DNA of 64,000 nucleotides from the NCBI GenBank assembly GCA_945859605.1, contig OX243811.1:59186044-59250043 (forward strand). The letters run 5' to 3'. The position numbers and the translations under genes are program-made. The notes beneath the pieces are model-generated. The model ran no database searches, had not been told where the DNA came from, and saw nothing but the letters and a program-made list of their open reading frames with translations. Positions 1-64,000 of this stretch are shown here, piece after piece (position 1 is the first letter of the stretch; every line of letters begins with the position of its first letter). The stretch is from Lumbricus rubellus (lineage: Eukaryota; Annelida; Clitellata; Crassiclitellata; Lumbricidae).

Positions 1-721
1 TATGGAGTCGATCGCCATCTGGTTCTGCAGCCGTATTATCGTTGAAGTGTACAAAACGCTTGATTTCTTCCCATCTGTTGACTGTCATGACTTCCGATAC
101 GTTGTTTACTTTGTATTTGGCATTCCAGTATCTTCTTGCACTGGGTAGTACAATCAGAGACATCCACATGGTTATGCCCAGAAACTTTTCTAACTCTGGA
201 ACTGTCAGCTTGAGGGGTTTCTCAGGACGAATTTGAACAGCGTAAAGGTTAGTCTGTTCAACGATATGCTGCTCCAGCGTAACTGGGAATAACTTCCTAA
301 AAAACTGAATAGGAGTTTTTAAATCCACAACATCCGGACCAAGACTCTCATCGCCGGAGAAGGGTGATCGCCTTTCTACCGTATCCTTAGAAGTTTTCCA
401 CAGAAGTCTGCGTTTCACTTTGGCTGCTCTAGTCTTGGATATCCCAGTGCTTGTTGTCGGCATGTTGAGACACGGAGACTCCGGGCGCTCAAGGTCGCTG
501 TGCTCTTCTGAAATTTCATCCCTGTCCACTGGTGGATTATGATCCTCATCATGCTCTTCTGAATTTTCATCCCTGTCCAAAGGTGGATTATAATCCTCAT
601 CATGTTCGTTGTCTGATGACAACTGACTGTCATCACTCTCAACAGGAATTATTCTTCTAACCACCACCTTCTTCTTCATCTTTCTTTTTCCATAAAACGA
701 TTTCACATTCATGGTAGCCAT
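1..721 (-). CDS. piggyBac-type transposase, N-terminal part (runs off window start)
   Basis: Reading the minus strand from an ATG at 721 gives 240 uninterrupted codons to the window edge. The first ~110 residues are acidic and low complexity, with two near-identical acidic repeats containing YNPPLDRDE and HNPPVDRDE. After that comes the start of the DDE_Tnp_1_7 fold seen in piggyBac/PGBD proteins: a TPIQFFRKLFP-like helix, a LTVPELEKFLGI segment, then MWMSL, ARRYWN and MTVNRWEEIKRF. Family knowledge places the catalytic aspartates further C-terminal, outside this window. A piggyBac TIR with TTAA lies upstream of the ATG. The open frame suggests a young copy; whether it is intact or active cannot be judged from the N-terminus alone. 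Confidence 0.85.
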   Translation of the reverse strand, partial: MATMNVKSFYGKRKMKKKVVVRRIIPVESDDSQLSSDNEHDEDYNPPLDRDENSEEHDEDHNPPVDRDEISEEHSDLERPESPCLNMPTTSTGISKTRAAKVKRRLLWKTSKDTVERRSPFSGDESLGPDVVDLKTPIQFFRKLFPVTLEQHIVEQTNLYAVQIRPEKPLKLTVPELEKFLGITMWMSLIVLPSARRYWNAKYKVNNVSEVMTVNRWEEIKRFVHFNDNTAAEPDGDRLH

Positions 722-1535
722 CTGCTAAATCAATATACATAACAAATTATTGCCGTTATAAACATTACTGGTGTCAAATAAATATTTGCGATATCTAAAA
801 TATAACTTTACAATATATGGATCTAAACTACTACTTGAAACTTGTAGTCAATTTTCGTAATTACCATAATTGCAAGTAATGTAGGCCTATCTGCCCATAA
901 TTATCTAAGAGCCACAAATCCTAAATATGACTCCAATTACATAAAAAAAAATCCATATTTACTCCCAAATACTACATTTTCGTTTCCTAATTATATACAC
1001 TGGTATTTCATACCAATAAATTAGTATAACATAATCATAAAATGTTATCACAATGTTATCTAGTCAATATTACTAATAAATCACAATTATACCTGACTTA
1101 TCCAACAATGAAAAAGTTCTGTTGAAACGGAAAGCAGTCATCAGCATAGTGTTTATGTTGCATGATGATGCCAATCGGCATACCATTTTCGTAATTCTTT
1201 GTTACAATAGTCGTTTATTCTAACTCTACCAACTAAATTCTATCATAAAAACACACAAAACGGATATTTGACGTAGTTTAAATTTTACCTGGATATGAAA
1301 TCCAACAATAATGAAAAAATGTGGAAAATTCTGATTTCGTCGATAAATACACGGTATTTCGGAAATATTTAAGAAATAGAACAAGAGCATAGATATATAA
1401 ACAAAGACTAGATTTCAGTTTATTATTATATCTACTATCCGAGAGAAACGCATAGTGATGCCAATTGGCAGCGTAGAGTTTATTGAACATGCATGGCAGA
1501 AATGATGCCAATCGGCATCACTATGCGGTAGAGGG
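1..1535 (-). mobile_element. piggyBac transposon, 5' portion with terminal repeat and TTAA
   Basis: On the minus strand the element begins at 1535 with CCCTCTACCGCATAGTGATG directly next to TTAA at 1536-1539, the expected piggyBac terminus and target. Subterminal copies of GATGCCAATCGGCAT or a variant lie at about 1163-1180, 1457-1472 and 1503-1520; they are near-palindromic and are candidate transposase binding sites. The AT-rich 722-1130 stretch between TIR and ATG has no coding signal and probably holds promoter and 5' UTR. The other end lies outside the window. Confidence 0.8.
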
Positions 1536-1686
1536 TTAATGTAGGAGTGAGCTTGGAAATGCCAGATCATTGGCTTTGATAGGCTTAAGTGAGTTTATTA
1601 ATAATCTCCATTATCTGCGAACGTATGATAAATTTGCATATAAGGTTCCTTAAAATGAAATGAGCTGTGTTCCATTGATTGGATAG

Positions 1687-1847
1687 GACAATCGTTTCTG
1701 CGTCAGTACATTGGGTGCTATAAAGATAACTTACATGTAACTCGAGCAATGGAACAGAAATTCTCTTGGGAAAATGCACGAAACAACACGGTGGAATCCT
1801 GTGCAAGACACTGCACCTCACTTAACTACATGTACGCTGGACTGCAG
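1687..1847 (+). CDS. Gene A exon: WSC domain, first half
   Basis: Acceptor TTGGATAG before 1687, donor GTATAC after CAG. The reading contains RQYIGCYKD and ends [10 protein letters not shown], the expected start and middle of a WSC domain (YIGC, then C..C, then YAGLQ). It ends in phase 0, as do the matching exons of genes B and C. Confidence 0.78.
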
Positions 1848-4800
1848 GTATACCCTGAATATAGGCCTAACTCTCGAATGACGCATTTATTTTATTTTTC
1901 TCCACTCCAGCACAAGCATGTGTTTTGTTGCAAGCAAGATTTGACAAAATTAAATTTTGTTTGGCTACAATAATTATTAATTATGCTGAGAACAGCTCGG
2001 AGCACGACGCAACTTTTACTCCACTGAATGAAAAGTAAAAAATAGTTAATTATAGAACACATTATTTTCAAAAACTCATTTCCGACTACAATCTCACATT
2101 TTAACTCATACAGTATTTGATAACAATTACTCTGGGTAATATTTATTCACTAATTGCTTGTTTTCTCTGAGCGCATGATTCGCAGAAGGGGTGTAGATCT
2201 ATGCTCCATAACATGTGTAATTGTGTATAGGCTATTCATATAATTATTCAATCACCTTGTCACCTTGTGCCGTCGATTCGTGGAACCTTAGCGACCGCTG
2301 TGATAAACCTCCTCCATGTCTTACGATCTTCCGTCGCGTCTCTCAATTCCTCCAGTTTCATCTTTGTTCTCTCGTGTATTTCTTCCATCCACCTTCTTCT
2401 TGGGCGTCCTCTCTTCCTTTTTCCCTCTCCGCAGGCCAACATCATCTCTTTTTCCAGGCCGTTTGCTCGCATCACATGTCCAAAGAACGCCATTTTCTGC
2501 CTTGCCGCTCTCTGTCCCAATGACATATTCCCTCTTGACTGTCCGATCTCTTGTAATACGGATTCATTTGTTCTTTTTTCAATCCACGAAGTTCTTAATA
2601 CCTTCCTCCATATCCACATTTCGCAAGCATCGATTTTCCTTTCTAAGGCCTTTGTTTTTGTCCACGTTTCACATCCATACAGCACCACTGGGAATATCAT
2701 TGCCTTTACAATTCTTGTCTTCGTCATTAGGCTCACGTGTTTATCCTTCCATATGTTCTCCAGCCCCTTCGCTGCTGTCTTTCCCAAAGCTATCCTTCGT
2801 CGTATCTCTCTGTCACATCCACCATCGCTTTCTATCATGGCTCCCAAGAAGCAAAAACTTGTCACCACCTCCAACTCCTCCCCGTCCACTTCCTTCAAAG
2901 CTTGTCCAATTCTCTGTTGTCATGATCTTGGTCTTCTTTAAGTTGAAAAACAATCCTGCTTTCTCACTTTCTGCTTGTAGTTTTCTGATGATAGCTTTTA
3001 AATCCTCTTTTTTTCCCTGCCAGCAGTGTTGTATCGTCTGCATATCTTAGGTTATTCAGTGTCCTACCCGCTATCCTCACTCCCGCATTTGCCTCCTCTA
3101 GGCCTGCTTTTCTCACTATCATTTCAGCATATAGATTAAACAGGTATGGCGATAGTATGCATCCTTGTCGTACTCCTTTCTTTATTTGGAAACTTGTAGT
3201 TTCACCGTGTTCTGTCCTGACCACAGCCATCTGGTTCCCATATAAGTTCTTGAGGAGCTTTATGAGGTGTATTGGTATCCCCATATCGCGCAAAGTCTTC
3301 CACATCAGAGCATGATCGATGCAATCGAAGGCCTTGCTGTAATCTATAAAGCATATGTGTACCTGCTGTCCAAATTCTCTTTGCCTTTCCATTATCCACC
3401 TGAGGTTCGCTATGTGGTCTCTTGTTCCTCTCCGTCTCCTGAAACCTGCCTGATACACCGGCAGTTCCCTCTCAATCGTGCTCTCCATTCTTTTATGTAT
3501 AATTTTAAGTAGAATCTTACTTGCATGAGATATCAACGCTATTGTTCTGTAGTTTTCGCATTCTCTGGCATCGCCTTTTTTGAATTATTCAATAGTAACG
3601 CAAATTTCATATTATTATTATCAATTCCTAGGTCTTCTCCAAGATGGCTGAATAATTATATGAATAGTCTATACACATGTTATGGAGCATAGGTCTACAC
3701 CCCTTCTGCGAATCATGCGCTTCAATGCGTGAACCATATTATGGTTCACGCATGAAATTTGCGTTACTATTAAAATTTAACATCATTAAATTTAGTTCAG
3801 CGCAAGAAGAGCTTACTAGGCCTAGGCCTAGGCCTACTGCTTGTTTTTAAATTAGCGCTATGGTTTTTTCTGATTGTAGTTAATATAATCAAATATAAGT
3901 CAATTAATTATTGTAGTTCAGTTTCGAGTGCTTCTGTGGAAACTCCTATGATAGATATGGTCTGTTACCTGAAAATAGATGCAATATGACATGTGATGGT
4001 AACAGTAGTCAAATCTGTGGAGGATCCAATGCGAACAGTGTATACGCAGGTTAGTCCATGAATGTACGATTTTCCCATATTATAGCTTTTAAAAATATAA
4101 TTATTGACTTTCTTTGCACTAAAAATCCCATCAAAATGTCTTCACAGATCAAGAAGGCCTATCCCATTTAAGTAGATATAAATATTATGGTTGAACAATC
4201 GCTTTTAGCTCCGCCCCGTTAAGCTGTAGGTTATACACTCTACATGTAGGCCTAGATGAACAGCAGCTATCAGCTTCAGAACCATAGAGATGTATTAAAA
4301 TATAAGGCTAGAGGGAATATCACGCCGTCATATTGATGTCGCTTCTGTAATCGTGCCGGCCAATCAAATCACGTCTAATCGACAGTAATCGTGCCGACCA
4401 ATCACAGTCTTACACCTTCCAACAGCTGGAAAAGTAAAAAAAATTAAAACTAACATGGCTTGTGACGTCACTGGCGTGATTACCGTTAAATATATATTAA
4501 GGTCGTTGATGACTTCACTTTTTTATGCAGAGGAGATAGGCCATATTCTCTCTAGCCTATATATTTTATATATATAGCGTACATCTCTATGTTCAGAACA
4601 TTAAAATAGGCTACCTAGGTTCGAGTTATCCACATTCTAATTAGGCTACTTAAAGGCTTCCGTTATATTTTTAGTCTTAAGAAGAGGATATGGTTTTAAT
4701 GGGAATTTTTCACTCAGAATGATTCACCTTGTCGATTGGCGTCTGTTTCTTCATTGTAAAAATTATTAATTTTATCAAACGCCCAGTTTAGGTTAGCCTA

Positions 4801-6361
4801 TTCCTTTAGATCTTATTTGTCCATTTAGTTAGGAAGTTTATATAGCGCATATTCATGGTAGGCTACCCAGAAACGCTTCCGACCCAACCACGGGTACGTG
4901 GGTCTAAATAGGCTTACGACATATTTAGATTCGGACAGAGTGGAGTGACTCCTGGATAATTAGTAGTAGGCCTACCATAATAGTACCATACATGGCTAGA
5001 TTGTATAGATAGATGAGGCCATCAAAATACAGCACTAGTTAAACACACTTGCCAGCTCCAAATAATGTGCGCTTTCTTATAACCATACAATCTCTATGTC
5101 TTTCAGTGAACGATGTCCGATGGTGCTCAAAGGACAAAAACTGTATGCAGAAGGAGTCTTGCACCGTCATAGACTTGAAATATCCAAATGTTCCACGATG
5201 TCGATGCAAAGCCGGTTTCCATAGATTGAACAAAAGGGACTATTGCACAGGTAAGCTGTAGATATCGGATGCGAGATTGGTTCTTGCTTAGGGTGCTTAG
5301 TCCAACACATAACTTATAACTTGAAAGGTCGGAGGTTTGTAATCCATGCTAGGCTGAACTTTTATGCTTTTCTCAATGAAACCAGAACAATTGACATGAG
5401 TCGATCTCCTTTCATCTACGGCATATTTCTTAACTCTCAAATTAAGTCTAACTCTTAATTTGTGCGCTCTGACTGTTTATCAGAGTAAACGGTGATTATA
5501 GCTTATGTTGCTCTATGTTAATGAGGCGTCAAAAACAGTGGATGACCTCACTAAAAGTGATATAACGTTTGTTCTGTTTGAAGTATTTTAGAGACATTTG
5601 TCCTTTGTAGCCTACGTGCTTAAGAATTGCCTTTAAGCCTGTAAAATTTGATTTAAAAAATGTCAATCCTGGCCAAGGTGGTATTGTTTTATCCCATCCT
5701 GTATATTTGGCCTATATTTCCTGCAGATTTTGACGAGTGTATATCGGGTAATTCAACGTGTAATACATCATCAGAAAACTGCGTTAACAGCATTGGCAGT
5801 TTCACATGCGTATGCAGAGATGGCTTTATAAATACATCCGGAAAGTGTGAAGGTAGGCAAATGCGAAACTTGATTCTTGACGATGGTTTGATTGATAAAG
5901 TAATTGTACTTTCAAATGACTTCAACAGGTCAGGTCGTAATAAACGGATGGTTTTGATTTTAAAGTTTAAACACTGAGTCGGTCGTAACAAATACATAAT
6001 ATAATATGTGTTTATTAGGCTACGACCGACACATTGTTGAAACTTTCAAATCAAAAGCAACCGTATTGCAATAGAAACATTTTTATAACAGGTCTAATAA
6101 GCAGAACACACGTTCACAATAGTTAACATCAACATGTGATTTATCTGTGAATTTCTTTCAAATCAAATCAAATAAAAATCAGTTTATTCTGAGAATGAAC
6201 AAGAGACAAACAAACAAAACCAAGGTATACTGCAAAGAAAAATACTAGACTACACATGAATAAAAATTAATGTTCGTAGGACACCTTGATTGAATGAACG
6301 GTGAACACTCAGAAAGGGTTTGCTTATAATAATAATAAATAATAATAATAAGCCTAGTAAC

Positions 6362-6402
<41 letters not shown>

Positions 6403-6425
6403 TAATAATAATAATAAGCCTAGTA

Positions 6426-6489
<64 letters not shown>

Positions 6490-6499
6490 TAATAATAAC

Positions 6500-6556
<57 letters not shown>

Positions 6557-9500
6557 GCACACCTCTTTCAGCGTCTTTCTGTTTGTACTCAACGCTTTAA
6601 CGCTGTTTCTTTTCGCTATACCTTTGCACAATCGACCGGTGACGACGACCGCTAACTCCAGAACAACACTGTTTTTAGTATTTATTGTTTTTAAAGCCTG
6701 AGGGATCATAAATACCTCGGGCGCTTAAAAAAAAAAATAATAACGTCGTTGTGAAACTCGATTTATCAAACGCCTTCAATAGTCTCTACCGAGACCGCAT
6801 GCTGGCTTCAGTGATCGAGATCTTACCCGACCTGGCTCCATACTGTCTCCAATCCTACGCCGAAGAATCGACACTAAAATTCGGCGGCTACACGGTTCAA
6901 TCTCGAGTGGGGCCTCAGCAAGGCGATCCGCTGGGACCCTTGCTTTTCTGCCTGCCTCTGCAGCCTATTCTTCTTCAGTTGGTCTCACCCCTATCATTCG
7001 GATACCTCGACGATCTCACCCTCTAGTGTTTAGTGTTTAGTGTTTAGTGGCGTTTGATACTCGGCGGGAAGGCGGAAATGGTCGCAGCTGATGTTGACTT
7101 CATCGAGAGAACGTGCTCCACTATGGGCCTGACACTTAACCGTTCCAAATGCGAGGTGTTAACACGCGGCAAAAACAACACAGGATACGATTCTTTTAAA
7201 GATTTTAAACTAATTGATGTGGACGAAGCCCAGCTACTCGGCGCTCCACTCTCATCGGGAAAAGCGCTGCAGCAATGTCTTGAGAGTAGAACCAAAGAAC
7301 TTGAGGAGAGTCTGAACAAATTAGCTCTCATAGCCAGGCAGGATGCACTCCTGATTTTGAGAAGTTCGCTCGGTACACCTAAATTGGTTTACACTCTCCG
7401 ATGCCATCCAAGCGACAAACATCCCGAATTGGAGACCTACGACACCAAACTACGCAAAGGTTTAGAAAAGATTCTCAACATTTCTTTAAACGATAACCAA
7501 TGGACACAAGCCTCATTGCCCATAAAGATGGGTGGTCTGGGGATTCGGAGAGCGTCTTCGCTAGCACTTCCAGCCTTTCTGGCATCAGCTGCAAGCACTC
7601 TTCCTCTCCAGACTCTCATTCTCAATTCTATTAATCTCGAACAGGACTCACACTTTCAATCAATGACGACCGAGTGGCGTTCCAAGACAGAATTTGATGA
7701 AGCAGGAATCATGCCAACAAATCAACAAGCATCATGGGACAAACCATCGTTGGAGAAAACTGCGAAGTCACTGCTTGAAAACACAGTGGATGTATATAAC
7801 ATCGCACGACTAAAAGCAGTCTCATCGCCCCACGCTAGTGACTGGCTCCATGCGTTACCGATATCCGCATGTGGTCTACGACTGGATGACGAGGATGTTC
7901 GAGTTGCCGTCGGCTTGCGACTTGGGGCCGCAATATGTGAACCTCACACTTGCGCCTGCGGAGCTCAAATCGACGCCAGAGGCAGCCACGGCCTGTCTTG
8001 CTCTCTCGGCTTCAGACGAATAGCAAGACATAGCACGATCAACGACATTATATACCGCTCCCTTTCAAAGGCAGGAATCCCGTCAATAAAAGAGCCACCA
8101 GGTCTACTTCGCACGGATGGCAGACGACCAGACGGCCTTACCATGATTCCATGGCGTGCGGGTCGTCATCTTGTGTGGGATGCGACAGTGGTGGACACTC
8201 TGACACCATCATACATCCAGGCCACAGCTTCGACGGCGGGCGCGGCTGCTGAGATTGCAACGGAAAAGAAAAACACTAAATACGTCTCTCTTGTAAACAC
8301 TCACTTTTTCGTTCCTTTAGCCCTTGAGACCTTAGGACCCATTTGCAGACTTTCTGTCTGATTTAGGTCGCATTCTAACATTGTCTTCCGGTGATATGAG
8401 AGAGACCTGTTTTTTGCTGCAACGCCTCTCTATTACTGTCCAGCGCTTCAACTCGGTGGCCTTTCGAGGCACTTTAGCTGAGCCGAAGCCAGAGGACATG
8501 TAACTATAGCTATAGCTTTTCTAGTTGATTGTATTTTCTGTTGTTAATATGTTGTCTTGAAGATATTATTAAATTAAAGCTATAATAAAATATTTTTAAA
8601 AAAAATTATAATAATAATAATAATTTACACTCTCGTTTCGATTCTGTCAAGAGCAATGGAGAAACTTGAGCAGATACCTAAGCAGGACGCACTCCTGATA
8701 CTGCGGTGCTCAATAGGGGTTCCGAGGCTAATACATATTCTGCGGTGCACGCCCTGCTGCGATCACCCGGGCCTCATGAAATTCGACGAGGGGTTGCGCG
8801 TTGGGACTGAAAACATTCTTAATATCGCTCTATCGGACGATCAATGGTCACTCGCTACCCTGTCAATCAGGATGGGCGGTCTGGGAATAAGGAGAGCATC
8901 TTCGTTGGCACTTCCAGCATTTTTAGCCTCAGCCGCAAGAACTCAACTTACCCAATCGCTCATCCTCGCACTCACAGAAGTTCCAGACGATTCTGTGCTG
9001 GAAACATACAGAACCAGATGGCAACAGAGCTCCACGGAAACGATTGAATTTCCAGCTTCCGGCAGCAAGCAGTCCGCATGGGACACACCTCTTTTGTCAG
9101 CTGAATTATCAGAGATTACATCGCACGCTCGTGACTCGTATGATCAGGCAAGACTCAATGCGATTCAAGCTCCACATGCTTCGGACTGGCTCTTCGCCCT
9201 TCCGCTGGCTGCCCAAGGCTTAAGACTCAGCGACGAGGAGATGAGGGTGGCAGTAGGCCTTAGACTTGGAGCGGTCATCTGCGCCCCACACGCTTGCACA
9301 TGTGGTACAATGGTTTCGGCCAGAGGTTCGCATGGTCTCTCTTGCTCACTGGGCTTCGGCAGACAAGCCAGACAGTCCTCTGTAAACGAAATTGTACTTC
9401 GCAGTCTCATCAGGGCAGGCATACCGTCGATCAGAGAGCCAGCTGGCCTCACCCGTCTGGATGGGAAAAGACCAGATGGTCAAACCCTCATTCCGTGGAA

Positions 9501-9936
9501 AAGTGGGCGTTCACTTATTTGGGATGTGACCATTGTGGATACCCTAGCACCATCCTACCTGGCTGAGACTTCTACAATGGCGGGCGGAGCTGCTGAAATA
9601 GCCGTTGCTAGGAAAAATCTTAAATACTCTGAACTCCAAACGAGATACAGTTTCACCCCGGTTGCGATAGAAACGCTGGGACCGATGGACCAGGAGGGTC
9701 TGGCCTTCATCACAGAACTTGGCAGACGATTGTCTCGCGTTACTGAAGACCCTCAAGAAACCTTCTTCCTGTTCCAGAAGATATATGTAACAGTTCAGCG
9801 ATTCAACGCCATCGCATGCCTGGGCTCGACGAGGCCATGTCTTGGCGGGTTTGAAATCGGTGATAAGTCCGCATTGTGATGAAATAACCAAGTGGAGGAA
9901 AACGACAGCATTTGCTATAATAATAATAATAATAAT

Positions 9937-9983
<47 letters not shown>

Positions 9984-11334
9984 GCTACCTCCTTCAAAGA
10001 ATCTCGATAGCAGTCCAGCGGGGCAACGCCATCTGCTTCTCTTCCACATTGCCTCTGTAACAATACTACAGGGTGCGGCCAAAAAAAATACCCCTTTACG
10101 AAAATCGCGATTTCTCAAAAACCGCTGCTCATTTTGTTATAAAACTTCACCAGTCTATTTGACTCATATTTATCTACAACTTGGCTAAATTTAATGAAAT
10201 TCGAATCATGAACACCAAAATGGTGCAACCCTGAAGTGAAACAATGCAATTTTCGTTTCAACAGACATTTAGTGACAGCAATAAGTAACAAAGTAACGGC
10301 GCAAACAGAAATGTAACAAAGTTCAAGGTTACTTATTGTTCTTGACAAGATTAGGCCACACTGTTAAGTTTTGTGCAATGAATGTTCGAAGTGAACACCG
10401 TTTGCTTTTACTCAAGCTTGCAGACGTTTTCGAAAGCCCAGAACAGACTTCTGAGTGGTCTCAAGTGGCAGGCCATTCCTAATGATTTGCAGCGTATTTT
10501 TCAGTTCAGAAATGTTCTTTGGCTTTGTGGTAAGTTTGTTGTAAGTCTCAAGCATTGCACCCCATGTCTGGGGTGCGTCGAGTGCGTTCATATCTTGGGA
10601 ATTTGGCGGCCACGAATCCTTGTCGATGAAGTCAAGACAGTGGCTTAATGTTAACCAATCTTGGGCCAGCTTGGCGCCGTGAGCGGGCGCTCCATCTTGC
10701 TGAAAAGGGAACTGATTTCCCAAGACAGTGTGACAATCATCGACAAGCTTAGGCAAAAGATTCTCCACGTAGTAGGCTACTTAGCATTGACTTTGACCTT
10801 CTCGTCAATGAATTGTAAGCGTTCTTTACCCTCATAACTGACACATGCAGAAAGAATGATGTGGGGAGAGAACTTAGCTCTTTCGACCAACAGACGCTTG
10901 GATGGATATCGGCTTTTTACTTCTACGCACAGAGTGCCACAGACTCGATTGTTTTGATTATTAATTGGTGGATTGATGTAAAAGATCTTTTCATCGGTGA
11001 AGAACACGATCCGCAAAGCGGAAATGACGTAATTATGGCACATCACAGGCTATTTTATGTAAAAATATGATTTCTTATTTCGTGAATGCTTTGTTCAGTT
11101 GAAAAAATGAAGTTCTTTCTTCTGCCTGATGTCTTGATCACAAAAATAAAGATACTGGCATAAAATTTTCAGAGAATGTGTAAAAATATGTTACGAATAA
11201 GAATGAAAATATTTGTAACAAAATATTCGGCGGTTTTCGAGAAATCGCAATTTTCGTAGGGGGGTATTTTTTTTGGCCGCACCCTGTATATAATCCGACT
11301 GTTGTTGTATAATATTAATAATAATAATAATAAT

Positions 11335-11430
<96 letters not shown>

Positions 11431-13369
11431 CAGATTGGCCTCCAAGGGAGCCAACTCTCATTCAGTGCCCAAAATTATGACCTATTTATCACCAACACAA
11501 TTAGGCGTGGGTGTTCCAGGCGGAGCGGAGGCTGCAGTTCATGCTTCACGTCGTTTCCTGGCTGAGTTGGATTCAAACGCCGTCTTCGTGAAGCTGGACA
11601 TATCAAACGCGTTCAATAGTTTGCATCGGGACCGCATGCTGGAATCTGTTAACACTCTTCTACCAGAGATCGCACCTTACTGTCATATGACTTACGCTGA
11701 AGCTTCCAAACTCAAATTTGGTAAATACACAATAGCATCGATGACCGGCCCACAGCAGGGTGATCCGCTGGGCCCTCTGTTGTTTTGTCTCCCACTCCAA
11801 CCTGCCCTCCTCAAATTGACTTCCCCTCTAGCCTTCGGTTATTTGGACGACATATCCTTGGGCGGAGTGCGGACCATTAGCCACGGTGGAAGCAGACATA
11901 ACTTCTCTGGAGACAGAATGCGCGGAATTGGGTCTTGTATTCAACAGAGCAAAATGTGAAGTGACAGCCATTGATCTGCAGCTAGTCACACACATAACTT
12001 TTAGACAGTTCACGCGCGTGAACCGAGACTTCATTTGTCTTTTAGGTGCACCACTCTCCACCGGGTCGGCTCTTCAAATCGCACTCGGCGCCAGGGTGGA
12101 GGAACTAGCCAGAGCTATGATTAGACTAGGCATAATAGCCCGTCAAGACGCGCTGCTTATTCTCAAATGCTCGCTGGGTTCCCCAAAGTTACTATACAAT
12201 CTGCGTGGTGCGCCGTTTGTGGATCATCCTGCTTTGCTTGAGTACGACCAATATCTTCGAAAGGGCCTTGAAGACATTTTGAACATCAACTTGTCAAATT
12301 CACAATGGCTTCAGTCCACACTTCCCTTCAGCATGGGAGGACTAGGGATACGTAGGGTGTCATCGCTGGCGCTTCCTGCCTTTTTGGCATCTGCCGCGGG
12401 CACCCTCGTCCTCCAGTCTGACATCCTCGGAGAGCTCGATTATCAACCGGACCCGCAGGTGGAGAAGCTGATGGCGATGTGGCAGGAGGAAGTTGGGAAT
12501 CACTGAGGACTTCTCAACTCACATGCAATCTCAATGAGACAAACCGCTACTGCATAAAATATTCTCGGAGATATCCAACCCACTCACAGATAAATTTGAC
12601 CAGGAAGGCAATCACGACTAAACACGCCGGAGACTGGCTGATCACGTCTTGCGGTTTCAGATTAAGTGACGAGGCTATGAGGGTTGCAGTTGGTTTGCGC
12701 TTGGGAGCTAACATTTGCGAACCCCACGCATGCACTTGTGGCTCACTTGTCACTGCAAGAGGCGAGCATGGTTTATCTTGCTCGTTGGGTTTTGGTCGTA
12801 TGGCTCGCCATGGTACACTAAACGACTTGATCTACCGTGCTCTGATCAAAGCTGGATATCCGTCAGCCAAGGAACCTCAGGGCCTGGTAAGATCGGACGG
12901 CAAGAGACCGGATGGAATCACCCTCATCCCATGGAAAGCCGGCAGAGGTTTGGTGTGGGACGCCACAGTGGTGGACACACTTGCACCGTCTTACCTTGCC
13001 GCTACAGCCACTCGCGCCGGAGCAGCGGCTAGCCTGGCGGGGGACAGAAAGAACCAAAAATACAGCGCGCTCCTTGATGCTCATGTTTTCATCCCGGTTG
13101 CTTTGGAAACCCTAGGTCCGATCAACGACAAGGGCCTAGACTTTATCTCAGATTTGGGTCGTCGTCTTACAGAAGCTACCGGAGAACCCCGGGAATCAAG
13201 CTTTTTGTTCCAACGCATTTCCATAACTATAGGCTACAACGATTTAACGCTGTGGCTTTTTCAGGTTCCTTTATTAAGCCCCTGATGGACATGATTGAGG
13301 GCGGTTGCCCTCATTGAAATTGATGTGTTATGTTTGTATTGTTTGTTTAAGTGAATAAATGTGTGTGAT

Positions 13370-13434
<65 letters not shown>

Positions 13435-16400
13435 GGCTGTGGCCTTCACCGGTTCTTTCGCTAACACTATGCCCGATTTGGAAGAGGGAGGCTATAAATT
13501 GAAATAGTAACCTCTTGTAGCATGACGAATAATTATAATAATAATAATGATAATAAAGACGCAGTTGCCTACCAGGGCACCTTATCTGGATTGCCCGGGG
13601 CCACGGTCCGGCAGCCATAAGAAAACTGAAATTGATCTTTGAAATCTTCATCGAAAAATAATAGTAATAATAATAATAATAATAATAATTATAATAAAAT
13701 TTAAAAAAAATAATAATAATAATTTATAACACGTTTATATGCTTTTAGTTAATTAAATTTTAGCCTTCTGACCCACAATGTCCTTGAACTAAGAAAAAGT
13801 GGCCCGCGAGGCCTCACAAAATGGCCCGCCAGCCTCGCCAGGCCTCAACAATGGCACTCATCTCTCAAAGAATTAGGCCCTAACACAAATAATTATATGA
13901 AAAAATTGACAATTTGGACAGGATATAACATATAATTATTTTCTATCACAAATTATTTTATTTTGAAGTCTATAAACATAAAACATTCTACTTTGAATCA
14001 ATTATAACAATTTTCATAAACTTTTAGTTGACTATATTTTAGCATTGTGCCCCTCCTAAACGCCCTAATGTCCTTTAACTAAGAAAAAGTGGCCCTCGTG
14101 TCCTCCAACGTAGAAAATGTGGTTCTATAGTCAAAAAAGGTTGAGAACCGCTGCCCTAAAGTCAAGAAAGGTTGGGAACCACTGTATAGCTACAATTATG
14201 TGTTGTGGGCATGTTTTGACTAGCACGGATTTTAAATATCATGATTTAATATTATTTTGTCAATTTCAAACCAAATTTATTTTTTTAGCCATATTTGTTT
14301 TGATAGCAAGTATAATTTAAAAACCAGTTTCACACAGATATGACGTGCTGAAAGGAATCACAAATTTTAAAACTCGACCAGAAATTAATCCTTAGGCCAA
14401 TTCAGCTCTCTTTTATTTGAGCTGTAAGCTTACTGTAAGCTTATATACGCTGAGAATTTCTGGATTTGGCTCTTTCAACAATTTATACTTTATTGTTTCA
14501 AATTATAGTAATAGACCTAAACATAAATATGTTGCGATATTATGTTTACTATATAGTATGTGAGTCTAATTGTATGTTGTGAAATAAATAGATGACAATG
14601 CTGTTATATCAGCGGTTCTCAACCTTTTCAGACCCACTGACCCCTTTTCAATTTTTATTATCGGTCACGGACCCCCAATAAAATTTGGCGCCTTTTGGAG
14701 CATTATCGCGACTGTGCGACTCTACTATCCTATATAACAGTAGGCCTACATGTATGTTATAGGCTAGTAGCCTATAGCCTATATGCCTCTGCACTCCTGT
14801 AGTACAAATTTATATAACCAGTAAGATTATGTAGAGAACCTGGGTTTTCCCCTGAGCCGTCCCCTTGGATTTCCCCAGGCCATGTTCTGATAGGCTCCGC
14901 CTCCCGGCTTCTGTTCCTCGGCTTGTGTTCTCCGGCTTGTGTTCCCGGCTTCTGTTCCCTAGGCTCCGCCTCCCGGCTTCTGTTCCTCGGCTTGTGTTCT
15001 CCGGCTTGTGTTCCCGGCTTCTGTTCCCTAGGCTCCGCCTCCCGGCTTCTGTTCCTCGGCTTGTGTTCTCCGGCTTGTGTTCCCGGCTTCTGTTCCCTAG
15101 GCTCCGCCTCCCGGCTTCTGTTCCTCGGCTTGTGTTCTCCGGCTTGTGTTCTCCGGCTTCTGTTCCCTAGGCTCCGCCTCCCGGCTTCTGTTCCTCGGCT
15201 TGTGTTCTCCGGCTTGTGTTCCCGGCTTCTGTTCCCGGCTTGTGTTCCATAGGCCCCGCCTCCCGGCTAGGACAAGCTATAAATAGAGGGAGTCCGCAGT
15301 AGTCCGGAGCAGCTGGAAGAGAAGCAGCTGGAATAGATGTAGTTGGGACGACGTGAGTAAGAGGTAATAGTCGTTCAGCCGCAGAGAGTTAGTCTGAGAG
15401 AGTCGTTGTGGAGTCCGCAGTAGTTCAGCCTGAGAGAGTCGCTGTGAAGTTAGTCGGTCAGTCTGGGGTTCAGTTCCGCAGTGATAATTAGACAGTCGTT
15501 GCGTGCTTTAATTACGTGCTGCTATCGTGAAGAGTTAATAAACTATCGAAAAGAACTCTGTGTCTTCAGTGTTTCTCGTGGGGAAAGACGTTTCTGTGAC
15601 TCTGGTTCGACGCGTTGACGGCAGTATCGCGATAAGTCCTTCGATATACCACGGAGGCCGAACTTACGCTCCAGGGGAGCGACACGCGTGCCTTACCACA
15701 CACCGGCAGATCCTGATTTACTTTACATTGGTACCAGAAGTGGGGTCAGGATTGAAGCTCTGCCGACGACAACCGAAGTCAACCGAGAATGCTGACGGAA
15801 GACGACGAGATCACGATCCAGTATCCGAGGCCTGGTGAGATCCGCACCCCTGCCGATGTCTCTACGCCTGCAGCCCGCAGATCGTCAATGGAGAAACCAC
15901 CGGACCGGAACGTTTTGATAGAAGTACTCGATTCCGACGACGATGAGACACCGGCGAGGACGACGAGCTACCGAGAAAGGACTGACCGACTGGCTGCGAG
16001 GTCAGAATTGGAGGACCTTGGGAAACTGCTGCGAAGCCGACCTACACCGATGAAACCCGGACGATTTGACGGGACCGGTTCGCTGGAGTCATTTCTGGTG
16101 CAATTTGAGGTTTGCGCCCGCTACAACGGATGGACAGCGTCAGAAAAGGTCGACCACTTACGGTGCGCGTTGGAAAAGGCAGCGACTCAACTCCTCTGGG
16201 ACTTCGGAGCACAACCGAACGTAAGTTACGAGGAACTGGTGGAACGTCTCCGACAGAGATACGGGACGGAAGGTCAGGCGGAAACCTTCCGTGCCCAGCT
16301 GTATTTTCGTCGTCAACGAGCGGAAGAAAGCCTGAGTGACCTGCTTCACGAGATTCGCCGTCTCGTCGTGCTGGCCTATCCCGTTCCATCGAATGAGACG

Positions 16401-19400
16401 ACCCAGATCATCGCGAGAGACTCTTTCCTTGAGGCCATGCGAGACCGTGAACTTTCGCTGAAAGTTCGAGAGAGGGAGCCGAAGACCCTCGACGAAGCTT
16501 ACCGCACGGCGCTTCGTCTAGAAGCCTATCAGCGGACGAACGACTCCGACGACCGCAGAAGGCCTTCCAATCGCGTTCGAGGGACTCAGGAAACCGACCT
16601 GAGTGCTCAGCTCCAGTCCACGTTAGACAAGTTCCTGACGACGCAACGAGACGACCAACGTCGATGGCAACGCGAGATGGAGACACGGATCGACCAGCAG
16701 CTTCGGGGTCTACGCAGCCAGGCCCCGATCGACGACGACGACCCGGGACGAGACGGTCGCCCTGGAGACCGCGACGATCGCCCCGGAAACCGCAGCTTCA
16801 GCGATCCACGCCAGGAAGGTTTGAGACGGGGTGTGACCTGCTACAACTGTAACCGAGCGGGTCATATCTCCCGCAATTGTCGACAGCCACGACGCCCTTT
16901 CCGGAACCGCGGGAACGACGCCGGAACGAGTGGAACTGAGGATCCGACGTCACCGGAACCGCCGGTGGCCATGAACCATACGACACGTCCGAGGTTGCCA
17001 AACCGCGCCAGTAACAACGCTGTTTACATCCGCGGCACGATCAACGAACGATCGCAGCTGTGCCTGATCGACACGGGATCGGAAGTCAGCCTGGTTCCTG
17101 CCTCAACTGTCGAAGGGTTAGAACTACGTTCATGTAATCGTTCTTTGATGGCTGCTAATGGGTCAGATATTCGGGTCCTTGGTGAGGTCCTGGTCCCCAT
17201 TAAAATTGGGAGAAGTTTTGATATCCCGACCACGTTTCTGGTATCCGACCAAATTACCGAGCCCATGTTAGGCATGGATTGGCTCAGGCAACACCGCTGT
17301 AGATTAGGATTTGGTGTCGGTGCATTATTTGTTGGACGTAGGCGCATTTCTTTAGTGCGAGGTAACGGGTCCACGTGGTGTCGTAGGGTGATGGTTGCGG
17401 AGGAGGTTGTAGTGCCTCTTGAGTGCCAGAGCGATTTTCCAGTGAAAACGGTATATGGGAATTTGTCCACGGTCACTCCCGCTTGGATAACGGAGGCCCA
17501 AGAGTTTAAACCAGAGGTTCATCTTGACCGTGTGGTGGTAGATGCTAAGACTAATACCCAGGTGAAAGTAGTGGACTTGGTTAATGTGGCTCCGTTTAGT
17601 GAGGCATTGTCAGCAGATTTGCCAGAGGAGGTATCTTCTGAGACTGGAGATGTAAGCGATAGTGGAAAAGCGCCTGCGCTTGAGAATAGGCTTGAGACGG
17701 GAGATAGGTTATTTGTGGACCCGCCCATAAGGCGTGAATTATTGCCGCAGAGAAAGTCTGTGGATGGAGATTTAGATAGTTTAGCCTCGGCCCTGGTAAT
17801 GCTTATGGTTTTTCTGAGCGTAATTTTCAGTGGTTTTCAGTTAGTGGAAGACGTCCCGATGGTTAATTTAGAGGCTATTTCTGTTGCCCGAGCGATCGTG
17901 AATATTGTTATCGTCAGACACGGGGCCCAATTGCAAATTTATTTGTATCAGGGTAAGAAATTTGTGGGGATCCTTTTTCGGAAGCTTTGCAAACTTTTGG
18001 GGAAAGTTATATGCAGCCATCAGGGAATTGGGACGGGGCTCGACTATATGTCCTCGCCGCTTACCGAGCTTCGTTTCCCGACGCAACGGGATCCACTCCA
18101 AACTGCTGGAAGTTTGGAAGGAAGACGAGAACTCTCCGTCTCTCATTAACATTCAGCGAGAAATGTGATTGCTTGAACAGAAGGTATCTGAACGGTTTAA
18201 TATTATTGTGTGAATTTTATTTGAATCGTTTTTGTATCGCCTAAAAGAAAAAGGCGCTTTTTATGTTGGGCCGTTGGCCACTTGAATTCGTCGCATTGTA
18301 TAGTCTGTCATGCGTTAATCTTAAGAGTTTTTAGAATTTGAGCCCGTTGGCCATCTGTTGTGTGGAATTTATGATTGCGTTGATTGACACTGAGACATTT
18401 CGAGAGATTACTTATTGATCGCTTTTAATGATGTATGATCGGGAACATTTATAGAGACTTTGTTTTGGCCCGTTGGCCGTATTCTAATGGAATAGTGTTG
18501 GTAACGAGGTCGAGGAGCGACCGGGGACTTGTTTTGTGGACTTGTATGGCTCGTTGGCCGTTTTGGAACAGTTGAGACTTTTTGGCCCGTTGGCCGTTTT
18601 GCGCTTTTGTTGTGGCTATTTTTCTGTTGTTGAGCCATGTGGCTCGGGACTGTTTTTATTCTGGGAATGGGGACATCCCCAATCGTAGTGGGGGGGAGGA
18701 TGTAGAGAACCTGGGTTTTCCCCTGAGCCGTCCCCTTGGATTTCCCCAGGCCATGTTCTGATAGGCTCCGCCTCCCGGCTTCTGTTCCTCGGCTTGTGTT
18801 CTCCGGCTTGTGTTCCCGGCTTCTGTTCCCTAGGCTCCGCCTCCCGGCTTCTGTTCCTCGGCTTGTGTTCTCCGGCTTGTGTTCCCGGCTTCTGTTCCCT
18901 AGGCTCCGCCTCCCGGCTTCTGTTCCTCGGCTTGTGTTCTCCGGCTTGTGTTCCCGGCTTCTGTTCCCTAGGCTCCGCCTCCCGGCTTCTGTTCCTCGGC
19001 TTGTGTTCTCCGGCTTGTGTTCTCCGGCTTCTGTTCCCTAGGCTCCGCCTCCCGGCTTCTGTTCCTCGGCTTGTGTTCTCCGGCTTGTGTTCCCGGCTTC
19101 TGTTCCCGGCTTGTGTTCCATAGGCCCCGCCTCCCGGCTAGGACAAGCTATAAATAGAGGGAGTCCGCAGTAGTCCGGAGCAGCTGGAAGAGAAGCAGCT
19201 GGAATAGATGTAGTTGGGACGACGTGAGTAAGAGGTAATAGTCGTTCAGCCGCAGAGAGTTAGTCTGAGAGAGTCGTTGTGGAGTCCGCAGTAGTTCAGC
19301 CTGAGAGAGTCGCTGTGAAGTTAGTCGGTCAGTCTGGGGTTCAGTTCCGCAGTGATAATTAGACAGTCGTTGCGTGCTTTAATTACGTGCTGCTATCGTG

Positions 19401-22400
19401 AAGAGTTAATAAACTATCGAAAAGAACTCTGTGTCTTCAGTGTTTCTCGTGGGGAAAGACGTTTCTGTGACTCTGGTTCGACGCGTTGACGGCAGTATCG
19501 CGATAAGTCCTTCGATATACCACGGAGGCCGAACTTACGCTCCAGGGGAGCGACACGCGTGCCTTACCACACACCGGCAGATCCTGATTTACTTTACAAT
19601 TATATGAAATGTATTTTAAAAACCTTACTTTTTTTTACTTTGGGCATGTATTTTCGAAGACAGTTTACTGCTCGAAACACTCAATCTGAACCCATGTTAA
19701 ACCTCAAGCCGTGTTCGATAATTTTTAATTGTTACCAGTGCAGAATATCCACACTCACAAAGAATGTTGATGATGTTGCATCTAGACTTTTCTAGAGAGT
19801 CTGTTACAAACTTTTCCCCATTGATAACCAGTGAAAATCGGCTGGCCTATAATAGCCTACATTATTAACTGTTCATGATTTCCACATCCCAACCTAATGT
19901 AGCAAAAAGACGAGAGTTACTGTTTAGTGGACGTGCCTTGATGAAAAATTAATTAGCCTAACCATTTTATGCCCTGATCATAAATAGATTTTAGTCTGCA
20001 CTCTAGCGATTGAAACAAACCGACCCATCTAAAACAGATGATTTTGTCATTGATCAGCGTATTATTAGTTTAACATCGCTACTGGAAAGGGGAAAATTGA
20101 CAGAAAATTTATCAGTTTCCATTTTAAACTAAGAAATGTATAACTTTCAGGACTTGCTCGCGGACCCCCAGGCAGATCGCCGCGGACCCCCATGGGTCCG
20201 TGGACCCCCGGTTGAGAACCGCTGTGTTATATGTTGCAACGTTAAAAATCATTGCTAACCAAGAAAGATATATATAGCCTACACAAAGTCCATAAACTCA
20301 GAGAAAATTTATATTTATGGAATTTTTTGCGTATCCCTTACCGGCGCCTGGCGTAACCCTAGGGGTACGCGTAACACAGTTTGAGAACCTCTGCCCTATA
20401 TGCACGGGGAGGACTAAGTAGCCTACTAAGTAAGTAATATTAATATTTTCTTATTATTTTCCAACCGGGAAACGCAATATGACTACCATCAGTATTGAAT
20501 GGATGTTCACAGGTAATAATTATATAGTCGAATTTAGCTGAAGCGGAAGCCATACATGAGCCCGTCGCATCCTGCTACTTGTGTGTCATCTCCGTCTAGT
20601 GAATGATAGACTGAGTGAACCTTTGGGAGGGTTGTGGGAATCGATCCTGCTTCGTGTCTGATGTTCTGATCTTTACGTCAGTGATGTTACCATTACTTTA
20701 TAGACCACCAAATCCGATCGAGTAGTTCATTTGAAAAAAAGTATGCAGTGGAATAGCAATCATTAAAATACTTTATAATAAAATAGCTTTTCTATATTTT
20801 GCCAATACTTCAGATATAGACGAATGTAGAAACCTCCTATGCGACAATGACACAGAACTTTGCGAAAACACAATTGGCAGTTATACTTGTCATTGTAAGC
20901 CTGGATATGAAAACACGATCTTGGGCAACTGCTCCGGTATGTGCTATCGTTTAATTTCTAAACATGATTATGAGAGGTATTGCTTGGGGTACACATAGCA
21001 GTTATTAACATGAAACATGCCATTTTATAACTTAGGCTACGTTGGTAGGCTATTAACTAGTTTATTAAGTTAGAGCCTCGTCGAGCCTTGATAAAGAATT
21101 TTAAAAGTTTTATTATAATTTTCGCTTAATGCAAAGCATCAACTGTAGGTTGCCAAAACTTGCCATATTAGAGCAAAGGCTGAAAGTGAGCCGGATCTGC
21201 GACCCTGCATTGATTTTCGTGATCTGCTGTTGCCGAGTCTCAGCAGAGTCGCATGTTGGACGTAGGAGACGGGGTCCAGGGGGCAAATGCCCCACCCCCC
21301 CAAATTTTGGGCAAGTCTAATTTTTCGGGCAAGCAGACCCGGAAAAATAAAAAAGTTTTAACTTTTTTCAGGGTCTTCTTGCCCGAAAAATCAGATTTTC
21401 CCAAACAAAAATGGTCGTCAGACCTTTCGAGCAAAATGTAACTGGAAATTTCAGATGATTTTGGCCTGATGACTAACAAAAAGTCGTTAGAATTTTCGGG
21501 CAAAAGTAACGGGACTTTTTCTTAAGATTTCGGCCGGATGAAAAAAAGAATATTGGGCAAAAGTCTAATTTTTGCCCCCGACCCCAACGCTGAAATGTCC
21601 CCTAAGCCTATGTTGACATAGTATACATTTTAGGCATCATAAAATATATACCAGTTACGAATTTTTTTAGTGAAATTGGTACAGTTTATCGAAAATTTAG
21701 GTCGAAACACTAAAAAGGTCGTCAAGAGAATTTTTCCTGTCAAAGTCGGTTCAGAGATTGTCGTCCGCCAGAACGGCTGTTTTATTCGGCCCGGCAACTT
21801 TTCCAAACGACTTTCCGCCCTGGTAGAACAGGAACTCCACAAAAATTACGGGTAGGTCCTATCTGCGCAGCAGAGCACTCGACTTAAAATCCAACAAATG
21901 CGAATCTGAGCAACCTCATTATTTGTTATCGTGTTGCCTTAGTCGAACTTCCATTTCTGTTCGTTTATTTGAAACTCTTTTCATGCTGTAGACTTGTGTT
22001 CAAATTTACTGCAGATATTGACGAGTGTAAATCTGGTAATTCAAAGTGTACTGCATCATCCGAAAACTGCTTTAACAATATTGGCAGTTACAGATGTGAA
22101 TGCAGGGATGGCTTCGTAGACATGTCCGGAAAGTGCGAAGGTGGGTTTGATGCAATAATCGATTACAGGGCAACTTTGACTGAATTTTTTAAATTGTACA
22201 ACCTTTTCGCTCATCATCTATGGCGAAAAATTCCCAATTGGATGACTCTGAACATTTGAAACATTTGAAACTATTTACAACTGTACAAAACTGCTCTTGC
22301 AGCTGCATAAATTTACTTAGAATTGCCTTTTTGTGTGGTACTATAGCCTACTCTAGAAAACTTTGATTGATTAGCAGATTGAGTGGTAAATTGGTAATGG

Positions 22401-25400
22401 TTTGATGGATAGAGTTATTGTACTTTAAAATAACTTCCAAATTTAACTGTATAGACAGCCATGCAATGCGTCTCTCAAGTTTGATTAGTTAATCATCTTA
22501 CTCCAGCCATGTAGCACATGATAGGTTGAATGGACCTTTGAGAATAATAACGGACTTCCCTCATTAGCTCATGTTCTGCTCTTCACGTTAGTGGTGTTAC
22601 CATTACTGACCCCAAAATTAATACGATCGAGTAGTTCATTTGAGACAGAAACTATCTAAACAGTCACCACTGGAATACCCTATAAAAATAAATTTCTCTG
22701 TATTTTGCCAATACTTCAGATATAGACGAATGTAAAAACGCATCGCTTCTATGCGATACAGAAACAGAACTTTGCGAAAATACAATTGGAAGCTATTTAT
22801 GTCACTGTAGGCCTGGATATGACAACACGACATTTGGCAACTGCTCAGGTGTGTGTAAACGTCAAAATGGTCTACATGTAAATAATAATTACGAGAGTTA
22901 TTGTCTGTTGTAGCCTATTTAAAATGTTCTAGTTTTTCTATCCTAATTAATTTTGAGATACATTATAGCAGAGTATCAGTCAATTTATTATTAGGCTTGT
23001 TGTAATTTGGCGTCAGCAAATAGGACTATTTGCAGCCTAATTATTAGGCTAGATTTTACGCTTATAATTATGTCTTATTGGTTTCAGTATTTGAAGTAAG
23101 CATGGCGATAATCGCTTCTGTAATGCAATGTCCTACTATAGTTCCTACATGAACGCATTGAAACTGTCATTTTTATCACTATTTTTGTAATTAGTTTCAT
23201 AAAACGAAGTTTGTCAAGTTATCAAACTCGATGTTCGTGTCACTTTATATTATGATGTCAACAGCCAATTCATTTTAATTATCTGAGTGCAAATTGTAAT
23301 TTTAATTAATTATTTTAAAAGCTTTGAGTGTAATTCCAATTATGAATTTAAACTGTTGATAATTTTTATTAATAATATACTGGCTAATTATTAATTACTC
23401 GGCAATGTTAGCCGAGTCGATTATTTACATTCACGGCATTCACGACAATGCTGCAGAGAATTTCACACAGTTAACTTAAAGGAACTCATGGTCTTTGTGG
23501 CTCATGACGATATTTATGATCTGCTTTACTGCAGATGTAGATGAATGTCAGTTGGAGAGTCCTTCATCACCGTGTAATGAAAATTCGGAACGTTGTATTA
23601 ATAGCGTTGGCAGCTATACATGTAAATGCAAGGACGGCTTCGTTGGCTTGTTTGGCAAGTGCATGGGTACGTGAATATGCAATCGATGATGGTATTCAAA
23701 CATTGAAATGCCTATGCGCCTGCCTAATATAAGTTATTGACCTGTTATATTTACCATCAATATCGTTATTGGTTCATAGCCTACTTAACCTTCTGTGTGT
23801 AAAAAGAATGAGTATCGCTATTTGAATATTTGAAGTGCGCCTCCCATGAGTTAATCAGCTAGATGTGGCCTAGATAAAGACATTCGTTCGATGCTGATAT
23901 TCAAACATTGAAATGCCCTATGCGTAGCTGTAAAGATCCATTTAAGGTTTCTATAAATAGGCTATCAATGATTAGGCCTATTATAGGGTCTATATCAAGT
24001 TGATTTATACTCTTGCGTAAAAAATTAATGACAATATCCATGATTATCGATATGTCAATATGTCGCGTGTCTTCTACAATCAGATACGTCAAACTGAGAA
24101 TTTTGATAAGTTGGGGTTTAAAAAATCTCAGAGTGAACTGTTCGTTTCAAAAGGCGACCTCAATTCGCCTCCGCGAAATACAGCGCCTATAGGGCCTACA
24201 ATTCGCCGCGATCAAACACAGCGCCTACACAAATCGCCGCCATTCATTTAAGCGCTGCTTCAAAAGGACGTTGCTATAATAGGCTTATACCGTGCGTAAA
24301 GTTGTAAACAACACGTGTTATTGATAAGTTAAACAAAAGCCACCTACGCGTGTGTTTATTTTACAAAATTAATGAACTTGCATTTGCTTTGTTTTGAACG
24401 ATGACACCAACAGAAATGTTTATTTCTAATAGAGTTTTTTTACTTTGCTGTTAGAACACTTAAAACATGTAGAACACTTCAGAACATTTAGAGTCACTGA
24501 CACAACTTGAATTTGCAGGTTTAGCTATTGCCAACTGAACATGTGACTGAATAACTTTTTTACTTAACATGTGACTTAATAACTGAAAAACCAGTTAACT
24601 ATTTGAATTATTTTCTCTTGCAGTATTGAGTGTAGGGCTTAGTCCACTACATTTAGGCCTAAACTGTTTGAAAGTTTTTTCATTAAAACAAACTTTGACA
24701 TTATTATCATAAGAGTCGCTGAAATGAATGGCGGTGAATTGTAGGCCTATTAAAGGCGCTGTGTTTCGCGGCGAATTGAGGTCGCTGAGATGAAGATCGG
24801 CAAAATGCACGCTCTCAATTCAACGTAAACATAATAGACGTGAATGTATAAACTTCTTCTCTGGACAGTACGAACATGTGTATACAATTACGACTTAATT
24901 AAAGAATATGCACAGATGAAAATGTGCTAATAATTGCTTAGCTTAGTCTTTTGAATACTATTTCTGTCAACAGAGTTGAATAGCACGGCTACCATCGGAA
25001 TAATTTTGGGAACTCTTCTGGCAATCAGTTTGCTGATCAACGTGATCTTAATTGTCTCGAGAGCAAAAAGTGCTAAATCAAGAAAACAAGGTAGGCCTAA
25101 CTGCGGGGAGGGGTGCGGATGCTGAGATAAACTATAGCTAAGCGCGCATGCGTATAAGATATTTTTCTTTGCGGTCGTTACTAGCGTGGCGAAAACAGAT
25201 GTGACGTGGTCTATGAGAAGGTACCCAGTCTCCCAAATGGAGTTATTGACGGATTTGAATACACAGATAGATAAGGAAAAAAATGACACCAAAATGAACC
25301 TGATAGCATAAGTAGTTTCTGAGATTTTGCATTTTGACTGACAGTAACTCGTTCGGTCAAAATTTGTTAATTTCTGAGAAAAAACGAGTTGAAGATGATG

Positions 25401-27387
25401 CATAGAATTGGAAATGCAATTCTATAAACAAAACACACATGTTAGTTTCATGAAGCGTTTTCAAACATTGCTAACAATAATACTAACAGAGTAACAAGGG
25501 AAAAAAAAATTTTTTTGCACACTACAGTCACCATTTTTAATTTTTTTAGTAGGATTGAAAAGGTACCCAGTCTGTGTTATTATAATTATTATATTATTAT
25601 TATTATATTATTATTATATTATTATTATATTATTAATAATTATTATAATATTATTATTTTATATTATATTATATTATATTATATTATATTATAATTATTA
25701 TATTATTATATTATATTATATTATATTATATTATTATATTATAAATTATATTATTATTATTATTATTATTATTATATTATTATTATTTAAATATTATTTA
25801 AATATTATTTATATTATTATTATATTATATTTTATTATTATTACTATTATTTATTATTATTATTATTATTTTATTTATTTTATTTTATTTTATTTTTTTA
25901 TTTATTTTTTATTTTTATTTTTTTAATTATTATTTTATTTTATTTTTTTATTTCATTTTATTTATTCATTTCCCATTTTCCCATTTTTTTTCTCCCATTT
26001 CCCATTTCTATTTCCCATTATTGTTAATTAATAATAATTTCTGACTTTTCGAAGTAGGCCTATAGGTAATCACGTTATTGGATATTAACTGAAAAGGTAC
26101 CCAACCCACATAACAGTTTATCACTGCTGTTTGTATTATTATCCGCCATAGTTTTGCGAAGAAAATGCTAAAATTAATCGAAAAAGGAATAATAACAGTC
26201 TCCTTACTGTACTAGACCACTGTAGATTACTAATAACTCCACTGAAGCATATGAACAATTCGGTTTTCGGCCAAATTCAACCTTAAAACAACTTCTTTGC
26301 CTTTTAACAGCATGAAAATGAACTTCGGAAACGAAATTAAACGCAACACGTAGTCTATTGCACAAAAGGAAGTAGTTCTTCCTTGACAATAATAGATAAA
26401 CTTGGTTTTTATAGCGCTGAACTTTTTCTTAAGATTGGGTACCTTTTCACTAAAATTATTAAAACTGTCGTTTCGCCGAGGTGTAACTGGAAAAAATAGT
26501 TTTTTCTTAATTAATTATGTAGAAGAAGAATAATAGTGCGGATTACTGAATTTTCGTTTTTAGTCAACTCTGACACATGCAATGCTTAAAAGTGATTTTA
26601 CTCGATAACTGTGAAGGGAGACTGGGTACCTTCTCATAGACCACGTCACAGATTAAGACCTAAAGACGGCCGCCCGTAATTGTTCATGCTTGGTGAAGCC
26701 AGCTACTCCTACATCAGACTCGGACTAGCCTAACGCCTAGTGTAACTTGCTAATCTCTAGACATTCGTACGAAATTAGCCCACTACTCCAGCGCATGACA
26801 GCGCATTTTCATGCATGTGGGCCCAGTTCAATTACTGCTCATGGACTTTTAGTTACTAATTTTGAGGATCCATTATAGATTTATCAAAAACATTTATGAC
26901 GGATTTTACAATGAGGGCAAGCAGAAACCTAAAGCATCTGATGTGCTGAAAAGCATAATAGGCCTAATTGGAATAAAATATTAGGTCTAGGCTACAGTGT
27001 CGACGGTTAAAGGCCAACGTTAAATAAAAGTTAAAAGTTTTTAAAATTGTGTGATTAGAAATTCTTGCAATTGTTAGGCTACATTTTAAAATAATGTTTA
27101 CAACTATAACATCTTGATCGCTTTGTTAGTAGCTTCAAAAATAGTATGCACTGTAAAGTAATATTAGTATGTGTTTTTTAGAACCCGGAAAAGGAATGGC
27201 AGAGTCAAAATTTGATTCGAATTCCATAAAGATTTTGGATCAGCATGAAATGACTTGCAATGAGATAAAATACCGTGCTAGCATGTACATGTACGAACAG
27301 GTCATCACGGGGCAACGCCAACTAGTCATGGAGCCAACTTCCGAATATGCAGAGCTTAGGGAAATTATTGGCTATGTGAATGTTTAA
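1687..27387 (+). CDS. Gene A: WSC/EGF transmembrane receptor with tyrosine-motif tail (5' end outside window)
   Basis: Ten exons are recognised: 1687-1847, 3917-4049, 5107-5250, 5727-5852, 20814-20936, 22015-22140, 22720-22848, 23535-23666, 24974-25090, 27182-27387. They sum to 1397 nt; with the one base owed by the upstream exon this is exactly 466 codons including stop. Encoded in order are the second WSC domain (split over two exons), an EGF-like module, five calcium-binding-type EGF modules, a transmembrane helix and a cytoplasmic tail. All borders are AG/GT and all EGF exons are phase 1-1. Compared with gene B, two EGF exons after the WSC domain are missing and an EGF pair is duplicated. 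The product is probably a type I surface receptor; the ligand is unknown. The 14.96-kb intron at 5853-20813 is filled with retroelements. Confidence 0.82.
2171..3720. repeat. Inverted repeat flanking a LINE fragment (arms 2171-2250 and 3649-3720)
   Basis: The arm starting GCGCATGATTCGCAGAAGGG at 2171 recurs as its reverse complement ending at 3720. About 72 of 80 positions align, with one ~8-nt gap near 2221. The arms enclose the RTE fragment almost exactly. This could be a foldback element that captured the LINE, or an inverted duplication. Confidence 0.8.
2258..3590 (-). pseudogene. RTE (BovB-like) LINE reverse transcriptase, 5'-truncated and frameshifted
   Basis: Minus-strand frames encode RT motifs in order. 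From 3536: [63 protein letters not shown] second frame continues through [16 protein letters not shown] third (2898-2260) has [38 protein letters not shown] and a basic RGRPRRRW segment. Two frameshifts (near 3010, in an A/T run, and near 2905) separate them. The endonuclease is absent, as in most 5'-truncated RTE copies. Domain order and wording match RTE/BovB elements; it is a dead copy inside gene A's intron. Confidence 0.85.
3591..3771. repeat. Nested palindromes (possible foldback remnant)
   Basis: A 19-bp arm AATAGTAACGCAAATTTCA (3591-3609) is matched by its reverse complement at 3753-3771. Inside lies a perfect hairpin with 14-bp arms ATGCGTGAACCATA (3725-3738) and 3740-3753 around one base. 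Confidence 0.7.
3917..4049 (+). CDS. Gene A exon: WSC domain, second half
   Basis: Starts in phase 0 after TTATTGTAG, reading [15 protein letters not shown], and ends [12 protein letters not shown] before GTTAGT. This completes the WSC cysteine pattern (ECFCG, CNMTC, ICGG). The YDRYG signature matches WSC domain 2 of gene B rather than WSC domain 1. Confidence 0.82.
4283..4591. mobile_element. 309-bp MITE with 8-bp target duplication
   Basis: Ends CATAGAGATGTA and TACATCTCTATG form 12-bp TIRs. TTCAGAAC is duplicated exactly at 4275-4282 and 4592-4599. The 8-bp TSD suggests a hAT-type family. It carries two related internal segments with AATCGTGCCG (about 4352 and 4388) and no coding sequence. 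It lies in gene A's intron. Confidence 0.85.
5107..5250 (+). CDS. Gene A exon: EGF-like module (VNDV type)
   Basis: Flanked by TTTCAG and GTAAGC, phase 1-1, 48 codons with six cysteines. It begins VNDVRWC and ends [13 protein letters not shown]. It is orthologous in position and sequence to the exon at 46783-46926 of gene B. Confidence 0.85.
5525..5690. repeat. Fragment of the ~200-bp module found in the mariner-like foldback
   Basis: Sequence around CTGTTTGAAGTATTTTAG and GCCTTTAAGCCTGTAAAATT matches a module of the element at 49389-50556 (CTTTAAGCCTGTAAAATTTC). It is degenerate, has no ends, and sits just upstream of EGF exon 5727. Confidence 0.6.
5727..5852 (+). CDS. Gene A exon: calcium-binding-type EGF module 1
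   Basis: Flanked by CTGCAG and GTAGGC, phase 1-1. It carries the DFDEC start and the C-x-N-x4-F-x-C-x-C context ([12 protein letters not shown]) that marks calcium-binding EGF repeats, then DGF. It is a type 'a' module, with S-G-N-S-x-C spacing shared with 22015-22140 and 50754-50882. Confidence 0.87.
5945..6062. repeat. Intronic hairpin
   Basis: Inner arms GTCGGTCGTA and TACGACCGAC (5978-6030) are flanked by longer imperfect arms containing GGTTTTGATTTTAAAG and CTTTCAAATCAAAAGC. The right part is homologous to the gene B intron near 50950, so the hairpin arose by local inversion in copy A. Confidence 0.55.
6325..6554. repeat. (AAT)n microsatellite with two AAGCCTAGTAAC interruptions
   Basis: About 230 bp of AAT units, broken at about 6350 and 6416 by the same 12-mer. 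It is the first of the TAA runs that border each Dong-type LINE fragment. The long poly-Asn or poly-Ile readings across it are not genes. Confidence 0.95.
6555..6737 (+). mobile_element. Dong/R4-type LINE 3' end fragment (D0)
   Basis: Begins at the end of the AAT run and encodes only the last residues of the LINE protein ([18 protein letters not shown], then stop), followed by ~75 bp of 3' UTR and A10 plus TAATAA. It is an extreme 5' truncation. Confidence 0.75.
6744..8607 (+). pseudogene. Dong/R4-type LINE copy D1, 5'-truncated and broken
   Basis: Starts inside the reverse transcriptase ([17 protein letters not shown]), then [16 protein letters not shown] and FGYLDD. A stop at 7024-7026 follows, and TGTTTAG occurs three times in tandem (7027-7047). 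A long second frame (7054-8361) carries the thumb ([20 protein letters not shown]), a CxCG..HGLSC zinc motif and the restriction-like endonuclease signature RPDG...VWDATVVD. The C-terminus needs another frameshift near 8340. The 3' end runs into A- and TAA-rich sequence. The RLE-type endonuclease and TAA target identify the R4/Dong group. Confidence 0.85.
8624..9918 (+). mobile_element. Dong/R4-type LINE copy D2, 5'-truncated
   Basis: Inserted between TAA runs at 8608-8623 and 9917-9980. It lacks the reverse transcriptase and begins in the thumb region. The remaining reading frame is intact to its natural C-terminus, so it may be younger than D1 and D4. Confidence 0.85.
8656..9879 (+). CDS. 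Dong/R4-type LINE protein, thumb plus restriction-like endonuclease (D2)
   Basis: A 407-residue frame without stops. In order: [54 protein letters not shown]; the zinc-binding-like CTCG...[23 protein letters not shown]; and the nuclease signature KRPDG...[15 protein letters not shown]. The PD...D spacing is typical of the R2/R4 restriction-like endonuclease that nicks the target. The catalytic reverse transcriptase is missing, so this is a relic. Homologous frames exist in D1 and D4. The start codon is only the first ATG in the frame; the native protein began far upstream. Confidence 0.82.
   Translation: MEKLEQIPKQDALLILRCSIGVPRLIHILRCTPCCDHPGLMKFDEGLRVGTENILNIALSDDQWSLATLSIRMGGLGIRRASSLALPAFLASAARTQLTQSLILALTEVPDDSVLETYRTRWQQSSTETIEFPASGSKQSAWDTPLLSAELSEITSHARDSYDQARLNAIQAPHASDWLFALPLAAQGLRLSDEEMRVAVGLRLGAVICAPHACTCGTMVSARGSHGLSCSLGFGRQARQSSVNEIVLRSLIRAGIPSIREPAGLTRLDGKRPDGQTLIPWKSGRSLIWDVTIVDTLAPSYLAETSTMAGGAAEIAVARKNLKYSELQTRYSFTPVAIETLGPMDQEGLAFITELGRRLSRVTEDPQETFFLFQKIYVTVQRFNAIACLGSTRPCLGGFEIGDKSAL
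9917..9980. repeat. (AAT)n run between Dong copies D2 and D3
   Basis: TAA/AAT units with one ATTATAAT interruption, forming the junction of two LINE fragments. Confidence 0.9.
10069..11286 (-). mobile_element. mariner/Tc1-type transposon, 1218 bp with TIRs and TA duplication
   Basis: TIRs of about 55 bp begin CAGGGTGCGGCCAAAAAAAA (10069) and end with the reverse complement at 11286. Target TA is present on both sides (10067-10068, 11287-11288). It encodes a broken transposase on the minus strand. It is inserted into Dong fragment D3. Confidence 0.9.
10412..11046 (-). pseudogene. mariner-type transposase remnant
   Basis: Two minus-strand frames carry the DDD triad context: [13 protein letters not shown] (first Asp) in 11046-10777, then QQDGAPAH (second Asp) and [12 protein letters not shown] (third Asp) in 10768-10412. 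By my count 33 residues lie between the second and third Asp, near mariner's 34. The frames are separated by stops near 10770 and the N-terminal DNA-binding domain is not recognisable, so the gene is dead. Confidence 0.82.
11310..11430. repeat. (AAT)n run upstream of Dong copy D4
   Basis: About 120 bp of AAT units, forming the junction between the D3 3' UTR and D4. Confidence 0.93.
11431..13369 (+). pseudogene. Dong/R4-type LINE copy D4, longest copy, frameshifted
   Basis: It reaches further 5' than D1: [52 protein letters not shown] and FGYLDD (11435-11959). A second frame (11886-12506) has FNRAKCEV and [21 protein letters not shown] third (12479-13285) has [17 protein letters not shown] and [22 protein letters not shown]. 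Three frameshifts, the last near 13232, disrupt it. It ends with a 3' UTR containing AATAAA and a TAA tail. Confidence 0.85.
13370..13434. repeat. (AAT)n tail of D4 and target of D5
   Basis: About 65 bp of uninterrupted TAA units. Confidence 0.93.
13435..13530 (+). mobile_element. Dong/R4-type 3' micro-fragment D5
   Basis: Less than 100 bp between TAA runs, encoding [19 protein letters not shown], which aligns with the LINE C-terminus (RFNAVAF...), then a stop and a short 3' UTR. Confidence 0.7.
13557..13735 (+). mobile_element. Dong/R4-type 3' micro-fragment D6 with TAA tail
   Basis: Encodes [20 protein letters not shown] then stop, again the LINE C-terminus. It is followed by ~40 bp of UTR and a degenerate TAA/AAAATT tail to about 13735. 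Confidence 0.65.
13740..14184. repeat. hAT-type right ends
   Basis: Two right-end sequences, GGTTGAGAACCGCTG (ending 14153) and GGTTGGGAACCACTG (ending 14184), follow related segments rich in AGTGGCCC. No matching left ends are visible, so these are truncated fragments. Confidence 0.55.
14893..15251 (+). repeat. 69-bp tandem repeats in the 5' LTR U3
   Basis: Units start at 14893, 14962, 15031, 15100 and 15170. Each is built of shorter CGGCTTCTGTTCC and CGGCTTGTGTTC sub-units plus a GC-box-like CTCCGCCTCCCGG. They sit just upstream of the TATA box and are probable enhancer repeats. Readings of them as protein are artefacts. Confidence 0.88.
15278..15285 (+). promoter_or_regulatory. LTR core promoter TATA box
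   Basis: TATAAATA preceded by CAAGC and followed by GAGGGAGTCC, downstream of the GC-rich repeats. It defines the U3/R region. The same box is at 19149-19156 in the 3' LTR. Confidence 0.8.
15537..15542 (+). terminator. LTR polyadenylation signal AATAAA
   Basis: AATAAA about 250 bp after the TATA box, where R/U5 is expected in an LTR of this size. Confidence 0.65.
15729..15746 (+). other. Primer-binding site
   Basis: TGGTACCAGAAGTGGGGT directly follows the 5' LTR. It ends in the complement of CCA and resembles the complement of a tRNA-Leu(UAA) 3' end. The tRNA identity is from memory of that tRNA's acceptor stem, not from a search. Confidence 0.75.
15789..18149 (+). CDS. Gag-protease polyprotein of the gypsy-type element
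   Basis: A 786-residue frame. An acidic N-terminus is followed by a retrotransposon Gag core (about residues 80-240: [37 protein letters not shown]), a basic linker, a zinc knuckle [14 protein letters not shown] (residues 351-364) and an aspartic protease start [12 protein letters not shown] (D428-T429-G430), with MLGMDWL further on. Codon third positions are G/C-rich to about 17100 and T/A-rich after, hinting at a mosaic origin. After protease there is no reverse transcriptase. The last ~50 residues are an out-of-frame read through an integrase relic. Gag and protease look intact. Confidence 0.88.
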   Translation: MLTEDDEITIQYPRPGEIRTPADVSTPAARRSSMEKPPDRNVLIEVLDSDDDETPARTTSYRERTDRLAARSELEDLGKLLRSRPTPMKPGRFDGTGSLESFLVQFEVCARYNGWTASEKVDHLRCALEKAATQLLWDFGAQPNVSYEELVERLRQRYGTEGQAETFRAQLYFRRQRAEESLSDLLHEIRRLVVLAYPVPSNETTQIIARDSFLEAMRDRELSLKVREREPKTLDEAYRTALRLEAYQRTNDSDDRRRPSNRVRGTQETDLSAQLQSTLDKFLTTQRDDQRRWQREMETRIDQQLRGLRSQAPIDDDDPGRDGRPGDRDDRPGNRSFSDPRQEGLRRGVTCYNCNRAGHISRNCRQPRRPFRNRGNDAGTSGTEDPTSPEPPVAMNHTTRPRLPNRASNNAVYIRGTINERSQLCLIDTGSEVSLVPASTVEGLELRSCNRSLMAANGSDIRVLGEVLVPIKIGRSFDIPTTFLVSDQITEPMLGMDWLRQHRCRLGFGVGALFVGRRRISLVRGNGSTWCRRVMVAEEVVVPLECQSDFPVKTVYGNLSTVTPAWITEAQEFKPEVHLDRVVVDAKTNTQVKVVDLVNVAPFSEALSADLPEEVSSETGDVSDSGKAPALENRLETGDRLFVDPPIRRELLPQRKSVDGDLDSLASALVMLMVFLSVIFSGFQLVEDVPMVNLEAISVARAIVNIVIVRHGAQLQIYLYQGKKFVGILFRKLCKLLGKVICSHQGIGTGLDYMSSPLTELRFPTQRDPLQTAGSLEGRRELSVSH
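17987..18160 (+). pseudogene. Integrase C-terminal relic in another frame
   Basis: A different + frame encodes [20 protein letters not shown] then CWKFGR, matching the AYRASxHxxTGxTPxxLMxGR region at the end of the gypsy integrase core. It overlaps the tail of the Gag-protease frame. This marks the downstream side of a large internal deletion. Confidence 0.75.
18255..18660 (+). repeat. Spaced GGCCCGTTGGCC motifs in the element's 3' region
   Basis: Five variants of the palindromic motif occur near 18268, 18343, 18468, 18549 and 18583. The role is unknown; packaging or an RNA structure is possible. Confidence 0.6.
18687..18700 (+). other. Polypurine tract
   Basis: AGTGGGGGGGAGGA lies immediately before the 3' LTR, the expected plus-strand primer site. 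Confidence 0.85.
18701..19598 (+). repeat. 3' LTR
   Basis: Same length (898 bp), repeat units, TATA box and ends as the 5' LTR. No differences were seen by eye. Confidence 0.93.
20330..20395. repeat. hAT-type right end fragment
   Basis: GGGGTACGCGTAAC followed by GTTTGAGAACCTCTG. It resembles other hAT ends in the window; no left end was found. Confidence 0.45.
20590..20715 (-). repeat. tRNA-derived SINE-like sequence upstream of EGF exon 20814
   Basis: The reverse complement has an A-box-like AATGGTAACATCACTG and a B-box-like GGATCGATTCCC. Related copies lie at 22520-22630, 51318-51430 and 62570-62690. Confidence 0.5.
20814..20936 (+). CDS. Gene A exon: calcium-binding-type EGF module 2
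   Basis: Flanked by CTTCAG and GTATGT, phase 1-1. It starts [13 protein letters not shown] and includes [18 protein letters not shown]. It is a type 'b' module, recognised by TELCEN and CHCxPGY, and is close to 22720-22848 and 51531-51659. Confidence 0.87.
21260..21860. repeat. Unidentified intronic repeat with a strong hairpin (21306-21405)
   Basis: The hairpin has ~41-bp arms containing TTTTTCGGGCAAGCAGACCC and the matching inverse. Related TTCGGGCAAAAG words recur to 21560. No coding family was recognised. Confidence 0.55.
22015..22140 (+). CDS. Gene A exon: calcium-binding-type EGF module 3
   Basis: Flanked by CTGCAG and GTGGGT, phase 1-1. It reads [12 protein letters not shown] then [17 protein letters not shown] type 'a' module, nearly the same as gene B 50754-50882; the preceding intron sequence is also homologous to the gene B intron. 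Confidence 0.87.
22520..22630 (-). repeat. Second tRNA-derived SINE-like copy, upstream of EGF exon 22720
   Basis: GTTAGTGGTGTTACCATTAC and CGATCGAGTAGTTCATTTGA match the sequence before exon 20814. It was probably carried along when the a-b exon pair duplicated. Confidence 0.5.
22720..22848 (+). CDS. Gene A exon: calcium-binding-type EGF module 4
   Basis: Flanked by CTTCAG and GTGTGT, phase 1-1. It reads [16 protein letters not shown] then [16 protein letters not shown]. This is the second 'b' module. Together with exon 22015-22140 it looks like a duplicated two-exon a-b unit. Confidence 0.86.
23535..23666 (+). CDS. Gene A exon: calcium-binding-type EGF module 5
   Basis: Flanked by CTGCAG and GTACGT, phase 1-1. 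It starts [14 protein letters not shown] and has [17 protein letters not shown] type 'c' module that directly precedes the membrane exon in both A and B. Confidence 0.86.
24151..24825. mobile_element. Foldback/MITE family I, copy 1 (left end worn)
   Basis: Left arm (24151-24290) and right arm (24705-24825) are inverse repeats of ~30-bp units containing AATTCGCCGC and CAGCGCCTA. The right end is CTCTCAATTCAACG. It is the same family as 33141-33722. It lies in gene A's intron before the membrane exon. Confidence 0.75.
24974..25090 (+). CDS. Gene A exon: transmembrane helix
   Basis: Flanked by TCAACAG and GTAGGC. After ELNST there is a strongly hydrophobic run of about 25 residues ([19 protein letters not shown] core), then a basic stop-transfer stretch [10 protein letters not shown]. 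This orients the EGF/WSC part outside the cell. Confidence 0.88.
25201..26649. mobile_element. 1449-bp inverted-repeat transposon in gene A's penultimate intron
   Basis: TIRs begin GTGACGTGGTCTATGAGAAG and end with the exact inverse. AGAT flanks both sides. GGTACCCA words recur inside near the ends (25218, 25562, 26094, and inverted at 26437 and 26620). Position 25570-25980 is a degenerate ATT/TATTA tract. No transposase was found. Confidence 0.82.
27182..27387 (+). CDS. Gene A last exon: cytoplasmic tail with tyrosine motifs
   Basis: Acceptor TTTTTTAG, stop TAA at 27385-27387. The tail aligns with gene [27 protein letters not shown] and a C-terminal IGYVNV. SEYAEL and IGYVNV fit the ITIM consensus [SIVL]xYxx[ILV], and YVNV also fits a Grb2-type SH2 site (YxN). 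The tyrosine of gene B's TDYIEV is a cysteine here (TCNEI), and a 6-bp ATGTAC duplication makes MYMY. Confidence 0.82.
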
Positions 27388-27599
27388 AGTCCATGACCAT
27401 CCAGCCACACTTTAAGTCCTGGGCGGCTGGGCCTATGGTTTTCGGCTTGAAGACAAAGTCGTTCAAATGTTGGGTAGTCGTTAGGAAGGTACTGGAGGCG
27501 GATTAGCAGCATTAGCTTGTTTATTACAGACTGGAGACGATTCCTATCCTGTTTTGCAGGCAACCCCGCAGCACTGAGCAAACGAGCCACCGTTATTGC

Positions 27600-27680
27600 A
27601 CGTAATAATAATAATAACAATGACAATTTCTATGGCGCCGTAACGCAGCCATGCCGCTACAAGGGCGCCTTGACAGCGAC
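27600..27680 (-). repeat. SINE 3' tail
   Basis: On the minus strand AAGGCGCCCTTGTAG...GGCTG...TACGGCGCCATA leads into ATTATTATT. The same tail is at 62125-62220 on the plus strand. Confidence 0.6.
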
Positions 27681-27780
27681 AAAATACACATTCAGAGACA
27701 AGCGATTGACGAACTCTATAGAGGCAGCCACATGCGGCGCCAAGTACTCGAACACGTAGGCTACTACATGTAGGGTATAC

Positions 27781-28417
27781 CGGATCAGGACGTTTGGGCG
27801 CCGCCGTTTGGGCGCCGGCCGTTTGGGCGCCGCCGTTTCGGCGCCGGCCGTTTGGGCGCGACGCCGTTTGGGCGCCGGACGTTGCGGCGCAAAAGAAGAA
27901 CATTGACGTTTGTAGATATAATTACATACGAAAGAGCCTCCTTCCTAACCTTGACGTTTGTAGATATAATTACATACGAAAGAGCCTCCTTCCTAACCTT
28001 GACGTTTGTAGATATAATTACATACGAAAGAGCCTCCTTCCGAGACTATTGTTTATCCCCTGTGAATGTGACGTTTGACGCGTTACCGCTTGTTTACATT
28101 GGGTTTGTGAACATTAAATCGAACATTGAACTTCTGAAAGTAATTCAGTTCTTTGTGGAATGCTTTTATTTAACATCAAATCATTCCCTTGGGTAACATG
28201 ATGTGTTAACATTAAATTTAACAATGCACATTACAAAACATAGCTGAATTAAAAATTCCTGGACAAATAAAGAGTTTTAAGTGCTATTTCATTACATAAC
28301 TTCTTCCGCGCCGAAACGTACGGCGCCCAAACGGCGTCGCGCCCAAACAGCCGGCGCCGAAACGGCGGCGCCCAAACGGCCGGCGCCCAAACGGCGGCGC
28401 CCAAACGTCACGTACCG
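27781..28417. mobile_element. Foldback with GC-rich tandem-repeat TIRs and 9-bp duplication (family II)
   Basis: Arms consist of tandem CGTTTGGGCGCCGC/CGGC units (27797-27890 and 28308-28407). AGGGTATAC is duplicated exactly at 27772-27780 and 28418-28426. The gene B 3' flank near 56700 is an apparent empty site. The 9-bp duplication is typical of Mutator-like elements. The interior has three near-perfect 48-bp repeats. Confidence 0.88.
27903..28041 (+). repeat. Three tandem 48-bp repeats
   Basis: The unit starts TTGACGTTTGTAGATATAAT. Copies at 27903, 27951 and 27999 are nearly identical, with the third shortened by about 5 bp. Confidence 0.93.
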
Positions 28418-29282
28418 AGGGTATACATAGTAAAGTTGCAGACCCTTGATGCCATGATTAACGCGAATCTTTTTGTCTAACATCCTGTGCGAATTGCAAC
28501 TTCCAGTTTTCTCGTATTGGAAACGCATATAATAGTCTATTATTTCAACTTGAATTGTGTGCTTGGGCCTAATTATAGACAAAATAATTCGACCTCTGGT
28601 CAATTGTATTATTAGCATTGAGCAGATTGTTGCCTAGCAGTGCCCACTATTGCAGGTTTTCGCAATTTGTAAGTTAAGTCCAAGATTTTTCTTCAAAACT
28701 GTAAATCTATTTTATATGCTAATCAATGAGTGTTTGTGAGTTAGAGGTATTAAAGAATAAGGTTGATAAATAACAATTATTGCGCCTACTTCCGTTTAAT
28801 CATTAATAATTTAATTATTTATTACAATATAGGCTACCATTGAACAATATTGCATTAAATAACAGACTAAGAATAAAAATACAAGATTCTTGGAGTAGGC
28901 CTATAGATGAGTTACCATCGGCATCGAACAACTTCTTGACATCAGAAGAATATATTGTTTATGACTCAGAGTAAGGTTGAGGACAGAGCTAGGCATATAT
29001 TTTTATTTCTGGGTAATGATAGGATTAGGACAATTTTACACTGTCTGTACCCTATTTGACTTCTGGTAGACTATTTGCGTTTTTAGTAACATGAGCATTT
29101 TCTGTGAATGTTACTCTGCTTCTAAGTACTTTATTATATCAACTGTTAAAGATGGGGTTGAATAATTGCTGGTTCATAAATTCATGGCATTGCAATAAAA
29201 CTTAGTAGACAACCACGTGACATTCAACAGTCTTCGTCGTTCATTATGTGATATAACTTGTTGACACTTGAGTACCTATCGG

Positions 29283-29469
29283 CAAAGCTCACTACTCAGA
29301 GGTGCTCCCGACTACAGCGCGGACACTGCATCGGAATTTCACACCGAAGCGCTGAGCAATTGCGAGTGAAGGACTTACCCAAGGTTCTTACGCGGCAACT
29401 TGAGGTAGATTCGAACCTGCAACCTTCCGGCTGTAAGGCAACTAACATACCCACTACACCCCCGCACCC
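29283..29469 (-). repeat. tRNA-derived SINE
   Basis: The reverse complement reads GGTGTAGTGGGTATGTTAG (A-box region) and GCAGGTTCGAATCTACC (B box), followed by a body of about 100 bp. It is too diverged and extended to be a tRNA gene. Confidence 0.75.
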
Positions 29470-30710
29470 CACATGATGCATACGATATTTTACTCGATGT
29501 ATACAGCAAAATAATCATTATGATGCGTTAAAGTGATTGAGAAGGGGTAGATTGGGAAGTGTTCGTCTCCATATTCTTGAATGGAGCATTGCGTAGCCAA
29601 ACCCAAAATAAGCTTATTCAGAGGATAGTTTCTTAAAATTAAAAAGATTCTTCGCATAGATACATAGGAACTGAAATAAAATCAGAAGTTCCACAATGAA
29701 AAATATTTAAGTAATTTACATATGCAATAGACTAACTTCTAGTTCTTAAAAGTGAGTATTTAAATAGAAGCATAGGCCTATCTGGATGAAAACAAATGTA
29801 GGCCTATCCATTTCATACGTATTGCCGGTACGTTGCACATCATGTCATCAGCTTTCACGCCCTGTCATTATTTTCTTGATATTGGTTAAGCAAAACTTGC
29901 AAAACGTTAATTTCATTATGTAGCGACAGGCCAATGTTCTAATGAATTAGGCCTATCTTGCTTTTAGGAACATTAACTACTAGTAGTTGCTGAGTGACTA
30001 TACAGCGACTAATAAAATGTAATTGTTACTAAAAGTTGTTGAAAGTAACTACTCATTGACTAGTAAGTATATAGTAACAGCACTGTTACTAATTAGTCAA
30101 TCATGTCAGAGGAACATGACACACCATCAGGTCCATCACCTTCCTCAGGCTCCGTTATCCATCACACTTCGGGCTTTTCATTCGAAACTAAAGACTCAAG
30201 TAGGCTTACTCTTACCCTGTCTCATCTGATCCTCCATCCATCAATTCCCGGCCCAGACGACACCCGCCTTAGTAACTGTTCCGAATCGTCTGATCCTAGT
30301 ATGATAACTCGACCCGGACCACATTAATTTTGGACTACTTTTACGGACAACTCTTTTAATTCAATGCAGCGTTCGTGAATAAGCTAGTGGATCTCGCTTG
30401 GCTTTCGAGTAACGCTTTAAAAATTTTGAATTTCGATTATGATTACGATTGCGATTGTAACGCCAAAAGGACGTTGCCCTTGTGATAACATGATTAGAAA
30501 ATATCGTGACACGAGTGCAACTGTGGGCGGCTTGGAAGGCTAATTATAGTTCGAATAAGATTTACATTACTACATTCTTCCTGGATCGAAAAAAGCAGGT
30601 TTTGTGGAAATGTACTCGATTTGTAAGCAGCATTTGTCCTATATTCAAGTCTCATAGCTCATAATTTTATTTTGATATTAGTTTAACATAATTTTGGGCA
30701 CGCTCTTAAT

Positions 30711-30880
30711 CATGGGCGGAGTTTATCAGGGGCTAGGGAGGCTAAGCCCCTCCAAGAAGGCACAAATTAAACTTTTTACCATGGAAATGGTATCATTTTT
30801 TGGGGTTAGCCCCCAATGAGGCCCAGACTCGGGGTTAGCCCCTCCCCCTCCCAAAGAACGGAAACCAAACTCCGCCCATG
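30711..30880. mobile_element. 170-bp hAT-type MITE
   Basis: TIRs CATGGGCGGAGTTT and AAACTCCGCCCATG. The flanks CTCTTAAT and CTCTGAAT form an 8-bp duplication with one mismatch. The interior is rich in AGCCCCTCC and its inverse. Confidence 0.78.
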
Positions 30881-31541
30881 CTCTGAATCTCATAGATTGC
30901 TGTCTGGTTGTCGTCTATGCTTACCGGAACTACCGCGTTGTAGGCTGCTGTACGTCCTGCTTACACTGCAGTACAATAAAGAGAAACTCTGACTCTGTGT
31001 CTCTGATAGTCCTAACCATTCGCCCGTTTTAGTTTGGACAAGTTGACCCCACTGTCTGCAGTTCTTCTCCAACTTGATAGCAACCCACGTTGGACAGTCA
31101 TAACAGTCCATCATGTGGTTGTATTGTGGGATAGAGAGCTACCACATAGGCCTATTGTTGGGTAATATAAAGCCTCCTGTAGGATCATCTGCTCAAAATA
31201 ATGATATAATGACTATAGGTTCGCATCCTTGTTTTTGCTAACAGGCTTTCTCATTCAGGCCGGATGATTCTTCACCAGTTACCATCTGCGTTATAGTAGG
31301 CCTATAGACTCTGTAGAGAGCTTCAAGTTTAACAGGCTCAATAGGATGGCCGATAATACAAGGCGCAGATGTTGGCGTGTTATAATTGATGGTCTAACAG
31401 AAAGCGAAAGTAGAACAAGTAAAAGAAGTTCCTGCTGCTATAGCACGAACAGCAGTTAAATTAAATCTGTCTTCACTTGTGAATTATCTTTAGGTTCATT
31501 TGAAGCGCCTGCATCGATATTATTTTATTATTACTATTATA

Positions 31542-31548
31542 TATAAAT
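31542..31548 (+). promoter_or_regulatory. Possible TATA box of gene B
   Basis: TATAAAT 38 bp before the gene B ATG. This would imply a very short 5' UTR; an upstream non-coding exon is equally possible. Confidence 0.25.
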
Positions 31549-31579
31549 TATTTCAACATTCATCTAGTTCAACGTAAAA

Positions 31580-31652
31580 ATGTACAGAGGTATTGAATGC
31601 GGCGGAATGATTCTGCTTTGTCAGCTAATTCTCGCAGCTTCTCAGATAACCG
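31580..31652 (+). CDS. Gene B exon 1: signal peptide
   Basis: ATG followed by MYRGIECGGM and the hydrophobic core ILLCQLILAAS, ending QIT in phase 1 before GTAAGT. It matches gene C exon 58064-58136 in length and phase. Confidence 0.85.
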
Positions 31653-34600
31653 GTAAGTAGGCCTATGGTATAAAAATCTATAGAACACCCTAAGTATGAC
31701 AGCAGATCGATCTAGATCCATGTATGTGCATTGTGCACATAAGGGTCTCTTCTTTCTGGACAATCAATCAGCGCTTGTGAATAAGATTGTGTCCGGTGCT
31801 AACTGCTTAGAGACCTTTTTCAGGTTGCGCATGCATTAGAAGTTTAGAGTTTACGATTAAAATTCGTAAATCATTGTGTAAGAATGACAAATGAATAACA
31901 GTGAGAATTAAGCTAAGGCCCTATTATTAATAGGGGCTTTGGGTTTCCGATGTTCTAAAGAAGGGGGAATGAACGATATAAAAAACCTCAATGGCAGATG
32001 AGTTTAATAGGCCTATGATGTTCTTAGATGGCAATTCTTCGTCTTGCAAAGTGTAGGCCTTATACTTCTGTATAGTGTATTATACTTGTACACTGTAGGC
32101 CTACATGGATGTATCATGTATGTATGCATGTATTTACTGAATGTACACCATTGTGCATTATTGTAATGCATGTAGAATTGTAGATCTGAATGTGTAGGCC
32201 TATGTGTGTCTTATCCATTGATGATTATTCTCTTTCGTTCAGGTCATTAAATATTTGCCTGGTACAGAATTAGTCTACTCGTTTTACAACAGGCTCTAAT
32301 AATTTTTACAGATGATATTAGATAAAAGTCATTTAACCACGTGTGATTCTTCCTGTTGAGTTCATTATTTTTGCACAAGATCTGTTACGTGAGGGTAAAT
32401 GAAGCAAAAATCTTGTCTTCGTTGGCATCCTTAGGCTGCTTATGAACAGTTTGTCACAGCGCTTTATATGATCATTATCACGCAATATCATGAACAATAA
32501 TTACTTTACAATTTAAATCTCTTAATTGCAAGAATAATCGTTATTGCAAATTTGCAACTAGTAGGCCCTAAACTGAATTTTTGGAAAGTAGATCTTTTAA
32601 AACGAGTAGGCTAGTCTCATAGCATAGACAGATACTGTGGTAATTTAATTTCAACAATGGTAATTTAATTTCAACAGGCCTACCTTAAACTTAAAATGCA
32701 TGCATATTGAGAATAGGTCACAAATTATCAGTATGCAAAACAGCTTACAATTTTTAAATCGTAATTTTTACACCACATCGGACTGTTATATTATAATTTT
32801 ATAAATCGGAAACAAATTCCCGGAAAGATGGAAATATCACGGTGGCCCATTTACGTTGATATATCCGGATATGTGGTAAAATGTTTAGGCCTACATCAAG
32901 ATACCCTCATGGCAGCGCGCAGGGCGACATTCAAGAAATGTATCCTATTTAGGCTCCTGTCAAGTGCATACATAAAACAGAACCCATTTACACGTAACTC
33001 TTTCTCATCCGGTGTCATCCTGCGTGGCGCAAAACTGAAAGAATAATAGACGTGATTTATAAAAGCACCTGGGTAGAGATAATGAGACGTGGGAAAACAA
33101 TGGGATTGAATGGCTCTGACAAGTGATGACAAGAGGTATCCGTTGAATTGAGCGCGCACATTTCGCCGATCTTCATATCAGCGACCTAAATTCGCCGCCG
33201 CGAAAAACAGCGCCTATATATACAATTCGCCGCCATACATTTAAGCGCTGCTTCAAATGAACGTTGCTATCAACCGTGCGCAAACAAGACGTGTTATTGA
33301 TAAGAACTTCAAAACAAAATCAAAGCAAAAAAAGTTGTGGATCTTCGACAGCTCAATTCATTATAATTTGAATAAGAACTTCAAAGCCAAATTGTTCTTC
33401 ATAAGGCTGGTGGTAGGCCTACGTCTATAAAACCTGTCCAGTGTGTTCACGAACCAAAAGGAGGACACATTAAAGTATTTTTACTACGAGATTGGTATAA
33501 GTCAGTGTCTATAGCGTTTAGATGTCTCTCGAATAGCCTACGTTAAGAGTAGCAGGAGCGGTGATCTTCTGATGGTTTGAAAGTTGTTCCATTAAAATAA
33601 ACTTTTACGTTATAAGAGTCGCTGAAATGAATGTCAGCGAATTGTATAGGCGCTGTGTTGTGCGGCGGCGAATTGAGGACGCTGAAATGAAGATCGGCGA
33701 AATGTGCGAGCTGAATTCAACGTAGGCCCTAAACCATGACAAGACAAGACACCATTCCGTCACTTATCCGCCGCTGAGACGATATTTACCAGACTGTGTA
33801 TAGGCCTAAGCTTATAGAAAACACGACTGCCCTCCAGACCGTAAATCATGCCGTAGAAGAAAATACTGTCAAATTATAGAATTATTATACTAAACAAAAA
33901 CGCTATAGGCTATACGCATTGTACGTAGATACAATGGATTGCAACGTGGAAGAACTTGTTAAACACATTCTGCAGTTTGACAAAAGCCATCAGAATGAGA
34001 GAGATTGTCGAGGACATGCTCAGAAGTCAGAGTTTCGTGTCTGCTTGGCATTCTTCACTGAAAGCTAGCTATCATTTTACAAGGCATGGTAGTAGTCTAA
34101 CAAAATACAGGGACACTTTAACTCTGATCTCATACTGGGCAACCCTGCAATGTTTAGGTTACTCTGTGTTTTCGTCTTCGTGTTCATTTTAAATTAATTG
34201 TTATGAACAGAACAGGACGAGATGGTCAAAGACTTGAGCACAAGAGAGCAGAAATATCTTCCAATAGTCCCATTTAAGCTTGAATGTGGAATTTTGGATG
34301 AATTACTTATCGATAAGTATAAGCTTATTTGTGGTTAGCGTTTGCAATAAAAAAAGTTGGTTGGTTGAGTGATTGATTTAAAAGTTCTGTGTTGTAGGTC
34401 AGCTGCATGAAAACTACATCGGCTGCTTTGTAGACATCGGAAATAGTCAGAAATTGGAAGTTGTTTTGAGGAACCAGAGCAACTTAACTAAACTTATTGA
34501 AATCTGTATTCAGAAATGTTACAGGGAAGCAAATCAAGCCAAATCGGACATTACGTTTGCTGCCCTGAATGCAAGTAGTCTAATTCTCACCATTTTCTGG

Positions 34601-37600
34601 TCTTTGTTTTTATTTAGCATAGGCTGCAAAGCTAATATTCCAATATTATGGAGACATTCAATGTGCTGCAGAGACCATATTCGACATCCTTAAATTTACT
34701 AAGTCCATAAACTGAAAGTTTAAGTCAGTAAGCTTATGTCGCGAGCATTATAAAATGTACAACTGCATGAGCATATGAATAATTGAATATTATCACAAAA
34801 TAAGCAAACTTACCAAGTTGCACACATGGATATCTATTTAAAATTATAGCCTATAAATAAACTATGTTTAATTGTATGTGTGTATAATTTATATATATAT
34901 TGCATAGGACTAATATAGCCACACGGTATATGGGTAGCACGACATTTAATCCCGCGACAATTAATACCGCGTCAGTTAATACCGGACACTTAGTCCCGGC
35001 GACATTTAATCTCGCGTCAGTTAATCCCGCGACAGTTAGGCTAATCCCGGCGACATTCAATCCCGGCGACACATAATCCCACGACATTTTATACCGCGAC
35101 ACTTCACCTGTAGGCCTACACACGTGAGTACGAATAATTATTTGTACGACTATTTTTGTCCACTGCAGGTAGGCATGCATCTCGAGATCTGTTCAGGTTT
35201 TTCTGTTGTACATCTGTACATAAAACGATCATTATAAAGGATTTTAAACAGGATTTGTGAAGTTCATTCTACGATAGGGCAGTGACATGGAGGCGAATTT
35301 CGGCTGAAGTAGCAAAGCTACATGTAAACAAGCTGTAATACATGGAAATTACGAATAGCCTACATTAACCCATTAGTGCCTAGCGTCCCCAAAAATGGGA
35401 CACCACTTCAAAAATTCACAGAAAATTAAATATGCATTGAAGATGCAATTTAATGTAATAGCCGTCATGCCAACATGTTGATTAAGTGATTCTGGCAAAA
35501 AATGCGCACCAAAAATAAAAATATGTTTTTCGACCGAAAATTTTGTTTTTAATCAGGCCATTGACCTATTTTAGAAAATGTAAACATTGCGGACATTCCG
35601 CTTCTTGTTTAAAATTTTGTGTGTGCATTTCTACAAATCTGTCTTTGGTTTCACAAACGTTGGTATATACTAATACATAAATAATTATATAAAATTATAT
35701 TTAATAAAAAATAACATATGCATTTTATCACTGAAGCGCTGTCCCATTTTTGAGGACGCAAGGCACGAACGGGTACGTGAAGTTCAGTACAAGCAGTTTT
35801 GAATCTTGCAAGACATTTTATTCAGATATTGTTTGAAAAGAAGTATAAACGGCGGTTTGTAGGCAGAAGTATCGCTCTCAGAGAGAGTTAGCATTATAAA
35901 ATGTTATTTGACTCAAAAATTTATTGACAACTTCAACTGTAGGCTATATCAGGCCTATATATGTATAGCCTAAATGAATATTTCACATGGATAGAAATCG
36001 TCCAGAATATACTAGGCCTATGCAATGTAGTGCAAAATAATAGTCAAAATGCACTCATTCTCTTGTATGCAATTGCTAGAAAATTAAATTTAGTAATTTA
36101 ATTTATTATAATTTATTTCAAATAAATAAGAAAAAATCATTCGCGATGTAATTTGTCATTCTTTTGTAAGGTGTCAGCCAAACTCAAGAAATGCCATTGT
36201 GCATTGTGCTCAATATAACATTCCTGTAACATTTCCAGTTAGGCCTACTACAATTTCAGGTAGGCCTAATGACTAGTCAATGGCATGGTACTGTGTTGAA
36301 TTCACCACTCGGCTTTTGTTCTGATTCACATCCATGTAACCATATGGATGAGTTGGTACATGGATCCAAAGCCTGGATTAGTCAGGAGGCATATTTGTTG
36401 TCAGTTCAGTTGATTCTTACTAACAAATAGTGGTTCTTTCACCATTCTTTACCGCTCTCAAACTGCAACTAAGCCTTGTTGGCTGCACAGACTATCCGTT
36501 GAATACACCACATGGTTACTTTACTCAGTCAGACCTATAATGGAGTTGGGGTCATGAGTCCTCAACTTGGTGTGGGTGGTCATTGCAACAACTACATGTA
36601 TGTTGTGTAGGCTACTATGACTACTTCTTTAACACTCTGAGACTGCTACAGCAGTTGAGCAAAATACACCACTATTGAGATGATACAGGCCAACAAATGT
36701 GGAGATTTTCACTTCCTCTGGTTGAGCTGTTCAATATAGAAAAGTGAGGGCCAGTTCATGGATCTAAATACCGTACATACTGTATATATATTAGGAAAAT
36801 GAATGCTGACTGTATGAACCAGAAAGTATGAAGTTCACCTAGTACTTTAGCAGTAGATTCCATCCGTTGTAACTCAGATGCATTGTTGGAATGAAAGTTT
36901 GAGAAAAATGATAGGTCGGTCCACATAAAGAGGGTTAGGCCAACAATCTACTACACAAAACCAGTCAAAAGCACTTTAGCACTTGAAACAGCTTCATGTA
37001 ACTGTCTTATAATCTCTCTGCAACAGTATTGGTTGCTATTGCTATAAGATGCTGATCTGAGACATGAATAGCATTATTACGATATGTTGCGTGTAAGCAA
37101 TTCATTTAAAAATGTGAACAATTTTGCATAAAAATGCATTCAGGCATACCATTTTTGCAGAAATTTTACTTATAAATTTGATTTTCAATGATTCTGAGTG
37201 CAAATTATATATCTAATCTCTTAACTAGACTGTATCAACAGTCTTGAGTGATATAACATGTACATATCACCATGTAAATCTTCACGTACCCATTCGTGCC
37301 TAGCGTCCCCAAAAATGGGACGCTTCAAAAACTTGCTCCTAAAGCATCAAAAGCAAAATTTTTGCAGAATTTTTATTTTTTATTGTCCAAACTCGTCATT
37401 TGCAACAAATTTTTCATATTTTGAGATGATTTTGAAAAATCAGGCACTAATGGGTTAAACATCGCGACAACACCAACGGAGATCTTTTTAAAATTAAAAA
37501 CATCGATTATTGCTGTAAATATTGGTTCTATCAAATTTTACTGGTTTTATAATATTTAACTGCAAAGGCTTAGGTTAACTCTTTTGAACAATAGTGAATA

Positions 37601-40600
37601 ATTTGTTGTGAATAGGCCTATTGCTTTTATGAAATTTAACTTTTTTAAAGGTTATTTTACTTTTGCGGTATTAAGTGTCGCCGGATTAAATGTCGCCTGG
37701 ATTAACTGTCGCGGGATTAATTGGTCGCGGGATCAAGTGTCGCCGGGATGGAATGTCGCCGGGATTAAAAGTCGCGGGATTAATTGGTTGCGGGATTAAT
37801 TATAATTATTGGTCGCGGGATTAAGTGTCGCGGGATTAGCTGTCCGGTACTAACTGTCGTGGTATTAAGTGTCGCGGGATTAAGCGTCATGGAACCCTTT
37901 ATGTATAGCCTACTATACATAGTTAGGCCTACATAAATAGAGGCTCGAATAGTTCATACCATCTGGGACAACGACATTTTTTGCGCTCATGAATCGGTGG
38001 GGGTAGATGTGAACTAGGGATCATTCAATTCACCTATACGCATTCTATTAGAACGAACTACAACAGAAAAACAAAAAGCGTGATGCTTGGAGTTATGGAC
38101 GACAAGGGTAGAAGAGGACGACCAAACAGGGAGTAGATAGATTACACCAAGGACCGGTGCAATCGAGACCCATAGGCTACAATGTGACAGATTAGCTATT
38201 ATTTGCACAGGATTGGGGACTATGGAAAATGGTGATGAAATGCGCATAGGACACCTACGGTCTTTCAGCCTATGAATGACGACGACGACGACGATGATGA
38301 TGATAATGATGATGATGATGATGATGATCCGCATTCTACTCTATAAAATTTCCATCAGTTCTGTTCAAATAGGCCCTAATTCCAGCAAATAATATTTTTA
38401 TAAGCCTAGTTCAACGTAATTTTATATGTTTTGATGGAATCAGATCAATTCAAATTTGATCTTTCTCAGTTTTGTGCGAAACAAATTGAAAATGTTGATT
38501 TTTAGAATGGACGTCAGTGCACGTGCAGAAATAACTCCGGTCAACAGTTGCCTGATAGATATTGTAACGTGAAATGTTCCGGAGCCCTGTTTCACGTTTG
38601 CGGAGAAAAATCAGATACTAGATTTTATTCATTATACACTGGTGAGCTTCATTGATTCGTGCAACGCCTGAAATTTCTGTATACCAGCGTTTTCCAAGGG
38701 TTCCGTGGAGTGGGCGCATTGGTTCCGCGAAAAAATGGTTAAATTCTTTCTTACTATGAATGGTGATAGTAATTGGATACGAAAACATTAAACGTATGCG
38801 AGAAACCAGTTAAATCTTCTAATGAAGACTACGAACAACTTATTGGCATAACGTCAATGCAGCAGCATTTCCGATCAACCTTCATTAATCAGTGTTTGAA
38901 ATTGGATAGCTAAAAAACATAGGCCTAGCCTACGCTCCAGTAACTGCAGAATAAGATAGGGCCTAGCACACTTTTGCCATTTGCCTCGTAAAAATTGTAC
39001 GAAACTGACATTCTCATATTTACTGGAACAGAAGCAAAATATAGAAATCGACAAAATGATGCGGCTGACAATGAGAATCCGGCTTTCTAGCATCAAGCCA
39101 GTTATATACAAAATGCTTGAGAAGAAACAAGCGCGATTCGCATTCTAATTTCATGTACTCGCAGTAGACCTAGGCCTACATGTAGGCTATATTGTGATCC
39201 ACGAGTCGAGTTTTCAAAACAGTGCAATTTAATTTGTCCTATGAGAAAACTAAACTTTTCTACAATTAGCAGGTCTCTGCTTCTCAGGCGCTGTGCATGT
39301 TTCAATGAGTTTTGTTGAGATTGGGGTTCCGCGAGAAAATATTAGGACGCGAAGGGTTCCGTGGCCCCAAAAGTTTGGAAAACGTGCTGCAGCCTATATA
39401 ATATGGGAATCTTCTCATCTGCAATCACCAAACAAACAGTTGATAGCCGAGGCTCGACGCTGGACAAGACGAGAAGAGTGAGTCCGTAGCTCAGTTGAGA
39501 GAGGCGCTGGTCGATAAACTGAGAGTCATCCACGCGACCCGGGTTCAAGCCTCGCACAGGGCAAACATTTATTTGAATTTTCTGTTAGCTGCCATTGGCG
39601 CTTTGCTGTTTCGTTGCTTGACTCGGGTTCTGCTAAATAGCCCCTCTCACTTCTGGCTTGGCCTAACCAGAAGTGATCCAGCACTTAGGCCATAGTGTTA
39701 AGCCGAACCCACTCTGTAAAGTCGACCTGCGTGTTGTGCTATAGTGGGCCGTATTTCGTAGGCCTATAACCTGTACTTGTAATCATTCTGCGGTGTGTCA
39801 GATTGAGCTATTAAACGAAGATTATTATTAATTATTTACATCGACTGTATTATACATAAGCTTAGAGCACAAACGTGATATGAACTCTCTAAATTGCATT
39901 GGACATAATCATGTTTGTCCTCTATACAGTCGACATGCTGTGTTACTAACTGTTCGGCAAATGCGGATTAAATTGCTCCCCAAACTCCCCCCATGTAATC
40001 TGAGTTGTCTGATACTGTGTCTCGGTGCCCACTGATTGGCCAAGAAGTGCAAAGCAATTATTCTTTTCTGTTAGATTGAATGGATAATGCTTTGGTGCTC
40101 CGACGTTAATGTAACAATCATGTAAATTACGCGGCAGAATATTAGGAAGCTTAAGTGGTTTTTCAACTATGTGGTTTTGATTATGCTCCAAGCGATGGAT
40201 TAAACTATCCGCCATGAGGCCATTAACTATATATTATTGTTCTAAATAGTGTAAATTGTAACCATGCAATTTGTGTTTAGTATGTAGTGTTGGTTCCTTT
40301 GGTTCCAACTGTGACCAGTCATGTCACTGCAATAGACGTTTACCATGCGATCGAGAAACAGGGATCTGTCCGGATGGATGCGACGACGAGTGGACTGGAG
40401 CAAGTTGTAATATAAGTAAGAAGAAACTAGAATTTGACCTTTGTCTCATTACATGTAGGCCTATGTGCATATGTAGTCCTATTATACATGCATAATTATG
40501 TTTTGACACTTAACGTAACCCCGTTTGACTACCGCTACCAGTGCATTACGTAATGTACAAATAACGTTGTGGTGCTGGCGTTCAATATATTCCTACAACT

Positions 40601-43600
40601 CATCAACTGATGGCACCAGAACAAACCAGTTATCAGGTGATTATAACTAGAAGATCCTTCCACTAAAGCAGTCATCCTATTAGGCCTATATTGATAAGAA
40701 GGATGAGTGTTAAGTTGATGGTATGGTGACGTTTCATCCAAGGACGATTCATCCCCGGACGGTTTATTCCGGGCGATTAATCCAGTGGACGTTTCATCCC
40801 AGGACGTTTCATCCCCGGACGGTTCATCCAGTGGAAGTTTCATCCCAGGACGATTCATCCACGGGCGATTAATAGAGCATGATATAAAAAATCATATTAT
40901 TATGCTCTATTAATTGTCCGTGTATGAATCGTCCTGGGATGAAACGTTCACTGGATGAATCGTCCGGGATGAACCGTCCTAGAATCAAAACGAGAGATTA
41001 TTCATCTTGAACAATAAATTTATTCTTGATTATAATATTATCTAAGTGATAATTATGTCAAAACTGCTACAGGTGATATTCAGAAGCAATACATAGGATG
41101 TTACGGAGACGGTCCTTATGACACGGTGAAGAATGCAATGGATGTGCCAAATCCAGGTGGTAAAACAGGTTCAGGCAAGAGCAACGCCAACTCGAATGAA
41201 TTCTGCATAGAAATCTGTTCAACAAATAACTACACGTATGCAGGAATGCAGGTAATATACACAGAGTCAAAATTAAGGATATTTGAGAGCGAATATTTCA
41301 CACCACGTTTTATTTAATCTATTACAATGACAAGCACAATGTCATATTATAGAAAGATAAAGTCGACTGTCGCTTTAGAACCTTCTACAACTGAGTCAAA
41401 CAGCGTTCCGTATTTGGCCCATAATTTGCATTTCAAGTTAAGGAAGCGCTGTAAACATTTAAAGCAGAATTTGCTATGCATTGGTAAGTCCAACGTGAAA
41501 CTGGATAAACTTTTAATTGAATGATCTAGTCACCATAGCGGAATACAAGATTTTTTTGTGTAGCCCACATGCACTTATTCACAATTTATATAGGTTACTA
41601 TTATACTGACACCAAATAAACCCGTGTGCTATTTTATTCACATCCAAAAGATAGGTTCATATGATGGAGAGCTAGACAAAAAGGAGCTGGCACATTGATA
41701 CTGCTCAGGTCCTAATTCAGTCTATATAGAAAAGGCGACTTACAAAATAGTTAGAAGTTTTCTATGTGCATTGTGCAATGATCTAACTGCATACAACAGT
41801 AATTATAATTTTATAATTATTCATCTGCGACGCTTCTGCGTGTGATGCTGTATCGTTAAGAATCGCTGGGTTCTGTTATACATGTAGTACGGATACGACT
41901 GCAATTGTGGAGAAAAGTACGACAGATATGGAAATAGAACACACAATGGCGAAGTGGTCAACTGCAATGATCCCGAACGTAGCTGTCCCGCAAATAGAAA
42001 CCAGAAATGTGGAGGCAGCTATGCTAACAGTGTCTATCATGGTGAGCAGTGTTTAACTGAAACGTCTCCTGGAGAAAGTAACAGTTCTCCTTTCGAATGA
42101 CATTTCACCTCCAGAAAAAATCGTAAGGTGTTGTTCACTTGTAGGTCTATTTACCAACCCCAGAAAGACGGTGTACGTAATATTCCCTCTGAGAAAAACT
42201 CATTTACGATGTACTAAAAAGGTCATCAGATTAAAAAGTACGAAAACCATGGCATGTGTTTCTGAAAATAATTTGAAACAAAGACTAAGGAATTGAAAGG
42301 GTGTCGTCGGTGTCCGGGTTCAGCGGTTGCCGTACGGCCAATACGGCCGCCGCCCCAGAAACCTGATTTCCCGCTCCTCTCAAAGCAGGGAGACTAGACT
42401 ATACGCTGCATGGTAGGTAGGCCTAATGAGGACAATAGCGCAGTCTATTTTATCATGCGCTAGAAAAAAACAGTCTTTTGCAGAAAATCATAAACTTAAT
42501 GCAGATAAGAATCCTCATTCATTCTAAAATTTCTATAGCGCCTCTTCAAGAAGAAACTACTCAGATGCGCTCTGACTCCAGCCCGCCCAAAAGCAACAGT
42601 TTTAAGTTTAGTAAGGAAGGATCCTGGTAAAGGCTCAGGGCGTAGGCGTAACTCAAAAGACGGCCATTACAGACCACTGGGCCAGCCACAGAGAAGGCTC
42701 AATTCTTCATGGTAGCAGTACGAGCAAGAGGACTCCCTATTCAGCAGAGCGTAGTGGACGACTTCCTTGGACACCCGTTGTAAGGCTGCATAGCTCTTGG
42801 AAATAAATTGGGACGAGAACCTGACAAAATCGCCATACCAGAGCAGCTACCCTGAACTCAATACGTACGGGCAGTGAAGCACCTCCTGCATGTAGTGTGA
42901 GAGGCTATCATATTTAGGGATTTTCCCAATGAACCGCGAAGCAGAGGGCAACACCCGGTCAAGACAAGTCAATCTGCTGAATGGAAGGCCAAAGTAGAGC
43001 GAGGAGCAATAATAGTCAATGCGAGATGTACGAAAGAATGCACTAGAGTAAGAGTAGCAGCAGACGTAAGAGAACGGATGACAGTGCGAAGCTGGCGCAG
43101 CTGGTAATAGCAGTCTCGAGCAAGGCGGTGAAGTTGAGGACCGAAAGTGAGTTCTTGGTCAAATTGGACACCGAGGTCATGAACCGTGGTTGCAAAGACA
43201 AAGCCAGGAAATTCAGATGCAAGAGAAAAGAGATCAAGCTTGGCAAGTTGCTGTCGCGTGCCCAATCAAATAGCCTACATTTTGTCTTAGATGGGTTCAA
43301 GCGTAGTCTATTGGATGACATCCATGCTTCTAGAGCAGAATTTCTCAACCGGTGTGTCGCGAGGTTCCCGGACAATTCGGAGCGGGACAATTGGGAGCGG
43401 ACAATTCGAACCGGACAATTGGGAGCGGACAATTCGGAACCGGACAATTTGGAGCGAACAATTCGGAGCGGACAATTCGGAGACGGACAATTCGGAGTAA
43501 ATTCTGGAGCGGACAATTCGGACCCAGACAATTCGGAGTGGACAATTTGGAGCGGACAATTCGGAGCGGACAATTCGGAACCGGACAATTTGGACCGGAC

Positions 43601-46600
43601 AATTTGGAGCGGACAATTTGGAGCGGACAATTCGGAGCAGGCAATGCATAACAGTCAAAATTAATGATGGAACTCAGATTTTCATACCCATCTCGATCAC
43701 CCAAATAGACCTACAGGAGACTTTACTTTTTCCTGCCAGGTGTCTTAAGACTTTTCTTTTTCCAGCAGTTCTTCGCACTGGGACTGGAAGTGCCTCTGAT
43801 TAGGTTGTACCGGTACTGTGAGAGGCTCTTAATAAGTCCAAAAATAGAATAGAATAGGTTGACCGGATGGGCCATTGGACATTAGAGTCAATACTAAAAT
43901 TAGTCAGCTTAGCACCCCACCGTCTCTCAGGCTGCGTGTAGGCTACGTCTACTTGTTCCTATGTCTTTTGCCCGTTTGTTTTCGATGTTTGGCAGTAGTC
44001 ATGGGGCAGCTAGGGCTCCTGCTTTAAGCTAGATTTAAACCTTAAGTTGCAGTAAAAATAATTATATTAATAGTTTAGCTCTAATCAGAAACCTGACTAA
44101 CAGGCATAAAGGAATAGGACTATGGTTGTAAGAAAACTGCAATGATTGAAATGAGCTGCCTAAAGATTGGTAAATTAGTGCATTTAACTAATAATTCCAG
44201 TTGCTTAGTTTAAGCTTTGGAATGCAGGGTCTTGAATATCGTAGGACGTTTGTTTGGTGCCGTAGGCTATAAGTATTTTATTGCCACACTGTTTTTGATC
44301 GACGCAGGCATGTGATGTTTCTGATGTTTCAATTCGACACAATTGTTTTGTATACACTCCGAATTGTTCGGGTCCGAATTGTCCGGGCCCGAATTGTCCG
44401 TCTCCAAATTGTCCGGTCCGAATTGTCCGTCTCCGAATTGTCCGCTCCAAATTGTCCGCTCCAAATTGTCCGCTCCGAATTGTCCGGGTCCGAATTGTCC
44501 GGGTCCGAATTGTCCGCTCCCAATTGTCCGTCTCCGAATTGTCCGCTCCAAATTGTCCGTCTCCGAATTGTCCGGTCTGAATTGTCCGCTCCCAATTGTC
44601 CCGCTCCGAATTGTCCGGACACCGTGTCGCGAGTGTGTCTCGTAAAAATGGTGTGTCGTTGGCGTGTCGCAAAAAATTGGTTTGTCGCGAAATTCCAAGA
44701 GCAAAAATCCATTAATTGTTAGGCCAAACAATTAGCGTAGAGTCATAAAATGACGCAGAATCGTAGATTAAGATTGGTGGAATATAGAATTTTGGAAACT
44801 AAAAGGCATTCAGTGTCAACATTTTCATTCAATTGTAACTTTAACAAAGGCCTTTTTTAATTCCATAGATAGGCTATTAATTTTGCATGATGACGATTGC
44901 ATGGTGTGTCGCCAATAATTATATAATTAATTGTTCCGCAAGTTTAGGTGTGTCGCTCACCGAAAAAAGGTTAAGAACCTTTGTTCTAGAGCATCCAAAG
45001 TCCCCCTCAATATCCAAACCGCTGATATAGCTTTATAATGGAGGCAATGGGCGTAAGCATGGGCGTCGTCAGCATACCCCTACTGCAGGCCCGAAACCGC
45101 ATGAGCTGGTTTAGATAGGCTAATCTAAAGTATGGGACCAAGGACTGAGCACTAATGAGGATCTAGTAGAGACAATAACAACACAGTGTCTACACCAATC
45201 GCTATTTAAAATTCGATGCAGAATGCCTCTTTGTAAGCTAACTGACCCTCCGTTCAAAATGCACAGAAGCAGAACTTTGATAAACTGCAATCCACCCAAG
45301 ATTCAAGTGATTATCGGCACCATGTAGGCCTAGCGTATTTTCTACGAATCCAAATATTTTGTTACTCGACGACCTTCACGTCCTGGAATCAAGTAGTTTG
45401 TTCAGTAGCGATGACCTCATGCTATTTGGATATCAAAGCGTTTTGAAGCTTACCGAGCGTCTGAACCTGTAGCCTACCCAGTAGGCCTAGGTCTAGAAAA
45501 TTGACATAGCTACAGAACTCGCAAGAAGCGATCTATTTTATAATAGGCCCCTATGGCCTACGTACCGAAGATAAATATTGGATAAGAGACGATATTATTT
45601 TCTCAGGAGCAATTAAATTAAATGAAAACAGGAATTAAACTTCATTCACTCAAAGATAAAGCAATAGTAAAATTGACCTGCATTTCAGTTTGTCCATTGG
45701 GCTTCTATGGACAAGATTGCGTCAAACGATGCCATTGCAATGGAGATCCGTGTCGATTCAACGGTACATGTCTAAATTCAAATCTCAACTTCTGTAAAAG
45801 GGGATGGACAGGATCTGCCTGCAATATTAGAGGTAGGCCTACTGTTACTTGATTCTGAAAGACATAAAACATTAAAAAATGAAAGACACATGAACTTTAT
45901 TTTGCACAGAATGTGCCTAGCCTACTCTGCGTGATTATACCATCTGGAAATATGTACATTGTACAGACAGAGTAGTCTGGCTTAATAGCCCTATGTTTGT
46001 CGTTGTCGTTATAGATTGTGGAATGAACAATGGTGATTGTGCATCTGACGAAACGTGCGAAAACGTTGACTTAGGGTCTGCAAATATATCTGTCTGTCGG
46101 TGTAAAGAGGGATCATACAGATACAATAACATTACATGCAGACCAAGTAAGATTTATTATTGGCTAGAATATATTATAAACGAACCAAGAGAATTAATAG
46201 GGCCTAGGTCAAATAGTCGAGCAGCAATAAGGCATAATAGCGAGCTTTCAAGTTAACTTTATCACTTTTCTCAGCCGTTTCATTAAGATTATTGAAAATT
46301 TGTTGTTAGGAGTCATACGAAAATGTTTTATGAAATATAAATATTTCAATAAGCTTAGGTTTTTTCTAAAGGAAATCTCATGTTAAGAAATGCAACTAAT
46401 TCTGATTTCGGTGCTCACAGTCGACGTTGCCTATTATAGGGCACACAATATTACACACGTGACTCGTTGCTTCGTCATCCAAAAAGTAGTTTAAAGGGCA
46501 TAAATTATAATGTCTTAAGCAGTTCAGCAACTATTATGACTGGGATTTCTCACAAGGCATTTAATACAGTCTACTATACAGAATGTTTCGCCTCGTAGAG

Positions 46601-49600
46601 TCGTCGATTTGCTTCTGTTACCATAATTTATTGCAATATTCATTTCTTAAAGTCAAAGATCGTAGCCCAAAATTCAGCTTTGACCATCACAATAGAGCTT
46701 ACAGTTCTAATTTAGCAAGCATACAATGTAAAACTAATGTGCGCTTCTTATTAGATTGCTATTGAACCTCTGTGTTTTCCAGTGAACGACGTCCTATGGT
46801 GTGTAATCGATCCATATTGCAACATGAATGAGGCTTGTAACGTTATTGACTTACAGTACACGAATGTTTCACGCTGTCAATGCAAACAAGGCTTCCATAG
46901 AATGAATGCATTGGGATTTTGTACAGGTACACTATAAATAACGAACATGATAGTTTCATTATTAGGCCGCCTACATATACCCAATTATAAATTGAAAAGT
47001 TGTAAGTTCATATATCTGCCAGGCTAGATATTTTCTCCGATCTATCTGCCTGCTTTGCGCCATTTAAAAGTCTAAATGACTACACATCATTTGTTGTAGG
47101 CTACTGTATTCATGGGAAGGTCAGACGGGAAGCATATGGGCATTCCGTACCCGATTTCGTAGCATTGCAAGCCATAACGCTTTTTCATTGGCCGGTTCCA
47201 GATTATGAATATTCATAACCAATGACGTGTTTAGTGCGTTCTCGTGCGCTGTTGTTGCTGCTGTTGTTGGCATACGAGGGAAAATGGCCGATTGCGGTGC
47301 GCATAAAGTTATAGCCTAAGGAGTTTCCACTCGATAGTGAAGTAATCGAAAGTGCGAAGGTAGACTTCTAATCAGAGCAAAAATAAACGCGAAGGCTACG
47401 CGTTGTTACGTGCGTGCCAGCGAATATGTCATCCACCAACTCATCGCTTCAATAATACGCTGTGGTCAACAGCTATAATATGTGATGCATCAGGCGTCTG
47501 CTTCGTTGAATCAACCGCCTCCTGCGATGCCAAAAATAAAAAATGCGCTACAGAAGTCATTGCATTAGATTTTACTAGACTTCACTTTCCTAAATTCAAA
47601 CCAGTTGAAATTCGTGCTCTACACATTTAACAATTGTAACTTTGAAAGCACTAGGTTTATTCAGTTTTCGTGAACTGTCTCATTTTCCATGTCTACTGTT
47701 CGACAACCAGTAATATTTCGAGCTTAAGTACAGTAGTTCATGTCAATCTCAGTTCTAGGCCTAGCGAAAATCATCCTAAATTTCAAACCTATGTGATTGT
47801 GTAGTCTATGCGCAATTGCATATAGACCCAAATGCGTTTTATTAAGATGTGTGACGGTTATCTTCATTCAAAATTAATTGTTCAAATTTGATTATTTTGA
47901 GTCATGAATCAGAACCCTTTGCATCCACGTTCACAGACCTTCTAATTCCACGTTCTGACTTCCTGACAGGAATAGATTTGTAAAAGCACTTCTGTACAGT
48001 TAACAACTAGCAAAAAGGTCATTGTCCTCCGATTGGAAATAATTTACCATGGAGGATGGGAAAGGAAAGAAGGGGTTGTGGCGTTATGCAGTTCTAAAAA
48101 TTCTTTAAAACAGCCCTGTAAGAGTGAACGTTAGCCCACTGCTGAATTATGAATAGCCTAAGTAGGCCTACCAATAAAAGCATTAATATGAATGCAAGTA
48201 GCCTTATGGCTTTACATAATAGAAAGGTATGTGATAAAGACATCAGTGTTAGCCTACTCTGTTATCATTGCTCATCAATAAATAATATTATCGTTGTTCA
48301 ACAATACGGATGACAGGCCGCAACCTATAATAGTCTAATGACAACTTGTCACGATTCAGACATAGCGAAGTCCCAACAGCTTGACCTACCTAGATGGATC
48401 CGATTTGACCAGGGTCTATGACAACAGAGGACGTTACCCTGGACAGAAATTTTGGCCTACCTGCCAATTGCTTACATTTTAAATACAATTATAATATACT
48501 AAAATCGGGTGTTTAAATTTTTGGGTGAGTCAGTTTAATAATAATTTTCGTCTATTCAACAATCCGGTTGAAAGACCGCAATCGGTTACAATGTACAATA
48601 ATATTATGCAGTTGAAACAGTTTGCAGGAACTCAGATTACAGAATACATAAATCTTAACTATTATACCAGCCGAACAGACAGCCTGAAATACACGGAGCT
48701 AATAGCAGCCTACAAAGCATATCCGCCAAATAACAAATCACGCAACGCAGCTTTATACCATTATATGCAAAACTGTTTGGTGTAGGCTGTCTATTTATTA
48801 AAGCACTTTATAAATCTTAGCAGGTAACTGCCGTATAGCCTACTAGGCCTAATGGACGCAAAGGCTGTGATTTATTAAACATAATAGCCTAAGATTATTG
48901 ATATTGCCAAGGCAAGCCGCAAAGTCTGTAGGGCCTAAACAAAACGTGCTTAATTAATGATGTCACTGGTTATGAATATTCATAATATGGGATCGGCCAA
49001 TGAGAAGGCGCTTAAGACTGACAATGCTACGAAATCGGGTACGGAATGCCTATATGCGGCCGGGACCTGCCATCAGTCACTGAGGCCCTGAAACCTAATA
49101 TTGATAACATTTCATACCGAATGCTTGTTTCGTCTTGGGACTTGATCTTGATTTACACAAATGTGTACAATTATTACAGTTTCTAAACTTTTTATTTATG
49201 TCATTAACTTGCAACATGCAAAAGTGCAATATCATGATATAAACTAAGACACTAAGTAGATGGCCTAGACTATTTACTAGTTCACACAGAGATTCATCAA
49301 GCCTTGATAAAAAAGTTTCTTACAAATTTGCGCTTAGTGCAAAGCATCAACTGTATGGTGCCATATTAGAATAGGAACTCTGCATATACAGGGTGCGCCA
49401 AAAAAAGTAATCCCCTACGGTTATTAGCCCATATCTTGGCCAAACATACGAATTTTTAAATGAAACTTTACAGTCGTAAAGGCAATTCATAATTACGTAC
49501 AATGGTTCAAATTTCAACAAAATATTTCAAACATAACAAAAGTTACATCACTTTCCGTGAAGCCACCCACCGTTTTTTGACGATTCAAAAACGCGACGCA

Positions 49601-52600
49601 AGAAAAAGTGACAAAAAACCAATTTAGTTATTCTGGCCAATATCTTGGCCGGAAGTATAAATTTCGAAATGAAATTTTCCAGGCTTAGAGACAAATCATA
49701 TCTACATATGGTGGCCGGATTTCACCAAAATATTTCAATCACAACAAAAGTTATACCACTTTTAGTGAGGCCACCCCCCCCCCCGTTTTTTGACGATTCA
49801 AAGACGTAACGCAACAAAAAGTAGGAAAAACACGATTTTATTAAGTCTCATCTTAAATAATTGTTATCAAATAGCCTTCATATTGCCAGATGATCATTAC
49901 TATTTAAAAAAGAAACAGAGCACCATCGTAGCTGCACCTCACTGAGAAGTCACTTAGCAAGATGACAATCAAATCGGTAAATAAAGAATCTGTCAGATTA
50001 ACCAACAGGCCCATCAAGAACTTTGCAAAGACTCAAAAGAAGTGTTGTCACTGGTGATGAGCACATTGAACACAAGTTGTGAAGCACTACTAAGTTCATT
50101 TGACACCAGTTATTTGAGATGAGAATTGATAAAATCATATTTTTATTACTTTTTGTTGCGTTTCGTTTTGAATCGTCAAAAATGGTGGGTGGCCTCATTA
50201 AAAGTGGTATAATTTTTGTTGTGTTTGAAATATTTTGTTGAAATTTGGCCATCATGTGTAAACATGAATTGTCTTTAAGCCTGTAAAATTTCATTTCTAA
50301 ATTCTTACTTCTGGCCAAGATATTGGCAAAACACCTAGTTTTTGGTGCGTTTCGTTTTTGAATCGTCAAAAAACGGTGGGTGGCCTCATTAAAAGTCATA
50401 TAACTTTTGTTCTGTTTGAAATATTTTGATGAAATTTGACCATTGTACGTAAATATGAATTGCCTTTACGACTGTAAAGTTTCATGTAAAAATTCGTATG
50501 TTTGGCCAAGATATGGGCTAACAACCGTAGGGGATTACTTTTTTTGGCGCACCCTGTATAATGGATGACTGATTGACTGTGCAGCTCTGCACTTGACTTA
50601 AAATCCAGCAATTGCAAATCTGAGCAACCTCATTATTTGTTATCGTGCATTTCCTATAGTATGCTGCCTGTGTAGCAATCCAGTCAGGACTAGGCCTATA
50701 AGTTTATTTGAGACTCGTTTCATGATATAGATTTGTGTTCAAATTTACTGCAGATGTTGACGAGTGTAAATCTGGTAATTCAGCATGTAACGCTTCATCA
50801 GAAAACTGCTTTAACAACATTGGCAGTTACAGGTGTGAATGCAGGGATGGATTTATCATTAATATATCCGGAAAGTGCGAAGGTATGCCCTATATAGATC
50901 TGCAATAACCGATTAGGCCCTATCAGATTGATGTATCTGTATTTATTACGAATGACTCGATGTTTAATCTTTCAAATCAAAAGCATTCGTTTTGAAACAG
51001 CGACGCTTTTATGATCTAATTCTAATAATCAGAAATAGGCCTACAGGTTAACAATAATGAGTCAATATGTAATGTTATCTGCGAATTGCATCGCTGAAGT
51101 AGTAATAATATCGTAATCGTATTCTTTATTATGTCAAACCGACAAACGCAGTAGATTAGCCTACAGCCAGTAGGGTAATGAACGTAATAAATTATGATGG
51201 AAAGTTATTAGGAATTATAGGAGTCGAATTTATCTATTTTATAGCCTATAGCCTATGCGGCAGCCATACAAGACGTTCATCACGTAGTACTAGTTACTCA
51301 TTTTTCCATCGCGATATAGCGAATGATAGACTCAGTGGACCTTTGGGAGGGTAGCCCGCGAGAATCGTTCCCGCTTCCTCTGTTCCTCACGTCAGTGATG
51401 TTGCTTACCGCTACCTTATGGACCCCAAATGCGATAAAGTAGTTGACTTGAAAAAATAAATAGTGTTACATTTACAACTTCGATACTTTAGAAGAAAAAA
51501 AAAATTACCTGTATTTTGCAAATACTACAGATATAGACGAGTGTAGAAATGAGTCGCTTCTTTGCGACCATGAAACAGAACTTTGCGAAAACTCATTTGG
51601 AAGCTACACTTGTCATTGCAAGCCCGGGTATGAAAATTCGACAATTGGAAACTGCTTAGGTAATGTGCTAACGTTTATGTGCTCTAAATATGTACGATAG
51701 TTAGGCCTATTTTGTTTGTGGCATGCATGACCAACTCACCAGTCATAAAAACTAGCTAGGTCTAACCTGTTATGTCCTTGGGCTTATTAATATTAAAATA
51801 ATTAGATCTATACATGTAGCAGAATTGGCCCTACTAAACAAACCAGTTGTAATGCTGTGACTCAGCAAGCAATAGTAATTAATTAGTTAGGCTCATAGGG
51901 CCTATTCTAATTCTGGTTAATTAAGTAATTCTTCTACATATCCAAGTTCTATTGCCAACTACGATTTCAATGCAGATTAAGAGGCATAATTCATTCAATT
52001 TATTGGAACTCATTGCATTTGAATGAAGTAGGGCTGTAGGCTACATTTCAATTGCCAAGAAATGTGCGGACCAGAATGAATTTTGAATTCAATACGTAAT
52101 CACATGGGTTATAATCAATGCTACATGTACTGCATAGACCGTCTGTAACGAGACATAGGCTATGTGAGAATATTGTAGCTCCACTGGTCGCATGGTTTCG
52201 AATTTTAACATATTAAAGTTGACTAAAGCGTAAAAACATTATCTGGCGTCAGAATATATTAACTCAAGGTAAGAGAAAGTGATCTATAATAGTGCATATG
52301 CCGCTTGGACTGAGTTCGCACGTTTCTCATACAAACCGACAGACCATATCCGGGTCCAAAGTCACGCCAAGGTCACACAGAGAAGTGGAAGTAGCCTTCC
52401 GGTAGTAAATTGGAGTTGTGAGTAAGTATACCAGGCGTCTAGAAAAACTCTAGATCATGTCAATTGGAGTGTGAGCAGATTATCTCCAACCGGTGACGGA
52501 CTGACGGTTAGAGAATATAGGCCTATTTCTGCGGAAAGCATCTCAAATGCCGCAGCATTTTCTCAGCTAAGACGATCGGTCGGAACCAATAGTCATCAAC

Positions 52601-55396
52601 CTAATTAATCATTGTAATCATGTCGATCCCATGGTGACGTACGAGGCAGTGAAGGGCAAATCTTGCAATGCAGCGGTGTATGTCAATGGGCCATATAAAT
52701 TAGTAGGTTATTAAGCAACATAACATGGCCATAAGGACATTTTATGTTGCTTAATTTGCACATCCAGCTCTGCTAACCTTATTTGAAACTCTTTTTATGA
52801 TAATAGTTATTTTATTGCAGATGTGAACGAATGTCAATCGGATAATTCGACGTGTAATCGATTATTAGAAAACTGTGTTAACACCAATGGTAGTTACAGA
52901 TGCGATTGCAAAGATGGCTTTGTAAATATATCTGGAACGTGCAAAGGTAAGTAAAATGCGATCATCGCTACAAAGATTGAGTGAAAAGTTTGATCGAAAA
53001 GTTGCTCTGCTTGAAGTTACTCTGCACATGTAGATCTCTAATTCCGACACATCTTGTTGTCATAGTACATGTGCACTGCGTATTGATGTCATTTTATATT
53101 CTGACGTTATCAGCTAATTCGTATTAATTAGCTGAGTGTTAATTGTAATTTTAATTGATTGAGTCTTTAAAGAGTCGCCAAGTCGAGTTGTAAATTTCAT
53201 CTAGGCCTATTGATAATTCTAATTAATTACAGCTTTACCTTAAAATAATAAGCTTACTCATCAGTGATGGCAGTGACAATTACTAGCGTTAGAGATATAA
53301 GTCTTATTGCACATGTAACTTAGAGCCACCCATAGCAGTTATTTCACGACGATAATTATTATTTTAGCCTGTAGGTTACTTTGTTTTATTGCAGATATAG
53401 ATGAATGTCAGTTGAAGAGTCCATCATCACCGTGTAATGAACATTCTGAGCGTTGTATTAATAGCATTGGCAGCTATACATGTAAATGCAAGGAAGACTT
53501 CATTTACATTTTTGACAAGTGCGTAGGTGGGTATGTCCATAAGAGAAGAATGCCGTAGGCCTACATACAACGAAATGCTCTTTGCGTAAATGGACCTGAT
53601 GATTATAACGATCCACATGTAGGCCCCTATGTTTTACATCGATTTCATTGTTATTTGCTTCATAGACCTACTCTGCGCACAAAAATTAGTGACGCATCGC
53701 TGTGTATAATGTCGTTTGTCTTATATATTGCGACCCCAGCTTTTGTCTTTTCATTTCACTTACTGAACACGCGAAACTACGACAAGTCATTTCCTAAAAG
53801 CAATGGTAAGCTATATTGCTGTGCAAGTCCAAAATTTGGGTGTTATACCACCGATCAATACGTTCAATAGGCTATTTGTTTGCTACAAAATAAGAAATAA
53901 ATAAAAATAAGAGCCACAGATGGTTGGTCACGTAGCAAATATTGAAGCCACTTGTAAGACTCATTTGCGTGGTGTTATTTCAATTATGACTAACTGAAGC
54001 TAATGATGATGTCTTTTGAGTAGCCTATGTAACAATACCATTGCATATCATAAGGCTGTATCGATAAGGCGACAGGGTGTCTGCCATAGACTGGAATGCA
54101 AAAAATACTATTCTTGACAGTATAGCCTAGGCTACTACTGAAGTAGATAGAACGGGCTAAAAGCTAAAGACTCGTTTACCACCGATCAATACGTTTAAAA
54201 ATGTTGTAAAAGAGCTTGTTAATTATACATGTCCAATATTGTCCGTACAAATAGCCTATGCCTTAAGAATAATGCATTGCAGATGATTATGATTGTGTTC
54301 TTAGCTTAATCTATTGAACATTATTTTGTCAACAGAGTTCAATAGCACGGTTACCATCGGAATTTTAGGAACTCTTCTGGCAATCAGTTTGCTGGTCAAC
54401 GCGATCTTTATTGTCTCAAGAAGAAAAAGTGCAAAATCAAGAAAAGAAGGTATATGATTGGATATGCGAGTGTTCAGATGAACTGAATTAAGACGCTATC
54501 AAAAAGCTTTTATTCATTCTTATGAGTCTCCAAAAAGACTCAAATTAACCGAAATGAATGTCGACGTCACTCATCATCATATCCATTCTGTAATTAGGTT
54601 TTTCCTATAGCCTAATTTGTGCACCACCCTTTCTCAATTACTAACAAAAACGTTAGCTAGGCCCTACATGAACGTAGAATCTACATTGTTAACGAGGGGT
54701 TTTCTGAGCTCTAGTAGGCCTAATTAAATTACTAAGCAAAATAGACCTATGCAGATATTCTGTAGTTTTCCATTCAGATCTATTAAACACAATCTCTAAT
54801 ATGAATTCTATCAACAGTTGAATTAGGCCTACTGCTCAATGACTCTCAATACCTGCTTTTGAGGATCAACAATTTAAAGATTGCATATTCCTATCTATAA
54901 AGAATATTTTCAACTGCTTTTGCACTGATAACAAGCAAAAACGTAAAGCATTTGATGTGTGTCTACTAATTTGAATTGGCAATTAGACCTACTGAGGCTA
55001 CTGTTGAATCTTTTACGCTAAATAAAACGTAAAAGTTAACCAATTTTATTAGTAGGCCCTATACAATTTGTATTTTATCATATTTTATATAATTTTATGA
55101 CACTTTATAAATTTTTTCAACACGTTTAGCAGTTTAAAAACTAACATAAATTATGATGTGCAGTAGCTTTTGTATTATGTTTTGTAGAACTCGAACAAAA
55201 TATCGCACAGAACAATTTTGAGTCGAGTTCTTTAAAGATTTTGAATCAACATGAGACGGATTACATTGAGGTTCCAAACCGTGCCAGCATGTACGAACAG
55301 ATCATTACCGGACAACGACAGATAGTCCTCGCACCAACTTCTGAATATGCAGAGATTAGACAGATTGGCTATGTGAATGTTGCACCTCCTAACTAA
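31580..55396 (+). CDS. Gene B: complete WSC/EGF transmembrane receptor with ITIM/ITSM-like tail
   Basis: Fifteen exons: 31580-31652, 34398-34570, 38506-38641, 40281-40415, 41073-41251, 41888-42041, 45689-45832, 46015-46146, 46783-46926, 50754-50882, 51531-51659, 52821-52946, 53395-53526, 54336-54449, 55188-55396. They total 2109 nt: 702 residues plus TAA, with all phases consistent. Order of modules: signal peptide; WSC 1; EGF (FGSNC type); WSC 2; EGF (FYGQDC type); EGF-like (DCGMNNGDC); EGF-like (VNDV); four calcium-binding-type EGFs; transmembrane helix; ~70-residue tail. Family knowledge: WSC domains bind carbohydrate in other proteins and ITIM/ITSM tyrosines recruit SH2 phosphatases or adaptors. 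A role in recognition with inhibitory or tunable signalling is inference. One intron appears to use a GC donor (34571). No kinase domain follows the tail. Confidence 0.85.
33141..33722. mobile_element. Foldback/MITE family I, copy 2
   Basis: Ends CGTTGAATTGAGCG and GCTGAATTCAACG. About 110-bp inverse arms of AATTCGCCGCC and CAGCGCCTAT units. Homologous to 24151-24825. It sits in gene B intron 1. No clear target duplication. Confidence 0.8.
34398..34570 (+). CDS. Gene B exon 2: WSC domain 1, first half (GC donor)
   Basis: Acceptor GTTGTAG. Reads GQLHENYIGCFVDIG and ends DITFAALN in phase 0. The donor is GCAAGT instead of GT; the paralog in gene C ends CTGAAC with GTAAGA at the same place. Using the nearby GTAGTC would break the frame to exon 3. 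Confidence 0.82.
34932..37897. mobile_element. ~3-kb foldback with TTAATCCCGCGACA-type tandem-repeat arms (family III)
   Basis: Left arm (34932-35110) has about ten degenerate copies of a 15-18 bp unit around TTAATCCCGCGACAGT. The right arm (37668-37897) has the inverse, GTCGCGGGATTAA. Ends are GGGT...ACCC. The interior holds a piggyBac-like MITE. It lies in gene B intron 2. Target duplication not resolved. Confidence 0.8.
35369..37454. mobile_element. piggyBac-like MITE with hairpin ends, inside the family III foldback
   Basis: Bounded by TTAA at 35365-35368 and 37455-37458. Ends CCCATTAGTGCC and GGCACTAATGGG. Each end is followed by an inverse copy (GGCACGAACGGG near 35770, CCCATTCGTGCC near 37290), so both termini are palindromic. 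The ~1.5-kb core is unrecognised and non-coding. Confidence 0.72.
38070..38332 (+). pseudogene. LINE 3' end remnant with GAC/GAT tail
   Basis: A + frame reads VMDDKGRRGRPNRE, a basic segment typical of the C-terminus of RTE/CR1-type LINE proteins, then decays. It ends in (GAC)n(GAT)n at 38280-38328, a usual LINE 3' tail. Confidence 0.6.
38506..38641 (+). CDS. Gene B exon 3: WSC domain 1, second half
   Basis: After TTTTTAG it reads NGRQCTCRNNSGQQLP and ends DTRFYSLYTG before GTGAGC. It has fewer CGG-type residues (VCGEK) than WSC 2. Confidence 0.83.
38685..39389. mobile_element. hAT-type non-autonomous element
   Basis: Ends CAGCGTTTTCCAAGGGTTCC and TTTGGAAAACGTGCTG, with GGTTCCGTGG/GGTTCCGCG words near both ends. 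The duplication is uncertain. In gene B intron 3. Confidence 0.65.
39482..39837 (+). repeat. tRNA-derived SINE with ATT tail
   Basis: Head GTCCGTAGCTCAGTTGAGAG (A box) and CCGGGTTCAAGCCTCG (B box), ~280-bp body, tail GATTATTATTAATTATT. In gene B intron 3. Confidence 0.82.
40281..40415 (+). CDS. Gene B exon 4: EGF module, laminin/MEGF-like
   Basis: Phase 1-1, 45 codons: VCSVGSFGSNCDQSC, CDRETGICPDGC, EWTGASCNI. The eight-cysteine spacing is of the type seen in MEGF/SREC/Tie ectodomains. Confidence 0.85.
   Translation, partial: YVVLVPLVPTVTSHVTAIDVYHAIEKQGSVRMDATTSGLEQVVI
40727..40990. mobile_element. Small foldback with GGACGTTTCATCCC-type tandem arms (family IV)
   Basis: The left arm (to 40870) has about ten 13-15 bp units such as GGACGATTCATCC and GGACGGTTCATCC. 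The right arm (40915-40985) has the inverse. The centre is a hairpin ATTAATAGAGCAT/ATGCTCTATTAAT. Gene B intron 4. Confidence 0.8.
41073..41251 (+). CDS. Gene B exon 5: WSC domain 2, first half
   Basis: Acceptor CTGCTACAG. Reads QKQYIGCYGDGP and ends NNYTYAGMQ in phase 0 before GTAATA. It contains the NPGGKTGSGK insertion shared with gene C. Confidence 0.86.
41888..42041 (+). CDS. Gene B exon 6: WSC domain 2, second half
   Basis: Reads YGYDCNCGEKYDRYGN and ends CGGSYANSVYHG before GTGAGC. A longer loop (ERSCPANRNQ) than in gene C. Confidence 0.86.
43336..44983. mobile_element. hAT-type element inserted in the LINE
   Basis: Left end CAGAATTTCTCAACC, right end GGTTAAGAACCTTTG. TTCTAGAG duplicated exactly at 43328-43335 and 44984-44991. 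Subterminal GTGTGTCGC words are present at both sides. It hosts the tandem-repeat foldback. Confidence 0.9.
43363..44623. mobile_element. 1261-bp foldback with CGGACAATTCGGAG tandem-repeat arms and 9-bp duplication (family V)
   Basis: The left arm (43363-43640) is a run of 13-15 bp CGGACAATTCGGAG units. The right arm (44350-44623) is the inverse, CTCCGAATTGTCCG. GTGTCGCGA is duplicated exactly at 43354-43362 and 44624-44632. The core 43650-44340 is unrecognised. Repeat-rich readings across the arms are not proteins. Confidence 0.9.
45689..45832 (+). CDS. Gene B exon 7: EGF module
   Basis: Phase 1-1: VCPLGFYGQDCVKRC, CRFNGTCLNSN, RGWTGSACNIRG, before GTAGGC. No counterpart is visible in gene A. 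Confidence 0.86.
46015..46146 (+). CDS. Gene B exon 8: EGF-like module
   Basis: Phase 1-1: DCGMNNGDCASDETC, SVCRCKEGSYRY, ITCRP, before GTAAGA. Six cysteines. The gene C homologue is truncated and gene A lacks it. Confidence 0.83.
46783..46926 (+). CDS. Gene B exon 9: EGF-like module (VNDV type)
   Basis: Phase 1-1: VNDVLWCVIDPYC, CQCKQGFHRMNALGFCTG, before GTACAC. Direct counterpart of 5107-5250 in gene A. Confidence 0.86.
47118..49070. mobile_element. ~1.95-kb inverted-repeat element in gene B intron 9
   Basis: The ends share GGCATTCCGTACCCGATTTC, TAGCATTG and TTATGAATATTCATAA over ~110 bp in inverse orientation (47120-47235 and 48955-49066). Short open frames inside (47403-47630, 48525-48785) resemble nothing I know. 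Boundaries and duplication are unclear. Confidence 0.72.
49389..50556. mobile_element. mariner-like foldback with two ~200-bp modules per arm
   Basis: Ends CAGGGTGCGCCAAAAAAAGT and its inverse, with TA on both sides. Each arm has two tandem copies of a module containing TTCAACAAAATATTTCAAAC and CCACCCACCGTTTTTTGACG, giving a 2+2 palindrome. No transposase. It lies in the intron before 50754, where gene A has no insertion. Confidence 0.85.
50754..50882 (+). CDS. Gene B exon 10: calcium-binding-type EGF ('a')
   Basis: [18 protein letters not shown] then [16 protein letters not shown]. One codon longer than the gene A copy (FIINIS). Upstream intron is homologous to that before 22015. Confidence 0.87.
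51318..51430 (-). repeat. tRNA-derived SINE-like copy before EGF exon 51531
   Basis: GACCTTTGGGAGGGTAG and CTCACGTCAGTGATGTTGC match the copies before exons 20814 and 22720. Confidence 0.5.
51531..51659 (+). CDS. Gene B exon 11: calcium-binding-type EGF ('b')
   Basis: DIDECRNESLLCDHETEL then [16 protein letters not shown], before GTAATG. Confidence 0.87.
52821..52946 (+). CDS. Gene B exon 12: calcium-binding-type EGF
   Basis: DVNECQSDNSTCNRLLEN then CVNTNGSYRCDCKDGF, before GTAAGT. It sits where gene A has its second a-b pair. Confidence 0.86.
53395..53526 (+). CDS. Gene B exon 13: calcium-binding-type EGF ('c')
   Basis: DIDECQLKSPSSPC then [16 protein letters not shown]. The usual glycine of DGF is replaced (EDF), followed by a hydrophobic IYIF. 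Before GTGGGT. Confidence 0.84.
54336..54449 (+). CDS. Gene B exon 14: transmembrane helix
   Basis: EFNST, then a hydrophobic run ([20 protein letters not shown]), then RRKSAKSRKE as the stop-transfer signal. Confidence 0.88.
55188..55396 (+). CDS. Gene B exon 15: cytoplasmic tail with four tyrosine motifs
   Basis: TDYIEV fits the ITSM consensus TxYxx[VI]. SMYEQI, SEYAEI and IGYVNV fit ITIM [SIVL]xYxx[ILV]. Y-I-E-V and Y-E-Q-I are six residues apart, so an ITAM-like reading (with V for L/I) is an alternative. YVNV is also a Grb2-type site. Ends VAPPN then TAA. Confidence 0.85.
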
Positions 55397-55718
55397 ATAA
55401 TGTTAAGTAAGTGCATAAGTAAGTACATCCCTTATTGAGCTAATTGCATATCCCTACTACGCTGGTGTAGGCCTAATAGTAAGCAACGGACTATCAATAA
55501 TTATGAGTACAACATTCCAACAAACCAAAAAATCCTGCGCTGTAAACAGTATAGGCAACGGTCAAGCAATCGTGGTCGCAAGTTTATTACTAGATTCTTT
55601 AGTTGGAGCAGCTTAAGCAGTAAGTGGCTCATGTCCGTCAGGACAGCAGAGCAAATTTAATGACGGATATTGACTTGAAGACAAAATCGCTCAAATGCTG
55701 TATAGTCTTTGGAAAGGT

Positions 55719-56568
55719 TAGGGCCCCCAGAAATTTTCGCCAAGAAACTGAAAAAATTGCGCACCAAATATGAAAAAATTGCGCCAATTTTGCGCAAGTT
55801 AAAAAATGATAATTTTCGTTTTTTTTCATTAAATCGGTGTACAAAAGTATCTAGCAGTGTTTTTGTCACTTAATGTAAAGCTTTAGCGTTCTAGAAATTA
55901 GAAAATCAAGCTAAAAAATGCAGTTATAAAGTTCCTATAACCATAAGATTAATGTATTCAGACGATTGCAAAGAATTTTTATTTTGCAAAATTTACGCCC
56001 ACCGCAATCTACGCTCATTACAAATAGGCCTACAACTTCAAGATGGTATTATTTATTAATATATGCCAGGCTATGCCTATATTATAATGAATCACCAAGT
56101 TACACAACGTGCTGAATAGTAGCCTTCCGTCTTTGTCTGCACGCCTGACGCCCATAGATTAAATGCGTTCGCTCTGTCATAAGTACGCGACGCTGCCATG
56201 TGACCGCCTTGAGAAACTTCGTCTAACATATTTTATTTTGTGGCCGTGAAGTTCTGGAATTTTTATACTTTAAGTTTGGTACATTACTACTAAAAATAAC
56301 GATCTTTAACTAAAAATTTCAATATAATTTCATCCCATTCTGCGGCCGCCATTTTGATTATCGCCCATCGGTCTCGTTGCTATGTTGAACTGCCGTGCGC
56401 CGCAGTGATATTTTAAGTCAATCAAAGCCCAATTTAGATAAATTAGCAAGATTTTGTCAAAAATTGCGCTAAAATCGCGCGGATTGGCAATTTTTGCGCT
56501 CTTGCGCGAAACCTGGAAATTTGCACTAAATTTGCGCTGCGCAAGATCGCGAATTTCTGGGGGGCCTA
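55719..56568. mobile_element. 850-bp inverted-repeat element in the gene B 3' flank
   Basis: Ends TAGGGCCCCCAGAAATT and AATTTCTGGGGGGCCTA. AAAGGT flanks both sides. The gene A flank (GGAAGGTACTGG, 27484-27495) is the empty site. Interior rich in TTGCGC words. Superfamily not assigned. Confidence 0.8.
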
Positions 56569-57140
56569 AAAGGTACTGGAGGCGCGTTAGCTTGCATATT
56601 GTAGACTGCAGGCAGGTCGTATCTTGTTGACCCGAAGATCCCACCATCTGAGGAGAGAGAGCATAGAGCAAAGTAGCCACTGTTGTCGCACGTAGGCTAC
56701 TAGGCCTGCATTATACATCATAAAGTTGCAGACCCTTGAGGCCATGCGCAACGACTACATGTATACGCGGTGCAAACATTGATTATATATTTTGCCTTGC
56801 AGCCATAATAATAATGATAATAATAATAATTTATTATTGTTCCTGTGATATGCGGTTACAGGTCTAAGCGGTTCAATCGCTTAAAACTTAAAACCTAACC
56901 CTAAGACATTAAGGCTCGAAACCCTAGTCCCGGGTGACATCGGAACAATGTTAAGCACTGCACAGAACAAGCTTCTCGAGCGTATTACCACCATCTCTAA
57001 AACAGCGAAAGGCAGCGAAAAACAAAGACCGAGAGAACATTAATTTTATCAATAGACCCTATGAGGTTATCACATAGGTTTTAAGTAAATAGGCCTATTG
57101 GATAAACTCAGCGCGCTAAGTTTACAAGGAATAAGCTTAA

Positions 57141-57206
57141 CCCTTTAATGCCGGGGGTATAGGATTTCCATACCATTTAGGCTACTACCATCTCGGCATC
57201 AAAGGG
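57141..57206. mobile_element. 66-bp piggyBac-like mini-MITE
   Basis: TTAA then CCCTTTAATGCCG at the left, CGGCATCAAAGGG then TTAG at the right. The inner sequence is also palindromic (GGTATAGGATTTCCATACC). Confidence 0.65.
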
Positions 57207-57989
57207 TTAGATAAACAAAAAAATTCTTAACCTGATCTGCTTAGAATGCGTTGCAAGTTCACTAGAATTGAGGTTTAAATAAATTATATGCATATTTATG
57301 TAACCAGGCATATTTAGACAAAAGAAATTGTTGTACATAGTTAACCAAATTTTACGATGAAACGTATGTTATGACTGCTTATTTTTACTATGATGATTGA
57401 CAAGCATTATGTACGATGAGGACCATTTATTTAGGCATGGCGGGCCACTTTTGGACCGCGGGCCACGTGTTGGGAACCACTGGCATAGGCCTACTCATAA
57501 AAGTGCTGTACTCTGCGTTGGCGTAGCAATTGTGAGCATTATGCATATTAGATAAAGTCATGGCGTCAGTGATCGCGCAAGAACCACTACATAATATGCG
57601 ACCCAATTTTGTCTGGTTAATTTAGGATTGAGATAATTCACAAAACATAGAGGCGGTACCTTCTACGAATGGAGTGACTCATGAAGTCTTTATATCCTGG
57701 TTTTAAATCGTTATTATGACACAAATGAATATGATAATTAACTAGACGTCAAACATGATTAAAACGGAGACTATAATTTGCTGCTGCAACATATAGGCCT
57801 ACAGGATGCAAGTGATCGTTTACTGCAGCCCTACTGCACACATCATGGGCATTGGGCAGTTAGGCTCTGACATAATATTCTGTGCTATAAAAACCTTGAT
57901 GAATTGCATCACTGCCTCTACTCGTCAAAAGTGATGACTGAACATGACATGATATTTAGATTATTATTAGTAACCTATTGTCGGTTCTT

Positions 57990-57996
57990 TATAAAT
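57990..57996 (+). promoter_or_regulatory. Possible TATA box of gene C
   Basis: TATAAAT 68 bp before the ATG at 58064, a plausible distance for a short 5' UTR. Confidence 0.35.
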
Positions 57997-58063
57997 GAAT
58001 CTACAATAAGTTATTATCAGCTTCGTGAAACTTTGTGAAATCTGGATCTAACTCATCTTTAAA

Positions 58064-58136
58064 ATGCGTACACTGATTAACTACGCAGGCGTAATCGTTT
58101 CTTGTTGGCTACTTCTCGCAGTTACCCGGATCACTG
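58064..58136 (+). CDS. Gene C exon 1: signal peptide
   Basis: MRTLINYAG then hydrophobic VIVSCWLLLAV, ending TRIT in phase 1 before GTACGT. Exactly 73 nt, as in gene B. Confidence 0.85.
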
Positions 58137-61100
58137 GTACGTGGAATTATTCAAGTAGACGTGACCTATTATATCTCGACATGCGTTAAACACGAATATG
58201 CGAACAGGTTTTCCTATGTTTATGAATAATAGCAAGTTAAAGTTTAAATGGGTGGCAGATGTGGTAGGTCTATAGAGTTTTTCATTTTATGCTGACGATG
58301 TAGAGAAGATTGGTTTGACATTATTGGCTTTTAAATTCCATTTCCATGTCTTTGAAAGAAAAAGGATCTTCAGAACGGTGCAACATGCAGCGACGCATTG
58401 CCAAGAGTTTAGCAGTAGGCGAAAGATTATAGTTTGGTACTTTGGGATGCGCCACAACAGAGCTACACATCAACGCAAATTAAATGGGGACCCTAGACCC
58501 AATACCATGCACGTTGCTGACCACGAACTTGCCAACAACAGCTTTGCCATAAATGCTGCGTCTCCTGAAGGTTAAGTCCGCTCATGTAAAGTTTGTCACA
58601 GGACTCGATATCGACTTGTGAGTAGGATAATTTCGGCTGATATAGATCTAATTATTATTTTTGCTTTAATGCAGACCATGGTGCAGACTATGCTCAGTAC
58701 GCCTAATTGCTAGAATGTTCCATCTTTTTGTTGGCGTATATAATATTATGGTTAATCGATGTTTCTTCTGCGAATAAAAGATTGTTGCTTAAATTGGAGC
58801 TGGATTACTGAAAAATTGCTATTTAAATTAAAGTTGGAATGTTGGATCGATGAGAAAATTAATGGTTGATAAAGTATCAACAATCATGGTTGATAAAGTA
58901 TCAGCCTGATTGATGAAAAAGATTCATGCCAAAGTTTAGGAGTCGGATTGATGAACATGATAATCATAATGCTGTAGGCTATTGGGCCATTAATGATTAA
59001 TTTAGATTGCCATAAAACGATAGATAATTCAATATCCATTCTACGACTAAGCCTAATTAAGATGCAGGCCATCTGCTGAACACTGAGTAACTACAGAGCC
59101 ACGTGAAATCACCTGTAGGCTTCGCATAATATGTGACATTTAATATATATATATATAATTTATATATAAATTATATATAAAATATATAATATTTACATAT
59201 AATGTAAATTGCAATGCGTTACTCGTGTTAAAATTCTTATTATTGCAGGTGAGCTGAATGAAAAGTACGTCGGTTGCTTTAGAGACAAAGAAAAACAGCA
59301 GATAATGGAACCTTCTCTGAAGGATGCAGTTAACCTAACTATTGAAATATGTATACAGAAATGTTACAATCAAACTCATTCGAAGATGACATTTGCAGCC
59401 CTGAACGTAAGAATTACTTAGCATTTTCCAGATCTCTGATTTAACTCGGCTTCATTAGCAAAACTGTTTCATCACAATGCGAACATGTAGCCTTAAACGT
59501 TTTGAATCCTATTGTGGCTAATTGGCTATGTCGAACAGAGCTCTGTTTTTACTGACGCTAACAAATTAAAGCTCATGACTTCAACTTCGAGTCGGTAATT
59601 ATGCAGACAATCGTGACTGCATGAATAGATGCACAACATTGCACATGGGCGTTTGTATAAAATTATAGAGGTTATGCACTTATAGTACGCAGTGATGCAA
59701 TTATTTTAACGGTTACAACCGTTACACGGATAAACATTTATCATAATAGGCCTAATACTTACAAAGAGGATGCAAACTACATGTAGGCCATTGCAGGGCC
59801 TACATTCCTGCACAAGAGCATTAAGAACTGCCAGTACCACAAAATAATATAAGACAATATAACATTTTTTAAAGTAATTATTTGACAGCATCACAACATT
59901 GACACAGATTTAAACTAAATTACATGCATACCAAAACAAGCTCTATTGAAAGGCTGCAGGACAGTGCAGGTGCATGGGAAGAAAATTTTCTGTTCATGAA
60001 ATCTGCATTTTCTTTCCTAACCCATGAAAAGATCAGTATAATTCGACCCCATTCTAATCCTATGAGTTCTAACTCTCTGCGATTTGATATGGAAATTGTA
60101 GAATGGGCTTGAATGCATCTGCAGAGATGACTTTGGCCAACAGTTGCCTTATCGAAACTGTAGCGTTAAATGTTCAGGAGATGCGGTGCAAAATTGTGGA
60201 GGAAACCACGCTAATAAATTTTATTCGTTCTACACAGGTGAGCTAAATATAATTTGTGCAATAATAGTTTGTCTAACTGTCTAACATGATAGTTCTTAAC
60301 TTAATATTGGCCTAGTTTTCATTCTCGCTGCATCAACATGATGGGATTTCCTCGTCTGTCGCCTATGCTTGCAAATCTAACTTCAAAGCTGATTTCATTC
60401 TAACGATGAGATTGCTCTGAAAAACAGCTTGCGTGAAAATATTAATTGAGTCTGGGGAATGTTTTTAGGAAGTTCGCCAAACCGAAGACGACTTAAGAAC
60501 ATCATGATTATTTTATTTTCCTTGATTAGCATGCAGTAGGCTTCTGGAACCAATTACTTCTGAAGATTGACAAAGTTTGATAGTTCGCGTTGAATTCTTA
60601 AGTAACAACAGCTCGTGGCGGTCGCTAAACCGATAAGTGGCTCATGAACAGAAGGAAGTAACAAGATTTGTCTTAGAATTGCAAATGCAGGTCTTTTTTG
60701 TCTTCAGTATGTTCTGTCGGCTACTTTGGTTCAAACTGTGACCAATTATGTCACTGCAAGAGAGGTTTACCGTGCGACCGAAAAACTGGCATCTGTTCGA
60801 ATGGATGCGAAGAGCATTGGAGTGGAACGAGCTGTAATATAGGTAAGCAGAACATAATATTATAAGCTGCTCTTTGACTGAAATACATACATAAGATCCA
60901 GAAGACTGGTAGGACTGCGAAAATCTACCTATCCACAGACCAACCCAACTCAACTCGTAAACTATATAGGCCTACACAAGTCATAATTAAAATCGGAATC
61001 AGTTGAGGTATGGGGAGGAATATGAAGTCGAGAAAGTGAGAAAGAAGAAGATTTTGTGAGAGAAGCAACGAGAAGATGTGGCGGTAATTATTTTAAGGCT

Positions 61101-63528
61101 CATGTAGGCTATAAAGGGTTATTGAAGTTATAATAATATTATAATTATTCCCTCAAATTGAGAATCATGTAAATTTTCAATAAAATTACAAAACATGTCT
61201 TGCGCGTCATCATTACAAAATATGAATCTAGAATAAAAAAGACTCATTTATTGACTGAAAGTAGGCTATTGGGCGCTTAAAATAGTGGAGGTTTATTTTT
61301 TGCAAGCTACGGTTAACTATAGTTTTGAATTACAAAGGTAACATTCAAAGACGATACATTGGATGCTATGGAGATGGCCCACCAAGGGCCTCCGCTATGG
61401 ATGTAAAAAATCCAGGTGGAAAAACGGGTGCGAAGACATTAACGAACTCAGTTGAATTCTGCATAGAAATCTGCTCCAGCAATGAATATACATATGCAGG
61501 AATGCAAGTGAGTCTACATTGAGTCAATTTTTAATAAAGATATCGATTATCATACACCGGTTCCCGCTAATTTAGGCCCGGCAAACATACACGTAATGAT
61601 GTAAAAGTCAGCTTAAGTTTCAGGATCATGTACAATGTAATTAGTGATTGTTTTCCATGTGCAGCTGTTTGAAGATAATATTAACAGAATAAGTAAGCGG
61701 ATGAAATGTTTAAAGAGCATGCAACGTAAAACTACACGACCTCTCTTTTAAATTATAAGATGAAAATCTAATCTAATAACTCTTCTTTTAACTCTAAGTT
61801 TATATGACGGTAACACTACTGTTTTACTAAAATTTAAGTCAGTTGTTTCTTATGTTATAGTATGCGTACGACTGTCATTGTGGAGAAAAATACAGCCGAT
61901 ATGGAAATGAAACATATTACCGTAACCAGAGTTTTAGCTGCAATTATCGGTGCTCCTCAAATAGTAAACAAATATGCGGCGGCAATTATGCTCTCAGTGT
62001 TTATTATGGTGAGTGATGAGGTTATTGTGAGTCTATGCCTTTGTCATCTGGTCTGATAAGGAACAGACGACATTTTGAGCCTGCCACACAGCTACATTTA
62101 ACCTAATGCATATTGTTCGCTAGGGCTTATCCGGTGTAGCTGCTTTGTAAGGCGCCCTTGTAACAGCATGGCTGTGTTACTGCGCCATATAAATCGTCGT
62201 AATTATTATTGTTATTATTAAGGCCATTATTTTGACATTCAGATTGAAACAGTAACCATTGTGCCATAATTATCATCATGAGCTAGAAGAAACATGAAGC
62301 AATAGGCCTATAGAATTGCCTTGCGACCATCATGCATCAAATGATATGGTTTGAAGTAGGCCTAAGCTTATTCTTCGTCATCTTCACAACGTAGTTTATT
62401 AATAAATAATATTTGTGTTCATTATATAAATTTTATTCCAACTGACACACCGCAGGATTGAAGCTTTTGTATGAACATTTCGAGATACCAGTATCACATG
62501 AGTTGAATTGAGCTGAAGCGTAAATCTGTCCCATTGATTACTTTACCAAAGCCACCTAGCGTGAAAAGCTCCGTAGACCTTTGGGATGAGGCGGGAATTG
62601 ATTCCGAGTCCACCCGGATATTCTGCTCTTCACGCGCACTGCTACCATTCAGCCATAGGCCTACGCATTCCCGCTGGTTGAAGAACGCATTAATCGCGCA
62701 AATGCATTAAGTAGTTGACTTTAATAAATGTTGCAAGTAGGCCTACTGTTGTCTAAAGATATCTGAAGATCTGACTGTAGGCCTACATTGATCTCTTCAG
62801 TATCTGGTCGATCCAGTCACCAATAATTAATTGTTAGCTGCAGAGACCTTCTGGTTGACCTCAGCTTGCACAAGGCTTCTGCTCAATCTAGAAGTCTTGC
62901 CTATGTTGACCCGTATACTTTATCAATCTAAGATAAACACTATTTGTGATCCTGTATTCGAAAGTTTGTCCCACTGGCTTCTACGGCCGAGACTGCGTTA
63001 AACGGTGCCAGTGTGCCGACGGGGGACCGTGTCGATTCAACGGTACTTGTCTAACTTCAGTAGGCCTACTCGATGCCTGTAAACCTGGATGGACAGGGTC
63101 TGCGTGCAATATCAGAGGTAATTTGTAGACTTGATAGACATTGCCTTAATTGCTTAAATTTAATATCTGTTTGGAACTTAAACCATATAAAGGCACTGGC
63201 TGTAGAAACCGTCATACAGGTGTAACTATAAACATGCATGATAATTATCATTACGTGCTTAATCAAAATTAGACTAAGCATTGCATATTTTTACAGTTGA
63301 AATAAGCGCAAGGATACGACAGCTTGCTCCTCAATCTTATTCTCTAAGTGTTCACTGAATCTACTCATCTTCGTATAGACCTAATGCTATAAGGACGAAA
63401 TATTATTAGTCCTATTTATTCCCACTGGGCAGATTGCAAAGTCAACAATGGCGACTGCAACACAGAAGAGCAATGTGAAACCATCGACTTGGGCTACGTC
63501 AACATGACTGCTTGTCAGTTATCATCAG
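58064..63528 (+). CDS. Gene C: WSC/EGF receptor paralog (3' end outside window)
   Basis: Eight exons: 58064-58136, 59249-59406, 60102-60237, 60708-60842, 61338-61507, 61861-62008, 62965-63117, 63433-63528, all with AG/GT borders and phases matching gene B. They encode signal peptide, WSC 1, EGF, WSC 2, EGF and part of the next EGF-like module. The last exon is shorter than in gene B and lacks the final two cysteines, so the module is truncated or the exon is decaying. Later EGF, membrane and tail exons, if present, lie beyond 64000. The same class of surface receptor as gene B is expected. Confidence 0.78.
58345..58572 (+). other. Unassigned open stretch in gene C intron 1
   Basis: A frame reading RIFRTVQHAATHCQEFSS to INAASPEG stays open to 58572, with AAAG before 58350 and GTTAAG at its end. 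Gene B has no matching exon and the sequence matches no family I know, so it is not included in the gene model. Confidence 0.2.
59249..59406 (+). CDS. Gene C exon 2: WSC domain 1, first half
   Basis: Reads GELNEKYVGCFRDKEKQQ and ends KMTFAALN in phase 0 with a normal GTAAGA donor. Confidence 0.86.
60102..60237 (+). CDS. Gene C exon 3: WSC domain 1, second half
   Basis: Acceptor AATTGTAG. Reads NGLECICRDDFGQQLP and ends CGGNHANKFYSFYTG before GTGAGC. Confidence 0.86.
60708..60842 (+). CDS. Gene C exon 4: EGF module
   Basis: Phase 1-1: VCSVGYFGSNCDQLC, CDRKTGICSNGC, HWSGTSCNIG. Same 45-codon length as gene B. Confidence 0.86.
   Translation, partial: YVLSATLVQTVTNYVTAREVYRATEKLASVRMDAKSIGVERAVI
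61338..61507 (+). CDS. Gene C exon 5: WSC domain 2, first half
   Basis: Weak acceptor TTACAAAG. Reads QRRYIGCYGDGP and ends EYTYAGMQ before GTGAGT. Three codons shorter than gene B. Confidence 0.83.
61861..62008 (+). CDS. Gene C exon 6: WSC domain 2, second half
   Basis: Acceptor TGTTATAG. Reads YAYDCHCGEKYSRYGN and ends CGGNYALSVYYG before GTGAGT. Confidence 0.85.
62125..62220 (+). repeat. SINE 3' tail
   Basis: AAGGCGCCCTTGTAACAGCA, GGCTGTGTTACTGCGCCATA and an ATTATTATT end. Same family as 27600-27680. Confidence 0.6.
62570..62690 (-). repeat. tRNA-derived SINE-like copy in gene C
   Basis: The reverse complement reads TGGCTGAATGGTAGCAGTG (A box) and CTCGGAATCAATTCCCGCC (B box). Related to the copies in genes A and B but at a non-homologous intron, so an independent insertion. 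Confidence 0.55.
62965..63117 (+). CDS. Gene C exon 7: EGF module with two insertions
   Basis: VCPTGFYGRDCVKRC, CRFNGTCLTSVGLLDACK, GWTGSACNIRG. Relative to gene B it has an extra ADGG-type loop and a longer loop encoded by GTAGGCCTACTC, that is, the genome-wide TAGGCCTA motif inside coding DNA. Confidence 0.84.
63433..63528 (+). CDS. Gene C exon 8: truncated EGF-like module
   Basis: DCKVNNGDCNTEEQC to MTACQLSSG before GTTAGT. 32 codons against 44 in gene B, lacking the last two cysteines. Unspliced reading hits TAG at once. Confidence 0.6.
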
Positions 63529-63746
63529 GTTAGTAAACTAACAGATCAAGAAGTTATACATAAAGATGTCACGTTTCCATCTAATAGGCCTACTCTTGTA
63601 TTCTTTGCACTGACAGTGACTGACTTCCTTTCTTTCTTTATCTATTTCTATCTGTCTTCCTGTTTGAGCATCAATTATTTATAATTCGAGCATAAATACA
63701 GCATGGCTCCTTCTTTCTGAAAGATCTAAGTCTAATACCTAGACTA

Positions 63747-64000
63747 CAGGGTGGGCCAAAAAAAAGACCCCCCCTAAGATTTTTGCCAATATCTTGACCA
63801 AAAGTAAAAATTTCGAAATGAAATTTTACAGTCTTGTAGACAATTCATATTTACACAAGATGGCCAAATTTCATTAAACTATTTCAAACAGAACAAGAGT
63901 TACACCACTTTTAGTGAAGCCACCCACCGTTTTTTGGCGATTCAAAAACCTGACGCAACAAAAAGTAACAAAAAGTCAATTAAATTATTCTGGCCAATAT
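63747..64000. mobile_element. Left end of a second mariner-like foldback (runs off window)
   Basis: CAGGGTGGGCCAAAAAAAAG after TA at 63745-63746, then a module with CCACCCACCGTTTTTTGGCG and the start of the next (TTCTGGCCAATAT). Related to 49389-50556. Confidence 0.75.

Follow-up and report, generated by a model that had tools for sequence, protein, structure and literature searches.

Tandem WSC/EGF receptor genes with conserved tail tyrosines in the earthworm Lumbricus rubellus

What purpose does a short cytoplasmic tail with four motif-bound tyrosines serve on a membrane protein built of WSC and EGF modules? The question arises in a 64,000-nucleotide stretch of Lumbricus rubellus chromosome 1 (contig OX243811.1, positions 59,186,044 to 59,250,043, forward strand), hereafter the window. 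A sequence-only reading had proposed an immune-type or self-recognition receptor here. According to our analysis, the tail is probably a phosphotyrosine docking strip shared by a tandem family of type I single-pass receptors.

The segment 54336-55396 holds a transmembrane exon and a last exon, which continue the reading frame of 13 exons further upstream. Together they constitute gene B (31580-55396, + strand): 15 exons and 702 codons, with no internal stop, for a protein of 702 amino acids. Its inner splice boundaries are GT-AG throughout, save for one GC-AG donor after 34570. Exon 1 (31580-31652; MYRGIECGGMILLCQLILAASQIT plus phase 1) encodes the signal peptide and is the best ORF match to the signal exon of gene C with a phase-1 GT donor. 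The first WSC domain is divided between exon 2 (34398-34570, with the GC-AG donor; Pfam and paralog exons) and exon 3 (38506-38641; gene model and paralog exons), the second between exons 5 and 6 (41073-41251 and 41888-42041; Pfam). Cysteine patterns identify EGF-like modules of types d1, d2, x and y in exons 4 (40281-40415), 7 (45689-45832), 8 (46015-46146) and 9 (46783-46926), respectively, and Pfam places EGF_CA repeats 1 to 4 in exons 10 (50754-50882), 11 (51531-51659), 12 (52821-52946) and 13 (53395-53526). Exon 14 (54336-54449, bounded by ag/AGTTCA...AAGAAG/gt), recognized by hydropathy and by the TM-exon search, carries the transmembrane segment and a basic juxtamembrane region. Exon 15 (55188-55396; gene model and tail alignment) encodes the 69-residue cytoplasmic tail with its four tyrosine motifs and ends in TAA.

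The Pfam match to WSC (PF01822) reaches 63.1 bits against a curated cut-off of 27.8 (3e-17, two stretches), that to EGF_CA an E-value of 3.1e-27 over four stretches. Hydropathy reveals only two hydrophobic stretches, the signal peptide and residues ~597-624. From the N-terminus, the protein thus displays a signal peptide, two WSC domains with EGF-like and EGF_CA modules, a single transmembrane segment and the tail; as a type I membrane protein with calcium-binding EGF modules, a signal peptide and one transmembrane segment, it is an EGF_CA receptor by architecture. The single-pass WSC/EGF protein proposed earlier is borne out by this model.

Gene B is one of ten genes that share the transmembrane exon and form a same-strand array of ~350 kb on chromosome 1 (C1). 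A search with this exon gave ten matches with E < 1, all within C1:59.21-59.56 Mb; the sole further match listed, on C2, has an E-value of 6.4. The query took in only five tail residues, and a recognizable tail lies downstream at all ten places: the search being nearly independent of the tail, the tails were not selected by their tyrosines alone. Four member tails used as queries retrieved tails exclusively inside the same interval and on the same strand. The tandem duplication noticed earlier is therefore real, and larger than the window lets one see.

Gene A begins, in all likelihood, before the window; paralog exon comparison assigns to it WSC exons at 1692-1847 and 3917-4048, a type y EGF-like exon at 5106-5249 (together 1692-5249, + strand) and five EGF_CA exons (starting at 5726, 20813, 22014, 22719 and 23534; 5726-23662, + strand), and the TM-exon search its transmembrane exon (24973-25089, + strand). 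In its tail exon (27182-27387, + strand) MYEQV (Tyr2), SEYAEL (Tyr3) and IGYVNV (Tyr4) are kept, and Tyr1 is replaced by cysteine. Genes A and B are alike in DNA sequence across the tail exon; the similarity stops near its borders (27172-27384 versus 55178-55381), and the indels are in frame. Gene C starts with a signal peptide exon (58064-58136, + strand), followed by exons for WSC1, EGF-like d1, WSC2, EGF-like d2 and EGF-like x (59249-63530, + strand); by exon order it extends past the window, with its transmembrane exon at C1:59256343 and its tail at C1:59258400. Among the eight array genes read to their tail, EGF_CA repeats vary from 1 to 22 per gene.

The tyrosines of the gene B tail, Tyr1 to Tyr4, are residues 659, 669, 687 and 695, and lie in TDYIEV, SMYEQI, SEYAEI and IGYVNV, all four as claimed. 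Each matches the consensus (V/L/I/S/T)xYxx(I/L/V) printed for ITIM/ITSM-type sites (PMC11460946), and none of 20,000 shuffles of this tail reached four such motifs; gene B thus carries ITIM/ITSM-type sites in its intracellular tail beyond what its composition yields by shuffling. Fusion of the tail to a kinase domain, named beforehand as a finding that would tell against the proposal, is not apparent, since TAA closes the tail exon and no frame holds both kinase signatures in a six-frame scan of 264 kb, made by motif rather than profile: three DFG-like and one HRD-like matches occur, all isolated. On the same grounds gene B was rejected as a receptor tyrosine kinase.

Nine of the ten members have readable tails, that of member X being frameshifted. 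Over these nine, mean pairwise identity is 0.80 in the tyrosine columns versus 0.37 over all 68 columns; column resampling gives P ~0.003, which is not a strict probability because the paralogs are related. Tyr3 fits a strict ITIM (SxYA.[LI]) in seven of nine tails, and its 'YA' is present in 8/8 aligned tails that reach it, member K having no Tyr3. Tyr2 reads YE.[IV] in 7/9, and Tyr4 is a YxN site in 5/9. The spacing from Tyr2 to Tyr3 is 18 in 6/6 members that have both, that from Tyr2 to Tyr4 26-27 in 5/5. Member I possesses all four tyrosines, and in K a 44-codon tyrosine module is duplicated, its copies 83% identical over 42 residues. Losses occur too: A lacks Tyr1, F and H lack Tyr2, F, G and H stop short of Tyr4, and K lacks it along with Tyr3. 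The tyrosine tail thus stands above chance in gene B and is mostly retained in the paralogs. Its proposed make-up of one ITSM and three ITIMs fits gene B and is private to it: the ITSM occurs in 1/9 tails, gene B alone, and Tyr2 is a strict ITIM in 2/9 (B and I), the -2 residue being missing in A, C, E, G and K. At position +3 of Tyr1, the V of B is replaced by R, A, R, P, I and T in C, E, F, G, I and K, respectively.

Averaged over the WSC and EGF-like exon groups, to which EGF_CA does not belong, dN/dS is 0.20-0.50 in eight gene pairs. Taken exon by exon, five gene pairs give 67 comparisons; dN exceeds dS in three of them, all ectodomain exons: an EGF_CA in the pair X-E, and two WSC halves in G-H. 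With exon averages this low, immune-style diversifying selection is not shown, and the immune or self-recognition role draws no support from selection. The tail has a dN/dS of 0.46-0.98, exceeding the values of the WSC and EGF-like groups in all six pairs compared (24-66 codons each). This higher ratio, together with the frameshift in X, the tyrosines absent from F, G, H, A and K and the missing -2 residue of Tyr2 in five members, counts against a docking strip.

Several other functions can be weighed on these data. The protein could serve adhesion, the matrix or mechanosensing, its tail weakly constrained and its tyrosines partly decaying remnants or used otherwise, for example in endocytic sorting. 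Yeast has WSC-type sensors, purifying selection acts more strongly on the WSC and EGF-like exons than on the tail, and the X tail is frameshifted and those of F and H eroded; but the tyrosine columns stand above the remaining tail columns, the Tyr2-Tyr3 spacing is constant at 18 residues and K has duplicated its tyrosine module, which makes this reading rather unlikely. An activating or phagocytic receptor is more doubtful still. Draper, MEGF10 and Nimrod are EGF-rich type I phagocytic receptors with tyrosine motifs, without WSC, and with EMI/NIM and ITAM as hallmarks. The EGF-rich ectodomain of gene B recalls them, and YIEV-x6-YEQI, whose spacing is ITAM-like, could act as an ITAM-like Tyr1-Tyr2 pair with a Src-type YEQI site. 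However, gene B has WSC and not their hallmarks: no EMI domain is among its Pfam matches, and the Nimrod motif CCxG[YWF] is absent, the protein containing no CC pair at all. The ITAM consensus (YxxI/L x6-12 YxxI/L) fails on the V at +3, and since the +3 residue of Tyr1 varies and only four residues separate Tyr1 from Tyr2 in I, the pair is not conserved in the paralogs.

A dedicated inhibitory immune receptor, whose ITIM/ITSM run recruits SHP/SHIP phosphatases, would be in line with the sequence-only reading of an immune-type receptor signalling through SH2 proteins. YxN and Y[DE]E sites, which suit activating or adaptor SH2 domains, speak against this role, as do the restriction of the ITSM to B and of a strict Tyr2 ITIM to B and I, and the lack of diversifying selection on exon averages. 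In its favor are the four consensus sites of gene B, never equaled by shuffling, a precedent in amphioxus, and members A, E, F, G and I, which also fall below the 0.25 permutation threshold of PMC11460946, here with the tail exon alone shuffled, although C (0.27), H (1.0) and K (1.0) miss it. We consider this dedicated inhibitory role unlikely; an inhibitory or immune function may nevertheless belong to the array receptors.

The amphioxus (Branchiostoma belcheri) precedent, BbLcLRR, combines LRR, WSC, a transmembrane segment and ITIM-like tyrosines; it answers the earlier remark that no described WSC receptor with such a tail was known, albeit with a different ectodomain (PMC8211107). Its ITIM-like tyrosines are phosphorylated by Lck, it associates with SHIP1 and, less, SHP1/2, and in Jurkat cells it has an inhibitory effect on T-cell activation (PMC8211107). 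Like gene B it is single-pass with WSC in its ectodomain, and its tail has three ITIM/ITIM-like tyrosines; it differs in its LRR-based ectodomain with one WSC, in its sites (DDYATV, HDYSEV and HDYDDP), and in being, as described, a cloned single gene of a deuterostome, and the text contains 0 occurrences of EGF (PMC8211107). The Pfam scan of gene B gave no LRR, which places it outside the BbLcLRR family.

Other known systems resemble the array in part. WSCD1/sialate O-sulfotransferase and other WSC proteins share the WSC domain, and WSCD1 has a sulfotransferase domain (PF00685) where gene B has EGF repeats and a tyrosine tail. PD-1 and BTLA, with Ig-type ectodomains, likewise have a short intracellular tail; Tyr3 of the array fits the ITIM consensus, and Tyr1 of gene B that of the ITSM. 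Their ITIM-ITSM spacing is 25 (PMC8631942), as against 18 for Tyr2-Tyr3 in the array. This mismatch also counts against docking; the 26-27 of Tyr2-Tyr4 comes near. Alr proteins of Hydractinia have ITIM-like tails. They too are clustered invertebrate cell-surface recognition genes, a 41-gene allorecognition complex, but with V-set/I-set Ig ectodomains and a described role in allorecognition (review PMC11999971).

Our best reading remains that the array encodes a new family of annelid receptors that dock proteins through phosphotyrosine, for which we infer phosphorylation, SH2 partners, a ligand and a cell type as follows. The WSC/EGF ectodomain would bind a ligand, for which a glycan or matrix component is the leading guess since WSC is termed 'putative carbohydrate binding' (PMC8211107), and the receptor would cluster. 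A Src-family kinase could then phosphorylate the tail, and SH2 proteins would bind: Tyr2 and Tyr3, at their fixed spacing, may dock SH2 proteins, Tyr4 a Grb2-type SH2, and Tyr1 would be a variable acidic site. The genome encodes SH2 domains: of 150 candidates scored, 116 match at the level of exons. Between an inhibitory signal through SHP/SHIP and a mixed one, we lean towards the mixed, with an ITIM core. A bolder and improbable extension is a protostome-built multigene system in which WSC/EGF ectodomains sense glycans over a common ITIM and YxN tail, the tyrosine-less F, H and X are decoys or paired partners, and coelomocytes recognize microbes or self.

The check proposed earlier spoke of echinoderms, but the source is an earthworm, and COX1 prefers the invertebrate mitochondrial code (489.6 bits with code 5 versus 471.1 with the echinoderm code 9); an echinoderm immune receptor family was accordingly rejected. 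A search for orthologs found none, and a literature search of limited extent no printed account of an annelid tyrosine-tail WSC receptor array. Should the tail turn out to recruit SH2 phosphatases, a protostome would have coupled a WSC/EGF ectodomain to ITIM-type control, which, with amphioxus BbLcLRR, would suggest that WSC domains were joined to such tails repeatedly. We know of no identified receptor for earthworm graft rejection; these genes would supply a concrete candidate that lends itself to testing.

Gene B, a member of a series of tandem paralogs (A, B, C, X, E, F, G, H, I and K), was extended upstream by homologous exons and runs over 15 exons of the forward strand, starting with a signal-peptide exon at 31580 and ending at 55396, with a reading frame of 702 codons and no stop inside. 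The transmembrane exon (54336-54449, + strand) is joined in phase 1 to the last exon (55188-55396, + strand), which ends with a TAA stop. All inner boundaries are GT-AG, with the sole exception of a GC donor after position 34570 in WSC1 (AAT/gcaagt), where gene C has GT. Pfam recognizes WSC in two stretches and EGF_CA in four; four other exons rich in cysteine are classed as EGF-like from their pattern and from comparison with paralogs, none of them with a Pfam match above cut-off. Hydropathy identifies a signal peptide and one transmembrane segment, and nothing else. Residues 1-595 contain 70 cysteines, two of these within the signal peptide, and 17 N-glycosylation sequons lie in the ectodomain; cysteines are absent from the tail. 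The first 375 residues found no match in a PDB sequence search, and nothing in the window reached the Rfam gathering threshold.

The tandem duplication proposed by the sequence-only reading is borne out: a genome-wide search with the transmembrane exon places gene B in a ten-member array, with ten matches at E < 1, all inside C1:59.211-59.561 Mb (C1, chromosome 1), and an eleventh on C2 at E 6.4. Genome searches with the tails of B, G, K and E found tails solely in the same stretch of C1. These searches covered 787,420,884 bases in 368 contigs, about 110 kb short of the 787,530,981 bp in 380 scaffolds given for the published assembly in PMC11015115. In the 264 kb formed by the window, which spans C1:59,186,044-59,250,043, and 200 kb downstream, 151 exon-level matches lie on the + strand without exception and can be assigned by their order to genes A, B, C, X, E, F, G, H and to the beginning of I. 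Also by order, the transmembrane exon and tail of I (C1:59470728 and 59471458) would belong to a gene starting at C1:59431065. The number of EGF_CA exons varies strongly (A 5, B 4, C 1, X 1, E 1, F 5, G 3, H 22); the 22 of gene H (C1:59389866-59406861), partly of alternating types (DIDEC/DKDEC), represent an internal expansion of one gene.

WSC domains are more widely spread, with at least 84 matches genome-wide (150 of 232 candidates scored). Fifty of them fall in C1:58.2-59.86 Mb, all on the + strand, and the remaining genes of this cluster may bear other tails. Further clusters of WSC matches lie at C4:52.52-52.69 Mb, C1:6.75-7.10 Mb and C9:13.24-13.30 Mb.

The gene B tail reads ELEQNIAQNNFESSSLKILNQHETDYIEVPNRASMYEQIITGQRQIVLAPTSEYAEIRQIGYVNVAPPN. 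Its four tyrosines, Tyr1 to Tyr4, stand within TDYIEV, SMYEQI, SEYAEI and IGYVNV (residues 659, 669, 687 and 695), and all four sites match the ITIM/ITSM consensus as printed in PMC11460946. Since the same source repeats an estimate that the human genome encodes more than 1600 membrane proteins bearing an ITIM, conservation outweighs the consensus match. Readable tails come from nine members of the array (A, B, C, E, F, G, H, I and K), that of X being frameshifted. Tyr1 is found in 7/9, in a varying context (YIEV, YENR, YDEA, YEGR, YDEP, YDEI, YDDT); Tyr2 recurs as YE.[IV] in 7/9, Tyr3 as SxYA.[LI] in 7/9 and Tyr4 as YxN in 5/9. The distance from Tyr2 to Tyr3 is 18 in all six members that have both, despite upstream indels, and that from Tyr2 to Tyr4 is 26-27 in 5/5. 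From this recurrence and spacing, the conserved unit emerges as YE.[IV] - 18 - SxYA.[LI] - 8/9 - YxN.

A chance cluster of motifs as the source of the gene B sites is rejected by both shuffling and the conservation of the tyrosine columns. Four sites were reached in 0 of 20,000 shuffles of the gene B tail; the corresponding values for the other tails, X being excluded here and from the column comparison, are 0.003 (I), 0.024 (A), 0.07 (F), 0.08 (G), 0.22 (E), 0.27 (C) and 1.0 (H and K). Over the nine tails, with K trimmed to its first module, mean pairwise identity is 0.80 in the tyrosine columns vs 0.37 in all columns (P ~0.003, not a strict probability for related paralogs); it is 0.59 vs 0.33 for the Tyr2 and Tyr3 cores (P ~0.006), and the Tyr2 and Tyr3 columns by themselves give P ~0.025. 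The tyrosine tail first noticed in gene B is thus real and above chance, and gene B is one of ten. Its label as one ITSM and three ITIMs of inhibitory type needs narrowing: the Tyr2-Tyr3-Tyr4 strip is conserved, whereas the ITSM TDYIEV is, from the aligned tails, peculiar to B. An ITAM as their conserved logic is rejected, the Tyr1-Tyr2 pair not being kept across paralogs, as is fusion of the tail to a kinase, as far as a motif scan of the 264 kb reaches.

The tail of member K (C1:59561961-59562218) carries a 44-codon module twice in tandem, the two copies being 83% identical over 42 residues; duplication inside an exon therefore alters how many tyrosine sites a tail has. Between the transmembrane and tail exons of gene G, a short ORF (C1:59362102-59362179) ending in YLESGNKTDQNLIYEHLEK before its stop resembles the region with which the tails begin (E 0.35), and is possibly an alternative or vestigial tail exon.

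Tail dN/dS is 0.46 for A-B, 0.98 for X-E (24 codons, from the first X tail piece alone), 0.89 for F-H, 0.62 for F-G, 0.66 for B-C and 0.77 for C-E; no value is given for G-H, whose identity fell below the 0.35 filter, or for B-I, since the 264-kb stretch lacks an I tail. The WSC and EGF-like groups, EGF_CA left out, range from 0.20 to 0.50 over eight gene pairs, and the transmembrane exon from 0.25 to 0.96. Because its dN/dS exceeds both ectodomain groups in all six pairs with a tail value, for A-B narrowly (0.46 vs 0.45), the tail is the less constrained part overall. The X tail has lost its reading frame, and F and H have lost Tyr2. Single-exon comparisons, EGF_CA included, give dN > dS in 3/67 cases, each an ectodomain exon 34-35 codons long: one EGF_CA exon in X-E and two half-WSC exons in G-H. 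As no general diversifying selection is seen in exon averages or single-exon comparisons, the suggested immune or self-recognition role is weakened and stays hypothetical; short stretches of the array genes may be under such selection.

Full-length gene B found 129 matches among 5.8 billion proteins; the 120 listed are mostly EGF_CA proteins, none marked WSC. The transmembrane and tail region gave 166 candidates and no match at E <= 10. A profile of B, C, E and G gave 156 matches, of which the 120 listed comprise EGF-rich proteins, WSCD-type proteins, Mytilus receptor phosphatases and one WSC-only hypothetical protein, none combining WSC and EGF_CA. Such absence of homologs is not proof, since these searches require shared 5-residue words and comparable length.

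The check proposed earlier named echinoderms, a source now rejected: the DNA is that of the earthworm Lumbricus rubellus, and COX1 fits the invertebrate code better than the echinoderm code (489.6 vs 471.1 bits). Read by eye, nad2, cox1, tRNA-Asn and cox2 adjoin in the same assembly, an order that we take to be an annelid trait; ARAGORN, run with the bacterial code, found no tRNA at this stretch. Elsewhere in the window, a pair of direct repeats (14829-15727 and 18700-19598), each 899 bp long with 69-bp tandem units and 100% identical to the other, encloses a 797-codon ORF (15756-18146); together they look like a young LTR retrotransposon in the intron that separates the first two EGF_CA exons of gene A. 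Another repeated element with inverted copies, ~76-87% identical, occupies 49385-50560, 63745-64000 and partly 5527-5659.

In known families, Src-type kinases phosphorylate ITIM tyrosines, which then bind SHP or SHIP; YxN is preferred by Grb2-type and YE.I by Src-type SH2 domains. The earthworm genome encodes SH2 domains: of 150 candidates scored, 116 match at exon level. The array tail probably works as a conserved Tyr2-Tyr3-Tyr4 docking strip: a ligand would cluster the receptor, the tail tyrosines would become phosphorylated, and mixed SH2 recruitment would follow around the ITIM core. The spacing of 25 reported for PD-1 and BTLA in PMC8631942 differs from the Tyr2-Tyr3 distance of 18 and is close to that of Tyr2-Tyr4. 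The sequence-only reading knew of no WSC receptor described with a tail of this kind; a precedent is amphioxus BbLcLRR, which according to PMC8211107 combines LRR, WSC, a transmembrane segment and three ITIM-like tyrosines, and associates with SHIP1 and, to a lesser extent, with SHP1/2; it is the nearest described receptor, sharing WSC and an ITIM-like tail with the array. No published description of the array was found in literature outside subscription journals. What is new is the WSC/EGF array itself, its annelid source and the ITIM-YxN layout common to its tails.
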